NCBI GenBank assembly: GCA_025642065.1
Contig: JAODUP010000428.1
Coordinates: 1-64,000 of the forward strand
DNA length: 64,000 nt
Origin: Paralvinella palmiformis
Taxonomy: Eukaryota; Annelida; Polychaeta; Terebellida; Alvinellidae
Direction: 5' to 3'
Positions 1 to 64,000 of the stretch are shown here, piece after piece (position 1 is the stretch's first letter; every line of letters begins with the position of its first letter). The position numbers and the translations under genes are program-made. Below the pieces are notes generated by a model. It made no database searches. It worked only from the letters and a program-made list of their open reading frames with translations, and was not told where the DNA came from.

Positions 1-475
1 CAACAACTTATTAACAGACTTAGATTATATTCGGTACGTCAGAAAAGGCCCGAATATAAAGCTTGTAGCTTTATGAAGAGGATAAATAATTAAGTTCATT
101 GTTCTGTGATTTGTCAATATGCTTGAAGGATATCACCAGAGTCCTTTGTGATGTAGAACATTCCAGACTTGGTTTATTTAAATATAACGTCTGAAAGATT
201 TAGAAATTACCTCAACTTAACTGTTTATATCTGCAACAAAAGTAAGGCTTTTGGGAGGAAGCCATATTAGTAATAATATATGATATTCTAATTATCTAGG
301 AAATTTCTTAGGAATTTTTTCAGCGATTCATTTTCTAGTAATTTAGAAAATACAGGAAACAATTTTATTGGGTAATAGTACTCGACCATTTCTTTCTTGC
401 CACTTCTAAATATGGGAGTAATAATCCAGCATTATTCTATTATTCTATTATTTTATTATTTTATTATTTTATTAT
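1..475 (+). repeat. Left arm of a ~7 kb inverted repeat (truncated by window edge)
   Basis: This block is the reverse complement of 6044-6988, with only scattered mismatches over about 440 aligned bases. The two arms share, in opposite orientation, the GACGTACCGAATATAATC-type end, the CCTTCAAGCATATTGACA block and the TTATTACTCCCATATTTAG block. A 32-base stretch at 62-93 is replaced in the other arm by about 520 bp. The arm reaches position 1, so its outer end may lie outside the window. No coding potential is seen. Confidence 0.85.
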
Positions 476-707
476 GCCGTTAATACGTAGTCTCACAGAA
501 GAATGTTCTGTCACTGAAAGTGATGTAAACTTACTAGAAGTTAATATCATTTTATTAATCCTTACCAGGGCCACATTATCCATAAAGTTGACCAGGGTGA
601 AGGCCAAAGGCTCCGCAAGGACTAAGAGCCCGTCATTATGTTTGAGCTGAAGCAATGTTACCAACATCCTAAGGCTTCAATGGTTAACGGTACCTTGCAC
701 ACTACTC

Positions 708-755
<48 letters not shown>

Positions 756-2098
756 TGGGTGTAGAATTCTTCAGGATCTCCGCAAAATAAATGTAGGGGT
801 ATGTTCTACAGCCTGGTGCCTACCGTGCCAGGAGCGATCTGTTAATTTATTGCAATATAAAATTAGCAGACCTAAATGCCAACAAAGAATCCTTATATTT
901 CCAACTATTTCACAAGCCAAACCTGTATTGGCTCAAAGTTAACATAGACAATATTCGGCGAGAGTGTGCCTTCATAAAAAAACTAAAAATGTGTTTTAGG
1001 TGGAAAGCACATAAATTCTGGTAAATATCAGCTATCCGAAGTCTTCCTTCTTGAAACGTTCGATGCATTCTAAACATTTTTACCCGCTCCATTTATTTTT
1101 TTCGTATAAATCAAAACCTATACCCTGTCAAGCATTTGATCAATTGTTCATTTAATGGTAACATACCCAATGTGCACCAGACTCTAGAACATGAGAAAAA
1201 GTTGTTAACAGCTGGCTTACTGACCACATTTAAACCACGACTCTGTAAAATGGCACGACAGATATCCACTGGATGGAATGACGCCGGTAATCATTGCCTC
1301 AACATGATCCTAAACACAAACTTATACACTTTGTATATTAATTCTTGTACCGCTCTCCAGCCGATATAATTCGGAGAGGAGAAAAATCTTCCTCCGTTGA
1401 TTGAAAACGATCAAGATGAAGTTTGTGTCATCTGAGTGGTGAGTAATCTTTATTTCTTTGGGGTTTGTGGGAAGGCGAACATCTTTGATTTGTGGGTCCT
1501 GTCTGTTTATATTGGCGAAGGTCTACATACAGATGACATTCATCAAGGAGGATATGTTAGATCCTTGTCACAGCCCCCACCCCACCACAAGACGCATACC
1601 AGATTTGGATCCGGAATCAATGGGATTCCAGAAAAGATCAATGCTATCCTATATCGATAGACTCATCACAGAACAGATCTGATCATGATTAATGATTCCA
1701 GATAACACTTTACTAAGACGAACTTATAAAACTTATTTTGTAATCGACATTTAAAAGTGAAATGGGGCACCATTTAGTTACTAATTTCTTCTGAATTATT
1801 TTTATTTTTGCATAGTAGAGTAATAGTGCTTTGGGGGTTAATTCCTCTCTTAATTGTGGAAGACATATTATTTTTGCAGTTTAAACTGTTTTTATTAAAG
1901 TTTCACAAGCCAAAACTAAATCCCCTTTCTTTGGTTATTTCGGTTCCATCTAACATCAGAAATCTGATCAGTTTATTTCTCTACTATTGTCTTCTTTACG
2001 GGATAATAATCTGCTCGGATGATCGACATTTTTAGTAAAGTCCGCTCGTGTAAATATCGTCGCACCTTCCTTATTATTATTATTATTATTAGTAGTAG

Positions 2099-2130
<32 letters not shown>

Positions 2131-2234
2131 TCATACTTGGGTGTTCATTCCTATCAATTGCCACCCTCTGGTTTAGTAATAACCTAGGTTATTTCAATAA
2201 AGCGCTTAGCTAACGTCTATTTTGTACCCGTAGA
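476..2234. other. Non-coding AT-rich interval with TA and TTA microsatellites
   Basis: It holds a (TA)n tract at about 709-754 and an (ATT/TTA)n tract at 2069-2130. Open frames here are short and composition-driven. One ATG followed by eight codons and a consensus GTGAGT donor occurs at 1415-1440, but no second exon or homology supports it. No gene is called. Confidence 0.5.
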
Positions 2235-2410
2235 TTGTAAATATAAATATTTCATTATTACTATTATTATATTAGGCTATGTAATAAAAATAATCGTGTG
2301 TATATGTCACTATCGGACTAGCTTACTAACACAGATAAAATAAATGGTTGATAAAAAACACGGAACGTGTTCTGTTTCCAGAAACACTTCAAAGGGAACA
2401 GATGGTATTT
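2235..2410. repeat. Diverged direct repeat, copy 1 (partner at 3105-3290)
   Basis: This copy and 3105-3290 share in the same order a TATTATTATATTA block, a CGTGTGTAT...TGTCA block, a CTAGCTTACT block, an AAATGGTTGAT(C/A)AAAA block and GGTGGTATTTATAA-like text. The copies lie about 870 bp apart and appear roughly 75-80% similar by eye. Origin is unknown; they are probably two copies of one non-coding mobile element. Confidence 0.55.
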
Positions 2411-2705
2411 ATAAAGCTTTTCTCAGCAGATATATTCTTGTTTAAGGAACAACTAGGGACGTCTGACTTACCGGACCTCTATCGATACGGTTGATATATG
2501 TAGGACCTATTTGGTTATTCGAACCCAGAACGAAGCTGAGGTCAGCATCTCTGGTGTCGAAATGTTCTATATATAGGTTTTTAACCACAATAAATTACTG
2601 TTGAATGTAAACTGTGGTATCAAAGTAGTTATCTTATGTATGTATTAACTAGCCATTGAACCACACGCACGTGTTGTTTGCTGCGAGCTGTGGTATCAAA
2701 TGTAA

Positions 2706-3015
2706 TTTTACGTGCTTCCGCTTTTGTACGTAGCCTGCATGTAGCCACTTTCCTGTGGGCGTGACATATTTGTCGTGTACCAAAAGCGAATTAGATGGGC
2801 CCTACAGACTGGTGAGTAGCCCAGACACATGCATATATATACATATGTATAGATATGTGGAGCTGTAGAGCATTTTGTATTTAGATTGATGTATGTATAG
2901 TTTTATTTATGTGTAGATTTAAAGAAGTATAAGTTTTAAAAATGTTTAGATGTTGATGTTCTAAGTCAGTGTCACTATATATGTATAATATATTTTTTAA
3001 ACACAAACACACAGT
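2706..3015 (+). repeat. Dispersed repeat family X, copy 1
   Basis: It begins with TTTTACGTGCTTCCGCTTTT and continues through a GTAGCCTGCATGTAGCC block, a CGTGACATATTTGTCG block, a GATGAGTAGCCCAGACACATG-like block and a TGTGGAG...AGCATTTTGTATTTAGATT block. It ends in an A-rich run joined to short CA repeats. At least five copies in both orientations occur in the window, all non-coding. The mobile element class is not known. Confidence 0.75.
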
Positions 3016-3104
3016 TGATAACAGCACAGTGCAATAAGCTTTAATGTGTTTAGTCAACCTCTGCCTTAATATAATTAGTACAGAACTATGGTCATCTAAA
3101 GTCT

Positions 3105-3290
3105 ATTCTATATCCGAAATCTGTACATTAAAATATTTTATTACGATTATTATTATATTAAGTATAAAATAATTCACGTGTGTGTATTTGTCATTATAGG
3201 TCTAGCTTACTGATATAAGTATCAGAAATGGTTGATCAAAACACGGAATATACTTTGTCAATATTTAAAGTCAACAGGTGGTATTTATAA
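3105..3290. repeat. Diverged direct repeat, copy 2 (partner at 2235-2410)
   Basis: Same block order as 2235-2410. One copy of dispersed repeat family X (2706-3015) lies between the two. Confidence 0.55.
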
Positions 3291-4314
3291 TCAGGTGAGG
3301 ATAGCATCAAAAACACATTCGAACAGATTTTGATCCAATCATTTATCATATCGATATAATCCTTCAAATCCTAAAGTCAAATACCATATAATATAAAATA
3401 AATTACAATGACAACGAAGTAGAGGCTGATACATAGTGCAAGAGAATAAAGAATATTAAGAATTGAGTGATTAGTTCTTTGAAATATTGAAAAATTGAAA
3501 GTATTTTGAATGTAAATCTACCAAATATATGTATTACGATGATGATGATGATGATGATAATAATGATGATGATGATGTTATTAAATTTTTACATTATCTT
3601 TATAAACATTTGACTTTTATATCAAGTAAAAATATTTGGAGATCTGTGACTTATTATTAAGAGTGGATTCACATCGGCAGCATATAAAGTGGGTTTCAGT
3701 ATCTTTTCATCTTTCTCTATAATCGCATATCGTGGATAGTATTCTCAGTAATAAAGTCGGCGTTAAAATCTGCTATGATGATGTTCGTATACGCAAAACA
3801 TGCAACTCACTAAAAAAGACCAAGTAGTGGTTGCCAGTGTTCTAGGATGACCAACTTTTATTTCTGCTACTTTTTTCTTCTGATTTTATTTCCTAGGCAA
3901 ATTTGTGACTTCTTTTTGCGACTTTTATTCTTCTTTTAATTAATAATTTCCACATTATTCACCACTCTTGAGATATACAGAGTTAGCGGTAATTAGGTAG
4001 AATAAATTGAGCAAAAAAAAAGAAGAATATGCTGTTGGTTTTTTTTGGTTGAATTTGTTAGTTAAAGAAAGGAACGCTTCTTGAATAAGGCTACCATATA
4101 GACCTTCTGCATGTCTATAACAATACATCATCAGATTGTAGTATGGGTAAAGTATTGCTTCATTATGTAAAGGTTATCTGTTTCTCTTGGGGCCGACCTC
4201 TGAGTCCAGAAAAAAAGGGCTCGGATTACTGAAAAATGCACTGAAGTTGGCTATTAAGATTGCTGGAAACCGATGAATGAAAATGTGTTTTGTATACATT
4301 GACACCGACTAATT

Positions 4315-4575
4315 GTGTTCCTTTTTCTCTCTCCTTCCATGGCTCACAACATCAAAACCTATACATCCTTTTAAACCTATACCTCCATTACTGTAAACAT
4401 AATTAAATCAATACATAGTTGAACAAGAAAGTACACATCTATACATACGTAGACCTATATATGTCTGGGCTACTCATCAGCCTGTTGGTCCCAGATTATC
4501 CACTTTTCGTACGTGACAAATATTTCACGCCCACAGGGAAGCGGTTGACATAGGCTACGCACAAAAAGCGGAAGC
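4315..4575 (-). repeat. Dispersed repeat family X, copy 2
   Basis: Read on the minus strand, this copy starts with CTTCCGCTTTTTGTGCGTAG, keeps the CCTGTGGGCGTGA block and the CAGGCTGATGAGTAGCCCAGAC block, then diverges toward its 3' end. It is the most diverged of the five copies. Confidence 0.65.
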
Positions 4576-5590
4576 CAAAATAAAATTGAGATTTAAATAA
4601 ATGCAATCTCGGCCTATAGCCAAGTATAGGCTGTGTTGGGTAAGATGGTCTACGACGATTAGGTTGTCAATGGATAACATGAATAGATGCAATTGTCCAT
4701 CGTAGACGTATTTTTGTTCTAATATACGATTTAATATCACTGGTCCAAATAATGGGAACCCAAATATGACCTTCCAGCACATTATATCCACATCCACGTG
4801 CTGTACTAGAGCCCGCAAAAGCACAACTTTACTTGTGTATTTTCCACAACGATAGACGTCCGACGGGTCTGGCGTCGCAAGTTGTTCTCTAACCTGAGTG
4901 GAAAGTTAAGGCATTTATATAGGCCCTCGGTGTGTTAACCAACATTACAGTTTGTTGAACAGTGAACACGCGAGACAATGTACACCAATTCCATGTGGAA
5001 ACAGTGAAGTGGTTTAGCAAAAAAAAAACAAGTAGCAATACTGCACAATGGATAATACTGGACTAAACCCTGAGTAAATACTATGATTTATTCGAACCTA
5101 ACAGCTAATCCTCATACCTTTCCGTTCATCAATAAGTGAACGTTCATTCACGACTAATTTAGCGTCCCTAAGTATATCCAGTTAGGTGTGGTGGGATCTA
5201 AATTAAAGTGCTTCATCTATTTGACCTATTATTGACACAAAGAAATTAAGGCAGATCTCCAATACTGCGAATGACACGTCGGGATTATAATAGCTATACA
5301 TTCAACAGTTTTCTTATATCAGTGTAACCCAATTACTAATAATATGAGGAAATACTCTGTCCGCAGCTTAATACCCATGGAGATGCTTGCCGGAGTAACA
5401 AACGACTCCAGGAGTATACATCCATTAAACAGCATTGTATGAATTAATTTGTCGTTTCGCCAGACCATATATTTCTACTTTATACATAACAAAGCTAATA
5501 GACTCAAACATGTAATAACGACATAACTTTCTTACATTGGTGTAATAAAGAATCTGGATCGAAATAGATTTTATGTCTGGCACGGGCAAT

Positions 5591-5765
5591 GTGTGTTTTG
5601 GGATACATATATAGTGCGCCTAGCACAGAACATCAACATCTCTAAGCATCTGTTGAGACATCTACCTCCATAAATATAAATATAAATAAAACTATAGATA
5701 TATCAATATAAATATATAATGTTCTACACCTCCACATATCCATACATCTATACGTAGGCCTATAC
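5591..5765 (-). repeat. Dispersed repeat family X, copy 3 (5'-truncated)
   Basis: Only the 3' half is present: the TGTGGAGGTGTAGAACATT block, the GATGTTGATGTTCTGTGC block and the terminal TATATGTATCCCAAAACACACA. The upstream GTAGCC and GATGAGTAG blocks are missing here. A CA/TA microsatellite lies close by at 5829-5900. Confidence 0.65.
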
Positions 5766-5852
5766 ACGTTCCGTTGCCACCATATATATATATATTATAT
5801 ATATATATATATATATCCTAAATTACACAGACACACACAAACAAACAGACAG

Positions 5853-5898
<46 letters not shown>

Positions 5899-6043
5899 GT
5901 ATATATCTTTATATATTATACATATTTTAATACAATTTATACATGAAAAGTACCTAAATTGAGTTACGCTAGAGCTGTATGTTAATTAAACTATAAAAAG
6001 TCGTCACACATACCATGACAAATCCCTATGCTCTATATTTAAT

Positions 6044-6988
6044 GAAATAATAAAATAATAGAATAAAGCTGGATTATTACTCCCATATTTAGAAGTGGCA
6101 AGAAAGAAATGGTCGAGTACTATTACCCAATAAAATTGTTTCCTGTATTTTCTAAATTACTAGAAAATGAATCGCTGAAAAATTCCTAAGAAATTTCCTA
6201 GATAATTAGAATATCATATATCATTACCAATATGGCTTCCTCCCAAAAGCCTTACTTTTGTTGCAGATATAAACAGTTAAGTTGAGGCAATTTCTAAATC
6301 TTTCAGACGTTATATTTAAATAAACCAAGTCTGGAATGTTCTACATCACAAAGGACTCTGGTAATGTCCTTCAAGCATATTGACAAATCACAGAACAATG
6401 AACAATGTTGATTGTTGTTGTAGTTTCCATAACGGGTTTGTTTTATGGGGTGGGGTTGTTAGTCCCACGCCCAACTCCCATCGTGGAGGACCAGATCCTG
6501 GGTTTCATCTTGTCCCTCCTCTGAGACCTGCCCAACTTGGTTAAAGCTGCCAGGGGCTTAAACATCGCCGGTTTAGCTTCAAGAGTCCTTGAGAAACACA
6601 AGCCCCATCACCATCGGCAAGGTACCAGAACAAAACAGTGAACACTCCAATATAATCATGTTTTAACAATGTCTAGTCAGTGGAGTCAACTTTAATACTG
6701 ATTTGGTAGTGTTCCATACTCGAAAGTTTAATTATTTGCTGATGTTAGCGTGATTGGCTGTCAGGATTTATGAAAAAGGCGTCATATACATCAACACCGA
6801 TCCAACAAAGAAGCTGTCATGTCCGATTTTATTAAGAAAATATACTTATGATGGCTAGCTGTTGCGTTGTTATTTACAATGTTACCATAACAACCAGTTA
6901 CGTGAATAATTTGACAACTCCATGGTTCTTTATATTCGGACCTTTTCTGACGTACCGAATATAATCTAAGTCTGTTAATAAGTTTTTG
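6044..6988 (-). repeat. Right arm of the inverted repeat, interrupted by a ~520-bp insertion
   Basis: This arm is the reverse complement of 1-475. Homology runs 6044-6403, breaks, and resumes at about 6928-6988. The interrupting 6404-6927 segment has no counterpart on the left, where 32 unrelated bases sit instead. The arms enclose about 5.6 kb. High arm identity suggests recent origin or homogenisation. Confidence 0.85.
6404..6927. repeat. Segment inserted in, or substituted into, the right inverted-repeat arm
   Basis: The segment is less AT-rich than its surroundings around 6425-6640, where it has a GGGGTGGGG run, a CCCACGCCCAACTCCC block and a GTTGTTGTTG-rich edge. This suggests a short interspersed element, but no tRNA-like box A/B pair or terminal inverted repeat was recognised. 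The remaining 6640-6927 is AT-rich and unassigned. Which arm has the ancestral state cannot be told from the window. Confidence 0.4.
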
Positions 6989-8288
6989 CTGTATTCCTCC
7001 AACAAACTACTATTTCATGTACGCTGAGATACATGCAACTTATATGAAGGGACTAAAAGAAGACGCTGTTAAATCACCTTTCTGCGGATGTTCACCATTT
7101 CTCCTTCCTTAGATTTACTGCCCCATAACACTCTTATTCAGCACTGCCGCCAGCTGGCACCTCCGTCTAAACTAGTTCAGTTCGGGTACCTCTAACGCCA
7201 GCACAGTTAATTTGATATATCATAACAAGCATTCGCAAAAATTGAATACGAAGGACATGTTTTCCTCAATTTTATCCAATTAAACGGCTGACTTTTTCAC
7301 TTGTGTGTGGCGCTGGAAGCACCATAAGCAACTAATTGAGCTATTATATTGTAAAAATCACAATAAATATGTCACAATGACCTGAAACTTAATAGCACAA
7401 AACAATCAAAATGGAACTAATACATTTAGTCTATTGTGATAGATACATGTCACCTATTATCTACTATAGCTATTATTATCCCGTTAAGTCCATCATTAAA
7501 GTACGTCATAATAAGTATTATCTGAATGTACCATATTAGATGATTATCCTCAATAATCTATATAGATAAATAATTATGTAGATAATAAACCATCAATAAT
7601 ACTCACTCTACTCGTTTAATAGATTTATGATAATGATTTATAATGTAACTAAATATTATCAGTTAAAAATGGAACAATGGTTAATATCGATCTCTGTATA
7701 ATCATTAACAGATAATGTATGGGTTGTCCAGGTAATCTGACCATCATATTTAATAAAGTTGTTTGTTTGTTCTACTACCTGACTTAGGATATATGATGTC
7801 CCAGTTGTGTCTTTCGTGTTATCTCTTATTCGGGATCAGATGGGTTTATTGTCCAAACCAAAGAAACTGTCCTTTGATAGATTGAACGTAAAATCGGGAA
7901 GTGGCAAAACCTGAAGCCGATATATAGAAATATGGAATTGTTGATGGAAAATTATTAGATTTAAGAGAAAACAGAATGATCTTCCGTCTGTGTAGATGTG
8001 TTAAATTTTGTTAACTTCATTGAGATAATTCCGACGAACACGCACGCACAGATGTACACACATACACACAAAACGTTTTATATACACTTTCCATAAGAAA
8101 ATTGATTTAAATATAATCAAATTCACGCTCCCAACACATAATACATACATAACACCAGACACTTAACCCGTGACCTGTGAAGTTTCAAGTCTGATTGTAT
8201 ATAAGAATAATTGAGACGTAATTGTTGTAATTAACTAAATATTTAATGACATCTCAGCATTAAACATCTGTATCCATGAATGAATCTT

Positions 8289-8290
<2 letters not shown>
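6989..8290. other. Intergenic AT-rich sequence, nothing recognised
   Basis: No coding similarity, tRNA-like box or terminal repeat was recognised. The stretch 7440-7720 is extremely AT-rich with loose TATTATC and GATAAT runs. Confidence 0.5.

Positions 8291-8364
<74 letters not shown>
8291..8364. repeat. (GT)37 microsatellite
   Basis: Uninterrupted GT tract at the 3' terminus of family X copy 4. Other copies carry a shorter CA stretch at the same place, so the tract probably expanded from the element's own tail. Confidence 0.95.
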
Positions 8365-8365
<1 letters not shown>

Positions 8366-8665
8366 GTTTTTTAGGATACATATAGAGAGGGACTGGCGCA
8401 GAACATCAACAACTCTAAACATCTTTTGTTACCTCTACTTCCATAAATCTAAATCTAAATACAACTATACATATATCAATCTAAATATAAAATGTTCTAC
8501 ACCTCCATATATCGATACACATATACCTATACATGTACATGGGCTACTCATCAGCCTGTGGGGCCCAGATAAATCGCTTTTCGTTTGCAACAAATATGTC
8601 ACGTCCACAGGAAAGCGGCTACATCATACATGCAGGCTACTTACAAAAACGGAAGTACGTAAAAC
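8365..8665 (-). repeat. Dispersed repeat family X, copy 4
   Basis: This is a nearly full minus-strand copy running from TTTTACGTACTTCCG to TATATGTATCCTAAAAAA. Its 3' end runs straight into a pure (CA)37 tract (GT on the plus strand, 8291-8364). A long reading frame across this region begins inside the GT tract and is not a gene. Confidence 0.75.
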
Positions 8666-11316
8666 ATATCGTTTGACAGCACATCTCGCAGTAATGCCGT
8701 CTACCTTTAATCACCTTTTGACTTTTATACAGGAGCACGTGATGGGAGAAATGAAATCTAGAACTTTCACAAAAATAAATATGATCAATATTTGACAAGG
8801 GGAACAATAATTGTACTCAAATTGTATCCATCATTCCAATCACATTGATCTGGGTTTTTGAAGTCATGATTGATTTTATTTGTAAGTAAGGATGATTTAA
8901 TGATCTATCCATCATTCTATGTATCATATAATATCGATCTGTGGTTCTCCGGGCTAATACCAACTGTCATTATTGTGGTAAATAGATAGTCATCAACTGA
9001 TATAGTACCGATTAACCTCAGGGAGGTCTTACCGAATCTGATATCGATTAGGATGTTATCAAGTACTATAAACACCGCTTATTATTCTCTTATTGTTGAT
9101 AAACCAGCTACTTCAACAACCAGCAATCAGTTGGAGAAGAAAACTCGTCTTTCTCAGGTTCTGGAGAATTACGGACCAGCTTCTAATTTGTCCGCAAAAA
9201 GATTCCGTATTACTGAATGAGTACTACGTAAGGCCTCCAGAAATTGAGTAACAATTATTAATAATTGACTGATAATATACTAGTTCTTCTGTGTTATTAT
9301 GATTGATTAGTGTCTTAGATGTTTTGGCTTTATTCAGTATGTCATCGATTAGTCAGATTCCTGATGAATTATAAAATTGAACAATAATATATTAAACCAG
9401 ATTTCTTATTTATTCCATGAATGTGTTTTACAAGAAAGCTACAATTTAAACGGTTTATTTTATACTCGTATAAGAGCATCTCTAATTTCATAATTGAATT
9501 CAACTTCAGCATAATACTGCAGTTATGGGATACTATTTCAAAATTATATAATGTAACATGACGTAACATAACGTAACGTAACAAATTAATGTAGTGTAAC
9601 ATGACATGACATTTCGTGACATAACAAAATTACTTCATATTAAGTGACCAAAATAAATCTCCGTTACTGATTGTGTTGAATTAAATACATCGTGCCATCT
9701 TATAATACATCATTAGCTTCCTCAGTCGCTGTTAATATGATGACACTTATCTCTTAATAGTAGACGAGACATGAAAAAAGACAATATAGTATATATTGTC
9801 CTTACTACACATCAGAGAACATATAACGACTGTGTTTACATGACTTGACTCCCAATTACAGACACATGATCTAATGTTTTGTATTTCTCGTTACCTTTGT
9901 GTAGTATATGATTATATTGTGACAAATGATAAATAACTGTCAGGTTCTGTCCAAAAAAAAAAACGAGTAATCAAAGGAAATAAATGACATTTACTATCAG
10001 CCGAAATGGTTACCTTTATATGTAGATAGTCACACATAAAACACACACAAAAAAACAAACACACACAACTTCGAATAATATTCACCGGCAATAAATCACC
10101 ACCAATATTACATTTTCTATTGAGATTAGATTTTAAACCAATTTTTTAAATATCTAAATATAGAACAAATAAAACGTCATCTATTATTTAAACATAATAC
10201 ATGTGAGGACAATAAAATGAATGAAATAATGAATTAAGTGTTACGACACATAAGACCAATAAGACCATTCAGTGCCAAACAAATGGTAAGTATGTTTGAT
10301 GAAACTACAAGTGTAACGTCATAAAATCGTGTGGTTAAAATCTTTTTTAAACCTTCATAATGAAATTAATGAAAATACTCCAACAGCTTTTATTAACGAA
10401 GTATTAAAGGGTCTGAATATACATGAAAATAAACAGCATCCATGTAATTATTAATAATTTTAAAAACAATATTGTTGTCTAATTGCAAACATTTAATTGT
10501 TTGGAGGCTAAACAATGAATGGTAAATGTATTATGAATTGATATGGTAGTTCAGAAAGCTAAATAAAATCTAACTATTGAATTAGTTATAAACCATACAT
10601 ACTGTTGGATATACCCTTACTTAATGTGTGTTTTGTGAAATAATGTTCAATACTTTATTTCCGTAAACTAATTGTTCTCATTAGTCGAAAATATTACAAA
10701 AATCATATTAGTTACAAATAAAAGATGGATGTCGCAAAATCTAAATGACACAAAAACCTTTTACGTTAGAGCGATAATAGGGGAAAATATGTTTTAAAGA
10801 ATAGAATATCAGTAGAGATTTAGAATATAAGATGGATAAATCTTAGAATAATAATCGAAAGGATTTCTGATAATATTCTAAATTTAAGGTCAAAGTGCTC
10901 TCTGAGTCTTCCATGGCAACATTATTAACAATAAAAAGTTGAAAAAAGAAGAAAGGCTTAAAGAATATTATTCTGTGTGTGTTTATTAGAAAAACAGTAC
11001 AGAATATAATGTGATAGTAGTAAGCTTTACGATGGAGGTCTTGGAATGAGAACTACGTCATCTGAAAGATACCAAGTCTATTAGCCTTTAGTAGATTCCA
11101 TCCACCCCTTCTGAGGGAACTAGCTCAGTCTGTAAGGTTACTCCTTGACACCATATAGATTAAATCACACAAGAAGAGATATGTATTAAAGACACAGAAA
11201 GAGGCTCGTATAATAACAAATCACAATAAAGCAGACAAGGTGAGTACAAGAAACCACAGATTGATAATCTTACCTGAGTAATTGGAAAGATAAAAGAATA
11301 AATCTTCGTGGACCAC
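8666..11316. other. Intergenic AT-rich sequence without identifiable genes
   Basis: Apart from the 55-codon frame at 9053-9220, only AT-rich unique-looking sequence is seen. At 9555-9620 a loose repetition of GTAACATGACGTAACATAACG-like pentamers gives a short degenerate tandem array. Confidence 0.45.
9053..9220 (+). other. Short ORF of 55 codons, significance unknown
   Basis: The frame starts at an ATG and ends in TGA. Its second half is unusually hydrophilic and non-repetitive for local AT-rich DNA, with an SNQLEKKTRLSQVLENYG stretch and an SAKRFRITE ending. No splice signals, promoter or recognised family support it. It could be a decayed exon or chance. Confidence 0.2.
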
Positions 11317-11974
11317 TTAAAGGAACAGTTCCTTTTCATTTCAAATTTGCAAGACTAATGTTCAGAAATATAAATGATGTCAAAATGTGAAAACGATCAG
11401 CCACATATTAAATAATCTAGTTCAAAGTGCTGATTAATCGACTTTTAATGGCCTGTGGGCGCCGCCATTTTGAAGCTAGACACAGACCGGAAACTCCTGA
11501 ATGCTGTCGTCACTTGAAAGAAACAATTCGACCAGAAGTTTGTATAACCCATTTAAAAGCATGTAAACAAGTGTTAGTTAAGAATAATTCCATAATAAAA
11601 TGTAGTAATCTCCCTAAATTTACATCATGACTGACATTCAGCCATATCAGTTTGTGTCAAAATAAATATTACAAGATGAAGATGATTCCGATTGTTTTGA
11701 AGAAAGCGGAATCGTCAAAGAAAGCGCGAGGATAACCGGAAACACTAACTGGTGTCTATGTGAACTCTGTATACCAATGGACTTCTGGGTCAGATGACGT
11801 CAGAGCACTTGACTTTTCTCTTTCCGTCTTCGAATATGACACCCGGTGTAGCCGTAATGGCGGCCCTCTAGTAAGTTGGATTAATTCCTTATATCTATGA
11901 TATCAATTAAAGTTCGCAATTATTATTGTGAAATATTTGTTTACTGTTATAAGCATTACAAACTGTTCCTTTAA
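11317..11974 (+). mobile_element. 658-bp terminal-inverted-repeat element with TTAA ends
   Basis: The left end TTAAAGGAACAGTT is matched exactly by AACTGTTCCTTTAA at the right end. If the outer TTAA is the duplicated target, the layout is piggyBac-like; alternatively all 14 bases are terminal repeat. The interior is less AT-rich than its flanks and contains two cysteine-rich reading-frame fragments described separately. It is most simply a deleted, non-autonomous derivative. Confidence 0.6.
11427..11810 (+). pseudogene. Cysteine-rich coding fragments resembling the P2X7 intracellular-domain type
   Basis: Two pieces lie in the terminal-inverted-repeat element. The first frame (11427-11630) includes RPETPECCRHLKE followed by VCITHLKACKQVLVKN. 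The second (about 11680-11799, another frame, ending in TGA) includes NTNWCLCELCIPMDF. The WCxCxxCxxM and ECC...CIT spacing resembles the zinc-binding C-terminal domain of P2X7 receptors, which also occurs in many uncharacterised, transposon-associated invertebrate proteins. The usual order (WC first, ECC second) is reversed here, so this is a rearranged or tandem-truncated remnant. Confidence 0.35.
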
Positions 11975-13667
11975 TGGCTCATTTCCCAGTTAAGAATTTT
12001 ACTCTCTAGATAGCGCTAAATACTTTCTCTTGCGATTACAACTCATAGTATTCCTGACCTAGTCCGGAAAGAAGCCATTTAACCAATCAAAATCGATCAT
12101 ATGTAAAAAATTGTATTTCTCATATAATTTATTCATGTCACCAGAAATGACTTCTTGCTATTATTACGGGAATAGTCTACATAAGAGAACATTAAGTTTT
12201 TAACAATAGTTCGACTAGTTTGAAAAACAAAATCATATCAAGAATTTTAGCCTTCAGTTTACCTATGATAGGTAATTTTTGTATGTGCGTTCGGCTGATT
12301 GATCATCAAGACTAGATAAGGCTTGTTAATAACCCGCCAGTTATACTCGCATTTATCAAAACTTCTTACTATTGACTACTGATTTCAGATAGAATATTAA
12401 TATTCAAGCCGTTAGAAAATGTACTTCAATTTTGTTTGATAAGCATGACATTGATATTGACAAAGAATCAGAATTTGTAAACAAACGCGGGAATTAAGGC
12501 CACGTGGTAATTCTTAAAAAGAAAATCCAGTCTTTAAGACTCCGTTTCTCTACGATCGAGATATTTACTGTTATGTGGCAGTCAAATAAATGAGAAATAA
12601 AATCAAACATTGAACTCCACATGTATTTTGGGTGCATCTGATTAGAAACAATTACAAATAATTACCGATTTTATTTAATCTTGTTTTTATTATGTTTTCA
12701 ACGTAGTTAGAAAATTACGTTAACTGGAAACTTGGCCACACGAAGGATAATAAACTATTTTGTGATATCCAATATTAGACGTCTGGTCGCAGACATTGGA
12801 TATTGTTGCTTCAATAGAAATTCAATTAAATGTTCACTACAAGAAAAAAAATTAATACCGTGATTGACCCATGATTACTTATTAAATTGATAATCTCCAG
12901 TATATTTAATTGGTTTGAAACTATCTTTATCTTCTAGAGGGTTGGTGTAAATAACATGACGTCCTCGTTGAACAGTATCCTGACTGACTAGTAGCCCACT
13001 GGACAGTATACTAGGTCCAGTTTTCGTTCATTATTTTCATAACTCATAATATGACTTATCGATGATAACATATTTCAAGTAACGAATACATCAAAGGATC
13101 ATAGAAAATAAACAATAGTTTTGACAAAATGACGGAACAGTTTGATAAATAACAAACGCGTCCATTTGGGTAAATATCTCAGACACCAGTATTTGTAGAA
13201 AATCAAATTTATCTCTAAAGTTTCATCAGCAAAGAATCTTGTCTGGAAGCGGGGTTTTTATTTTTCGCACAAATTTTCAAATTGGATCAGGCCACAGTTC
13301 CAAATCTTTCAGAGTAGATACTCAACCGGTATGATAATGTTATTTGATACCTTAAGTGATAATGTAGAGATATAGAAAGTTCATCACGCACCAACTTTAC
13401 ATCTTTGGAATACTGTTGTATGAGAAGTGATATGCTCCGGTTACTTAAGACAATATATAACCAGTTAAAGAGTGATAAATGGTTCAAATTCGATTCCATT
13501 TCGTGTCTAAAATATTTCCGACGACGCGAAATAGTTTAAAGTCAAGACTTGAACTATGACTATAATCCAAGACAGGAAATATGAACCCGCAGTACATTTG
13601 TATTTGGATTTCATTCGCTTCCTGATATCTCACCACGAACGGGGATAACACATGAAAGTATGTATAC
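11975..13667. other. Intergenic AT-rich sequence
   Basis: No gene or transposon was recognised. A small interrupted inverted repeat (ATATCCAAT...ATTGGATAT with an inner GTCTG/CAGAC) lies at about 12766-12799. Confidence 0.45.
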
Positions 13668-14199
13668 TGATATCCAGAGTAATCTACCTGAATATCACAC
13701 TTCAAACGGATATTCAGTGTGGCCTCCTGAATATCACAGTTCACATTGATATTCAGAGTGATCTACCTGAATATCACAGTTCACACTCATATCAAAAGTG
13801 TTCTACCTGAATATCACAGTTCAAAGTGATATTCAGGAAGGTCTCCCTGAATATCACAGTTCACATTCATATCCAAAGTGATCTACCTGAATATCACAGT
13901 TCAAAGTGATATTCAGGGTGGCCTCCCTGAATATCACAGTTCACACTGATATTCAGAGTGATCTACTTGAATATTACAGTTCACACTGATATTCAAGGTG
14001 GTTTTCATGAATATCAGAGTTCACATTCATATCCAGAGTGATCTACCTGAATATCGCAGTTCACACTGATATTCAGAGTGGTCTCCCTGAATATCACAGT
14101 TCACACTCATATCCAGAGTGATCTACCTGAAAGTCACAATTCACACTGATATTCAGGGTTCTCCCCCGGAATATCACAGTTCACACTCATATATAAAGT
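13668..14199. repeat. 40-bp tandem satellite, about 13 units, hairpin-forming
   Basis: The unit carries CTGAATATCA, about ten bases, then TGATATTCAG. These two 10-mers are exact reverse complements, so each unit is a potential 10-bp stem with a short loop. Adjacent units alternate between a GTGATCTACCTGAA type and a GTGGYCTCCCTGAA type, giving a higher-order period near 80 bp. Units differ by one to several bases, so the array is not freshly amplified. Open frames crossing it are artefacts of the repeat. Confidence 0.9.
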
Positions 14200-15246
14200 T
14201 CACTGAGTGACTGATATTATCTCATACACTAATCATTCAGGTAATAGTCCACTACAGAAAGATGGAGTCGAGTTACATTATAGATAACGATTGTTATAAT
14301 ATTTGTGTCCTGAGAGGATATTTTACGACGTTGAATTTTACTTCATTGAGATAACGATCAAAGGTTTGAAAACATAGTTTAATTTAACTGATGCACGTGT
14401 TATTTGTGTATGTATTACATACTTATTTCATAACAAGGATCACACATCAGCATTATGCTAATCTAATTTTATTAAATATTATAACATTATAATCTTTCAA
14501 CTGGACATGAATATTTATAATTATGATGCCAAATAGAAGGACAACGAAAAACAACAATATTTACATTGTGTTATTTATCATATAAAACATTTATACAAAT
14601 GCGTCCAATCTTTAACATTGTTATGTATTATACTAAAAAAGCAGATAACAACAACAAAACCACAACAACAACAAAAATAACAACAACAACAACTATATAG
14701 CAAATACTATATATTAAATAATGCAGTTGGTAATAAAATGATTTTATTAAGATACTGAACTAAAAAAGAGACCCTTTTTATACACCGCGAATTCAAATGA
14801 TGAATTTTACTATGAATTTAATGATGTCTTTAGTAAATTAAGTAAAACGAGTGAGTCTCATCAGTCAGATCATAGGAAAATATTCGTCAAGTTTCTCACA
14901 GATTACTTCATGTTTTATGTTTACAAAGTTAAAAACTTACATCATAAGTCAGCAGGCAGCGAGCGAATAACAATATTTTAAATTCAATTTATTGATTGGG
15001 ATCAACGATTATCTGCGACATCATCAGCTGGGACATCTGTTGGCTTTAATTTCGGCAAAATAGAAACAATAAAGATATATTTATATATTATCAAACGCGT
15101 AATCGTACTTTCTATGGCGAGAGTCGAACAGGGTACTCAGATCGACACACGAATACAAATCACGTGACTCCTCTTAATCTTCTCATTCGGGAACTGCATA
15201 TTCGCGTGATCTCCGTCAACTCTAATTTAATCTGAGAACACTTCCA
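14200..15246. other. Intergenic sequence downstream of the left GPCR
   Basis: AT-rich, with an ACAACA-rich patch at 14645-14695. A minus-strand AATAAA (TTTATT at 14988-14993) lies about 250 bp past the receptor stop and is a possible poly(A) signal. No other feature is seen. Confidence 0.4.
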
Positions 15247-16191
15247 TCACGGATGTGCATCAATGGTGTTGGAGCGGCACGAAAACTTGGCTCGGAGCTG
15301 TCGACGAAACTTCTTACCGCTAACGCAATAAAGGACGAAGTTGGTTGTGTTATTTAGATAGAGCAGCATGTTAAATATCGGCCATAGGACGTAACTGCTG
15401 AAACAACAGCCGTAAGCCGAGTCGAAGCTATCAGTGTCCGACAGGTAGATGGTGATGGGTAATGTACACAGAAGAAACACCACACAGACTGTCAATAACA
15501 TGATGGTAACGCTTTGTACTTTAGTTTCTTGCGAAGAACCTCGTTTTCGTTTCTGGTCTAAGATCTTCACCACAACAGCGATATTGCAAGTGATCATCAC
15601 CGAAAATGGAAAAATCGAGGCCAAGGTCATGTCCAACCAACCCCACAATTTCATCCGGAAAGCTAGGAAATCCGGATTCAGCGCACACACGTTACCCGCT
15701 TCTCCTCGAATCAATGCCTGACTCCAGAACAGGTGGGCGTTGGCTGCAAAAAGAAATCCGCTGAAGCTAGCCATCTGGATCACAGCAAATCGACGAGTAA
15801 AGAAATGTTTTGCTTTCATGGGACACCAGGCAGCTCCCACTCTCTCTATGGATACACAAGTGAGGAGCCAAGCCTCTGTTTGTATGAGGTAATACATTAG
15901 AAACATATGTAACTTACAGATCCATGACGACTCATTGCGGATGTCGAGTCCATATCGGGCGAGAATCCACTGTCTGGATAATCCCGTGTACAGTATGACC
16001 GTATCCAGAAAGGCTAAATAGGTCAAATATATGCTGATGGTATGTTTCTTCCGTTGTTTTTGCAGCATTACGATCCCGACGAGGATGTTGCCAATTGTTC
16101 CCAGTATGACGAGAGTTGGTGAGCCATATATCCAGACATTAGCTGCGAACGATTGGTAGTTCTCTTTTTCTAAACAACAAGAATTATTCAT
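15247..16191 (-). CDS. Rhodopsin-class (class A) orphan GPCR, left copy, 314 aa, intronless
   Basis: A seven-transmembrane receptor predicted for the plasma membrane. Visible landmarks are TM1 with the conserved N (GTIGNILVG, N35), TM2 with D63 (LAFLD), Cys92 and Cys169 for the extracellular disulfide, ERV in place of DRY at 116-118 after TM3, P195 in TM5, TLP in TM6 and NNTTNFVLY in place of NPxxY at TM7 (280-288). The N-terminus has an NNS glycosylation site at residue 2 and no signal peptide. The gene is one uninterrupted frame. Its partner at 23292-24287 is identical for residues 1-193 and differs at only 212, 214, 257 and 194 up to residue 292, after which the tails diverge. Ligand unknown; it most resembles the broad FMRFamide/peptide-receptor-like group, and a lineage-specific chemosensory role is possible but is inference. 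Confidence 0.9.
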   Translation of the reverse strand: MNNSCCLEKENYQSFAANVWIYGSPTLVILGTIGNILVGIVMLQKQRKKHTISIYLTYLAFLDTVILYTGLSRQWILARYGLDIRNESSWICKLHMFLMYYLIQTEAWLLTCVSIERVGAAWCPMKAKHFFTRRFAVIQMASFSGFLFAANAHLFWSQALIRGEAGNVCALNPDFLAFRMKLWGWLDMTLASIFPFSVMITCNIAVVVKILDQKRKRGSSQETKVQSVTIMLLTVCVVFLLCTLPITIYLSDTDSFDSAYGCCFSSYVLWPIFNMLLYLNNTTNFVLYCVSGKKFRRQLRAKFSCRSNTIDAHP

Positions 16192-16490
16192 ATCGAAATA
16201 TTATGCGTTTCTTTATTTTGTAACTCGTGAGTGAGAGTGTGTTATTGAAGAACGTTCTACTGCGTAACGTCTAAGTGAAGATTCTTTGATGGACTTAGGA
16301 TGTCTGAACTAAACACACCAATGTGGAATACAATGATATATTATAAATACAGTCATTACAGGAGAGATATCAGCAGCTATCTCTGTGCTTGGCATCTACC
16401 ACATTAAGATATAGGAGACTCCACACTGAGGAAAGTATACACCATACTGTAAGCTATATATAACTATACTCAACACACTCATCTGTACCT
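16192..16490 (-). promoter_or_regulatory. Conserved 5' flank and putative promoter of the left GPCR
   Basis: This flank is almost identical to the mirror-image flank of the right receptor (about 22995-23291). It contains a TATA-like TTATAAATA in gene orientation (around 16336-16349), about 150 bases before the ATG. Transcription start and factors are inferred only from position. Confidence 0.35.
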
Positions 16491-16627
16491 CAAACCCTTT
16501 TATTGGCAAAAGTTAATAAAGCAGTGATATATCAAGTAGGCTAGTACATCAGATATTTTGAGTGACAGGAATAATGATCTTTTAAAGTAATTATTTGCTG
16601 ACCCTTTTCAGAGAATTTTAATAAAAT

Positions 16628-17333
16628 GACTTTTATCAGCATTAATAGTCACTCTATCACTTATATCTTGCAATTTATACTCGTTTTCTCCCTACGTCCC
16701 TCGTTAATCATAGCATCACACCATCAGACACAAGACGTAATATTGGTATTACATTTGATAGCGATTTTAATTTCAGAAAGATATTTCTCTGACACGCCGC
16801 TCCTGTTTCTATCATATTCGTGACCATCATCGTATTCGGCTCTGTATTTCTCTTTCAGTCGCCAAAACCATTGCACACAGTCTCCTCGATTTTCACACCC
16901 TGTCCCACTTCTGAAATCACTTCATTCGTTCCCTGTTCAATCTCATATCATTTTCAAACTCTGTGCCATTGCCTATAAAACTCTTTCTTCCGGAGACCCT
17001 ACGTACCTATTTTCCATGCTTTTTCTAACGCCCAAGCTCAGAGGGCTCCGTTAATCTGGTTTTCACTTGTTGTCTGTTCCCCGGTTTATAACTCATGCTG
17101 GGACTCGTGCTTTTTCAGTTGCTGTCCCTATACTTTGGAATTCACTCCCTGAACATGTTCAGTCATCAAATAGCATATTTTATTTCCGTCACCATTTGAA
17201 AACTCACCTTTTCAGACTTGCTTCCTAAGTTTCCACTCTATCTGGTCATTAGTTGATGAACTTTGCAATGTACTTAGATTATGATTTTGCCCAAGCCCTG
17301 TACTAGGTATGCCACTGACATCGACATCTTCGT
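16628..17333 (+). mobile_element. LINE 3'-end fragment inserted in the left GPCR arm
   Basis: Translation across frameshifts gives the C-terminal signature of many non-LTR retrotransposon reverse transcriptases: RNIGITFDSDFNF, then YHIRDHHRIRLCISLSVAKT, then CAIAYKTLSSGDPTYLF, then THAGTRAFSVAVPILWNSLP and HHLKTHLFRLAS before a stop. The right GPCR arm lacks this sequence, so it inserted after the duplication. It is 5'-truncated and dead. The clade is probably CR1/L2-like. Confidence 0.8.
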
Positions 17334-17430
17334 TATAAGTTTCTGTTTACATTTTGAACTAGACACCATGCGGCTAAATAATTATACAGCGGAATCGGCA
17401 TGCATGGTCAGTATTGGCATACAAAAAGTG

Positions 17431-18158
17431 ATATATATCAAAATGCACACATGTTGATGACATCAGTACACAACCCTGCTCGGCAGGACTTGAAAACGTG
17501 AAAACGGACATAACCTACGTGCAGTTAAAAAATCGAGGTGGTATAATTTAAAAAACTCAGAGCTTTGATAAACTTAAAATATAAAATGACTAGAATTTGT
17601 CTTACCTACAGTTTTAATAAAGAATTGTATGTTTTGGGGAAGGATGGAAATAAGTAAAGAATCACCTGAAACTGACGGACATCTTATTTGTTTCGTCGTA
17701 ATTTATTTCTCACAGAAGTTGCGTTTTATAATAAATTGCTATAGGACCTTGCACAGAAACTCAGATTATAATGGTCAAATGTTGTGTTATGACGAGTCAG
17801 TTGTCCGCCAAATTGTACACTGTGAGTGTGTCATCGTGTGGCTAATACTACAAACATCTGTATCCATGAATCAATCTCCAACGTGAAAATAGCACTGTGT
17901 GTGTGTGTGAATTCAAAGATGAAACAACCTTCAGATATGCCCATGCCGAGATCCGAACAAGGGTGGTAGTGATCTGTGATTCAACACGCTACCACTAGAC
18001 GAAGGAGGCGCGCCCGACATCAGGTGACATAATTTAATGTTTTCATTGCACTATCCAATCTGGGTAATGGAACAGTGAGCCTAGTCAGAATTTGTTGGTT
18101 ATTTCTCTACTGCTGTCGGTCTGGTTGGTTTTTCTCCAGTCATCTCTACATCCATACA
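17431..18158. other. Left part of the GPCR spacer
   Basis: Unassigned sequence at 17431-17911 and 18013-18158. It contains an 85-codon frame (17629-17886) with no recognisable family, considered chance, and one truncated SINE at 17912-18012. Confidence 0.4.
17912..18012 (-). repeat. tRNA-derived SINE, truncated
   Basis: The minus strand reads GGTAGCGTGTTGAATCACAG (box A region) followed by a decayed box B and ...GGCATATCTGAAGG, matching the 5' half of the main SINE family. The conserved tail is missing. Confidence 0.7.
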
Positions 18159-19113
18159 ATGGACAAAATCTTCTTTGACAGAGGTTCGAAGGGCACAAAT
18201 TACTAGTTTACATTACTCCAAAACGGCAGTGCACAAAGGCTATCATCAAATTCAATGCTGACGTCATGCTTCATGATAGGGAAAGGTCTGGTCGTCCAAG
18301 GAAGACTACCCCCGAGGAAGACCGCTTAATGAGATGGTAATGCGCTGGCCAAAGAGCTGCTGCAAGAAAGCCCGTCCTATTGTAAGCTTAAAAGGTACAG
18401 CAATAAGTTCTTGCACCGTTCTGAGACGTCTCAGCAAAGAACTGAATTCTCACAGACCAGCACTGAAGCCATACATGACACCAGTGATGAAGAAAAAGAT
18501 ACTGGACTTGGCCAGATGTCATCGCCATTACACTCTCGCTGAGTGGAAGAAAGTGTTGTTTTCTGACGAATGTACCATGTAGCAATCTGTACCTCGCCAC
18601 ACGCACATTAGATGGCCATTAGGTAACCGGCTTTTGACAAGAAATATATTCTAACCACAATGAAACACCCGCCGAGCCAAATGATTTGGGGTGCCATGGT
18701 GCCGCTGGTCTGTGTTTCATTCCGTCTAAAACTACTATGAATGGACCGAGGTACGTGGAATTGCTCAAAATATAAGCCAAAACTACACATGCACGTCCAC
18801 GGCTGTACGATCTTCATGCACGATGGCGCTCCGTATCACCCATCAAAGGTAGTCACTAACCCCCTAAAGAAAACCAAGATCTCTGTAATGGAATGGCCCG
18901 AGAACAGCACATATATCAACCTAGTTAAGAATATGTGGACTACTGTCAAGGTAAGGTGGCATACAAGCGTCAAGCGCTGACAACCTGAGGTAAGCAATCA
19001 AGGAAAGTTGGAACACTGAAGTCACCCAGGAGTACTGCGAATCTCTGGTATCCAGCATGCCGTCTCACATCCAAACAGTCATTAACAGCAACGAAGGACA
19101 TACTAAATACTAA
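18159..19113 (+). pseudogene. Decayed Tc1/mariner transposase
   Basis: Pieces in different frames follow the Tc1 order: a helix-turn-helix linker (ERSGRPRKTTPEEDRL), first catalytic Asp in EWKKVLFSDECT, KHPPSQMIWGAM, second Asp in FMHDGAPYHPSK, and WPENSTYINLVKNMW where functional enzymes have SPDLNPIENLW. The third catalytic Glu is therefore replaced by Lys. The last frame ends in the family-typical GHTKY plus stop. Several frameshifts and stops make it non-functional. No convincing terminal inverted repeats were found. It lies in the spacer of the GPCR palindrome. Confidence 0.85.
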
Positions 19114-19666
19114 AAAGTAGTGACGCTGACACTTTTAGATTTCGTCAGGTTTCAAATCGTGTTGTATTTTCCTTCTGGTAAAAAACCACAGTTTTGTCAA
19201 TTTTATTTTAAAACTTCTGTCTAGTCTTAAACTTTTTATATGACTCTATATATAATTTATATATGATGATGCACTAAGTTACTGTGTTGATGACGTAATT
19301 TTCGATTATTGAGGATTGTGAATGTATTGTCGATAAGTAATTTTTATATTTTACAGATTGATGATTATTCTGTAAGATGAAGATATAGAGTTGAGGTTCA
19401 ACATTTCTCGGCTCATAACACATGGGTGCTTGACCATGTCGGATGATGCTGCCGTCTCGCTTGATTGAACCTATGACGTTAAAAGAATCTAGATCAAATA
19501 ATGGCGTAGAATCCTGCGAACTATTCAACCAGGATCAGAAGCAGAGTGAGCTAGCTAACTTTTTAAGTTGAACTCATTCTATTCCTGGATTTGAAAACAC
19601 ACAATTAATCGTCATAGCGTTTTTGACCTTAACATATCTCAGCCGTATATTGTTCAGTATCAGGCG

Positions 19667-19854
19667 TGATGATGATTGGTGTTTTACGGCCACTTTTGTG
19701 CACATGGTAGGCTAAATAGGCCGGGCGACCTCCGAAGGTAATGAAGCGAAGTGAAAGATGAAACACCCTTCAGATATGCCCACGCCAAGATTCGAACTCA
19801 GTTGGTAGTGATATGTGCTCCAACGCGCTACCAACTAGACCATGGATGCGCTCC
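19667..19854 (-). repeat. Full-length tRNA-derived SINE with target-site duplication
   Basis: The minus strand has a tRNA-like head (GGTCTAGTTGGTAGCGCG for box A, GAGTTCGAATCTTGG for box B) and the shared tail with TTTAGCCTACCATGTGCAC and AAAGTGGCCGTAAAA. Flanks AGTATCAGGC and AATATCAGGC form a 10-bp target-site duplication with one mismatch. Confidence 0.85.
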
Positions 19855-20867
19855 AATATCAGGCAGGAGACAGATGCATTAAGATAATGAGGCTTCTTGG
19901 TTCCAAATGGAACTAACTATTTGCTAGTAGTTGATTATTTGAACAATAAATAATATTTATCGGTGTAAGCAATCTTGAACAGGTGAGTTTTTAGAACAGC
20001 AGATTTAAACTTTATAAGAGACGACATGTTTCTAATTTATACTGGCAACCTGTTCCATCAACTTGGGGGGGGGGGGCGGGAACTGCGCCAATCAACACAC
20101 GCTGGCCATATCGCTAGAGCCGAGACACAGGTAATAACTTGTAGTAATATCTGATTGGATGGCCTGAGTTTTCGGGATGGAGTTCACACGGGTATTCAGG
20201 TGCTATGTTATTGGTAGATTTATAAGTTGTTAACAAAAATATTGAAATCGATACACTGTCTAACATTTGCCAGCGTTACATCACATGATCAGCTTTATCC
20301 TAGATTACCGGGTGGTAATAGTTTGACTATAACATATGTGGATAATAGGACTCCTTTAAATTTCCTACATGCCTACATTGATGGGCATATATATTCTCTT
20401 TCTCGTTGTTTACGATCTAAACACAAATAGCATCCACACGTTTTGTCGTTGTACAGAAGATTGACTGAATTGAATTATGTGTGGGCACTTTAGGTGAAGA
20501 CGGAAGACAACATCAAACCCTCTATAACTATAAACTCCTAGCATTCTGGATACTCACTTCCATATGCTCGTATTTCTTGTAGTTTGAAGACGATGTAATA
20601 TGATTGTATTCTTATTCCCTGACCACCCGCTGAACTGTCCTTTTGGTAATTAATCAGTTTTCGGATATATAATGGCTCAATTAATATTAATTTGTTTAAT
20701 GAGACTGATTATTGCCTGGTGAATTGAGTATTATGCTTCCGTACTCTAATAATCAAAACGGTCTTGCGGTCGAACAACAACAATTCTCTGCCATTAACTT
20801 GCCTTGGTCTAGTTCCTGAATGCACGTAACGTCAGATACGTTTAGCAGATTTATCAACGCTGTAGGG

Positions 20868-21020
20868 GCGCCTCCCTGACTTAAGTGGTAGCGCGGAGGA
20901 TCACAGATCTACAGCACCTGGGATCAACATCCCGTAGGGCTATGTCAGAAGCATGTTTCATCTTTCATTTCACTTCATTACCTCTGAGGGTCGCTCGGCC
21001 CATTTAGCCTACCTTGTTAT
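20868..21020 (+). repeat. tRNA-derived SINE, second head type
   Basis: The head carries AGATCTACAGCACCTGGGAT and GGGCTATGTCAGAAG rather than the CACTACCACCTGAG head of the main type. The tail (TTTCATCTTTCATTTCAC, GTCGCTCGGCCCATTTAGCC) is shared with it. It is cut short after TTTAGCCTACCTTG. Confidence 0.75.
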
Positions 21021-21074
21021 GAACGCACTATCAACTTATTGGTATTCTCATTTTCACTTCCCAATCCATTATGA

Positions 21075-21345
21075 TAATAATAGCCGAAATGGCAGGTTTT
21101 TTTTACGTGGCTGGCAATCTCAAATGAGGGAGACCCAAATGGTCTGCAATTTATAGCTTCCTCACGGAGACTAATTCTAAATAAATTTAGAATAAATGGC
21201 ACGTTCGGCGGAGAAAACCTTGCCAGTTGGATGAAAAACTCCTCATACTATAGTGCCACGGCCGAGGCGCGAACCTGCGACCTCCCGTACAGAATGACCT
21301 AGCCATAGGTAAATAGTCTCACGCTCTACCCATGTGGCCGAAGAG
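21075..21345 (-). repeat. Unrelated tRNA-derived SINE
   Basis: The minus strand starts CGGCCACATGGGTAGAGCG (box A) and has GCAGGTTCGCGCCTC (box B), followed by a tail different from the main family. No target duplication was identified. Confidence 0.6.
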
Positions 21346-21483
21346 GCGTTTAGTGAAATAAATAGAATTTCTCCCCCATCGTGATATGCCTTCAATCAAT
21401 TAGCTCCCGTTATGGTAAGAAATATATATTTAAGTTATGCTAATTGTGTATAAAGTCTTTAAGGGCTATTACACCGCACAATC

Positions 21484-21641
21484 GCCTCCGTAGTCCAACT
21501 GGCAGCACGTTGGATCAGAGATCACTACCAACTGAGTTCGAATCTCGGCGTGAGCATATCTGAGGGGTGTTTCATCTTTCACTTCGGCCAATTTAGCCTA
21601 CCATGTGCACAAAAGTGGCCGTAAAATACCAATCATCACCA
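21484..21641 (+). repeat. tRNA-derived SINE with target-site duplication
   Basis: Main-type head (CCAACTGGCAGCACGTTGGA, GAGTTCGAATCTCGG) and a tail with a short internal deletion. Flanks ACACCGCACAATC and ACACCGCACGATC are a 13-bp duplication with one mismatch, placing both ends precisely. Confidence 0.85.
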
Positions 21642-22387
21642 TCACACCGCACGATCATCAGTTGGACTGAACGGTATCAAACCTTATGATATCGAAAAAT
21701 GGACTTATAATGTCATGTCTATTGCAATGAGTTATTGTAAATCCTGCTTCACACCTTGGCTGATGAGCGTCAACGTAGCTCTGCACGACAACACATTCTG
21801 AACAATGACCAAGGGATATTTGAATACAAATTGTTTATTATAATTGTGGAAACTTAAAAATAACGCCAAGATGTTTCATTTCACAGAAATCCACTTTTTA
21901 AATACCATTAAAACTATTTCATTGCAAAATATATTACTGGCGAATTGGCTCAGGAAATTTGGAGTTCAGTGGCAATTGCACCCGGTGTCGAAAATGCTTC
22001 GGTGGCGAACGCCCCGGAGCCTAAACCGGAAAAGCCCAAGTTCGAAACATGTCTATGACCACGGAGAATTTTGTCGTTGAAAACCATCTTCGATGGCAAG
22101 GTGCATCTATAACGATTGACTGGATATAGCTGATTATAGTTGATCATTTTGATAGGTAGTTCCTGGGGACTGTGGCTGCTCAAAAATGTTTCATAGTGTT
22201 TTATATGTGTTGTCTGTAATTATTGTGCCTTTTCCGTTTACATTGGTTCAAAATGGAAATCCGAAATGGGTTTGATTTTATTATTAAGTTAAATACAAAT
22301 ATTAATGTATTCACACACACGCGCGCACACACACACGCACACACTGCTAACTCCACATTGAAGATTCATTCGTTGATACAAATGTAA
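21642..22387. other. Spacer sequence with no recognised feature
   Basis: Contains a CA/CG-rich microsatellite at about 22311-22345 and AT-rich DNA. Two overlapping frames near 21844-22183 lie on opposite strands and neither resembles a protein family. Confidence 0.4.
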
Positions 22388-22480
22388 ATGTTGCTGTTTT
22401 ACGGCCACCTTTGTGCACAAGGTAAGCTAAATGGGCCGAGCGACCTCCAAAGGTAATGAGTGAAAAATGAAACATCCTTC
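22388..22480 (-). repeat. SINE tail fragment
   Basis: Only the conserved tail is present on the minus strand (CCTTTGGAGGTCGCTCGGCC, CATTTAGCTTACCTTGTGC). The tRNA-like head is missing. Confidence 0.7.
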
Positions 22481-22939
22481 TGACATATTCTTTGCAAACA
22501 CAAAATCATAATGCACGCATCACAATAAATGTCCGTATTCATAGGTTCAAAACTCGAGGCGCAGCCAGTTCAAAGTTACGTTTTGCCCCTACCGGAAGTC
22601 TGCGCTGTTTGGTCATGGCGGCCCAATCAAACACCACTGAGTGTTCATTCTAGTTTTCTTTTAGGTCAATGATTTTAACTGGCTATATGTGTAGCGTCAC
22701 CACTTTCTGTATGCCAACACTGAGCATGCCTATTCCATTGTATAATTAATTAGCCACGTGGTGTCCAGCTCAATATAATCTGTGTAAACACAAAGTTATT
22801 ATTAAAATTCTCTGAAAAGAGTCACCGAAGGATTACTTTAAATGATCATTATTCCTGTGACTCAAAAGATCTGCTGTATGAGCCCACCTAGTACATCACT
22901 GTTCTATTAACTTTGGTCAATAAAAGTGCTTGAACGGGC

Positions 22940-22941
<2 letters not shown>

Positions 22942-22992
<51 letters not shown>

Positions 22993-22993
22993 G
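22942..22993. repeat. (GT)n(GA)n microsatellite in the right GPCR upstream region
   Basis: About 18 GT and 7-8 GA units lie roughly 300 bp before the right receptor ATG. The left receptor has only a short GT stretch here, so the two promoters differ in this purine/pyrimidine-alternating tract. Confidence 0.9.
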
Positions 22994-22994
22994 G

Positions 22995-23291
22995 CGCACG
23001 CGCGTTAGCTTGAGTATAGTTATATATAGCTTACAGTATGGTGTATACTTTCCTCAGTGTGGAGTCTCCTATATCTTAATGTGGTTGATGCCAAGCACAG
23101 AGATAGCTGCTGATATCTCTCCTGTAATGACTGTATTTATAATATATCATTGTATTCCACATTGGTGTGTTTAGTTCAGACATCCTAAGTCCATCAAAGA
23201 ATCTTCACTTAGACGTTACGCAGTAGAACGTTCTTCAATAACACACTCTCACTCACGAGTTACAAAATAAAGAAGCGCATAATATTTCGAT
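22995..23291 (+). promoter_or_regulatory. Conserved 5' flank and putative promoter of the right GPCR
   Basis: It contains a TATA-like TATTTATAATATA at 23134-23146 and an initiator-like TTCAGAC about 40 bases downstream. Both are preserved in the left arm. Activity is inferred. Confidence 0.35.
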
Positions 23292-24287
23292 ATGAATAAT
23301 TCTTGTTGTTTAGAAAAAGAGAACTACCAATCGTTCGCAGCTAATGTCTGGATATATGGCTCACCAACTCTCGTCATACTGGGAACAATTGGCAACATCC
23401 TCGTCGGGATCGTAATGCTGCAAAAACAACGGAAGAAACATACCATCAGCATATATTTGACCTATTTAGCCTTTCTGGATACGGTCATACTGTACACGGG
23501 ATTATCCAGACAATGGATTCTCGCCCGATATGGACTCGACATCCGCAATGAGTCGTCATGGATCTGTAAGTTACATATGTTTCTAATGTATTACCTCATA
23601 CAAACAGAGGCTTGGCTCCTCACTTGTGTATCCATAGAGAGAGTGGGAGCTGCCTGGTGTCCCATGAAAGCAAAACATTTCTTTACTCGTCGATTTGCTG
23701 TGATCCAGATGGCTAGCTTCAGCGGATTTCTTTTTGCAGCCAACGCCCACCTGTTCTGGAGTCAGGCATTGATTCGAGGAGAAGCGGGTAACGTGTGTGC
23801 GCTGAATCCGGATTTCCTAGCTTTCCGGATGAAATTGTGGGGTTGGTTGGACATGACCTTGGCCTCGATTCTGCCATTTTCGGTGATGATCACTTGCAAT
23901 ATCGCTGTTGTGGTGAAGATCTTAAACCAGCAACGAAAACGAGGTTCTTCGCAAGAAACTAAAGTACAAAGCGTTACCATCATGTTATTGACAGTCTGTG
24001 TGGTGTTTCTTCTGTGTACATTACCCATCACCATCTACCTGTCAGACACTGATAGCTTCGAGTCGGCTTACGGCTGTTGTTTCAGCAGTTACGTCCTATG
24101 GCCGATATTTAACATGCTGCTCTATCTAAATAACACAACCAACTTCGTCCTTTATTGCGTCAGCGGTACAAATTTTCGTCAACAGCTCCGAGCCATGTTG
24201 GTCTGTCGAAGTAATGCCGTCTCCGCGCTACATTCATGTAAGTCGTCCCAAATTGCGACGATACAGAACCACACAGAACGTTTATAA
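23292..24287 (+). CDS. Rhodopsin-class (class A) orphan GPCR, right copy, 331 aa, intronless
   Basis: Same receptor as the left copy, with intact seven-helix landmarks: N35 in TM1, D63 in TM2, Cys92/Cys169, ERV at 116-118, P195, TLP in TM6 and NFVLY in TM7. It differs in the third intracellular loop (212 N for D, 214 Q for K), at 194 (L for F) and 257 (E for D). From residue 293 its cytoplasmic tail is unrelated in detail and 17 residues longer, ending NHTERL. The gene is a single exon transcribed away from its twin. The extra-long tail could change coupling or trafficking, which is inference. Ligand unknown. Confidence 0.9.
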   Translation: MNNSCCLEKENYQSFAANVWIYGSPTLVILGTIGNILVGIVMLQKQRKKHTISIYLTYLAFLDTVILYTGLSRQWILARYGLDIRNESSWICKLHMFLMYYLIQTEAWLLTCVSIERVGAAWCPMKAKHFFTRRFAVIQMASFSGFLFAANAHLFWSQALIRGEAGNVCALNPDFLAFRMKLWGWLDMTLASILPFSVMITCNIAVVVKILNQQRKRGSSQETKVQSVTIMLLTVCVVFLLCTLPITIYLSDTDSFESAYGCCFSSYVLWPIFNMLLYLNNTTNFVLYCVSGTNFRQQLRAMLVCRSNAVSALHSCKSSQIATIQNHTERL

Positions 24288-24405
24288 GAGAATCCCGAAA
24301 AATATAACATTGTAAAACACATGAGATAAAAAGCGATACCAGAAATGAGGATTATTATGCCAAATGGAAAGTTGGGCTCGAGGTATTACAGGTTGAGTAT
24401 ATGTG

Positions 24406-24411
24406 AATAAA
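24406..24411 (+). terminator. Candidate poly(A) signal of the right GPCR
   Basis: AATAAA 119 bases past the stop codon, the first consensus hexamer downstream. Confidence 0.4.
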
Positions 24412-24721
24412 ATTCGATTGAATTATGACCAAACGACAGACAAAAGTAAATGTGGGTTAGCTGTCATTAGCCACATATCAAAACAATGCATCATAGTCAG
24501 ACAAGAAGACGCCAGCAATTGATGATATTAATATTATAACTAATAATAATAATAATATCAATGTATCTAATATTAGAACAACTATATTTATCACCATGGT
24601 AACCAAACATTAGCCAGCCAATGAGGAATTTCCAAATAGATATAAACTAAGTTCAGCAAAGTATTGAATACGCACACAAAGCCTAACACTTATGCATTTC
24701 GCTTTTTCCTTTACAAATTAG

Positions 24722-24768
<47 letters not shown>

Positions 24769-25029
24769 TATTTATATGTAGTGATGGAGTTCATCACATT
24801 TACTGTTAGGACGATATGGCACTTAAGTATGAGATATTATAATTGAAGAATTAGTTATTATTAACCTTTGAGTATAATTGTTTTAAATAGTAAATCGAGT
24901 TATATTACTGCTAACAAGTATCATATGCTTATAGAATTATTTAATCAGCAATGAAAGTAATATATGGCAATGCACACACACACACACAGACACACACACA
25001 CACAACACACATACACACAACACACACAT

Positions 25030-25067
<38 letters not shown>

Positions 25068-25105
25068 ATATTACTGATTTATAACTTTAATAACATTATT
25101 ACTTT

Positions 25106-25235
25106 GCGCCTCCATGGTCTAGCGTTAGCGTGCTGGACCACCCGTATTCGAATCTCGAATCTGAAGGTCTTTCACTTCGTCTCATTACCTTTGGAAGTCG
25201 CTCGGCCCATTTAGCCTACCTTGTGCACAAAAGTG
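25106..25235 (+). repeat. tRNA-derived SINE, internally deleted
   Basis: Starts GCGCCTCCATGGTCTAGCG and joins early to GAATCTGAAGG, so much of the region after box B is missing. The tail GTCGCTCGGCCCATTTAGCC and GTGCACAAAAGTG is present. Confidence 0.75.
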
Positions 25236-25662
25236 CCCAATACTTGTAGGATTTGTTGTATCGTTAATTAACTGCCGCAAGCAATTGGTTTTATTTGCAT
25301 TTATTAATTTGGGTTACTTTGGGTTATAAGATAATTGCAATTATGAATTTGGATGAAAATACTTTTGGACTGGTTATACAACAATTGCAAATATCATTTC
25401 TTTTGTCGAGGAATATGGTATAGCTTCCATTATATAATATGTACAGAATGTCATGGTATAAGCATGAACATGTACCTTGTAATAATAGGTTTGTGTGTGT
25501 GTGTGTGTGTGTGTAATTGCGTGCGTGCATGTGTGTGTGTGCACTTTATTGCTACTCTGTGCTTATTACAATTATAACTTTTGTGAATTCGTTGCTATTT
25601 TATCCTAACTAGTTATTACAATTATATACATACTGATATAAACTGTATGAGTTTTATGTATG

Positions 25663-25721
<59 letters not shown>

Positions 25722-25924
25722 GAGAATAAATCTCTACTTTGTGTAAGCTTAGTATGAATTCATATAGCGATCTCTTGTATTGTACCTCACTACAGTGACC
25801 ACCTGCCTACAGTAAACACCCTACAAAAGTCTAACGAGGTTTAACAGTATACCTAGTTATGGAGTTGTTGTTGTTGTTGTTGGTTGTTGTTGTTATTGGT
25901 TGTCGTTGTTGTTGTGGGGTTCAA

Positions 25925-26072
25925 TTATTTAACATCGGCGATGATCACACATGGGACACGTGGGGGGGGGATTCTCCACGGAAACAAATCACACAAACAC
26001 ATATATTAACCGGCTTCGAACCCAGAACCTATATGTTTGCAGCGTATGGACATAACCACTAGAACATCAGAG
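25925..26072 (-). repeat. tRNA-like SINE of another family
   Basis: The minus strand reads GTGCTCTGATGTTCTAGTGG (box A) and GTTCTGGGTTCGAAGCCGG (box B). The body differs from the main SINE family. A GTTGTT-rich tract borders it at 25864-25918. Confidence 0.55.
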
Positions 26073-26532
26073 CACCTAATCTAGTTAATGATATAGCTAT
26101 CCTCTGTCAGTGAGAATCACTGTTATTAGCTAATAAATAGACCCCCCTATTTGGTCATTTCTCGTTTAAGGTGTTAGGATATTTATGGTTGAACGTGATA
26201 AACACTTATTACAAGAGTCACCAAAGAGATAAAACTGATCCGGAATGCGTCGTGTCCTTTTGTAAACTAGTACCCGCGTCGCCGATAAATATATGGATAG
26301 TATTTCTATGTATATGAAAGAAGAGACTAATAAATATAATTATGGATCCATAATGTATCATTGATTTGTCATCTGTGTGAGTGTGTCTGCGTGCGTGCGT
26401 GCGTGCCTATGTGCGTGTGCGCGCATGTGTGTGTTTGTGTATGTACATGTGGGTACATATGTATGTATGTGTATATATATTTGTGCGTGTGTGCGGATGT
26501 GGGTGCTTGCATGCGTGCGTGTGTGTATGTGG

Positions 26533-26587
<55 letters not shown>

Positions 26588-26781
26588 CGCTGTATTTGAG
26601 AGTGACCCAACGCGACAAATTCTTTCCCATTAAATCAAGGACGATATTTACACGGCATGTGTGTCAGAATATTACTGCTTGATGTATATCCTTTAAAATG
26701 GCATAGATCTTGGTTGTTGCGCGTTAAAATCTTATTTAAAAAGTGGCTTATTAGGATATAACGTTGTTCGCAGGACGGGAT

Positions 26782-26872
26782 GTTCCCACCTATGAGTTTC
26801 CACCTATGAGTTCTCACCTATGAGTTCCCACCTATGAGTTCCCCTACCTGTGTGTTTCCACCTATGAGTTCT
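26782..26872. repeat. 15-bp minisatellite, six units
   Basis: The unit CCACCTATGAGTTCC is repeated six times with few changes; one unit reads CCTACCTGTGTGTTT. No coding frame spans it. Confidence 0.9.
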
Positions 26873-28191
26873 GTCTCCTATTACCAGCTCACTCACGAAC
26901 CCTGGCGGCTAGTAGCCGTAGTAACATCAAATATAATGGGGTCTAATGGAAAACAGCTATTTAGCTACAAAGATCGACCAATTTGCACAGCTGAATAGCT
27001 ATTACTGTTATATAATATAAACTGTAAATATATGTATATGGGTAAATTGGAAATAAATTAATTGTCATGCAGTCACTCATTCATTGTCATTATTACATTA
27101 TGACATCGGGTCGGTGATAACTCAGCGAAATCTATCTTGTATCTCGAACAAAGCACAATTAGAAGGGGGGGGGGACATAGAGTCTATCGAAAATCCAGGA
27201 CGTGAAACAATGTCTGACGGCTTTTAAAATTCAGTTATCAAAAATAATTGATGTGGCAATGCTAAATTTATGACATACGATGCTACCGAAATTCGGGACT
27301 TTCCTCTTTCAAAAAAGGTCACTCAACCACCCATGAACGAGATACAAGACAAAAAACATCCCTAAGCCAGAAAATATACTAATCTTAGATAATTCTACAA
27401 CCATTTGTCTCTGATACCGTGTAATATGCATTATCCTATATCCTCCCCATATAAATAAATAAATAAACATATATATATATATATATATATATATAGCATC
27501 CTATCTTATTTACTTCCACATCCCTTTATACCTGAATATTTCCAGGAAATCTGTGAAAAGATGCTAAAAGGCTTAGTTTGCTTTATATTGTTAAGACCCC
27601 CCCCCACCCCCACCCCCACAGAAAAGTACCGCTACCGGGGAATGATAACAAAATCCATCTGAAAGGATTACTGAACAAATCTAAAATGACGCAGATTTCC
27701 GATGTTCTATTATTAATGCCATTACATTGAAGGAAACAAGCCAACACCTACTCAGTCACCTATCCATTCGATTGTCGTAAAGGACATCGTTGTTAACGTG
27801 ACTTAGGAAAACCCATCAGCGGCATAAACGAATGTTCCGAAAGGCAAGACACCAAACGGTGGAACATCCTTCACAATCTGACAAATCCGGAAGGGAATTA
27901 TTATCAAACGGATTAAATGTTAACAAGAAGGACTTATATCGCCTAAACGTGTACCGTTCAAAATGGCTATGACTTGCCCAAGACTATTATTTTATCTGTA
28001 TATTAACATCTTTGTTCGACGGCTCTAATACGTTTAGTATGTCACGGAAAGTCTCTAGTATTATAATACATAAATCGACACCGGAGACGCTTATCACGTA
28101 CAATATTAGATCGTTGGCCAAAATGGCCTGTGTACTTGTGTTATTTATCTTCACGATGCCAAAAATGAATGCTACTTATAAGCTTATGAAA

Positions 28192-28195
<4 letters not shown>

Positions 28196-28266
<71 letters not shown>
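28196..28266. repeat. (TA)n microsatellite, about 35 units
   Basis: A pure TA tract abutting the left end of the MITE at 28268. A matching TA tract abuts its right end (29174-29206). Confidence 0.95.
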
Positions 28267-28267
<1 letters not shown>

Positions 28268-28270
<3 letters not shown>

Positions 28271-29170
28271 TCAGAATCCGTTAATCCAACAAGGTTTGCC
28301 ATGTGATAATATGTCGGATAAACGCGATTGTCGGAATATCGAGTCCGTGACATAGCGGTAGTCTGGGTGACACATGTTTAGATCGTAAAGACTTGCCGTT
28401 GTTTGTAAACACAATTAATACGCGTCGTCCATTGGAAACTCAATGACATTTATAATCTCGTGGTGTATGACCAGACTAAACATCCAACATAAAGGTCTGT
28501 TTACTGGAATAGTTGTCTCGCTTCTGGGCAGCAGAAATATCAACGCGACAGCGTTTTCTCATTGGACTTGATATATTACTCCGTTATTAGTTCGACAGCC
28601 ATAGAAGTGAATCTGATAGCAAATAACTTTTACCTCCGTATTTAAACGGATATGTAATAACCGTGCGCAATGGTATTGAATGGCATTGAAACCGTTGATC
28701 ATTTTGACGTTTGTTAATTACAGATATTATAAAGAAATACTCGTGTCACTTTGTCGATCAGATTAGCTCATGATCTGCTCAATGGAAATATTATGATTGG
28801 CTATGAGATAGCCACAGGCAATGGTAGCACCGTGTATCGGTGTGTGTGGTCAAGGATAGTTGTAATTGGTTACGATATAGCAATTATCGCGGGTGAGTGG
28901 GTTAATTAACCATTACTGACAATCTGTCGGTGTGTCTTGCATGACTGAACTAGCAGAAATATTTGGCAACATTTTCGAGTTGTCGAATTATCGAGGTCAT
29001 TTTACATTGAAATGTCACATTCTGTTGGCGAAATGAAGAGTAGAAGTCGGAACGCGATTTTTCCGGATTAAAGAGTCATTTATAATGGAGCTAAATCGGT
29101 TACAGGCAATAATGTGTCGGATCGTGGATTTATCGGAAAAATGATGTCCGGATTAACGGATTCGGACCTG

Positions 29171-29172
<2 letters not shown>
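28268..29172. mobile_element. ~905-bp pogo/mariner-type MITE inserted in a TA microsatellite
   Basis: The left end CAGTCAGAATCCGTTAATCC and the reverse complement of the right end, CAGGTCCGAATCCGTTAATCC less its first base, align as terminal inverted repeats. Both ends adjoin TA, the target of Tc1/mariner/pogo elements. Inside, GTCGGAATATCGAG (about 28333) and TGTCGAATTATCGAG (about 28980) echo each other. No transposase fragment is seen, so it is non-autonomous. The superfamily is inferred from the CAGT start and TA target. Confidence 0.65.
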
Positions 29173-29208
<36 letters not shown>

Positions 29209-29234
29209 CACACCACACACACACACACACGCAG

Positions 29235-29297
<63 letters not shown>
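29173..29297. repeat. (TA)n-(CA)n-(TA)n compound microsatellite
   Basis: Two TA tracts flank a CA-rich core. The block separates the MITE from family X copy 5. Frames crossing it are artefacts. Confidence 0.95.
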
Positions 29298-29299
<2 letters not shown>

Positions 29300-29301
<2 letters not shown>

Positions 29302-29655
29302 GGATAGGCGCTTTAATTTAGATCCCACCACACCTAACTGCATATACTTATGTTTTTACGTGCTTCCGCTTTTTGTACGTAGCCTGCATGTAGCCGCATT
29401 CCTGTGAACGTGACATATTTGTCGAGTACGAAAAGCGAATTAGCTGATTCCCACAGGCTGATGAGTAGACCAGACACATGCTTAGGTATACGCATACATC
29501 TATCAATATGTGGAGGTATGGAACATTTTATTTTTAGATTAATATATGTATAGTTGTATTTGTATTTAGATTTATGGAGTTAGGTCTCGAAGGATGTTTA
29601 GATATGTTGATGCTCTGTGCCTGTTGCCTCTTTATATGTACCTAAAACGCACACG
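29300..29655 (+). repeat. Dispersed repeat family X, copy 5
   Basis: This is the longest copy. A 5' extension with ATCCCACCACACCTAACTG also exists on the minus strand near 5174-5215, which suggests that box belongs to the family. The copy ends TATATGTACCTAAAACGCACACG and runs into (CA)n(TA)n at 29653-29704. It is non-coding. Confidence 0.75.
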
Positions 29656-30960
29656 CCACACACACACACACACACACACAATATATATATATATATATAT
29701 ATATACAAGCTGAAAAGCCGTCCCCCAAACGTACTTTAAAGCTTGTAACCATCGTTTAAGACTCTTTTGTCGGAATTCCTTACGAACAGACAAAGATACA
29801 AACACACACACACACACACATTTTTGACATTCGCATATATTGTCGTTTGTCTATCAATCGTAGATTCAGAAGGATCCAGCCTACGTTTCTTACACAAAGG
29901 AAGTAAGTTGCCTGGAAATCTAAAATAGCTACAGATAAGTAACAATATATTTCGATCTATAATCACTTGGATGCAGTTCGTAAATCAGACTTTAAGTTAT
30001 ACTCTCAATCTCGCTAGGGGCAGTTTAAGCTTATCGTTTGTAAATATGTTTCGTCGCTATGTGTACATATATGCGACTTAATGCTTTTTATCTAAACTAA
30101 ATCAGCTTATAAATATATAACGTGAAAAGTTTAAAATATCATTAGCATCATCAACCCTAGAAATCAGAATATTGCTTCCAGATCTGAAATTTGTCTTCAA
30201 TTAAGATGATCATCATAATTAATATAACATAGAGATATTTTGTAAAATCAGAATTTACCTAATAATAGTTAACTAAACGTAATAGATGGGCTGTATAAAA
30301 TAACCTATTAGAACTCAATGATGATGATGATTATGATGATAATTATAATAATAATAATAATAAAAAGCAGTGAATAAATGTTGATTTAATAAGACACTAG
30401 CACTTTCAAAGACACTGTAGAGTGAAATACCAAAATATAATGTATCCGCATATGAGATGTCAACAATGATTATAGACAATTGATATTGTTAAGATGGTAA
30501 TATAGGCAGTTCTCTATACTGGTGTCTCTTGCTGATTCATATTAATATTTCTGTAATATTAACCCCTAGATATTTTACTAGCCCATTAAAGGTTATAAAA
30601 GATTCACTGATGTGTGATATTTCTTATTTAAGTGGATCTGTTATAATATGGTGAACCCAAATAAATAATATTTGTTTGATCATTAGTCAATTCTGGGATG
30701 TTTTAAGTTGTTTATTGCCAAATATCAGCATTAAACGGCATTATCCCCAACGATGAGAACAAATATTTACGTTCATTTGGCTTTCGACGAACCCCCGAAA
30801 AATATTGCGAAAAAAATGGGAAAGTACTACTTCGAAAAACAAATAACAAACATAAGATGTCGTCGAAATGCCATGGAAAGTATCGTATTTAACAAATCAG
30901 GCATATATTTCAATAAGATAAATAGATAGATAGATAGATAGATAGAGGGGGGAGGGATGA
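29653..30960. other. Gene-free interval
   Basis: Starts with (CA)n(TA)n at 29653-29704, then has a second CA tract near 29800-29820, AT-rich unassigned DNA, TAA-rich sequence at 30345-30363 and a GATA run at 30920-30945. No gene or element was recognised. Confidence 0.45.
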
Positions 30961-31126
30961 TCATGATGATGATTGATCATGTTAGGCTAAATGGGTCTAG
31001 CGACCTCCAAAGCTTAATGAACTCAAAGATGAAACACCCTTCAGCTATGCCCACGCCGAGATTCGAACTCAGATGGTAGTGGTTTATGGTCCAACGCGCT
31101 ACCACTTAGACCACAGAAGCGCCGAG
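30961..31126 (-). repeat. tRNA-derived SINE
   Basis: The minus strand has GGTCTAAGTGGTAGCGCGTT, box B GAGTTCGAATCTCGGCG and GGCATAGCTGAAGGGTGTTT. The tail is internally deleted and lacks the GTGCACAAAAGTGG part. Confidence 0.8.
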
Positions 31127-31547
31127 ACAGAGTGAGAGACAGAGATGGGGGGAGGGGTAGTGATAAAGTGATTTAACTTTAAACCCAAAATTTTTTAAAT
31201 TTTAAAACCAAAAAGGTATGTAATTTTTTACAATTTTGGGGAAAAATTTCATTCTTTAAAACCCTTTGTATAAATGATTTAACATTAACACACTTTCATG
31301 GATCTTCGAAAAACGCCAATAGATACTGATCGATTAATTATCTTTGTCGTGACATTGATTCAGCTGGATAGAAAACATTTGACCATCTCCTCAGTATCTC
31401 AGTAAAAATTCGATATATCCATCGTGAACATGCAATATTGTTCTATCAATGGGGGGTGTCCTGTGTTAAGGAGGACGAGGGAGTTGACATCTTCCAACAG
31501 AACCTATTAATCAATGGAAAATATATGTTATATGTGGAAAGTAGTTA

Positions 31548-31592
<45 letters not shown>

Positions 31593-32089
31593 TTAAAGAA
31601 TTGCAAACAAATCATATTACTCAACATTACAGGCTGTTGCCAAAATAGGTATCACATATCAAACAACACATATATCTGATGTATAGTACACATGCACAGA
31701 CTATATATGAATATTATAATGACTGTAAACTACGTAAAATTATATTAATAACCAGGAAATTAATATATTTCCTAAAAACAGTTCATTAAAATCATTTCGC
31801 TTGATCAGTTCATGTACACTGATATCAGATCAGGAACTGTATTGGTAAATTGCTGGAGCACCTAAAAAAAATTTAAACTATAAACGCTCAAACAAACCAC
31901 TACCTAAAATGAGTCAGTGTTATTATTGACATAAATTGTAGATATAGATATACTCTCTGACCTTTGAATGCCAACTACTTTTCTGTAGATATTATTAAAA
32001 ACCACTACAACAACGGTATGCGAATATTGTTTATATTTGGAAAAAAATAATATCCTCATTATCCTCATCTTTGTCATGTATAAACACAC
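31127..32089. other. Gene-free interval with homopolymer-rich patch and GA repeat
   Basis: 31165-31270 consists of short homopolymer runs of A, T, G and C, and (GA)n lies at 31551-31588. Nothing else was recognised. Confidence 0.45.
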
Positions 32090-32950
32090 CTAGATATTTG
32101 TCATTAGATACAAAGGTGAGAGGTAGATTATTAAGACGGAGAGTGAATACAAATAAACTATTAAATTAATTTGGCTTGAAATACTCATTAAAATTGTTAA
32201 CATTTGTAGCAGCAAAGTCAGCATAGATATCAAGCAGTTTCTGCAGAGCTGAGGATGAGGAAGCTGTGATACGGGTATCATCTGCATACGTTAAATGATT
32301 TCTGATTGCGCCATTCATACTACAGCCAATGTAAATCTGCTTTAACTTGTAACTAAACTCATACTTGTTTAATTTTATTAAACAACACAGGTAACCTAAT
32401 TCCACCACCCTGTCTTACGCCATTGAAGACAGAAAAACACCAATGATTAATAGGATCAAATGCTTTTGAATAATACAGATAACAAATGTATATTGGACTC
32501 GAGTGTTGATTATGATATTCTGTTACTCGTTTAAGAGTATGCACGCGCGCGCTCGCGCTCACACACGCACATATATATATATATATATATATATATGCAT
32601 ACACGATGCTTGATTTTAAAGCCAAATTAATTACTAGAAGTTTCCAACTGAAACTGTACTCTATTCGACAATAAAGTTACTAAAATCTTGAAAACAACAC
32701 GAGTTATGGCAATAGACCTATAATTGTATTTATCTGTAATAAGACCCTTCTTGATTACGATAATAGGACCAATGGTGGTCTCCATCGACCTAGAAAGTAA
32801 ATATTTGTATATAGATATGGCACTGAACAGCATCGATAATAAACTTGTAACTGTAGACTGTCCATATTTAAAGTGTTCACTTTGGACTGAGTCAGTGCCT
32901 GCACTTCTACCAATTTAAGGTTTGTCAGTTGTCAGTTGCATACTCCACAT
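32090..32950 (-). pseudogene. Decayed LINE reverse transcriptase (copy 1)
   Basis: Minus-strand pieces follow non-LTR reverse-transcriptase order: IVIKKGLITDKYNYRSIAIT (32833-32627), YSKAFDPINHW and FNGVRQGGGIRLPVLF (32625-32359), then HLTYADDTRITASSSSALQK (32408-32166), which carries the catalytic YADD box. Frames shift between pieces, and a CA/TA microsatellite at 32550-32597 separates the first two. The element is dead; YADD itself is intact. Confidence 0.8.
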
Positions 32951-33024
32951 CCACTCTGATTAGAGATACTGTTAGAGTAGACAAACCTGTCTTTGTCCAT
33001 CTTATTTTCACCTGTGACACCAAT

Positions 33025-33300
33025 TAAGAGTAGCGGGTTCGAGGCTCCGGAGCTGCAATGCTATCACGTGACGACTGGTTCACTCAGACAGAAATAAAAA
33101 CCTGACAGGACCTGATGGCTTTGTGTCCGTGTAACGCCTTAATTGCGCCTATGATGGCAGCATGCGTTGTATGCTCCCTTGGAAGTTGAAATTTTACAGG
33201 TGTTACTCGGGGATAATGTTATTGTAAAACATCTTAGAGCAGCTATCTAGCTGAATAGGGCGTTATATAAATGCCACGTATTACTATTATTAGTAGTGCA
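33025..33300 (+). repeat. 5'-truncated SINE with a LINE-like tail
   Basis: It starts at a box-B-like GCGGGTTCGAGGCTCC. It ends with ATTGTAAAACATCTTAGAGC, GGGCGTTATATAAATGCCAC and an ATTACTATTATTAG tail, a 3' end typical of SINEs mobilised by CR1/L2-like LINEs. Box A is missing. Confidence 0.6.
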
Positions 33301-34189
33301 ATTCATGTCACTAACTGTCCTCCAAAAACTAACAATATCATTTATCAGGAACTTATTTTTAAACCATTACGGATGTATATAATAATAATAACTAACATTT
33401 TGACGGTTCTGGATTAAAGTATATTATTATATAAGCTTCAGTGTAATCTCATAAACGTTCATTTCTGTACAAATATGCGCTGCTTTTGACAACGCGTGTA
33501 TGTGCGCGCGTGTGTTTTAGCCGTGTGCTAATAGGCACTGTCACAGAGAATCGCGCATTGCGAATGCAACCTTTAAACGAATCATCAGAATCCAGAGAAG
33601 TGAGTTTTTAGCAAAGAAACTTGTAATGTCTCACAAGTCCCTACACGGGAATAACTCCATCTTACACTGTCACTGTCGCAACAAATCGCAGAGAAAGCTC
33701 CAATTAATGTCATAACAAGACTACAACATATAAAATAAATACACAACCTACATTAATAAATGCCTATTATTAAAATGGCGTTTCCACAAGGAAAGGTCTA
33801 AAATTTCGGGAAAAAAACATCCAATATCTGACTAGCCCAGGTTAATAAATGCCACTCCAGAGACGAGAGCCCAAGATAGGCGTATAACGATCAGTATTAC
33901 TATTCACTGAAAATGTATTAATAGAGAGAAATCTAAGGAAACGGAGAGAATCGGGCCACCTCCCTAAAGCTGGCCACTTTTGGTCGTAGTACTATCATTT
34001 CGACATTTAGCTTTTCTCAATCTTGCCACTAAGTAAATAACACATTCTCTGCAGTAGGTCAAGTAGAAACAATGGAGTGAGACAAAGTTATTGTGGCCGT
34101 TAATGCTGATGTTTTGTTCTTCGGGGAGAATCACCAAGCCATCGCTTATTCGGCACAGCCTCTATGTTTAATGCTGATGGAGAGAAGTC

Positions 34190-34236
<47 letters not shown>

Positions 34237-35448
34237 GGTTGGGGATTTTGTTAGATGTTATGATTATGGATATCCTGATTAATGCTTTGCATTTGCTACT
34301 TGACATTTGACACAAACCATTTTTTACAGTTAACTGTTATTGGAATAGGATTATACAAGATTGTACTTTTATAACCTAACTGTTAACTGATGTGTTTGTT
34401 TTTAGTCAGGAGTCGAAACTAACCCATCTTTGTGGAGCAAGCATTTCATTGTTCGGTTTCAAATTGAAAATGATTCTCTAAAATGGCTATGGGCTTAGTA
34501 TGTAGGTCGTTCAGTATGTATGTACATGTGGGGTGAAACGGGGCTCTGCATATATCTGACCTTTGATACATTTTCGAGGGGCTTGTTCTCCAGTCTCTAG
34601 ACTTTGATGTACAAGTGTCTCAATACCTAAGATTTAGGGGGTCTTGTTAATTTTAAGGTTTTGGTTAACTTAATTTTCTTCGTGTGAAAAATTGAATTCG
34701 CTATCTTGAATAATGGGTTATTGGGAACTGTTTAAAAAACAAAGTGGCCAGGATTTGGTTAAATTACTTTAAGTCGCTTCGCTGTTGAAAGTACAAGTGA
34801 AACTGTAAAACATGCATAAGATATAAACATTATTTAATATTGAATGTGATTTGTTTTTAAATGTACAAATATTTGAAAACTATAAATTATAGGGCCAGTC
34901 TATCAGTTACTAGATTTAGTTGTCTTTCCACTACTTCATTGGTCACATATTATTTAACTATAATTGCGCTAATCCCTGAGGATATTATAAAGACATGCAA
35001 GACCCTACAGCCGAGCAGCAGAGCGACGACACCACAGCTCCTGAACATCTAAGCTGATAGAGGGATAAAACACGAGGGGTGTGGGTGGCAATGAGACAGA
35101 GAGCTTGAAATAGGCGGCCCCCCCCCCGCCCGTCTTCGTTTAGGTGAAGGTTGTTCAATTATAAGGAAGGTTATTAATAGATTGTTAATGAGTTGTCCTG
35201 TTCAGCGTTCTCAGAACTATTGTTGGGTGAGAACTATCTTTCAGAAAGATGGTTACAGGGCCAAATCTTGTAGCTTACGCCCAATATGGCGGGGAGGGAT
35301 TATTATAACCCAGTTTATTTATATGTTTTCTAGAGCCGAGATCAAAGTCAACTGACATCACGTTGCTGCTCAGTTAAATAAAGATGACCAAGTCGAAGAG
35401 CTGTCATCCATGTCGAGCAAAAGCTAGTATATATTATTTTCTACACGC
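33301..35448. other. Gene-free interval
   Basis: Contains (TA)n at 34195-34230 and a C-rich run at 35119-35131. One 63-codon frame (34861-35052) has no recognisable domain. No gene is called. Confidence 0.4.
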
Positions 35449-35471
35449 GTGCGCGCGCACACACACACCAA

Positions 35472-35532
<61 letters not shown>
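35449..35532. repeat. (CG/CA)n-(TA)n compound microsatellite
   Basis: GCGC/ACAC followed by about 16 TA units lies at the 3' side of the LINE copy below. Confidence 0.9.
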
Positions 35533-35535
<3 letters not shown>

Positions 35536-35559
35536 TGGCGGGTTTACGAGGCGGTCACT

Positions 35560-36990
35560 CTGCGCCTTATTCAACTTGATGGGCTCTAAGGCGCAGTTCT
35601 GCACTCGCTATAAGCGGTTTGTCAGAGTGAGGGGGGTATAATATAACAATGCACTGCCATAGTCCAGTCCAGAAATAACAGGACTTGCTTATAGAATTCA
35701 CCTGCTTCTCCATTCCTTGAGTATTATCTAATATATGCCCTAGATTTCTAACAGACATGGAAGAGTTGATATAACTGGGTCGTACCTTAATGTGAAGATT
35801 ATCAATTTTCTTTACATATTGTTTGGATGAGAAAACAATGAATTATGTCTTGTCCTTATTCAATTTCAGCATGTTGTTGTTCATCCAAGTACTTAAATGT
35901 CTTCAATACAAGCTTCTATTGAAGATGAAATATCATCCCATTTATCACATAGCTTTCTAGTCATATACACTTGTGTATCATCGGCATTAAGATGATATTT
36001 AATATTATGCCATTTAATAATTTCACCAACTGGTTTTGTATACATACAGTAATTCTTTGGTCCTAAAACGGATCCTTGTGGTACACCAAAAAGAAGACAT
36101 ATATTTGGTGATGTCGTTTTGTCCAAATTAATGCTTTTTGGTTGATTCCAAAGGAGAATTCTGAACGCTAGAGTATAATTGGATGATCGATTACGTCGAA
36201 AACTGCAGATAAAGCATAATTAATGCAGTCATGGATCCTTCATCAAGAGCCTCAACAATGTCACTGTGGTGTTTCAATAGAGAGGTTTCTGTTGAATGAT
36301 TTCTACGATAAGCAGACTGATAAATATCATTAAGATCATTGTGCTCTACTTGTTCTTCTATACGCCTTGCTACTACCTTTTCAATAAGTGTAGAGATGAA
36401 AGGAAGGTTAGAGATAGGACGATAATTCTTCATCTCTTCCTTATTCAACCCAGTTCTCTTAAGCAGCGGGGTTATGGTGGCTCGTTTCAAACATAAAGGC
36501 ATCACTGACTCATCCATTGACAATGGCTGTTATCAGCGGCAGAAGTTAATCCACACATTTCTTCAAAAGCTACGTGGGCAGTGGATCCAAATAAAATGAC
36601 TTGTTCGGAGACTTGATTATTATCTCCTTGACCTCAATCTCAGATGTCGGTCGAAACATTTCGAGCAACTTTCTTTGAAACATAACATCTCCATCCATGG
36701 AAATATTGCAGGTAATATTTGAGATATCCTAAATGATCTTATTCCCGATGATTGTTGTTTTCCTCACGAAATAATTGCTGAACTTGTCCGCCAGGAGTTC
36801 AGTAGAGGTAAAATGTGGAAGATTTACATTTGAGTTACTTCCCATCAAGTTCGTAGTTAATTTGAAGAGTTTCTTTTGATCTTTTCCATATTCCTCTATC
36901 TTTGTGGAATAGAAACACTTCTTCTCCTCGAAGGGTAGTATATTCGTTTTTCTACAGTTGTTGAACCGTTTATCTGCACACAATGTCGGT
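35560..36990 (-). pseudogene. Decayed LINE reverse transcriptase (copy 2)
   Basis: Minus-strand fragments in order are: a linker with YSTKIEEYGKDQKKLFKLTT (36983-36729); RT fingers with KRATITPLLKRTGLN, KNYRPISNLPFIS and YQSAYRRNHSTETSLLKHHS (36523-36191); FGVPQGSVLGP and KYHLNADDTQVYM (36126-35893); and SVRNLGHILD and LDYGSALLYYTP near the end. The catalytic YADD reads NADD, and stops and frameshifts separate the pieces. Domain order and the GVPQGSVLGP box fit the CR1/L2/Rex1 group. Confidence 0.88.
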
Positions 36991-37273
36991 CAGTAAGTGC
37001 TTTGCTTAATATAATACCATCTGTAATGGTCAAGCTGAGGATGCCTCCCCCAGAGCAATTTGAATCATGGCATGACGACCTGCCAACTTCGAGGCCATTA
37101 GATAACGAGGTATCCAGATGGTTCAATATGTGGTCCAGGCAGTCTGACAAGGCAGATTTACCTATACTTGGATGAAATCCTTAGTATCTGCAGATCCAGA
37201 ATCTTTGCCGAACATAAACATTTTGCTGGTATTGGGATGTACTCTGCCTGCCACATATGTGGAAGCAGAGCGT

Positions 37274-37327
37274 AATGGATTTTGATTAGCCTCAACAACT
37301 CTATGTTGAAGCTAATCAAAATCCATT
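37274..37327. repeat. Near-perfect 54-nt hairpin
   Basis: The arms AATGGATTTTGATTAGC and GCTAATCAAAATCCATT pair over 17 bp. After one C/A mismatch, TCAACA/TGTTGA adds six more pairs around the 6-base loop ACTCTA. The stem is too short for a typical animal pre-miRNA. It could be a fold-back scar or a small inverted duplication. It lies just upstream, in LINE orientation, of LINE copy 2. Confidence 0.85.
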
Positions 37328-37891
37328 TGAGGAGCCGGGTGGCTGATACAAGGTTTTCTGCCTTAATATTAATCAAAATAAATTACAGTAAACACATCGA
37401 TTCCAAACAAATTGTAGCTAGGTTAATTAAAGAACACCCTAGACGTTTATTCAAGGCCAGCCTTTTCGACTAACTAATGAAGATTTACATGAGGTAATAA
37501 ATATTTTAAACATCACTGTTTCTTTCTCATAAATATGTACCTTGAAATAAATGGTCAGTCTGCTTATTAAATATTTTAGTGACATAATGCACAATATATT
37601 AACATTATATGTTTACTTTAAAATTATATTTACATAAAATACACAAAACATATTATATATACACTTATACATGATATACATAGATTTTTTACATTATATA
37701 CATATTTATATTATATACATAAACCCATTTTCATTATGTACACTTGCACTTTATCGTCATGCTATATACACTTAAAAACTCCGAATATAACAAATACATT
37801 TAAACTAAACCAATTCGTACAAGAGAGAAGCTGCTCTTAGCAGTTGATGTGTTAACTTCTCGCCATATTCTTGCTATATTCAGAGTTTGTG

Positions 37892-38079
37892 GGGCGCCTC
37901 CGTGGTTCAGTTGGTAGCGCGTTGGATCACACATCACTACCACCTGAGTTCGAATCTCGGCGAGGGCATATCTGAAGGGTGTTTCATCTTTGACTTCACT
38001 TCATTACCCATGGAGCTCGCTCGGCCCCTTTTTAGCCTACCACGTGCACAAAAGTGGCCGTAAAATATCAATCATTTAC
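37892..38079 (+). repeat. Full-length tRNA-derived SINE with target-site duplication
   Basis: Head TGGTTCAGTTGGTAGCGCG, box B GAGTTCGAATCTCGGCG and a complete tail. Flanks TTCAGAGTTTGTG (37879-37891) and TTCAGAATTTGTG (38080-38092) are a 13-bp duplication with one mismatch. There is no poly(A); the copy ends at ...AAAATATCAATCATT. Confidence 0.9.
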
Positions 38080-38504
38080 TTCAGAATTTGTGAATTTTGG
38101 CTTCCATGACCTCTCGGAGATTTACGTTGGCAACACCTTAGCTTGTCACTAGAAACTAAACATACTTGCCTAGTTACTATAAGCAGACGATAAATAAACA
38201 TAATCAAGTTCATCTGATGACGTCACCCTGCTGTTGAGTCTGTTAGGCCACCCTTCTGGGTCATTGTTGGTTCATACTGACACCTAATACACACTCCATG
38301 AGGTAGATAGTCATAATGTACTTGATATCCAAGTTCTGTGAACATATTGTAAGAAGTTGATGATAGTTTCAGAGAGGGACTCACGAGCAAGGTGTTCATA
38401 TATCAGAGATATGTGCTGAACAGGTGTTTAGCAAAGTGCCATCACTTTGAGGTGTACCTTGTATGTACGTCCATTTTAATGTTATTACGGATATAGGAAT
38501 TTGG

Positions 38505-38750
38505 GCAGCTAGCCTTCATCAAGATCAAAGTCAATATCAGCAGGATGTATCGGGATCAGTCGAGTGAGTTGTCGATGGTTCATTGACAGTGGCTGTTGTG
38601 CGTTCAATGGCAGGTAGTGCTGTGTAGTTCATGTTTTGTGACACATACTCATGAAGAAGATCGTTAGCTCTATCCTTTGCAGATTGGAATGGACTATCCT
38701 TTCCATTAACCCTAATTGTAGCTATGATTGATGCAGCAACAGGGCTACCG
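38505..38750 (-). pseudogene. Minus-strand coding remnant of unknown family
   Basis: One frame reads LGSPVAASIIATIRVNGKDS, then FQSAKDRANDLLHEYVSQN, then a Thr/Ser/Asp-rich stretch to a stop. A second frame just downstream gives IHPADIDFDLDEG and a stop, as expected for one C-terminus broken by a frameshift. Composition is protein-like, but no family was recognised. A transposon-encoded protein is most likely. Confidence 0.35.
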
Positions 38751-39032
38751 AGTGTGGTTTAATGTGTATGTTCATGTCCTGAGATCTACCATCAATTTAT
38801 TCTGTGATTAGCTCACAGCAAAACTCACAACTGTTACATTCAATTGATCTTTAGGTGTTTCAAATATTAGTTATTACAACAAAAAATTGTATATATACCA
38901 AATGTAACTTTTATATTGTTACAGCCATGGGTCTCTACCCATATTTCATCAAGTAAGAATATTATACAAATATGTGTATTAATACTTACAATCTCACTGG
39001 TCTTACTAGACCTATTTTAGTTTTTACAGCAC

Positions 39033-39037
<5 letters not shown>

Positions 39038-39062
<25 letters not shown>
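39038..39062. repeat. (TAA)n microsatellite
   Basis: About eight TAA units. It is followed at 39080-39130 by a short CG-containing triple repeat of a GGCCGTAAT/CGGCATG-type motif. Confidence 0.85.
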
Positions 39063-39063
<1 letters not shown>

Positions 39064-39524
39064 TGATATATGGTCCTTATTAAGTATCGGCCGTAATCGG
39101 CATGGGCCGCATTCGATATGGGCCGTAATTCACGTAATACAGAGCCACCTGGCGATTAAATTGTTAATTCGAGTTGTTTTAGAATAGTCTTGTTAATTAA
39201 GTATCGTATGTGCTTGACACAATTAAATGAAGCAAAAATGCGGAATATTATACAAGACCTGTAACAGAGAAATAGCACAAGACGAGAATACAGAGTGAAT
39301 TGTAAGTATGAAAGTGTTTGAACAGGCATGTTAATTTGAGCGATAATAGGTCTATAGTTCGTCTATTTGTATTGTAGTGGACCGGCAGGTCTAGCAGTGA
39401 GAACTCTGAACTGTGCAGATCATCCTATTCGACTTATCTGTACATAGTAACATAGTTCGACACACATTAATTCAGACACTTCAATCATACGTTATTTATT
39501 GAATAATGATAGATTAATAGGCAG

Positions 39525-39770
39525 CGATATGCCATGGCGATTTTGTTCCGACTCTGGCTCTTAGATGAATAGATCTATAACTTATTGGGTTGAATCCTAT
39601 TCACTGTTGATGTTCAACTATATTACTGTGAATATGATGATGAAGTCACTGTTTTGACTGTTGTGTGTCAAGGATGACCCAAAACATCTTTCCTTCAGCT
39701 GGTAGGAAATGTGACGTGCATTTAAGTCGAGGACCGAGGTGCTTCTGATAACTCCCTTTTCCCTCCTTAA
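39525..39770. repeat. Dispersed repeat shared with 41900-42310
   Basis: The blocks TCTTTCCTTCAGCTGGTAGGAA, trimmed to its first 20 bases, and TTGGGTTGAATCCTAT and ATTTTRTTCCRACTCTG recur in the same order at 42133-42310. It is part of a pogo-like or related non-autonomous element and is non-coding. Confidence 0.6.
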
Positions 39771-39963
39771 CAAAATTCTTAAATTGATTTAACTGCAAGT
39801 ATTTACAATACATTTATTTTCAATAAGTTGCGCAAAAGTAATCAGTTTTTATGGGGTTGCGTATATGAGCATCGGAACCCTGTACCTCAGCATTATAGGT
39901 CCTAGCACTCAATGCATACGCCAATTAATCATGTCATAAAGTGATAAACCATGGTTTTGGACA

Positions 39964-40660
39964 TTGTGTCATAAACTTGCCAACCCTGCTTTATCATCAA
40001 CGAACACGATTCCGATACTTGGATACGTAACACCAGCCATCAGTTTTAGTTTCTTCCATTTGTCCCCAAAGATTTGTTCCAATACAACAGATATGAGGAC
40101 TGTATCCTATTCTAATTTTTTTAAAGTGCATATGTGTATGACTATGAATAGCATGAAAACGAAGAATCATGCCAGCCCTGGTTATCACAGGTTCATAAAA
40201 ACATTTAGAGCAGAGCTGCCAACCATTACGATTTCTGCAGAATCATTACAATTTTCTGTTCTTCGTTATGCCTGTACTCTGAAAACTAAGATAAATCTGT
40301 CTTTTCCTGTAATAGTTCCATATGGTGCAGTTTTTTCACTGTTTAGCTGCACACTTTATCACTTTGTCGCCTGTTCAGCACAGCCTCTGTGGTGCTCATC
40401 ACATGGCAGTTGCTCTAGACTGCATAGTTTGAAAGCCTTTGCTGCACCATTTTTTCCAGGGGGGCCTTGAATTTTGTGGAGTGATGTGGTTTACCTATGC
40501 AGGAGATCCTCTCTATCGTACAATGTTTCCTGATACAGAGATAGCAAAAATTATGGCAGTGGTCCAGGGCAGTGTGGATTTTGTCTTCGGGCTAGTGAGT
40601 AGTCTAAAACACCAACCTGACCGGGTTAATACCATTTTGAGTTTGTTTATCGTAGAATGA
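39964..40660 (+). pseudogene. Possible transposon-derived coding remnant
   Basis: A 168-codon frame (39964-40470) and a second frame (40439-40660) overlap. The second contains DPLYRTMFPDTEIAKIMAVV, which looks like the LxxxMFPDSEIAK-type motif of uncharacterised, transposon-related metazoan proteins. The first, Ser/Thr/Cys-rich with AELPTITISAES, has no recognised domain. No splice structure was supported. A live gene is unlikely but not excluded. Confidence 0.3.
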
Positions 40661-41379
40661 TTTTCCACTGTTTTGGGGCTCTTGCAGTGGAAAGAGTCTC
40701 ATAGTTTAAAAATAAAACACCTGCGCCGATACCTTACCAACTGTCGCTAAAAAGCACTGCTCCCGATTGTGTTATGATAAACGACAAATATTTATCATCC
40801 GATAGTTTCCTGATCTGAAATAATGCCAAAGTATACTGGTGTAACCATTTCAGATGTCATAGTTATAAATATTTACTGAATATAAGAACAATGCTTGAAG
40901 GATGGGAGAGACTTTGGTGAGCTGGTAAATGTCCATTTTGCATTATGATGGTCAAATGACTCTCCAGATTGGCCAGTTGTCTTTGTTTACAGTAAATAAA
41001 AGCACATGGTCTTGTTTATTTGGTGGATTTCTCTGTCCCTATCATTATTATTTATTTGATCACTGTTTTGCTTTTTGTGTTAATATTATAATAATAAATA
41101 ATACAACAATCCTATGAAGATTTTAGTATAGTGTAAAATATGTAGGGTAATCATGTACTGAAAGTGCCGACTTGTGCATGATGACTTAATTGTTATTAAG
41201 TGTAAAAAAAATCTGATTAATTGAAAAAAGCAGTTGACTCACAAAAGAATACCCATGATGTTAAATTGTTTTGGTGTCAATAAATTACATGGTTTTATGA
41301 TGCATAGTGTCATCTTAGCCATAGGTTGCATTTTGTGTGAAAATTATTGCTCTTTCCAATTTTTAAATGTTGGCAGCTA

Positions 41380-42338
41380 CGGTATGTGCTTGCATATAAT
41401 TCGACCCGGTAGATAAGTCGAGGTCAATTTTTTACCCTATAATTCTTTCCTCAGGCATATGCTCACCGTATAAGTCGAGGTCAAGTATTAGCTTAAAATC
41501 CCTCAAAATCCGAATCATTGTCGTCATTCATGAAAAAGTTGACCCAGTTATTAAAACTCATGGTGTCAGTAAGTGCTTCGTGAATATCAATTTCTTCACC
41601 GACAGACAGAGACACACACAGGTTTCACTTTGATGTTATAACTAATATAAATAAACAAACTTGTCACACCAAACATGCTTGATTGTAGACTCCCTTCAAC
41701 TGACAAGTGTTATTAATTAATTGTTTCACAGCAAGTGGCAAGCAAGGTTTGCAATGTGAAAAGTGATTTTTATATTATCGCTAATCATCTGGAGGTAGTT
41801 AACACGCCGTGACTATCAAGTATTATATTACATACAAACTGGCATGTTTGTGAGATCCAAATTATATTTTGGTGAAAATTTATCTTAATTTATTGACTAA
41901 AACTAGTGAGTAGTAGGCAGAGATGTGGCGATTTTATTCCAACTATGGCTCACACAAACACCGCTGATTTTAACTTCAGTTGGCAAGTGTTATTAATTCA
42001 TTGTTTCACTGCATATCTGGAGGTACTGGTAGGCAATAGTGTGTGACTATCGAGTATTATTACATAAAGACCGGCATGTTTGTGACCTCCAATTAACAGT
42101 TTGGTGAAAATTAATTGTTATTTTTTTAATAATAAGGGATTAGTAGGCAGTGATGTGACAATTTTATTCCAACTCTGACTCTTATTGGGTTGAATCCTAT
42201 AGTGTTGTGTGACAAGGATGGCCGAAAATATCTTTCCTTCAGCTGGTAGGAACTATGACACGCTGTAAGTTGAGGTGTTTCTAGGAACTCCCCTTTCACT
42301 AACCAAAAAATCAACTTATACGCTAGTATATACGGTAT
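41380..42338. mobile_element. Degenerate pogo-like element with internal repeats
   Basis: The right end CTTATACGCTAGTATATACGGTA matches, allowing changes in its first bases, the end of the clear pogo-like element at 49899. The left end TACGGTATGTGCTTGC is a degraded inverted match, followed by two ATAAGTCGAGGTCAA boxes. Internal segments at 41700-41960 and 41990-42180 repeat each other (GTGTTATTAATT..., ...GGCATGTTTGTGA). No transposase frame was recognised. Confidence 0.5.
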
Positions 42339-42429
42339 GTTAGAGTGATAAGTTGTGTTTGTGGTACCAGGAGTGTGGTGTCGAGATGATGTAGTTAGTT
42401 TCATAAACTAGCTGATAATTCTGTTAGCT

Positions 42430-42620
42430 ATTATACAACAAGTGAGTGAGTGAGTTCTTTGTTTAGCCATAGTGCTGATCACAACTGTGACAATCATGAT
42501 ATGGTTATAAGTCAGCTCCCAAGTGAAAACTCTCACAGACTCAGATATGATTTTGATTCAAAACCTGACCTGAACATTCGCAGAGTAGTGTCCTAACCAA
42601 TGCACTGTGCATGTTTTCTT
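42430..42620 (-). repeat. tRNA-like SINE, third type
   Basis: The minus strand has TGCATTGGTTAGGACACTAC (box A) and a degraded box B (GGTTTTGAATCAAAA). It lies upstream of CPSF1 and runs opposite to it. Confidence 0.5.
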
Positions 42621-43229
42621 GACTGTCAAATAGAAATCGATAAAATCAGAACAAATCCGAGAGCCTTCAATTTTAGCTTTAACTCAGTGGTCTTTAATCC
42701 ACCTACCCTTCCAAATTTTTCCAGGATTGAATAATGTAGAGGAGGATTACGAGGTTAGGTTATACATAATAATGAGTGATGTTTATAGTGCAGTACAATA
42801 TAAACATCTCTACAGTAATTGTACAATTAGTAGCATAATGCACTCAGTACAACCATAATAATAATAACAAAAATGGGCATTACTGACAGGCCTGAGTCGT
42901 TCTACATAAAACCCTTATTTTGAGAAAAGATCTTATTTCCAATATGGTATCCAATAAGCCGCTTCTTTAAAGCTGAACTGTACCCTAACTCTGGCACTAA
43001 ATGAGCTTAATTCTTTACATCTGGATGTTGTGCGATGAAATCTGTTTCTGTGATATGGTTAACTCTTAGTCTTAAAAAGGTTTTCCTCTGATCACCCGAT
43101 TTCACAAAGAAGTAGTCCTGCAGTCATATATCTCGGGTGCAGCCACACTGAACATCAACAAAGCAGTCACTTGTATAATGTTGATATCCTGCAATGTGAT
43201 GAATAGTAATAATACTCTTGTTTTTACAG
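42621..43229. other. Region immediately upstream of the CPSF1 start-codon exon
   Basis: Ends in CTCTTGTTTTTACAG at 43229, a good splice acceptor 29 bases before the ATG. The ATG exon is therefore probably the second exon, with a non-coding first exon and the promoter further upstream, not located. No CpG-rich or TATA promoter was identified. Confidence 0.45.
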
Positions 43230-43258
43230 TTCATGCACTTCACTTGTAAGAAAGAAGA

Positions 43259-46200
43259 ATGTATTCACTGTACAGACAGCTACATCCTCCAACGGGCATT
43301 GACCATTGTCTCTACTGTAGATTTGCCAATCCAGATGAAGAGAATCTCGTCATAGCAGGTGTTAATCAAATACATGTCTACAGGCTGAATGAAGATCTTG
43401 AGGTTAGCATCCTAGAACTAAATCACCGAACAGGTCTTCATATGCATTGCTTATAGATCTAATTGTGTGGAAATGAACCTTAACCTTTTAATTCTTTACC
43501 ATGTAAAATGATCACAATTTAAGTGGTAGACCAAGATGTTCTGAAGTAGCACGTTTTATTAAAATTTACTGATAAATCATTATTGAAAAAAGAAAGCACT
43601 GTCATTGTTGTAACCTTGGTAGTATTTTCAGCTGTAAAAACAAAATGTTTTATAAACCTGTTTACTGTGAATAGTTTCCCATTCATTGCAGGTCAGTGTA
43701 AAGCCAAGAGATGACAAAGCAGGTGAAAAGTCACAAGGTAAATATGATTTAAAATCTTATGATATTGGTCCATTGGTCATAATTTTTAGGTATAACAGGG
43801 CTTCTACTTAATGAAGGTATATTCATAGCTTTATTTAATACTAAACAAATCAATCATTTATAGGAATCAGAATATATATTTTGGGGATGAAAGCTTTCTG
43901 GTTTTTACAGGATTTCTGTTTTTCCAGAGCTAAAGATAATGTTATTGGGAACGGGTTAGGTTAGTGCTTTGGAAAAGACATGTTTTATCTCCACTCAAAT
44001 AGTCTCAGATTGTCCTAAAATACACAAATCCCCACTTCCCTTGGTGCATGGGACTCACTTTCCTCTGCTATTTCCTTTACATCTTTTCACAGGGTTTTCA
44101 AATGACATTGACATGTCTGGTGTGGGTGTGTGAAATAATAGACTTCTAAAATAACATAAGGCAACCATAAAAAATTCTACAAGACATTTTGATCACATAC
44201 ATGGTCTTTATACAACTTAGGAATTCATTAGTGTAACTGATTGTACTTGTAGTGCTTTATAGCTCCGTTTTTTGTTAGGAAGGACACCATCATCATCTTT
44301 CCCCTAATTGCTGGTTCCAAGTTCATAATTCCACTACTAGCACTACTGTATCATTGTGCAGGTTACTAAAATGAGGTAGCGCTGAGTGTCTATTTGTCAG
44401 TGAGTCATTAAACTTGATTTGCTTGATCAGTTCATGAGCAGCTTTACCTAGACTTGAACATTCATGATCATGAAGCATTTATTTGCCCGCATGATGTCTG
44501 TGTATTTCAACGGAACAATAAATGGACAGCTGGCTGACTTTTATCTGTCTGCAGTAAAATTGTTTAAATACTGTAACTACATACAATTTCACGAGATTCT
44601 TATTTCTGCAAAATTCGCGATGTCGCTGACCTTACAAAAATGTAATATGCGAATATAAGTCTCGTTTGTGTGATTCATGAGCGAAGTTCGTCATTTACCT
44701 GTTTATAGTACACACTCGCTATCAACCATATATTTAATCATTTACAGCCCACATTTACTATTACTTCTAAATATTAATGCTGCACACAGCCACTGTTAAA
44801 GTTTTTTGTTCTGACATATTCATGTAAAGGAAATTAAAACAAAATTGCTACAGCTTCAATATATCCAATTTATATATATATAATTTAAACCTCAAGTAAT
44901 CATATTTCAAGCAATTATTGAACACATGTTGTTGACATGCCTATACACTGGTTTTATCATTGATGAATAAATATATATATATTTCTGTGTTCTTGCTATG
45001 ATAAAACATACAATAAAAACATATCTTTGGGCAGTCACCCTGCACGAATATAAAGCTCTGTGTATTGGCTAACAGTGGGGATTTGTGAATTTAAGAACAC
45101 ATGAAATTATCTGTAATTACAGTAATTATGGTGTTACAGTGAATATTGGCTTGAATCAAACATCTTACTGGTCTAGACATTACTGAAGTTTTTCACAGAC
45201 CAGTGGGTGCCTTCGTGGTCTAACTGGTAGTGTTGAACTCTAGACCACTGCCACCTGAGTTCGAATCTCGGCATGGGCATATCTGACGGGTGTTTCAACT
45301 TTGACTTCATTTCATTACCTTTGGAGGTCGCTCGGCCCATTTAGCCTACCATATGCACAAAAGTGGCCGTAAAACATCAATCATCATTCACCATCTTTCC
45401 ACGGACCAGTAATGGCACAAACCAGTCAGTCCATATGTAATGCCATCATCCATAAAAACAAATTACTGACTTTTTCAAGTGGTCACCTTTTGTATTAATG
45501 ATCTGAAATGAGGGACACAAATGCTGTTTTATATTCTATTCTATAGTGATGTGTATTTGTTAAACAAATAATGCAGGACAGCAAATAAATATATTTTTCT
45601 AGTCATTAGTATTTTCAGCAAAAGAAAACCATTTGTGAGCTGGTAAATTTTTGTCATTACTAGCACCAGTAAAACATGTGATTAAGGTCTGGCCCTGATT
45701 AATTGTGAACATAGTAATATATTTTAGCTAAAAAAAATGTATTTTGAATAAAAAATTTAATCCATTTAATATGAAATAAACACAAAACATATAATATTTA
45801 ATAATAATAATCCATTGTTTATTATTCTGAAAATATTTTAAACGGTATTCAGATAAAAGTATGCCATGACACTATTAAAAATATATCTATATGTTATATT
45901 ATTGCACATAAAATTCACACATATTTGTATGCTTTATTTTTAAAAATAGGAAGAAATACGAGTTTATGTGTGCATGTGCAATCCCATGTCTGTGATCAAT
46001 AGATACCTTATACATAAAGGATTATTGCATTCATTTCAGATGCTAAAGCAAAGAAGTGTCGCCTGGAATGTATTGCCTCTTATCAGTTATTTGGTAATAT
46101 TATGTCTATGGCAAGTGTTCGTCTGGCAGGATCACAGACTGATGCTTTGGTCATCAGTATCAAAGATGCTAAGGTAACATCAAATCATTTAGTATCAATG

Positions 46201-48673
46201 TTAATACTATAAATGCATTGTAAAGGTAGAGTAAAACCTGTTTTGTACTGCTGCTTTAGCTGTCCTTTAACATCAAATGGTTTTAGATTATATGACATTG
46301 TTTTGAGTGTAAAACAAATTTCAAGTGTGACTTGGATGGTATGATAAATCCTGAGATACACATATCTCTCATACATATATACTTGTGTATAAGGCAATCT
46401 CATATCTACAGTTATATAAGATGAGGCAGAACTGAAAGCTTTGCGTCCATATTTCTCACCGTCCATCCACCTCTTGGGATGTACATAACTCAACAAAATA
46501 CACCTCAACAAAAATGGTCTTTGAAGACAATATTTCTTTTAAAAATGACAACAGGTTTTAGTTACGTGCCATTGGGTATGCATACTAGCACTCCTGTAAC
46601 CAGGGTTGGCAGGTTTAACCCGCCGGCTGGGCTAAACCACCATTTTTGGGCTAAACTCTTGTTAAACTAACTTTTAGGCATAATGCACCATTAATTGATT
46701 CAAGAAAACCAACTAAATGCAAATTAAACCCTTAATAGTGGCCATATTTGATAACTCCTTTAACAGCAGCAAAATATTAAGAAATTATTCAGTGTATATA
46801 TTACTTTGAGAGACAATGAGATTATAATTCAACCTTTATTTTTCCCCTCTTTATATCCCTTTGGTTATATGGAAGCCACATATGAAATTAACAATGTGTA
46901 ACTATTTCACATGGGAATGTTACGAGATGGATTCATAGAAACTATTTTATACTATTTTCCTTTATATAATCCTACATAAAGAATAATTTTAGCAGATACC
47001 TTGATCACCTGCCACATAGAGGATTAAGTGAAGCCACTGGCACTGCATGGTCAACCACAGTTTGTTACAACCAGCATTATAGTCAAAGGCAGTGCACTTT
47101 CTAATTGTTTCTGGTTATCCAATTGCTGAATAGATCAATTCACCTCCTGGGCTTCAGAAGCCAATTTAACGAACAAGCTCAACCGATCATAGAACAGATC
47201 AATTGGTTTGGCCACCAACAAATAATAACATCTTATATAATTACTACAGTGTAATAGTGTCTAACTTGTTTGCGCCAACAGCGTAATATCTCAAATATTG
47301 GATGTTGATTGGTGCAAATTGTCAGCATCTTAACAACATCTTTAAAATTCATACCAAACAACTACTGTTAATGTGCATAAAATGTATGAATTTGTGAGTC
47401 ATTATACTGTATTCTGAGACAACCCCAGTTTAACCTGGGTTAAACTAGTAAAACTCCAACCCTGAATGTAACACAAAACTGACAAGAAAAACAGTAAGAA
47501 AAACAACATTCTTTATTCAGTATCTTTTACATCATAACATACCTGAAATATAAATAAAAATGAGATTGTTATGCTTTAGAATACTAGTTAAAGGCAAAAA
47601 TATAATAATAAATGTTTTTGAATACAAGTCGATACACAATGATGGATCAAATGAGGATATTATCACATGACAACTAAACATACCTATTATCGCTCAGCAG
47701 GCCTGACAGACAGTCTCCGAATATAGCCAATTTTTCCCCCAAAAAATGAAAAAAAATCATGTTTTAAGGACAAGTTTTTTTTAAATTTTAGGTTTTTTTG
47801 ATACAAAGTTGTGCATCTCCACTTCTTATTTTAAAATGGTGTTGTAGTATTGATAGTTACACAGGGTTTACTTTTACTTGAATTTGGGATCTCGGAACTG
47901 GTGCCCCATTTATGAAGGTTTGAGACGGTTGATTCTTGTTTTCACTTAGCCTAAGTGACCATTAGAACAGATTTTTTCTACACTCTCTCCAGAAGACATT
48001 TTACCTGAGGATGTGGTAGAAAATTATATGTACAAATTCACCTTGTTCTTGGATTGTGTGACTTCTACTACTTATAGATTGATAAATGGTTTTAAAATTG
48101 TATTTCTGTGTAAATTATTTCAGTTGTCAATAATTGAATACGATCCTAGTACACATGATGTGAAGACGTCATCGATGCATTATTTTGAGAATGATGATCT
48201 CAAGGTTAGTAAGATGGCTATTTTTATTACATTGAACACAACTTGCCATTCTCTTAGCATTTTAGTGTGACTATGGTAAAATGTGATAACAGTTCGAATT
48301 GGATGTCATGCCGTATTATGATTGATGGGTTGGGGACACCTAGTTTTAATTTTAGAAACAAAACACCAAACTGTTTGAATATACAATTTCTGTTGTCATG
48401 ATACACTGGGGCACCTACGTGGTCCAACTGGTCGCCTCTGTGGTCTAATGGTAGCATGTTGGACCACAGATCACTACCACCCGTGTTTGAATCTCAGAGT
48501 TGGCATATCCAAAGGGTGTTTTATCTTTGAGTTTGCTTCATTACCTTTGGAGGTCGCTCGGCCCATTTAGCCTACCATGTGCACAAAAGTGGCCGTAAAA
48601 CATAAATCATCATGTCATGATATACTAAAAACTACATTTATTTCATTATTTCTTTCTTTAGTTAAATAATGGG

Positions 48674-48707
<34 letters not shown>

Positions 48708-48969
48708 AGACACTTGTTATAATTGTATCAATAAAGTATACATGATAGTTGGTCATGTTCTTTGGTTACCTCCTATGGAGACTAATATATTTGTTTTTAA
48801 TAATTCAGGATGGTTTTATCCAACATTCTTGCCACATTCCATACCTTCGGATTGATCCTGAGGGAAGATGTGCAGCGATGTTAGTTTACAGATCTAGACT
48901 TGTTATTCTACCATTCAGAAAGGACACTTTACCTGTAGATGAAAGTGGTTCTGGTATACCAGGTCCTGG
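43259..48969 (+). CDS. CPSF1: CPSF1 exons 1-5 (residues 1-189)
   Basis: Exons are 43259-43402 (start in an exon beginning at 43230), 43692-43737, 46040-46173, 48124-48204 and 48809-48969. They encode the start of the first beta-propeller, with [48 protein letters not shown] and [19 protein letters not shown]. Exon 2 is short (46 nt) and codes for a poorly conserved lysine-rich link. The large intron 2 contains a SINE; intron 3 holds a hAT-like MITE. Confidence 0.93.
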
Positions 48970-49993
48970 GTGAGTACTACTATGTATTATGCATAAACCT
49001 TCTCATATTGGACATTATACCAACCTGGGAGAGAATGACAGCACACTGTTTTTAAGCAGAATTTTTACAAAACTGGAGGATAAAATACAGCTTATAATCA
49101 GGATTTTCCCATAAACCAAAAAGGCTTTTGGAACTTTGATCAACATAATATGTTGTTGAAATATAGTGACATAATATTATGAACAGTATTATATCGTTTT
49201 CCAGAAGCATCACATTTTAACTACCGTATATACACGGGTATAAGTCACACTCACGTATAAGACACACCTGGTTTTAGGACCGGATTCGAACCCACGTATA
49301 AGACGCACTAAAAATCAGCAATATTGTTTCAAAACACCAAAATTCATCATCTTCACTCTCTTTACTGAACATCTGTTGTATCTGTTTGTGTGTCATCACA
49401 CCTGTCATCGCCTTCATCGGAGTCGGTGTCGGATTTGTCATACTGTTTAGCCCACAGTACATCATCACCCATGCCATCTAAATCATTGCTGATAGAACAC
49501 TTCTTGAATGATTTGGTAATGATGGGCTGGGTTCGATTTGATCCCAGGCCGTTTTCACCCACTGTGTGATGATAGGTAACGATGACCGCTTCAGGATGTC
49601 TGTTGTTGTGCGTTCGTTTCTGTAATTCTTTTTGAAGTAGTTTATTAGTAGTTCCCTTGTGCCAGCTTTGGAAGTAATTTACATAGTGTTTCCTGTAATT
49701 ATTTACCTTTGATGTGGCTTCTATGGTCATTCTTTGCATAGCCTTGTTTACTGTTCCGTTCAATTACACGCGCTCACATATCTCGAGAGTAAAGTCTTTG
49801 TGATCATATCATTAATTAGAGCATGGGATTAAATAATCATGGCGGTTTTGGGGGAAATACAATAACACTGTTTTTCAACTTATACACAAGTATATACGGT
49901 ATATCTATGTATTTGTGTATTAACAATTAGTGCCTGGTGTCACACATAGCTACAAATATATGCAGTTGATTAATACAAATGTTTGTGAGAATA

Positions 49994-50039
<46 letters not shown>

Positions 50040-50253
50040 AAGAAAGAATCCTGTTATGGCTTCTTACATCATTGACTTGAGATCTTTAGATGAAAAGATT
50101 ACTAATGTTGTTGATGTCCAGTTTCTTCATGGTTATTATGAGCCAACAGTGTTATTGTTGTATGAGCCACTGCCTACATGGACAGGGTAAGACACTAATT
50201 TATGTAACTTGTTAGCATCAATAAATAGTAGTGTTTATGTAAATTGCCATAAG

Positions 50254-50295
<42 letters not shown>

Positions 50296-51940
50296 TAATA
50301 TGCAATTTCTGGAAAATTATATTTTTATGAAGTTTTCCATTGATTCAAAAGTAACATAAAATCACTATAGATGCCTCTTCATATTGCAGGCGAGTGGCAG
50401 TTCGTAAAGATAGCTGTAGTATTGTGGCAATATCATTAAATATTGAGGAACACGTCCATCCTATTATCTGGTCACTAAGTAACCTACCTTATGATTCTCT
50501 ACAAGCCATTCCGGTACCAAAGCCTATTGGTAAACACTATATTTGCTTCATTGCATTTACATTTCTAGTACTTAAAGGAAATAGGATTTGTAAACAGTTC
50601 AAGCAGTTTATACATTTTTTTTATTATCTTACCGTAGGTGGCATCCTTGTGTTTGCTATGAATTCATTGATATATCTGAATCAAAGCTTCCCCCCGTATG
50701 GTGTCTCGCTGAATAGCACTACACAGATTAGTACGGACTTCCTACTTAGTAAGTTTTGAAAGATATATCTGTCTGGTGCTTCCCTATATCACTTGGTCAA
50801 TTAATTATCATATGGTTTTACGTGTATGCTTTTAATCTTTTTCTTGTATGATATACATGCACATCAGTGGACAGAGACATACACAAAATACTTTAATGTT
50901 CCCTTTGTTGGGTGTTTTCCAGAATCCCAAGCTGGGGTGAAGATTACTTTGGACAGAGCCCAGGCTACATTTATTTCATTTGATAAGATGGTGATATCTC
51001 TAAGAGGAGGAGAGCTGTAATTATTATGATTATATTGCTAATTTTGTCTGGTTACTTAGACTAGGAATATAAAAAGGTCAACTTGTGACCTCTACTGTTA
51101 CATTCACTCTACTTTACTCACTGGTTCTCTTAATCGTTACAAAATAGATAAGCGAATCATTATAATCATTTGGCCTGAAGGTGTCTTGCTGCTGTAAATC
51201 ATATTGATTTTACAAAATTTTGGGATACATTTTATGTACGCATAACATTAATATGGAATTAGAATTATTGTATAGTCTCAAGGACAAAGTTTTAATTCAT
51301 GACTTGACAGTACAGTTCAGGAATTCTACTAAAGCTGACTTTAAAAAAAAAATTATGGTTTTATTTAATGTACTGTGTACAAATTAAACTGTTGTTTATT
51401 TATATTCCTTACAGCTATGTCCTGACCCTGCTTATAGACAGCATGAAAGCTGTTCGAAGTTTCAATCTGGACAAAGCAGCTGCCAGTGTTCTTACGACAT
51501 GTGTATGTTTAATGTTTGTTTGCTGTCTCGTGTTATACTCTACTGTACCTGTATGGTAATGCTGAAATAGTTCTAAAGAAAAACATTTAGTTGTTGAATT
51601 TATTACCCTCCGATGCTAATCACAGTTTTATATAATATCACTGCATATATTGGCTACAAAATGAGCTGTGTATTATTTCTTACACAGATGTGTCCTTGCA
51701 AAGAAGGTTACCTATTCTTGGGCAGTCGTCTTGGCAACTCACTGCTTCTGAAATACACAGAGAAATCCATTGAAATGCTAGGTGAGGAAATTAAAGTGAA
51801 ACCAGTCACAGAGGAAAACAAAGAAACTGTTCAGGTAAGATTTTTGTGTAGGAAATATCATCATGTTGATTTAAGATTTTTTAAATGTTCCTCCTATATT
51901 CTGTTTCTGTGGATAATTAAAACCTGTTCTTGTTGCAGTT

Positions 51941-51983
<43 letters not shown>

Positions 51984-54900
51984 GCAATCTCATTTCTAAT
52001 TAACATGGCAATGATGTGGCTTTAATATTGGTTTATTTAACCTTTAGTACATTATTATGAAACTAGAAGGATATTATAAATGTACTATTAAAGAATTTAA
52101 CATTAGAGAAATTATCCTCTCTTTTAATAACAAAGAATTAGAATTATTGGTGATAATTTTATTTATGCTTTGAGTATGCTACTGTTTAAGTGTCAAGGTG
52201 TTGTTGTATATAAATCTGCATCAAAAGATACCTATATTCTTTGAAACGAGGTCACATCTGTAATCTGTTATCCCAAATGTTTATTATTTATTAATCTCTT
52301 AGCATTCAGGAGAACACAACTATACTTTATTCCTTGCTGCAGTGGTGTTTAAAATATTGTCATAACAACCAGAAATATGGACAGTATGGATAATCTAACT
52401 GAATTTGTAATCGGCCATTTTTAATCTGACCATCACTGTTATCTACAGTTATTTTATATGTAATGGGGCTCAACAAATAAAATATTTTCTATATATTTAG
52501 GAGGAACCTGCACCCAAGAAAAGGAAAGATGACCTTGGTGACTGGATGGGTAAGTTGACATTAATTTAGTTACAGATTATGTATAGTTTTCACTATTGGT
52601 GTTGTGTGTTATATTGTTATGGACACTGATTTTTCTTTTTCAAAATAAGGCAAATTATGTTTTAAAATACGTACTGATTCACTAAATTGTTTTTTCAGAA
52701 TCAGGCAAATTGGTTATATTCGTCAAAAAAGGCAAATAAGACCTCTAGCATTATTTTCCATTTCCCGGCACACTGTTTTAAATGATAGATTTTCTAATTA
52801 GAAAGCGGGAAATAGAATTTTTATCTATATTATACCTTGCATGAGTTTTAAGAGAAAATTGGTTAATTAGTCTTTTCTGATATATGTTTAGATTTAGGGT
52901 TCACTATAGTGTAGTTTTGTCCAATGATTTCTGAATGAATGTCCAAATTGAAAAACGTAATTGCCCTTCAGGATCAAAGAGAGATGAAAAGTTGTGACTA
53001 ACAAAGCTTCTCCCTGATGTATATTGTAGACAGTTACTGATGAGAAAGAAAAAATTAAAATAATAGAGAATAAAAGAAATAATGGTGGAATCCCTCACTA
53101 AATACTAATAATAAAAACTCTTAAAATCGTCAATTAACAAGTCCCTGATTAAACATTAATAATTAACTTGAAAATAGTAAACATTAGAACTCAGTCTTAA
53201 CTGCTAACTATTATACAGTGATAAATGTCTAGTGCAGTTTGGTATCACAGAGTGGGCTTAATGTGTTATTTGATTCCCTCAGTGCAGTGAAATTTAAAAA
53301 AAATAAGATATCCATAATTTGTTAACCTTTAGCAGCTGCAAGGAAAATTGTGTTTGTTGTAACATCACATGGAACATTAGCTATATGGTGATTGTGCACT
53401 TAGTGTTGCAGCCCCCACTTTGTGGTAAAAGTTGCTGGCAGATATTAGAAGTGTGTCATCTCTTGAAAATTTTAAATCTGTTCTAAAAGCACACCTGTCC
53501 AATGTTGCTTTCACAGATAAATAATTATTATCTTTTATATCACTTACAGGGTTTATACAGACATATTATTTGGGGTATTATTATAATACATATTTTTATA
53601 CAGCGCCTTTGAATGGCTCCTGCTAGTAAGGGTGCTTATTAAATATACATTATTATTATTGCAGTTAGCAGCTGTGGATTTAGGCATGTTTACTGGCATT
53701 GTCAATTGTCAAATAAGTTGAAGAATAATTTGTTATCATACATTATATTATCTAAAATGTATAGACCCATGCAAGACCCGAGGGAATTTTGGTATCTCTT
53801 ACAGACCCATACCCCCATATATTTGAAGCTTTAGACTTGGATGTAAGCAGTTATGTGGTATAGCTGTGACCAGTATCATATTTTATAAAAAAAGTGTTTG
53901 TGAATTCGTGGAAAGGGTCCTTTAATTTGACATTGGAAGGTCCTGGAAAGTCCTGGAATCTGAGATGTCAAAATGTGTATGAACCCTATTTTAGATATAT
54001 AATTGTTTTTTTTTGTAGAATAATATTCAGTACTGTAAGTTTCTAAGCTGTAACAAAATATCAAATGTTAATACATTTTCTAGTATATGCATGTACAAGT
54101 AAACATACACACACATGCATACACATACACACACACACGCATACATAAATGTGCACATACACACAATTTCAATACATGTCATTCTTGAATATAAATCAAA
54201 TAATTCTATTAAACATGATGCAAGTAAGAACGATATGACTGTTACAAGTTGGAAACACCAACAGTCAGTGTCCAATGAACTGGTAATGTTGTGATTTTTA
54301 AATCTGTTATAGCAAAGGATGTATCAGAAATTGATGATTTAGAACTGGAGGTGTATGGAGCTGCAGAGACACAGGTCACCGGTTTCCAAATAACACAATA
54401 CACATTTGAGGTAAGAGTCTATGAGCTTTGTCAATGTTTACTAATAACCTGCTGTTGTTGGTATGAATAATTTTATTCACATTGTTTGTTGGACATATAG
54501 TGTGTTTCTATATAAAAATACAGTTATAAACTAGGTGAAAAAATAGTGGCTGGATGACTTTTTAAAGATTTATTAATTGGCTTTTAATCTATATTATGGT
54601 TGGTGTAGAGGACTGAGGAGTGTATGAGCATTCCAGTGGTGCAGTGGTTAGAGCTCTGTGCAACAAACATCTGGGTTGTAGGTTTGAATCTGGCTCATCT
54701 GTGTTTGTGGGATTTGTTGCCCTTCCATCATATGTCCCTTATCTTTTTAACAACCTTATACATCTGTATACCAATGTATTGTTTACATATGTATCCTCTA
54801 TATTTAACAGTTTACATTTTAGCTTATAAATAGTAATCCAGCTTATTAACCTTTTATACATAATCTTTAATATGGTTTTATTTCCAAACATTCTAGGACA

Positions 54901-57900
54901 CTGAATGGCCTAAATTGTGCCGATGTGTCATTAAACAACATTCATCCACCCATCCATCCAGGATATATCCCAGGTGTGACCAGTACGGAGGTTAAACAAC
55001 TCAACTCAGATCAAATATATATATTGGAGTATATGAATCGATTCACACTTATGCCATAAACTGTAATTATTCCTACTGAGATTTAAAATGACTGCTTACC
55101 CATTTGCAGGTGTGTGACAGTATCATGAACATAGGACCATGCACTCACACAGTAATGGGAGAGCCAGCATTTCTGTCTGAAGAGTTCAGTAACAGTTTAG
55201 ATCCAGACCTGGAACTTGTCACCACATCTGGCTACGGCAAGAATGGTGCGATATCAGTACTTCAGGTAATATTCTAAATATGTTGTGGTATAAAGTGGTT
55301 ATAAAAGTATTTATTCATCTGATTGAATAATAGAGTGTTGACTGTTTATTGTCATCAGTATTTTTCCAGTTTCTGTTTCAAAATTTGAAATATCATTGTT
55401 ATATTTCATTTATTTGCTTCCGTGTTATGTTTGTAATATTTTTACATTTATATACAGAATGCTATTTATCACAGAATATCAGTAATTGAACACATAACTG
55501 CCCTGAATTTTGATAAATGGAACCAAATTTAAGATTATAGACTTGGCCAATGCGAACAGCCCTTCGATACAAGAATGTTCACGTGCATTCATCTAAGATG
55601 TGTGTGTGTATGAAACTTGATTATGTAGAAGCTACAGAAAATGAAAACTAGCGTCAAAACAACCAAACCTAGTAAAAGGCAGTTTCCAAAAAGGAGTCTG
55701 GTCAATATTACAAGATAAAAACTGGGTGGGCATTTGTGTGTGTGTGTGTGTCTGTGTGTGTGTTCATAAGGAGATTTTCAAAAAATTATTTTTATTAAAT
55801 TAGCCGAGAGATTGAGACCCATGAAAAATTCGTTTAGTTCCACATGACAATAGCAATTTATGATTACTCATTCTGTTCTGTTTTCACGAAGATACATTCA
55901 TGTTTTCTATATTTTTTATTTAACATCCCAAGTCCTATTACTTCCAGAGAACAATAAGACCCCAAGTTGTCACAACATTTGAGCTGCCTGGATGTATAGA
56001 TATGTGGACAGTAGTTGGTGACCCTGTAAACAAACTGATTAAAACAACAACACCAACAACAACAGATGCTGAGGTAGAGAGTACAGAACAAGGGGATGAG
56101 GTAATGTTGTATTGATAGAAAATACTCTTCTTTAGATTGCCAATAAAAGCCTTGTATGAAGTCACCAGGTGGCATGTTTCTTGGTGTTTGTTTATGCATC
56201 AGTCCATTCTTTTAGCAAATGAAATATAGCAAAATTTGTTTCCAGATGACTGTTAAATTGAGAAGCTTGTGTTTAATCGAGCATGAATAATATTAAGATT
56301 TGTTAGTGTTAACATTAAAATAGCATCCAATTGCATTAACTATATGGGTCTGGGCAATATTACAAGATAATAATTGGGTGGGCATTTGTGTGTGTGTTAT
56401 ATTTGTTATATCTTATATGGTTTTTTTTTTTCCATAAGTTTATGTACAGCGCTTTTGAACAGGCTTTAAGTATGAAAAAAGCGCTTTATAAGTTTGGTAT
56501 AATAATAATAATATGGGAGCAGTGTATTATTAGTTGGTTAAGTCTTTATTATTGTCATAATCATCTGCATCAACTTTGTCTTTATAGTGTTTGATTTATT
56601 GTTGGTAATATTTTATTAACTGTGATTTTTAATTAAATGAGATTTTATAAGTATTTATCATTAGGCCAAATCAGAACTTCAGAACCCAATGACCAAAAAA
56701 TTTACAAACTAATAACACAAAAGAAAGGCTTGATTCTTGTCATCAACTACAATCAATCAGTGCCAACTAACTTAGTGATGATTGGGTGGAAACTAAAATG
56801 GGCATATAAATGAAACTTGTTTGAATCCACACTTAACAAAGTTGGTTTGTTAGTTTAAAAGATAAAAGACAGAATTGTCTTGGCTTCATCAGGTGTAATT
56901 TATTAAATGCTCTTTGGATGAGTGATGCTATCAGTTTCTCCATGAAAGCCAAGCAATTGAGGCAGTTGTCACCAGACTTTTTTACTAATACAACGTTTGG
57001 ACACTGATGAGAGACACAAGAAGGAGAATCCAAGCATTTGAAATGAAGTTCTAATAGACACTGAAAGATGAAGTGTGGTCGATCATCGTATTATAAAATC
57101 AGCTCATATACTAATAATGATGATGATGATGATGATAATGATGATGATGAAACCAGCTGTGATTAAATGTAAAAATTTCTGTATCCTATGATTTAATTAA
57201 TTTTCATAGGATTCTAAACAAGTAGAAGAGCTCGAGAATGCCCACGCTCTGTTGATACTTAGCAGAGAAAACTCCAGTCTGGTAAGATCAATTTGTATTA
57301 TAATGTTCAACTTTAGCTTACTCAACATCTGCTCAGAAATCTATTGCTAATATATAGTTTTTCTGTCTGCTTATTTGTCTGATAGCATTTTTAAACCTCA
57401 GAAACTGTTAATCAGCTTTTCTTGCTGATATTCTTCATGTCTTTTTTAAGGAGTTCTTTTTTAAACTTAAAGTTTCCCCCAAGAATGTTTTGACCTTTGA
57501 CAAAATCTGCTCAATAATTTTGGAAAATAGATTCATAAATAGATCTTGTGCAAATTACAGTGCTCTTGGAAATGTTATAGTTTGAATTTCATGATGTGTA
57601 AAAAGTACTTAATACTAATCTTTGCATTGCTTTTAAATCTGTATAGGTTGTGCTAAATCTGGGTATATAATGCACTTTTTATTGTTCTAAAGCAGAATTT
57701 CAATTATTGAAGAAAACCCTGCCGAGTTTGTTGTTATTATTTATTCATCATAATTTTTAATACTGTTACTATGTAGTTATTAATATGCCAGATAAGTTAT
57801 TTATTGCTTGTTCTATTTAATAATTGTTTTGTTGATTTTTGCTCCATTGATAACAAAAACAAACTATTTCCTACACTAGTATTAAATATGATAACGTAAA

Positions 57901-60300
57901 TATTATATAACACACATTCGATGTTTCCTTTATTTATTGTCTTGAATATAGCATCTTTGTTGGTAAAGATTTGAGAAATTGTTATTTAATCTTATATTTT
58001 AGCTTCAGATGTCAGCATTACTACTAGAAGAGACAGCTGTGTTTTATTATTTGTCAGACGTTGTTTCTTGTTATTGATTCTTGTATTGATTGTTTTGTCT
58101 ACAGATATTACAGACAGGGCAAGAAATTATGGAATTAGATCACAGTGGATTCATAACTCAAGGTCCCACTCTGTATGCCGGAAATATAGGCAACAACAAG
58201 TATATAATACAGGTGTCACCACTTGGAGTCAGGCTCTTGGAGGGAGGTTGGTACTAAATATACTTTGTTAAATAATAAACAATGCGTTTCTGCTTCAAAA
58301 CATCATTAATATGTCATGCATTTTCCTTTATTTAAATTTTTTTAAATAAATGTAATTATGTTGAAATGTATATCAATACTCTGTTAATCAACATTGATAT
58401 TTCATATGAATGATCACATTATATAATTAAACATTATTTCTTTTCAAATTTTATATATCTCTTTAAAAGCAGTATTTTTGGATATTTACTCAGAGAAATA
58501 GAATTTTATTTAGGCTATGCTATAACATTAATTGTGTCGGGTAAGCAACCAACAAATTTACATGAACTAGGATTTCTCATATTTTACTTGAGTCTTTTAA
58601 AAAATGGTAAAATATGTACCATGTATACATTATAAATATGGCAACATCCTCATCATTATCACATGTTTTCTTCACTCACCCAGTTGTCTTAGGATGACCA
58701 GATTTGCTTTGTTTCATTTGTTCCGTTCTAGTCAATCAGATACAACACAGAGTGTTGGATGTTGGTTCACCAATTGTGTGCTGTTCAGTGGCCGACCCTC
58801 ATGTAGTGTTGTTAAGCGAAGATGGACAATTGGTACTGCTCACGCTGAAATACGATGCTCACGGCACCACGTCCGCTAGACTTAGTATGTCGCGACCACA
58901 ACTACAACAGGTTTGTCATCAGTCTAAGAATGGTATTTGGTTGTAATGATGTGCACACCTGTCTCATTTACTAATTTTCTCTATGGAAATTGTTTTAGTT
59001 AGGTTGATTACAGGTATCACGAAACAGAAATGATAAAAAAAAACTTTGATTTCCTTCATCTTGTTTTACGCAGGGTTCTAAAATAATTACACTGTGTGCC
59101 TACAAGGACTGTAGTGGCATGTTTACGACAGAGGGTGGCAAACATCAGCCCATTGTGCAGAGTGAAAAACCGAAGCCCGATGTCACTGATGTGCCAAAGA
59201 CGTTAGTAGTTTTACTGATTGATTTTTGGTTTTTAATTGCCAACAGTAATGTGGTAGTTAATCCAGAAGGCAGCTTTGACCACCGCAACATTTGTTTATC
59301 TGTTTAACACCACCCATTATATATTCTTTATTCATAAAGTGGTCGGTGTCCAGCATTTGGTGGAGTTGCCGCGTGTTTACCAAACAATTTAACAATTATC
59401 AAGGTGATGGTTTATAGACTGTATTCAGCATTTCTTTAAATGGGATCAGTGTGTTTCTGTACCACATTTCAAATAACTTGTTATGTAAACCAATGCAATC
59501 TTGGACCATTATAAGCTTTATGAATAATAATAATAATAATGTAGATTTAACAGAACAGCCAAGTGGCTTGGGTCATTCAAAAGTGCTGTACAGTGATATC
59601 CTAAACTTGGTGCAACTAAAACATGACCCAAATTAACAATTAGTATTATATACTAGTGAAACGAGTCTTGAATGAATTTAAAATTTTCAAGGGTGACATA
59701 CTTCTGATCTCAACTGGCTACCTAATTCACAAAGAGGGAGCTGCTATGCTAAATGCATGGTTGCCGTATGACTTGAGACATGCATTTGTCTCTTTCTTGA
59801 TGAATCCATCCCCTCTTCATAGGAATTGTTATGGTGCAGTGCTTAGAGTGCTATATTGCAAACCTCCTGGCTGTTTGTGAGATATTTCTCTAGGAAGTGA
59901 CATTTCAGCCATGCGTCCCAGATATAACTTGGGCAAAGCTTACAAAAAGAACTCATTTACTTACTCATCTCCTTCGTTCTGTGAGAAACAGCTCATACAC
60001 AGTTTATGAGTTGTAACTAGTGTGTGTGAGTGTGTGTGTGTTTTGCATAAAGATGTTACAATTGATCTTACAGTTTTCTAGATGATGAAGATGAGTTACT
60101 TTATGGTTCTGATGCTCGCCAGTCAGCACCGCAGAGGATGATGAATGGCTCCAAAATGAAGTATGCATTGTCAAGGAGATAACAATAAAGCCTTATGTTA
60201 TATCTATACATTTGTTAGAATCTGAAGAATAATGGAGATACTCGTTGTAATATCATATTTAAATCTGTTTACAGATCTTTCTTTTTCTATTTACACAATA

Positions 60301-60333
<33 letters not shown>

Positions 60334-61438
60334 TGAGAAGTTCTAGAAATTATATGTTCTTCTATTGAATATTACAACAGCACAGAGACAGAGACACGGA
60401 ACTCTGGAAAGGAAGTTCCTGTAACTTACTGGACAGCTGTAGCTCGAGAAAATGGTATCTTGGAGGTGAGTGCTATTGTTATTTAATTTTTTTAATGAGA
60501 TTTATATATTTGAATATTTTTTCTCTGGGTCAAATTTTCCATATGTTATTCTTAACATGTTAACCAATTTTTGTTTAGATCTATTCGCTGCCAGATCTGA
60601 AGCTTTGCTTTACTGTAAAAAACTTTGCCATGGGTCAGAAGATATTGGTCGACACCACACAGCAGGCTGAACATGGACCAAAGACAGGGTAATTGACCAG
60701 TTACACGTTTAGAATCATGTATTGATTGAGTGATTTACAACAGGTACCATACAATGGGCACCACAAGTCCCTCAATGACCTAACAGGTAACATGGTTGGC
60801 AACAGATCTATAGCACCTGGGTTCAAATCCCAGCTGGGCTATTTCAGAAGGGCGTTTGGAGGTTGCTCAGCCCATATGCACAAAAGTGGCCATAAAACAG
60901 CAACATTTACATTTGTATAGACAATGGGCACCATTATATTTCTTGTATGACATGTTTACTGGTTTGCATGTTTCATCCCAATAGATACCCACTGTTCTCT
61001 ATGTACACATGAGATATGTGGACTATATTTATGTGAGGTTTTTTAATTTATAGGTTATCACTTATAATAAATGTGCCTTAAGTTTGTATCGGGGTTACTT
61101 CCCATATTCATGGCCTAGCTGGCAGCGCGATTGTCCACAGATCTATAGCACCTGGGTTCAAACCCCGGCCAGGCTGCTATGTCAAAAAGGTGTTTCATAT
61201 TTCATTTCCTTTGGAGGTCGCTCGGCCAATTTAACCGACCTTGTGCAGAAAAGTGGCTTTACTTCCCATATACATTATTAAACTCTGATCTCAGAAGTAA
61301 CCAATATAATGTTATATTTGACATTTCATGTAGTAAACATTTGCCAGTATTCAAATTGTTTAGTTTTTTTTTGAATTATAATTTTATCAGTGTGTAGGTG
61401 ATACCTATTTTTTCCGTACTAGTATTAATTTTTTGTAC

Positions 61439-61478
<40 letters not shown>

Positions 61479-62904
61479 CATTACGGCATATGTATGTTAT
61501 GCGAGTCTGAATTTATAATATTTATTCTCAGAATGTATATTATGTTACATTATTTCACCAAAATTTGTTACTGTATTTATGGAATCCCTAACTAAATTAG
61601 TTAATAATGTGTCGATTGAAAACATATAGCATTGGCCTGGACTAACTTCAGGATAATAAGACTTTTGTTTGATGTTCTACTAGAGCTTAAAGGGGACAGT
61701 TTAATTATATAGGCATTGCGTGGATTGTTTTTGATTTATTTAGTATCATTGGATTTCAACTAGAGTACTTACTCTTATGCTGTCTTATACTCTTATATAT
61801 GAATCTTTCTTAAAATCCACGTGTTCTTCACTGAAATTCTGGGTTAGGTGTCCTAACCATAATGAAAATGGCCACAATTATCTAAAAAGGGTGGCTTTAT
61901 GGATTAATCTTGTATGGTGGATGGAGGCTATTACACGCACAAAACCCAAACGAGGGGTGCCTCCATGGTCTAACAATAGCCTGTTGAATCACAGATCACT
62001 ACCACCCGTGTTCGAATCTCGGCATCGGCATATCTGAAGGGTGTTTTATCTCTGACTTCGCTTCATTACCTTTGGAGGTCACTCGGCCCATTTAGCCTAC
62101 CATGTGCAGAAAAATGGCCCTAAAACATGCCAATCATCAACAAGATCAAAACGAAAGGGTCTGATTATACTTACCATAAATCAGGAATGTTGAAGAGTGC
62201 TACTGAAAAGACTGATTAAAATAAGTTAATGTCAGGTGTCAACTTGGCAAATTTTAACCAAGTAAATGTCAGGCAGTACATGATAATATATGTATCTGAT
62301 GAACCTATTTTTGCCGTTAAATGCCACAAGATATGTTTGGTTTTTATTATATTATAGCACAAGCTTTAATACTGAGAAGTTGCTGGCTAATCAGGCTGAT
62401 GATATGCCTGTTGTCAAGGAGTTACTGCTTGTTGGACTGGCTAATAGAAGTTCAAGACCTCATCTGATGGTAGGTGTATGTTTAGTAATTCCCCTTCTTG
62501 GGAATGTGAGCTGAAAGTCAGACACTTGTGTCACAGTCAGTACCCACATTTTTGTGTTATGTAATAATTAACATTTTTACATAATTTGTACTAATTTGTT
62601 TTAAAATTTGTTTGCTATGTTAGGCTCGAGCTGAGGAAGAGCTCTATATTTATGAGGCATTCAGGTATTTTGGTTCTGGATCAGACTCGCAGCTAAAGAT
62701 ACGATTCAGGAAGATACCACATGGTCTGATTATAAAGGAGAGACGTGCAACTAAAGCCAAGAAGAGAGCTGCTTCACCACCAGATGAGAACAAAGTGACA
62801 GCAGACACCGTACGCTGGTTAAGGCCATTCTCTGACATCTGTGGATATTCGGGTGTAAGTAGACAAATTCTTAATGTTTTTAAACTATTATCACTTGTTC
62901 TAAA

Positions 62905-62945
<41 letters not shown>

Positions 62946-63670
62946 CCTTCAAATTTGCTTCTCTGATATTGCATTTTCTTAAATTCATGTAATGCTTTCT
63001 TATTAATGATTCATCAAAATATTTGTGTTCCACATATATAAAGAACCACAACAATAAAATAGATGGTGTGTTGCTATATAATTTGTACATCATTATTATC
63101 ATTTTAATCTAATGCTTATATATTCGCTTATACAAAAGTAAATTTATAATGTATTTTAAAAAAAATTTAAATGTTAAGAGTGCTTTCTTAGAATAGCTTA
63201 TTTTGGCTAATTGCCACTAATTGAAGACCTACTGCAAAAAGCTATTGCATTAAAATGTTAAATCTAACTTTATTGATTCACTCAGTCAAAGCTCTGCACC
63301 TCGAGACAAATACAAGAGCTAAATGTTCTTGCCAATTTACATATTATTCTTATTTTTTCCATATATTTTAATGCTTTGTTTTCTTATTTATATTGTAAAA
63401 CATTTAGTTTTTGGGCATATAGTTAATCAAAGTGTGTGTGAGACATATAATTGCGACTTATACTGATTTGTATGTGTTGGTATAATAATATCACTGCTAA
63501 TATTTATTTATTATTAGGTGTTTGTGTGTGGACCATATCCTCATTGGTTGTTCATGACATCACGTGGTCTAATGAGGATTCATCCGATGTCTATAGATGG
63601 TACTGTCACGTGTTTTACTCCATTCCACAACATCAACTGTCCTAAAGGATTCCTATATTTTAACAATAAG
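43259..63670 (+). CDS. CPSF1: CPSF1 (CPSF160), 5' ~70% in 25 coding exons, continues past window end
   Basis: The largest subunit of the cleavage and polyadenylation specificity factor; in the nucleus it scaffolds WDR33 and CPSF30 for recognition of AAUAAA in pre-mRNA. The start [13 protein letters not shown] fits the family N-terminus (human begins MYAVYKQAHPPTG). All 25 exons have GT donors and AG acceptors, and their phases chain into about 1015 residues without a stop. Recognisable family stretches include [49 protein letters not shown] and [13 protein letters not shown]. Human CPSF1 has about 1440 residues, so roughly 400, with the CPSF_A region, lie outside. Codon use is unremarkable. 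Introns range from about 0.1 to 2.3 kb and carry many transposons. Confidence 0.96.
45205..45395 (+). repeat. Full-length SINE in CPSF1 intron 2, with target-site duplication
   Basis: Main-type head and complete tail. Flanks TTTCACAGACCAGT (45191-45204) and TTTCCACGGACCAGT (45396-45410) form a slightly diverged duplication. Sense to the gene. Confidence 0.9.
46601..47464. mobile_element. 864-bp hAT-like MITE in CPSF1 intron 3
   Basis: It starts CAGGGTTGGCAGG and ends CTCCAACCCTG, giving a CAGGGTTGG terminal inverted repeat. Subterminal GTTTAACCC/GGGTTAAAC boxes recur near both ends. Flanking 8-mers CCTGTAAC and AATGTAAC match at six of eight positions, the expected hAT duplication length. 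No transposase is seen; non-autonomous. Confidence 0.7.
48408..48612 (+). repeat. SINE with a partly doubled head in CPSF1 intron 4
   Basis: A 24-nt first head piece (GCACCTACGTGGTCCAACTGG) less its final base is followed at once by a second head (CGCCTCTGTGGTCTAATGG) and the full body and tail. A 14-bp target duplication, TGTCATGATACACT and TGTCATGATATACT, encloses both pieces, so the doubled form inserted as one unit. Sense to CPSF1. Confidence 0.88.
49224..49899 (-). mobile_element. 676-bp pogo/Tigger-type transposon remnant in CPSF1 intron 5
   Basis: The left end CCGTATATACACGGGTATAA and the right end, whose reverse complement reads CCGTATATACTTGTGTATAA, form terminal inverted repeats. 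TA flanks each end (49222-49223 and 49900-49901), the target duplication of Tc1/mariner/pogo elements. The reading frame inside is described separately. Confidence 0.85.
49362..49763 (-). pseudogene. C-terminal piece of a pogo/Tigger transposase
   Basis: A 133-residue frame lies within the 676-bp element. [20 protein letters not shown] followed by VLW resembles the region after the DDE domain of pogo-like transposases (IxxSFxxCGIS...LDGxEDD). It ends in an Asp/Thr-rich tail. The catalytic core and DNA-binding part are deleted, so it cannot transpose. The frame is uninterrupted, so the loss may be recent or the element may be an internal-deletion derivative. Confidence 0.7.
49998..50034. repeat. 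(TA)n microsatellite at the CPSF1 exon 6 acceptor
   Basis: About 18 TA units end eight bases before the acceptor AG at 50041-50042, where a pyrimidine tract is normally found. Confidence 0.95.
50043..51834 (+). CDS. CPSF1: CPSF1 exons 6-11 (residues 189-430)
   Basis: Exons are 50043-50186, 50390-50529, 50638-50748, 50923-51016, 51415-51502 and 51688-51834. They encode [97 protein letters not shown] and the [14 protein letters not shown] box. The exon 6 acceptor is fixed by reading phase at an AG directly behind a TA microsatellite and lacks a pyrimidine tract. Confidence 0.93.
50258..50292. repeat. (TA)n microsatellite in CPSF1 intron 6
   Basis: About 17 TA units, roughly 95 bases before the exon 7 acceptor. 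Confidence 0.95.
51942..51983. repeat. (TA)n microsatellite in CPSF1 intron 11
   Basis: TA tract with a single internal G. Confidence 0.95.
52501..56100 (+). CDS. CPSF1: CPSF1 exons 12-15 (residues 431-582)
   Basis: Exons are 52501-52549, 54313-54410, 55110-55265 and 55948-56100. Exon 12 has PKKRK at residues 435-439, a basic nuclear-localisation-type motif at the place of the human SKKKR cluster. Exon 13 has an acidic [11 protein letters not shown] stretch, exon 14 [13 protein letters not shown] (across the junction) and [11 protein letters not shown], exon 15 [19 protein letters not shown] and a Thr-rich link. Introns carry a LINE 3' end (53405-53665) and a tRNA-like SINE (54633-54970). 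Confidence 0.93.
53405..53665 (+). mobile_element. LINE 3' end in CPSF1 intron 12
   Basis: Translation gives AAPTLW, a stop, then [20 protein letters not shown] and [10 protein letters not shown] with a stop, the C-terminal consensus of CR1/L2-like LINE proteins (AAPxLWNSLPxxIR...FKxxLKTHL). The 3' UTR ends with CAGCGCCTTTGAATGG...GCTTATTAAATA and ATTATTATT repeats. 5'-truncated; sense to CPSF1. Confidence 0.75.
54633..54970 (+). repeat. tRNA-like SINE of another type in CPSF1 intron 13
   Basis: Head GGTGCAGTGGTTAGAGCTC (box A) and GTAGGTTTGAATCTGG (box B). A tail with GGCCTAAATTGTGCCGATG and TGTCATTAAAC may belong to it. Sense to the gene. Confidence 0.6.
55697..55770 (+). repeat. Short duplicated segment, copy 1 (partner 56344-56398)
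   Basis: TCTGGTCAATATTACAAGAT followed by AAAACTGGGTGGGCATTTGTG, trimmed here to its first 20 bases elsewhere in this record, is repeated with few changes 650 bp downstream, followed by a GT stretch in both. The copies bracket exon 15. Confidence 0.7.
56344..56520 (+). repeat. Short duplicated segment copy 2 and LINE-like tail
   Basis: Starts with TCTGGGCAATATTACAAGAT. Downstream, TACAGCGCTTTTGAACAGGC, GCGCTTTATAAG and an ATAATAATAATA tail resemble the 3' end of LINEs and of their SINE partners. No coding part is present. Confidence 0.55.
57210..59201 (+). CDS. CPSF1: CPSF1 exons 16-19 (residues 583-756)
   Basis: Exons are 57210-57281, 58105-58246, 58732-58910 and 59074-59201. They encode [72 protein letters not shown] and [16 protein letters not shown], matching the middle propeller of the family. 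Exon 17 ends in GAGGGAG before GTTGGT, and phase requires that cut to rebuild LLEGVNQ. Confidence 0.93.
59828..59960 (+). repeat. Degraded tRNA-like SINE in CPSF1 intron 19
   Basis: TATGGTGCAGTGCTTAGAGTG is a box-A region, less its last base, like that at 54633. The box B position (GCAAACCTCCTGG) is decayed. Sense to CPSF1. Confidence 0.4.
60074..63670 (+). CDS. CPSF1: CPSF1 exons 20-25 (residues 756-1015, incomplete)
   Basis: Exons are 60074-60160, 60381-60465, 60579-60688, 62358-62469, 62624-62854 and 63518-63670. They encode [60 protein letters not shown] with a lysine/arginine-rich patch, and [14 protein letters not shown] plus HPMSIDGTV. The last exon ends in a GTAAGA donor at 63671, so the gene continues rightward. 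Exon 24 is the longest at 231 nt. Introns 20-24 carry microsatellites and three SINEs. Confidence 0.93.
60738..60905 (+). repeat. SINE, second head type, in CPSF1 intron 22
   Basis: Carries ACAGATCTATAGCACCTGGG and TTCAAATCCCAGCTGGGC, then the shared tail with GCACAAAAGTGGCCATAAAA. The middle TTTCATCTTTGACTTC part is deleted. Confidence 0.75.
61104..61262 (+). repeat. SINE, second head type, in CPSF1 intron 22
   Basis: Carries TGGCCTAGCTGGCAGCGCG, TCTATAGCACCTGGGTTC and GGCTGCTATGTCAAAAAGG, then the shared tail to GTGCAGAAAAGTGGC. About 200 bp from the preceding copy and in the same orientation. Confidence 0.8.
61441..61476. repeat. (TA)n microsatellite in CPSF1 intron 22
   Basis: About 17 TA units after TTTTTTGTACGTGCA. 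Confidence 0.95.
61957..62140 (+). repeat. Main-type SINE in CPSF1 intron 22
   Basis: Complete head (GCCTCCATGGTCTAACAATAG, less its last base), box B GTGTTCGAATCTCGGC and the whole tail to ...CAATCATCAAC. No exact target duplication was found. It is the third SINE in one 1.7-kb intron. Confidence 0.85.
62907..62942. repeat. (TA)n microsatellite in CPSF1 intron 24
   Basis: About 18 TA units shortly after exon 24. Confidence 0.95.
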
Positions 63671-64000
63671 GTAAGACATTTTCATAATGTTATAATCAAT
63701 TAACTGTTTATAACATTCCATCACGGATGTAGTAGCTCAGTTCAAGGTCTTAATGGATTTTGGGTTTAATTTTTATTGTTACTGATACAAATTTGGGTGA
63801 CTCTGTGTTCAGTGTGGATGCTGGTCAGTCAACACATATAGCAACAGTAAACAGTCTGCATCTGGATATATAATTGATCTTCTTGGAGATGTATTCCAAT
63901 CGGTATCTAGACAATAAAGAGAAAGAAAAGTTTTATCTACCAAGCACACACAACATAGTGTTTAATGTTATACTACACAGTTTTTATATCCATTTGGAAG
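63671..64000. other. CPSF1 intron 25, incomplete at window edge
   Basis: Begins with GTAAGA. No further exon is recognisable before the edge. Confidence 0.6.

Follow-up and report, generated by a model that had tools for sequence, protein, structure and literature searches.

Head-to-head GPCR genes of Paralvinella palmiformis with a core probably homogenised by gene conversion

Introduction

The DNA analysed here is a stretch of 64,000 nt from the annelid Paralvinella palmiformis (contig JAODUP010000428.1, positions 1 to 64,000), which is called the window below. It contains two inverted receptor genes, A and B, which are nearly identical over a sharply bounded core and clearly different outside it. 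How could one gene pair carry both degrees of divergence? The preliminary description of this DNA proposed an older inverted duplication with later gene conversion over the receptor core and promoter. We analysed the core, its two edges and the relatives of the proteins, and weighed the conversion reading against its alternatives.

Results

Genes A and B form a head-to-head pair pointing away from each other (Table 1). A short bidirectional promoter common to both genes was set aside, because their start codons are 7100 nt apart. Both genes covered the whole Pfam 7tm_1 profile (1-260 of 260), as class A GPCRs do. The predicted structure of B was a seven-helix fold with helix 8 (mean pLDDT 84.4); this model was built from 24 sequences and superseded a 10-sequence model with a mean pLDDT of 58.5, and its best Foldseek match was the mu-opioid receptor (E 4.1e-12, TM 0.72/0.84). 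DRY and NPxxY are class A motifs, of which the class also has variants. Both are absent from the receptor sequence, which has ERV (116-118) and NFVLY (284-288), so class A membership rests on the profile and the fold. A tblastn search of the 64-kb window at E up to 1, with both receptors as queries, revealed no third receptor copy, none of seven other ORFs in the window matched Pfam, and ARAGORN found no tRNA gene in it.

Table 1 Coordinates of features at the A/B locus
Feature	Position	Strand	Basis and details
Core, arm A (282 nt of 5' flank and codons 1-302)	15284..16473	-	98.7% over 1190 nt, ungapped
Core, arm B	23010..24199	+	98.7% over 1190 nt, ungapped
Most similar core part of A (5' flank and codons 1-193)	15613..16473	-	3 mismatches/861 nt to B 23010-23870; change point inside codons 1-292 has permutation p 0.077, not significant by itself
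Single-exon GPCR gene A, 314 aa, P0002-like C-tail	15247..16191	-	ORF; Pfam 7tm_1 E 2.2e-21; tail 10/12 with P0002 (residues 303-314)
Single-exon GPCR gene B, 331 aa, with a longer C-tail of its own	23292..24287	+	ORF; Pfam 7tm_1 E 7.9e-22; tail 4/12 with P0002 (residues 303-314)
A tail, codons 303-314	15250..15285	-	15/36 nt identical to B; codons differ from those of B at 5/5 conserved residues
B tail, codons 303-331 and stop, apparently unconverted	24198..24287	+	Alignment; from codon 315 reads through the place of A's stop
Stop codon of A plus 18 nt of 3' flank	15229..15249	-	Alignment; matches coding B 24234-24254 at 15/21
Outer arm segment 1 of A	16490..16624	-	Alignment; 113/135 to B 22799-22933
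Outer arm segment 1 of B	22799..22933	+	Alignment
Outer arm segment 2 of A	17326..17430	-	Alignment; 84/101 to B 22701-22808
Outer arm segment 2 of B	22701..22808	+	Alignment
59-nt mostly (GT)n(GA)n stretch at the core's 5' edge, B only	22951..23009	+	Alignment; sequence
Insert of ~0.7 kb, arm A only	16634..17325	+	Gap between arm matches; reading frames
Decayed Tc1-like transposon in spacer (presumed)	18280..19100	+	Pfam HTH_Tnp_Tc3_2 on 18280-18579; remainder by frames

The inverted core arms, 6536 nt apart, differed by 15 mismatches in 1190 nt without any gap. This high identity reached silent and noncoding sites, since only 3 of the 274 conserved degenerate codons among codons 1-302 differed silently between A and B, and only 2 of the 282 sites in the noncoding 5' flank. 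The near identity that the preliminary description had reported for the receptor core and 5' flank, silent sites included, was thus confirmed, but the core extends to codon 302 and not to 292; five A/B mismatches cluster in codons 293-302. Both core edges are steps in identity, on the 5' side at 16473/23010 and on the 3' side at codon 302/303. Tract length was assessed by column shuffles of the A/B alignment. The 1460 homologous columns with 75 differences held an identical run of 357, and the maximum in 10,000 shuffles was 237; the best 1190-column window held 14 differences, and the lowest count in 5,000 shuffles was 46. Uniform divergence is rejected by the identity steps and the shuffles, which bears out the uneven divergence described before.

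Upstream of the core, outer segments 1 and 2, which are noncoding, differed at 39 of 236 aligned sites (~83% identity, close to the roughly 80% first estimated) and lay in the same order in both arms. Their contrast with the 5' flank inside the core was significant (Fisher 2e-12, a test that omits a third short segment with 10/42 sites different). That segment, 17854-17898 against 22344-22385, was identical at 32/42 sites. The insert found only in arm A is presumably akin to the C-terminal part of a LINE reverse transcriptase. In the spacer, 18280-18579 matched Pfam HTH_Tnp_Tc3_2 with an E-value of 2.2e-4, a match that falls short of the profile's cut-off, and the rest of this element we take to be Tc1-like from the likeness of its frames.

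Downstream of codon 302, all five comparable silent codons in codons 303-314 differed, which separates the tail from the core (5/5 vs 3/274, Fisher 4e-9). The B tail is nevertheless a family tail: the scores of B residues 303-314 against the tails of A, P0002 (a Paralvinella palmiformis protein) and P0003 were reached by only 4, 12 and 3 of the 60,487 12-residue stretches without a stop in the window. Weak A/B homology also extends over the 21 nt that start with A's stop codon, and this match was equalled by 5 of 127,960 21-mers, the two compared stretches included. Because of this resemblance and this weak homology, the B tail is an old paralogous tail and not breakpoint sequence, and it is longer since B continues past the point at which A and its relatives terminate. 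A search for relatives of B residues 288-331 yielded a single candidate, the cluster of the window itself, at a sensitivity limited to shared 5-residue words. Further 3', A and B shared a simple AAC/GTT repeat (14647-14699 and 25858-25913) but no other detectable homology (15/60, 88/300); a rearrangement could therefore account for part of the 3' edge.

The high-identity tract is thus bracketed by lower-identity homologous sequence on both sides, by the outer segments (113/135 and 84/101) on the 5' side and by codons 303-314 and 21 nt on the 3' side, where the comparison amounts to these 12 codons and 21 nt. Since the upstream arms are far more alike than the tail, the two sides are not dated to one event.

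Comparison with relatives suggests that the core may itself be mosaic, through exchange both ways or a third lineage, or that a relative is mosaic. In residues 1-241, A matched P0002 at 176/241 and B at 177/241 positions (73%), and in residues 242-302 at 58/61 and 59/61 (95-97%). The Fisher values for this step at 242 (1e-4 for A, 2e-5 for B) are too small, because the break was picked by a scan. Among the 28 pairs of 8 sequences, p was below 0.05 only for A-P0002, B-P0002 and, in the opposite sense, A-B (p 0.0099). The B-P0002 change point fell at 242 (support 220-249, permutation p 0.001). There were 22 derived changes on the B lineage and 19 on the P0002 lineage in residues 1-241, compared with 1 and 0 in 242-302, which fits a deeper N-terminal split and not the speed-up of one lineage. 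Trees of codons 1-193 and 194-314 did not resolve A, B, P0002 and P0003, except for A+B in 1-193. An independent relative, P0020, has A's tail, with 80 of 84 residues 231-314 as in A, and runs on through A's 3' flank (42/45 with TGA read as W). Over codons 231-302 it matched B at 70/72 and A at 69/72, and because a protein with A's tail matches B this well, the tract appears to be A-type in its 3' part, copied into B. A possible mosaic inside the core had gone unnoticed in the preliminary description.

Discussion

We consider it very likely that the inverted pair A/B consists of old paralogs of a class A GPCR present in annelids and that interlocus gene conversion between them made the ~1.2 kb core. 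The proposal of an older inverted duplication with later conversion over core and promoter is thus supported, with diverged homologous flanks on both sides and identity that includes silent sites. Conversion would have copied ~1.2 kb, from the 5' flank to helix 8, between A and B, with the latest copying probably over the 5' flank and codons 1-193. Upstream, the conversion zone may stop at the microsatellite-rich heterology present only in B, and downstream it may stop where the C-tails are too different to pair, so that the C-tail and the region beyond the microsatellite would have escaped. Conversion is inefficient between sequences as unlike as the tails, so the core must presumably have been kept similar by repeated rounds of conversion. 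The outcome would be two receptors that hardly differ in transmembrane bundle and proximal upstream region but have different intracellular tails, which may affect signalling.

Three other explanations were weighed and rejected. A simple recent inverted duplication of 1.2 kb, with breakpoints at the core edges and the B tail taken from sequence beyond the breakpoint, would agree with a core without indels and with 3' flanks that share no homology further out, but it is very unlikely in view of the diverged homologous noncoding segments that follow in the same order beyond the 5' edge, and of a B tail that is a family tail with other codons at all five conserved residues. Slightly less probable again is an artefact of assembly or polishing in which the sequence of one repeat overwrote that of the other; near-identical inverted repeats are liable to consensus errors, but here 15 differences were kept, the edges are sharp, and each copy has its own flanks with both in one window. 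The single contig behind cluster P0001, presumably that of the window, is listed at 348,003 bases. The chance that a uniformly old duplication merely came under stronger purifying selection in the receptor core is negligible, since constraint would be expected on coding sequence and promoter, but silent codons and noncoding flank are just as conserved here, and P0002, at 73% in codons 1-241, indicates that the protein is not frozen. A retrocopy was also ruled out: what the two genes share includes 5' flank and not the 3' end of A, the reverse of what retrocopies usually show, and the family tail persists in B.

It is possible, though we would not call it probable, that bidirectional exchange made chimeras of both genes: their N-terminal part would derive from one old paralog (perhaps B) and their C-terminal part, up to and including helix 8, from the other (A-type), and each gene would have kept its own tail. 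This would elaborate conversion and not deny it. The step in identity to P0002, restricted to A and B of the 28 pairs, the change point at 242 and the similar derived changes on the B and P0002 lineages before it, with nearly none after it, argue for such exchange. But the mosaic could sit in P0002, as P0003 is equally far from both sides (P0002; A and B) in both parts, and the scan that chose the break weakens the Fisher values. The derived changes of B and P0002 also stand at 21 to 12 in 1-193 and 2 to 7 in 194-302, so uneven rates are possible; A-P0003 has a milder step at 193/194 (ratio 1.44, with 0.89 to 1.20 in other pairs, P0002-A left out); and the A-B tier break lies at codon 194, away from the break with P0002. 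More tentatively still, the twins may trade parts, one giving the stretch from the upstream region through the N-terminus and TM1 up to about TM5/6, and the other TM6 to helix 8, each with its own C-tail. Conversion would then hold ligand recognition (perhaps also expression) alike in both, and the tails would diverge, loss of the old stop having lengthened one of them: the same sensor and switch, different wiring.

The locus is a two-sided case in which silent sites separate conversion from selection within a few codons, and trees of such receptors will mislead when they combine core with tail. If exchange went both ways, the pair would be a natural test of whether conversion holds paralogous receptors to one ligand while their signalling tails diverge.

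The likeness to human Y-chromosome palindromes drawn in the preliminary description is a loose one. These are also inverted copies kept alike by conversion, but their arms are much longer and alike along their length, whereas A and B have a 1.2 kb core inside eroded arms. No long palindrome of that type was found here, as identity was ~83% outside 1.19 kb, the 6.5 kb spacer holds transposon remnants, and the tract ends inside the gene. To our knowledge, human FFAR3 and GPR42 have no unrelated-looking tail of B's kind. FFAR3/GPR42 are likewise duplicated GPCRs in which shared variable sites suggest conversion, but that evidence is shared polymorphism, unlike ours (PMC4531286). In the Tigriopus GOT1 paralogs, high-divergence regions persist alongside converted ones, as in A/B, but these are enzyme genes with population data (PMC3728101). 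Caenorhabditis inverted paralogs such as hsp16 and hsp70 are adjacent copies homogenised by conversion like A/B, and differ in genes and phylum (PMC3966223). The Dlx pair of Capitella teleta, also an annelid, consists of closely linked inverted duplicates with mosaic conversion, but these homeobox genes are tail to tail with mostly very short GENECONV tracts, whereas A/B are head to head with a 1.2 kb core (PMC3199776).

Conversion between paralogs is a known process, of which A/B is a clear example with close precedents. Vertebrate visual opsins have introns, whereas A and B are single-exon orphan receptors. The LWS opsins of livebearing fish (Jenynsia onca LWS P180/S180; PMC2732921) belong to these visual opsins and are likewise class A GPCR paralogs. 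Their authors see the inverted tandem arrangement, which was confirmed in Poecilia and Xiphophorus and not in Jenynsia itself, as helping conversion (PMC2732921). Unlike the LWS case as reported, the A/B tract takes in noncoding 5' flank and may have a second direction (PMC2732921).

Divergence along the inverted arms

The two class A receptor genes A and B are arranged head-to-head with 7100 nt between their start codons, and the core, which is the inverted stretch that they have in common (5' flank and codons 1-302), was nearly identical down to its silent sites, as the preliminary description had stated for codons 1-292 and about 300 bp of 5' flank. Silent differences were found in the core at 3 of 274 conserved degenerate codons. 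Of the mismatches, 2 fall in the 5' flank (282 nt), 1, a silent one, in codons 1-193 and 12 in codons 194-302. Inside codons 1-292, 3 mismatches over 861 nt are followed by 7 over 297 nt, a step that was not significant (permutation p 0.077); adding codons 293-302 gave a significant change point at codon 290 (p 0.0005).

Features of the window
Feature	Position	Strand	Remarks
GPCR gene A	15247-16191	-	single exon, 314 aa, ORF; Pfam 7tm_1 full profile
GPCR gene B	23292-24287	+	single exon, 331 aa, ORF; Pfam 7tm_1 full profile
Core, arm A / arm B	15284-16473 / 23010-24199	-/+	ungapped inverted repeat, 1190 nt, 15 mismatches
Tandem array	13648-14279		period of 40 nt, total length about 630 nt; lies roughly 1 kb 3' of A
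SINE-like repeat, first copy	37890-38075
SINE-like copies	19672-19855, 45205-45384, 48430-48610, 61977-62137, 21483-21636, 30980-31123		similarity to 37890-38075
SINE-like copies	17907-18014, 20865-21013, 22391-22486, 25168-25238, 61117-61257		similarity to 37890-38075
Inverted pair	94-458 and 6040-6403		365 nt, 97.5% identity
Reverse transcriptase fragments	35896-36529	-	two RVT_1 matches, neither reaching Pfam's cut-off (E 1.9e-5 and 0.0016)
ORF stretches	about 51598-51996 and 62624-62989	+	no Pfam hit

Upstream of the core, the outer arm segments were less alike, as had been described: two collinear noncoding segments were identical at 113 of 135 and 84 of 101 positions, and a further short piece at 32 of 42. 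The identity step lies at 16473/23010 and adjoins a 59-nt stretch, made up mostly of GT and GA repeats, that is confined to B; arm A alone carries an insert of about 0.7 kb, which we take to resemble a LINE end. The stretch TATATATA was seen at 23021-23028 and 16455-16462, some eleven bases in from where the core begins on its 5' side, and by its position the converted tract may start near the core promoter.

Downstream, A and B share five residues within codons 303-314 (C, R, S, N and A), and at each of the five they use different codons, the serine being TCC in one and AGT in the other. Despite these differences, the tail of B is by sequence comparison a family tail: in fixed register, its score against A, P0002 (a related Paralvinella palmiformis protein) and P0003 (a further relative) was matched by only 4, 12 and 3 of 60,487 stop-free stretches of the window. 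From the stop codon of A onward, 15 of 21 nt were identical, and the frames read stop-WKCSQI in A and SCKSSQI in B, so the longer tail of B seems to derive from read-on beyond the old stop; A, P0002 and P0003 share one end point. Farther 3' of A and B homology was not found (15/60 and 88/300 matching nucleotides).

Between the arms, noncoding flank was more alike inside the core than just outside it (Fisher 2e-12), silent codons were more alike in the core than in the tail (Fisher 4e-9), and no shuffling of columns gave a run (10,000 shuffles) or window (5,000 shuffles) as similar as the real one, which bears out the uneven divergence proposed earlier. Selection on the protein alone would leave the silent and noncoding identity unexplained. 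A simple recent duplication, already considered insufficient, would leave unexplained the diverged homologous sequence that brackets the core on both sides, and conversion is favoured. At about 83%, the similarity of the upstream arms far exceeds that of the tails. The two edges therefore probably date from different times, which we read as repeated conversion within a narrowing zone.

Relatives and possible mosaic structure

The closest relatives found were P0002, from an annelid (76-78% identical), and others at 69% and about 50%, which makes an annelid the probable source of the window. The protein collection used is clustered at 90%, and cluster P0001, with four members on one contig, presumably contains both A and B. 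P0002 could be a paralog of the twins, not an ortholog, if it and the window share the species P. palmiformis. Against P0002, A and B were 73% identical in residues 1-241, and 95% and 97% identical in 242-302. Among eight sequences, only 3 of 28 pairs gave p < 0.05: A-P0002, B-P0002 and, in the opposite sense, A-B. The break was at 242 for B-P0002 (support 220-249, permutation p 0.001) and at 221 for A-P0002 (p 0.0035); since the scan itself chose the break, we rely on the permutation values. The same scan gave no break between P0002 and each of P0003 to P0007 (p 0.26 to 0.93).

Derived changes numbered 22 on the B lineage and 19 on that of P0002 in residues 1-241, and one and none in 242-302, a distribution expected if the N-terminal part split earlier. 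Most simply, both twins would have taken this part from a different old lineage, which may be that of B, and exchange would have run in both directions; equally, P0002 itself may be the mosaic sequence. Uneven rates on the two lineages may also play a part: derived changes in B outnumber those in P0002 within 1-193 (21 against 12), and the reverse holds within 194-302 (2 against 7). In trees of codons 1-193 and 194-314, the only resolved grouping among A, B, P0002 and P0003 was A with B in 1-193.

Probable direction of copying

In residues 303-314, A matched P0002 at 10 of 12 positions and B at 4 of 12. P0020, an independent relative predicted on a contig of 2,991 bases (129 aa), agreed with A in 80 of the 84 residues from 231 to 314, then in 42 of 45 along the 3' flank of A. 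It reads both the TGA stop of A and a later in-frame TGA as W, which suggests that animal DNA was probably translated at its source with a TGA=W code. Across the 72 residues 231-302 it agreed with B in 70 and with A in 69. Together with the A-like tails of P0002 and P0020, this points to the 3' part of the tract being A-type and probably copied into B. On that reading, A would later have acquired D257, R297 and K302, and T293 and N294 would be changes that arose in B.

Predicted structure

The predicted model of B (mean pLDDT 84.4) is a seven-helix bundle in which helix 8 spans 293-304 and confidence is low in the tail from 309 onward. The nearest solved folds were opioid and somatostatin receptors, at 16-24% identity among the 50 matches listed, and GPER1 was also near by sequence. 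By the helix limits of the model, the twins differ in TM5 (194), at its end (212, 214), in the TM6-TM7 stretch (257), in helix 8 (293, 294, 297, 302) and in the tail, and residues 1-193 are identical. From this we infer that A and B would share a ligand and may differ in coupling, arrestin use or trafficking.

Other repeats and coding stretches

The SINE-like family occurs at 11 places besides its first copy, with 71-88% identity to it, and five pieces sit in the spacer separating the twins. Its head is tRNA-like, GTTCGAATC, which we take to be B-box-like; ARAGORN found no tRNA in the window. In the inverted pair, a recent mobile element may be present twice. The two ORF stretches may resemble exons of CPSF1 (cleavage and polyadenylation factor).

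Comparison with known systems

Conversion between adjacent inverted copies has been well documented. The LWS opsins of Jenynsia onca are reported to show the same pattern as A and B, in that only the 3' end of the receptor gene escaped conversion, and the authors point to the inverted tandem arrangement that has been confirmed in fish related to this species (PMC2732921). Among annelids, Capitella Dlx offers a parallel for conversion (PMC3199776). With these precedents, the A/B pair would be a further case of an already described process.
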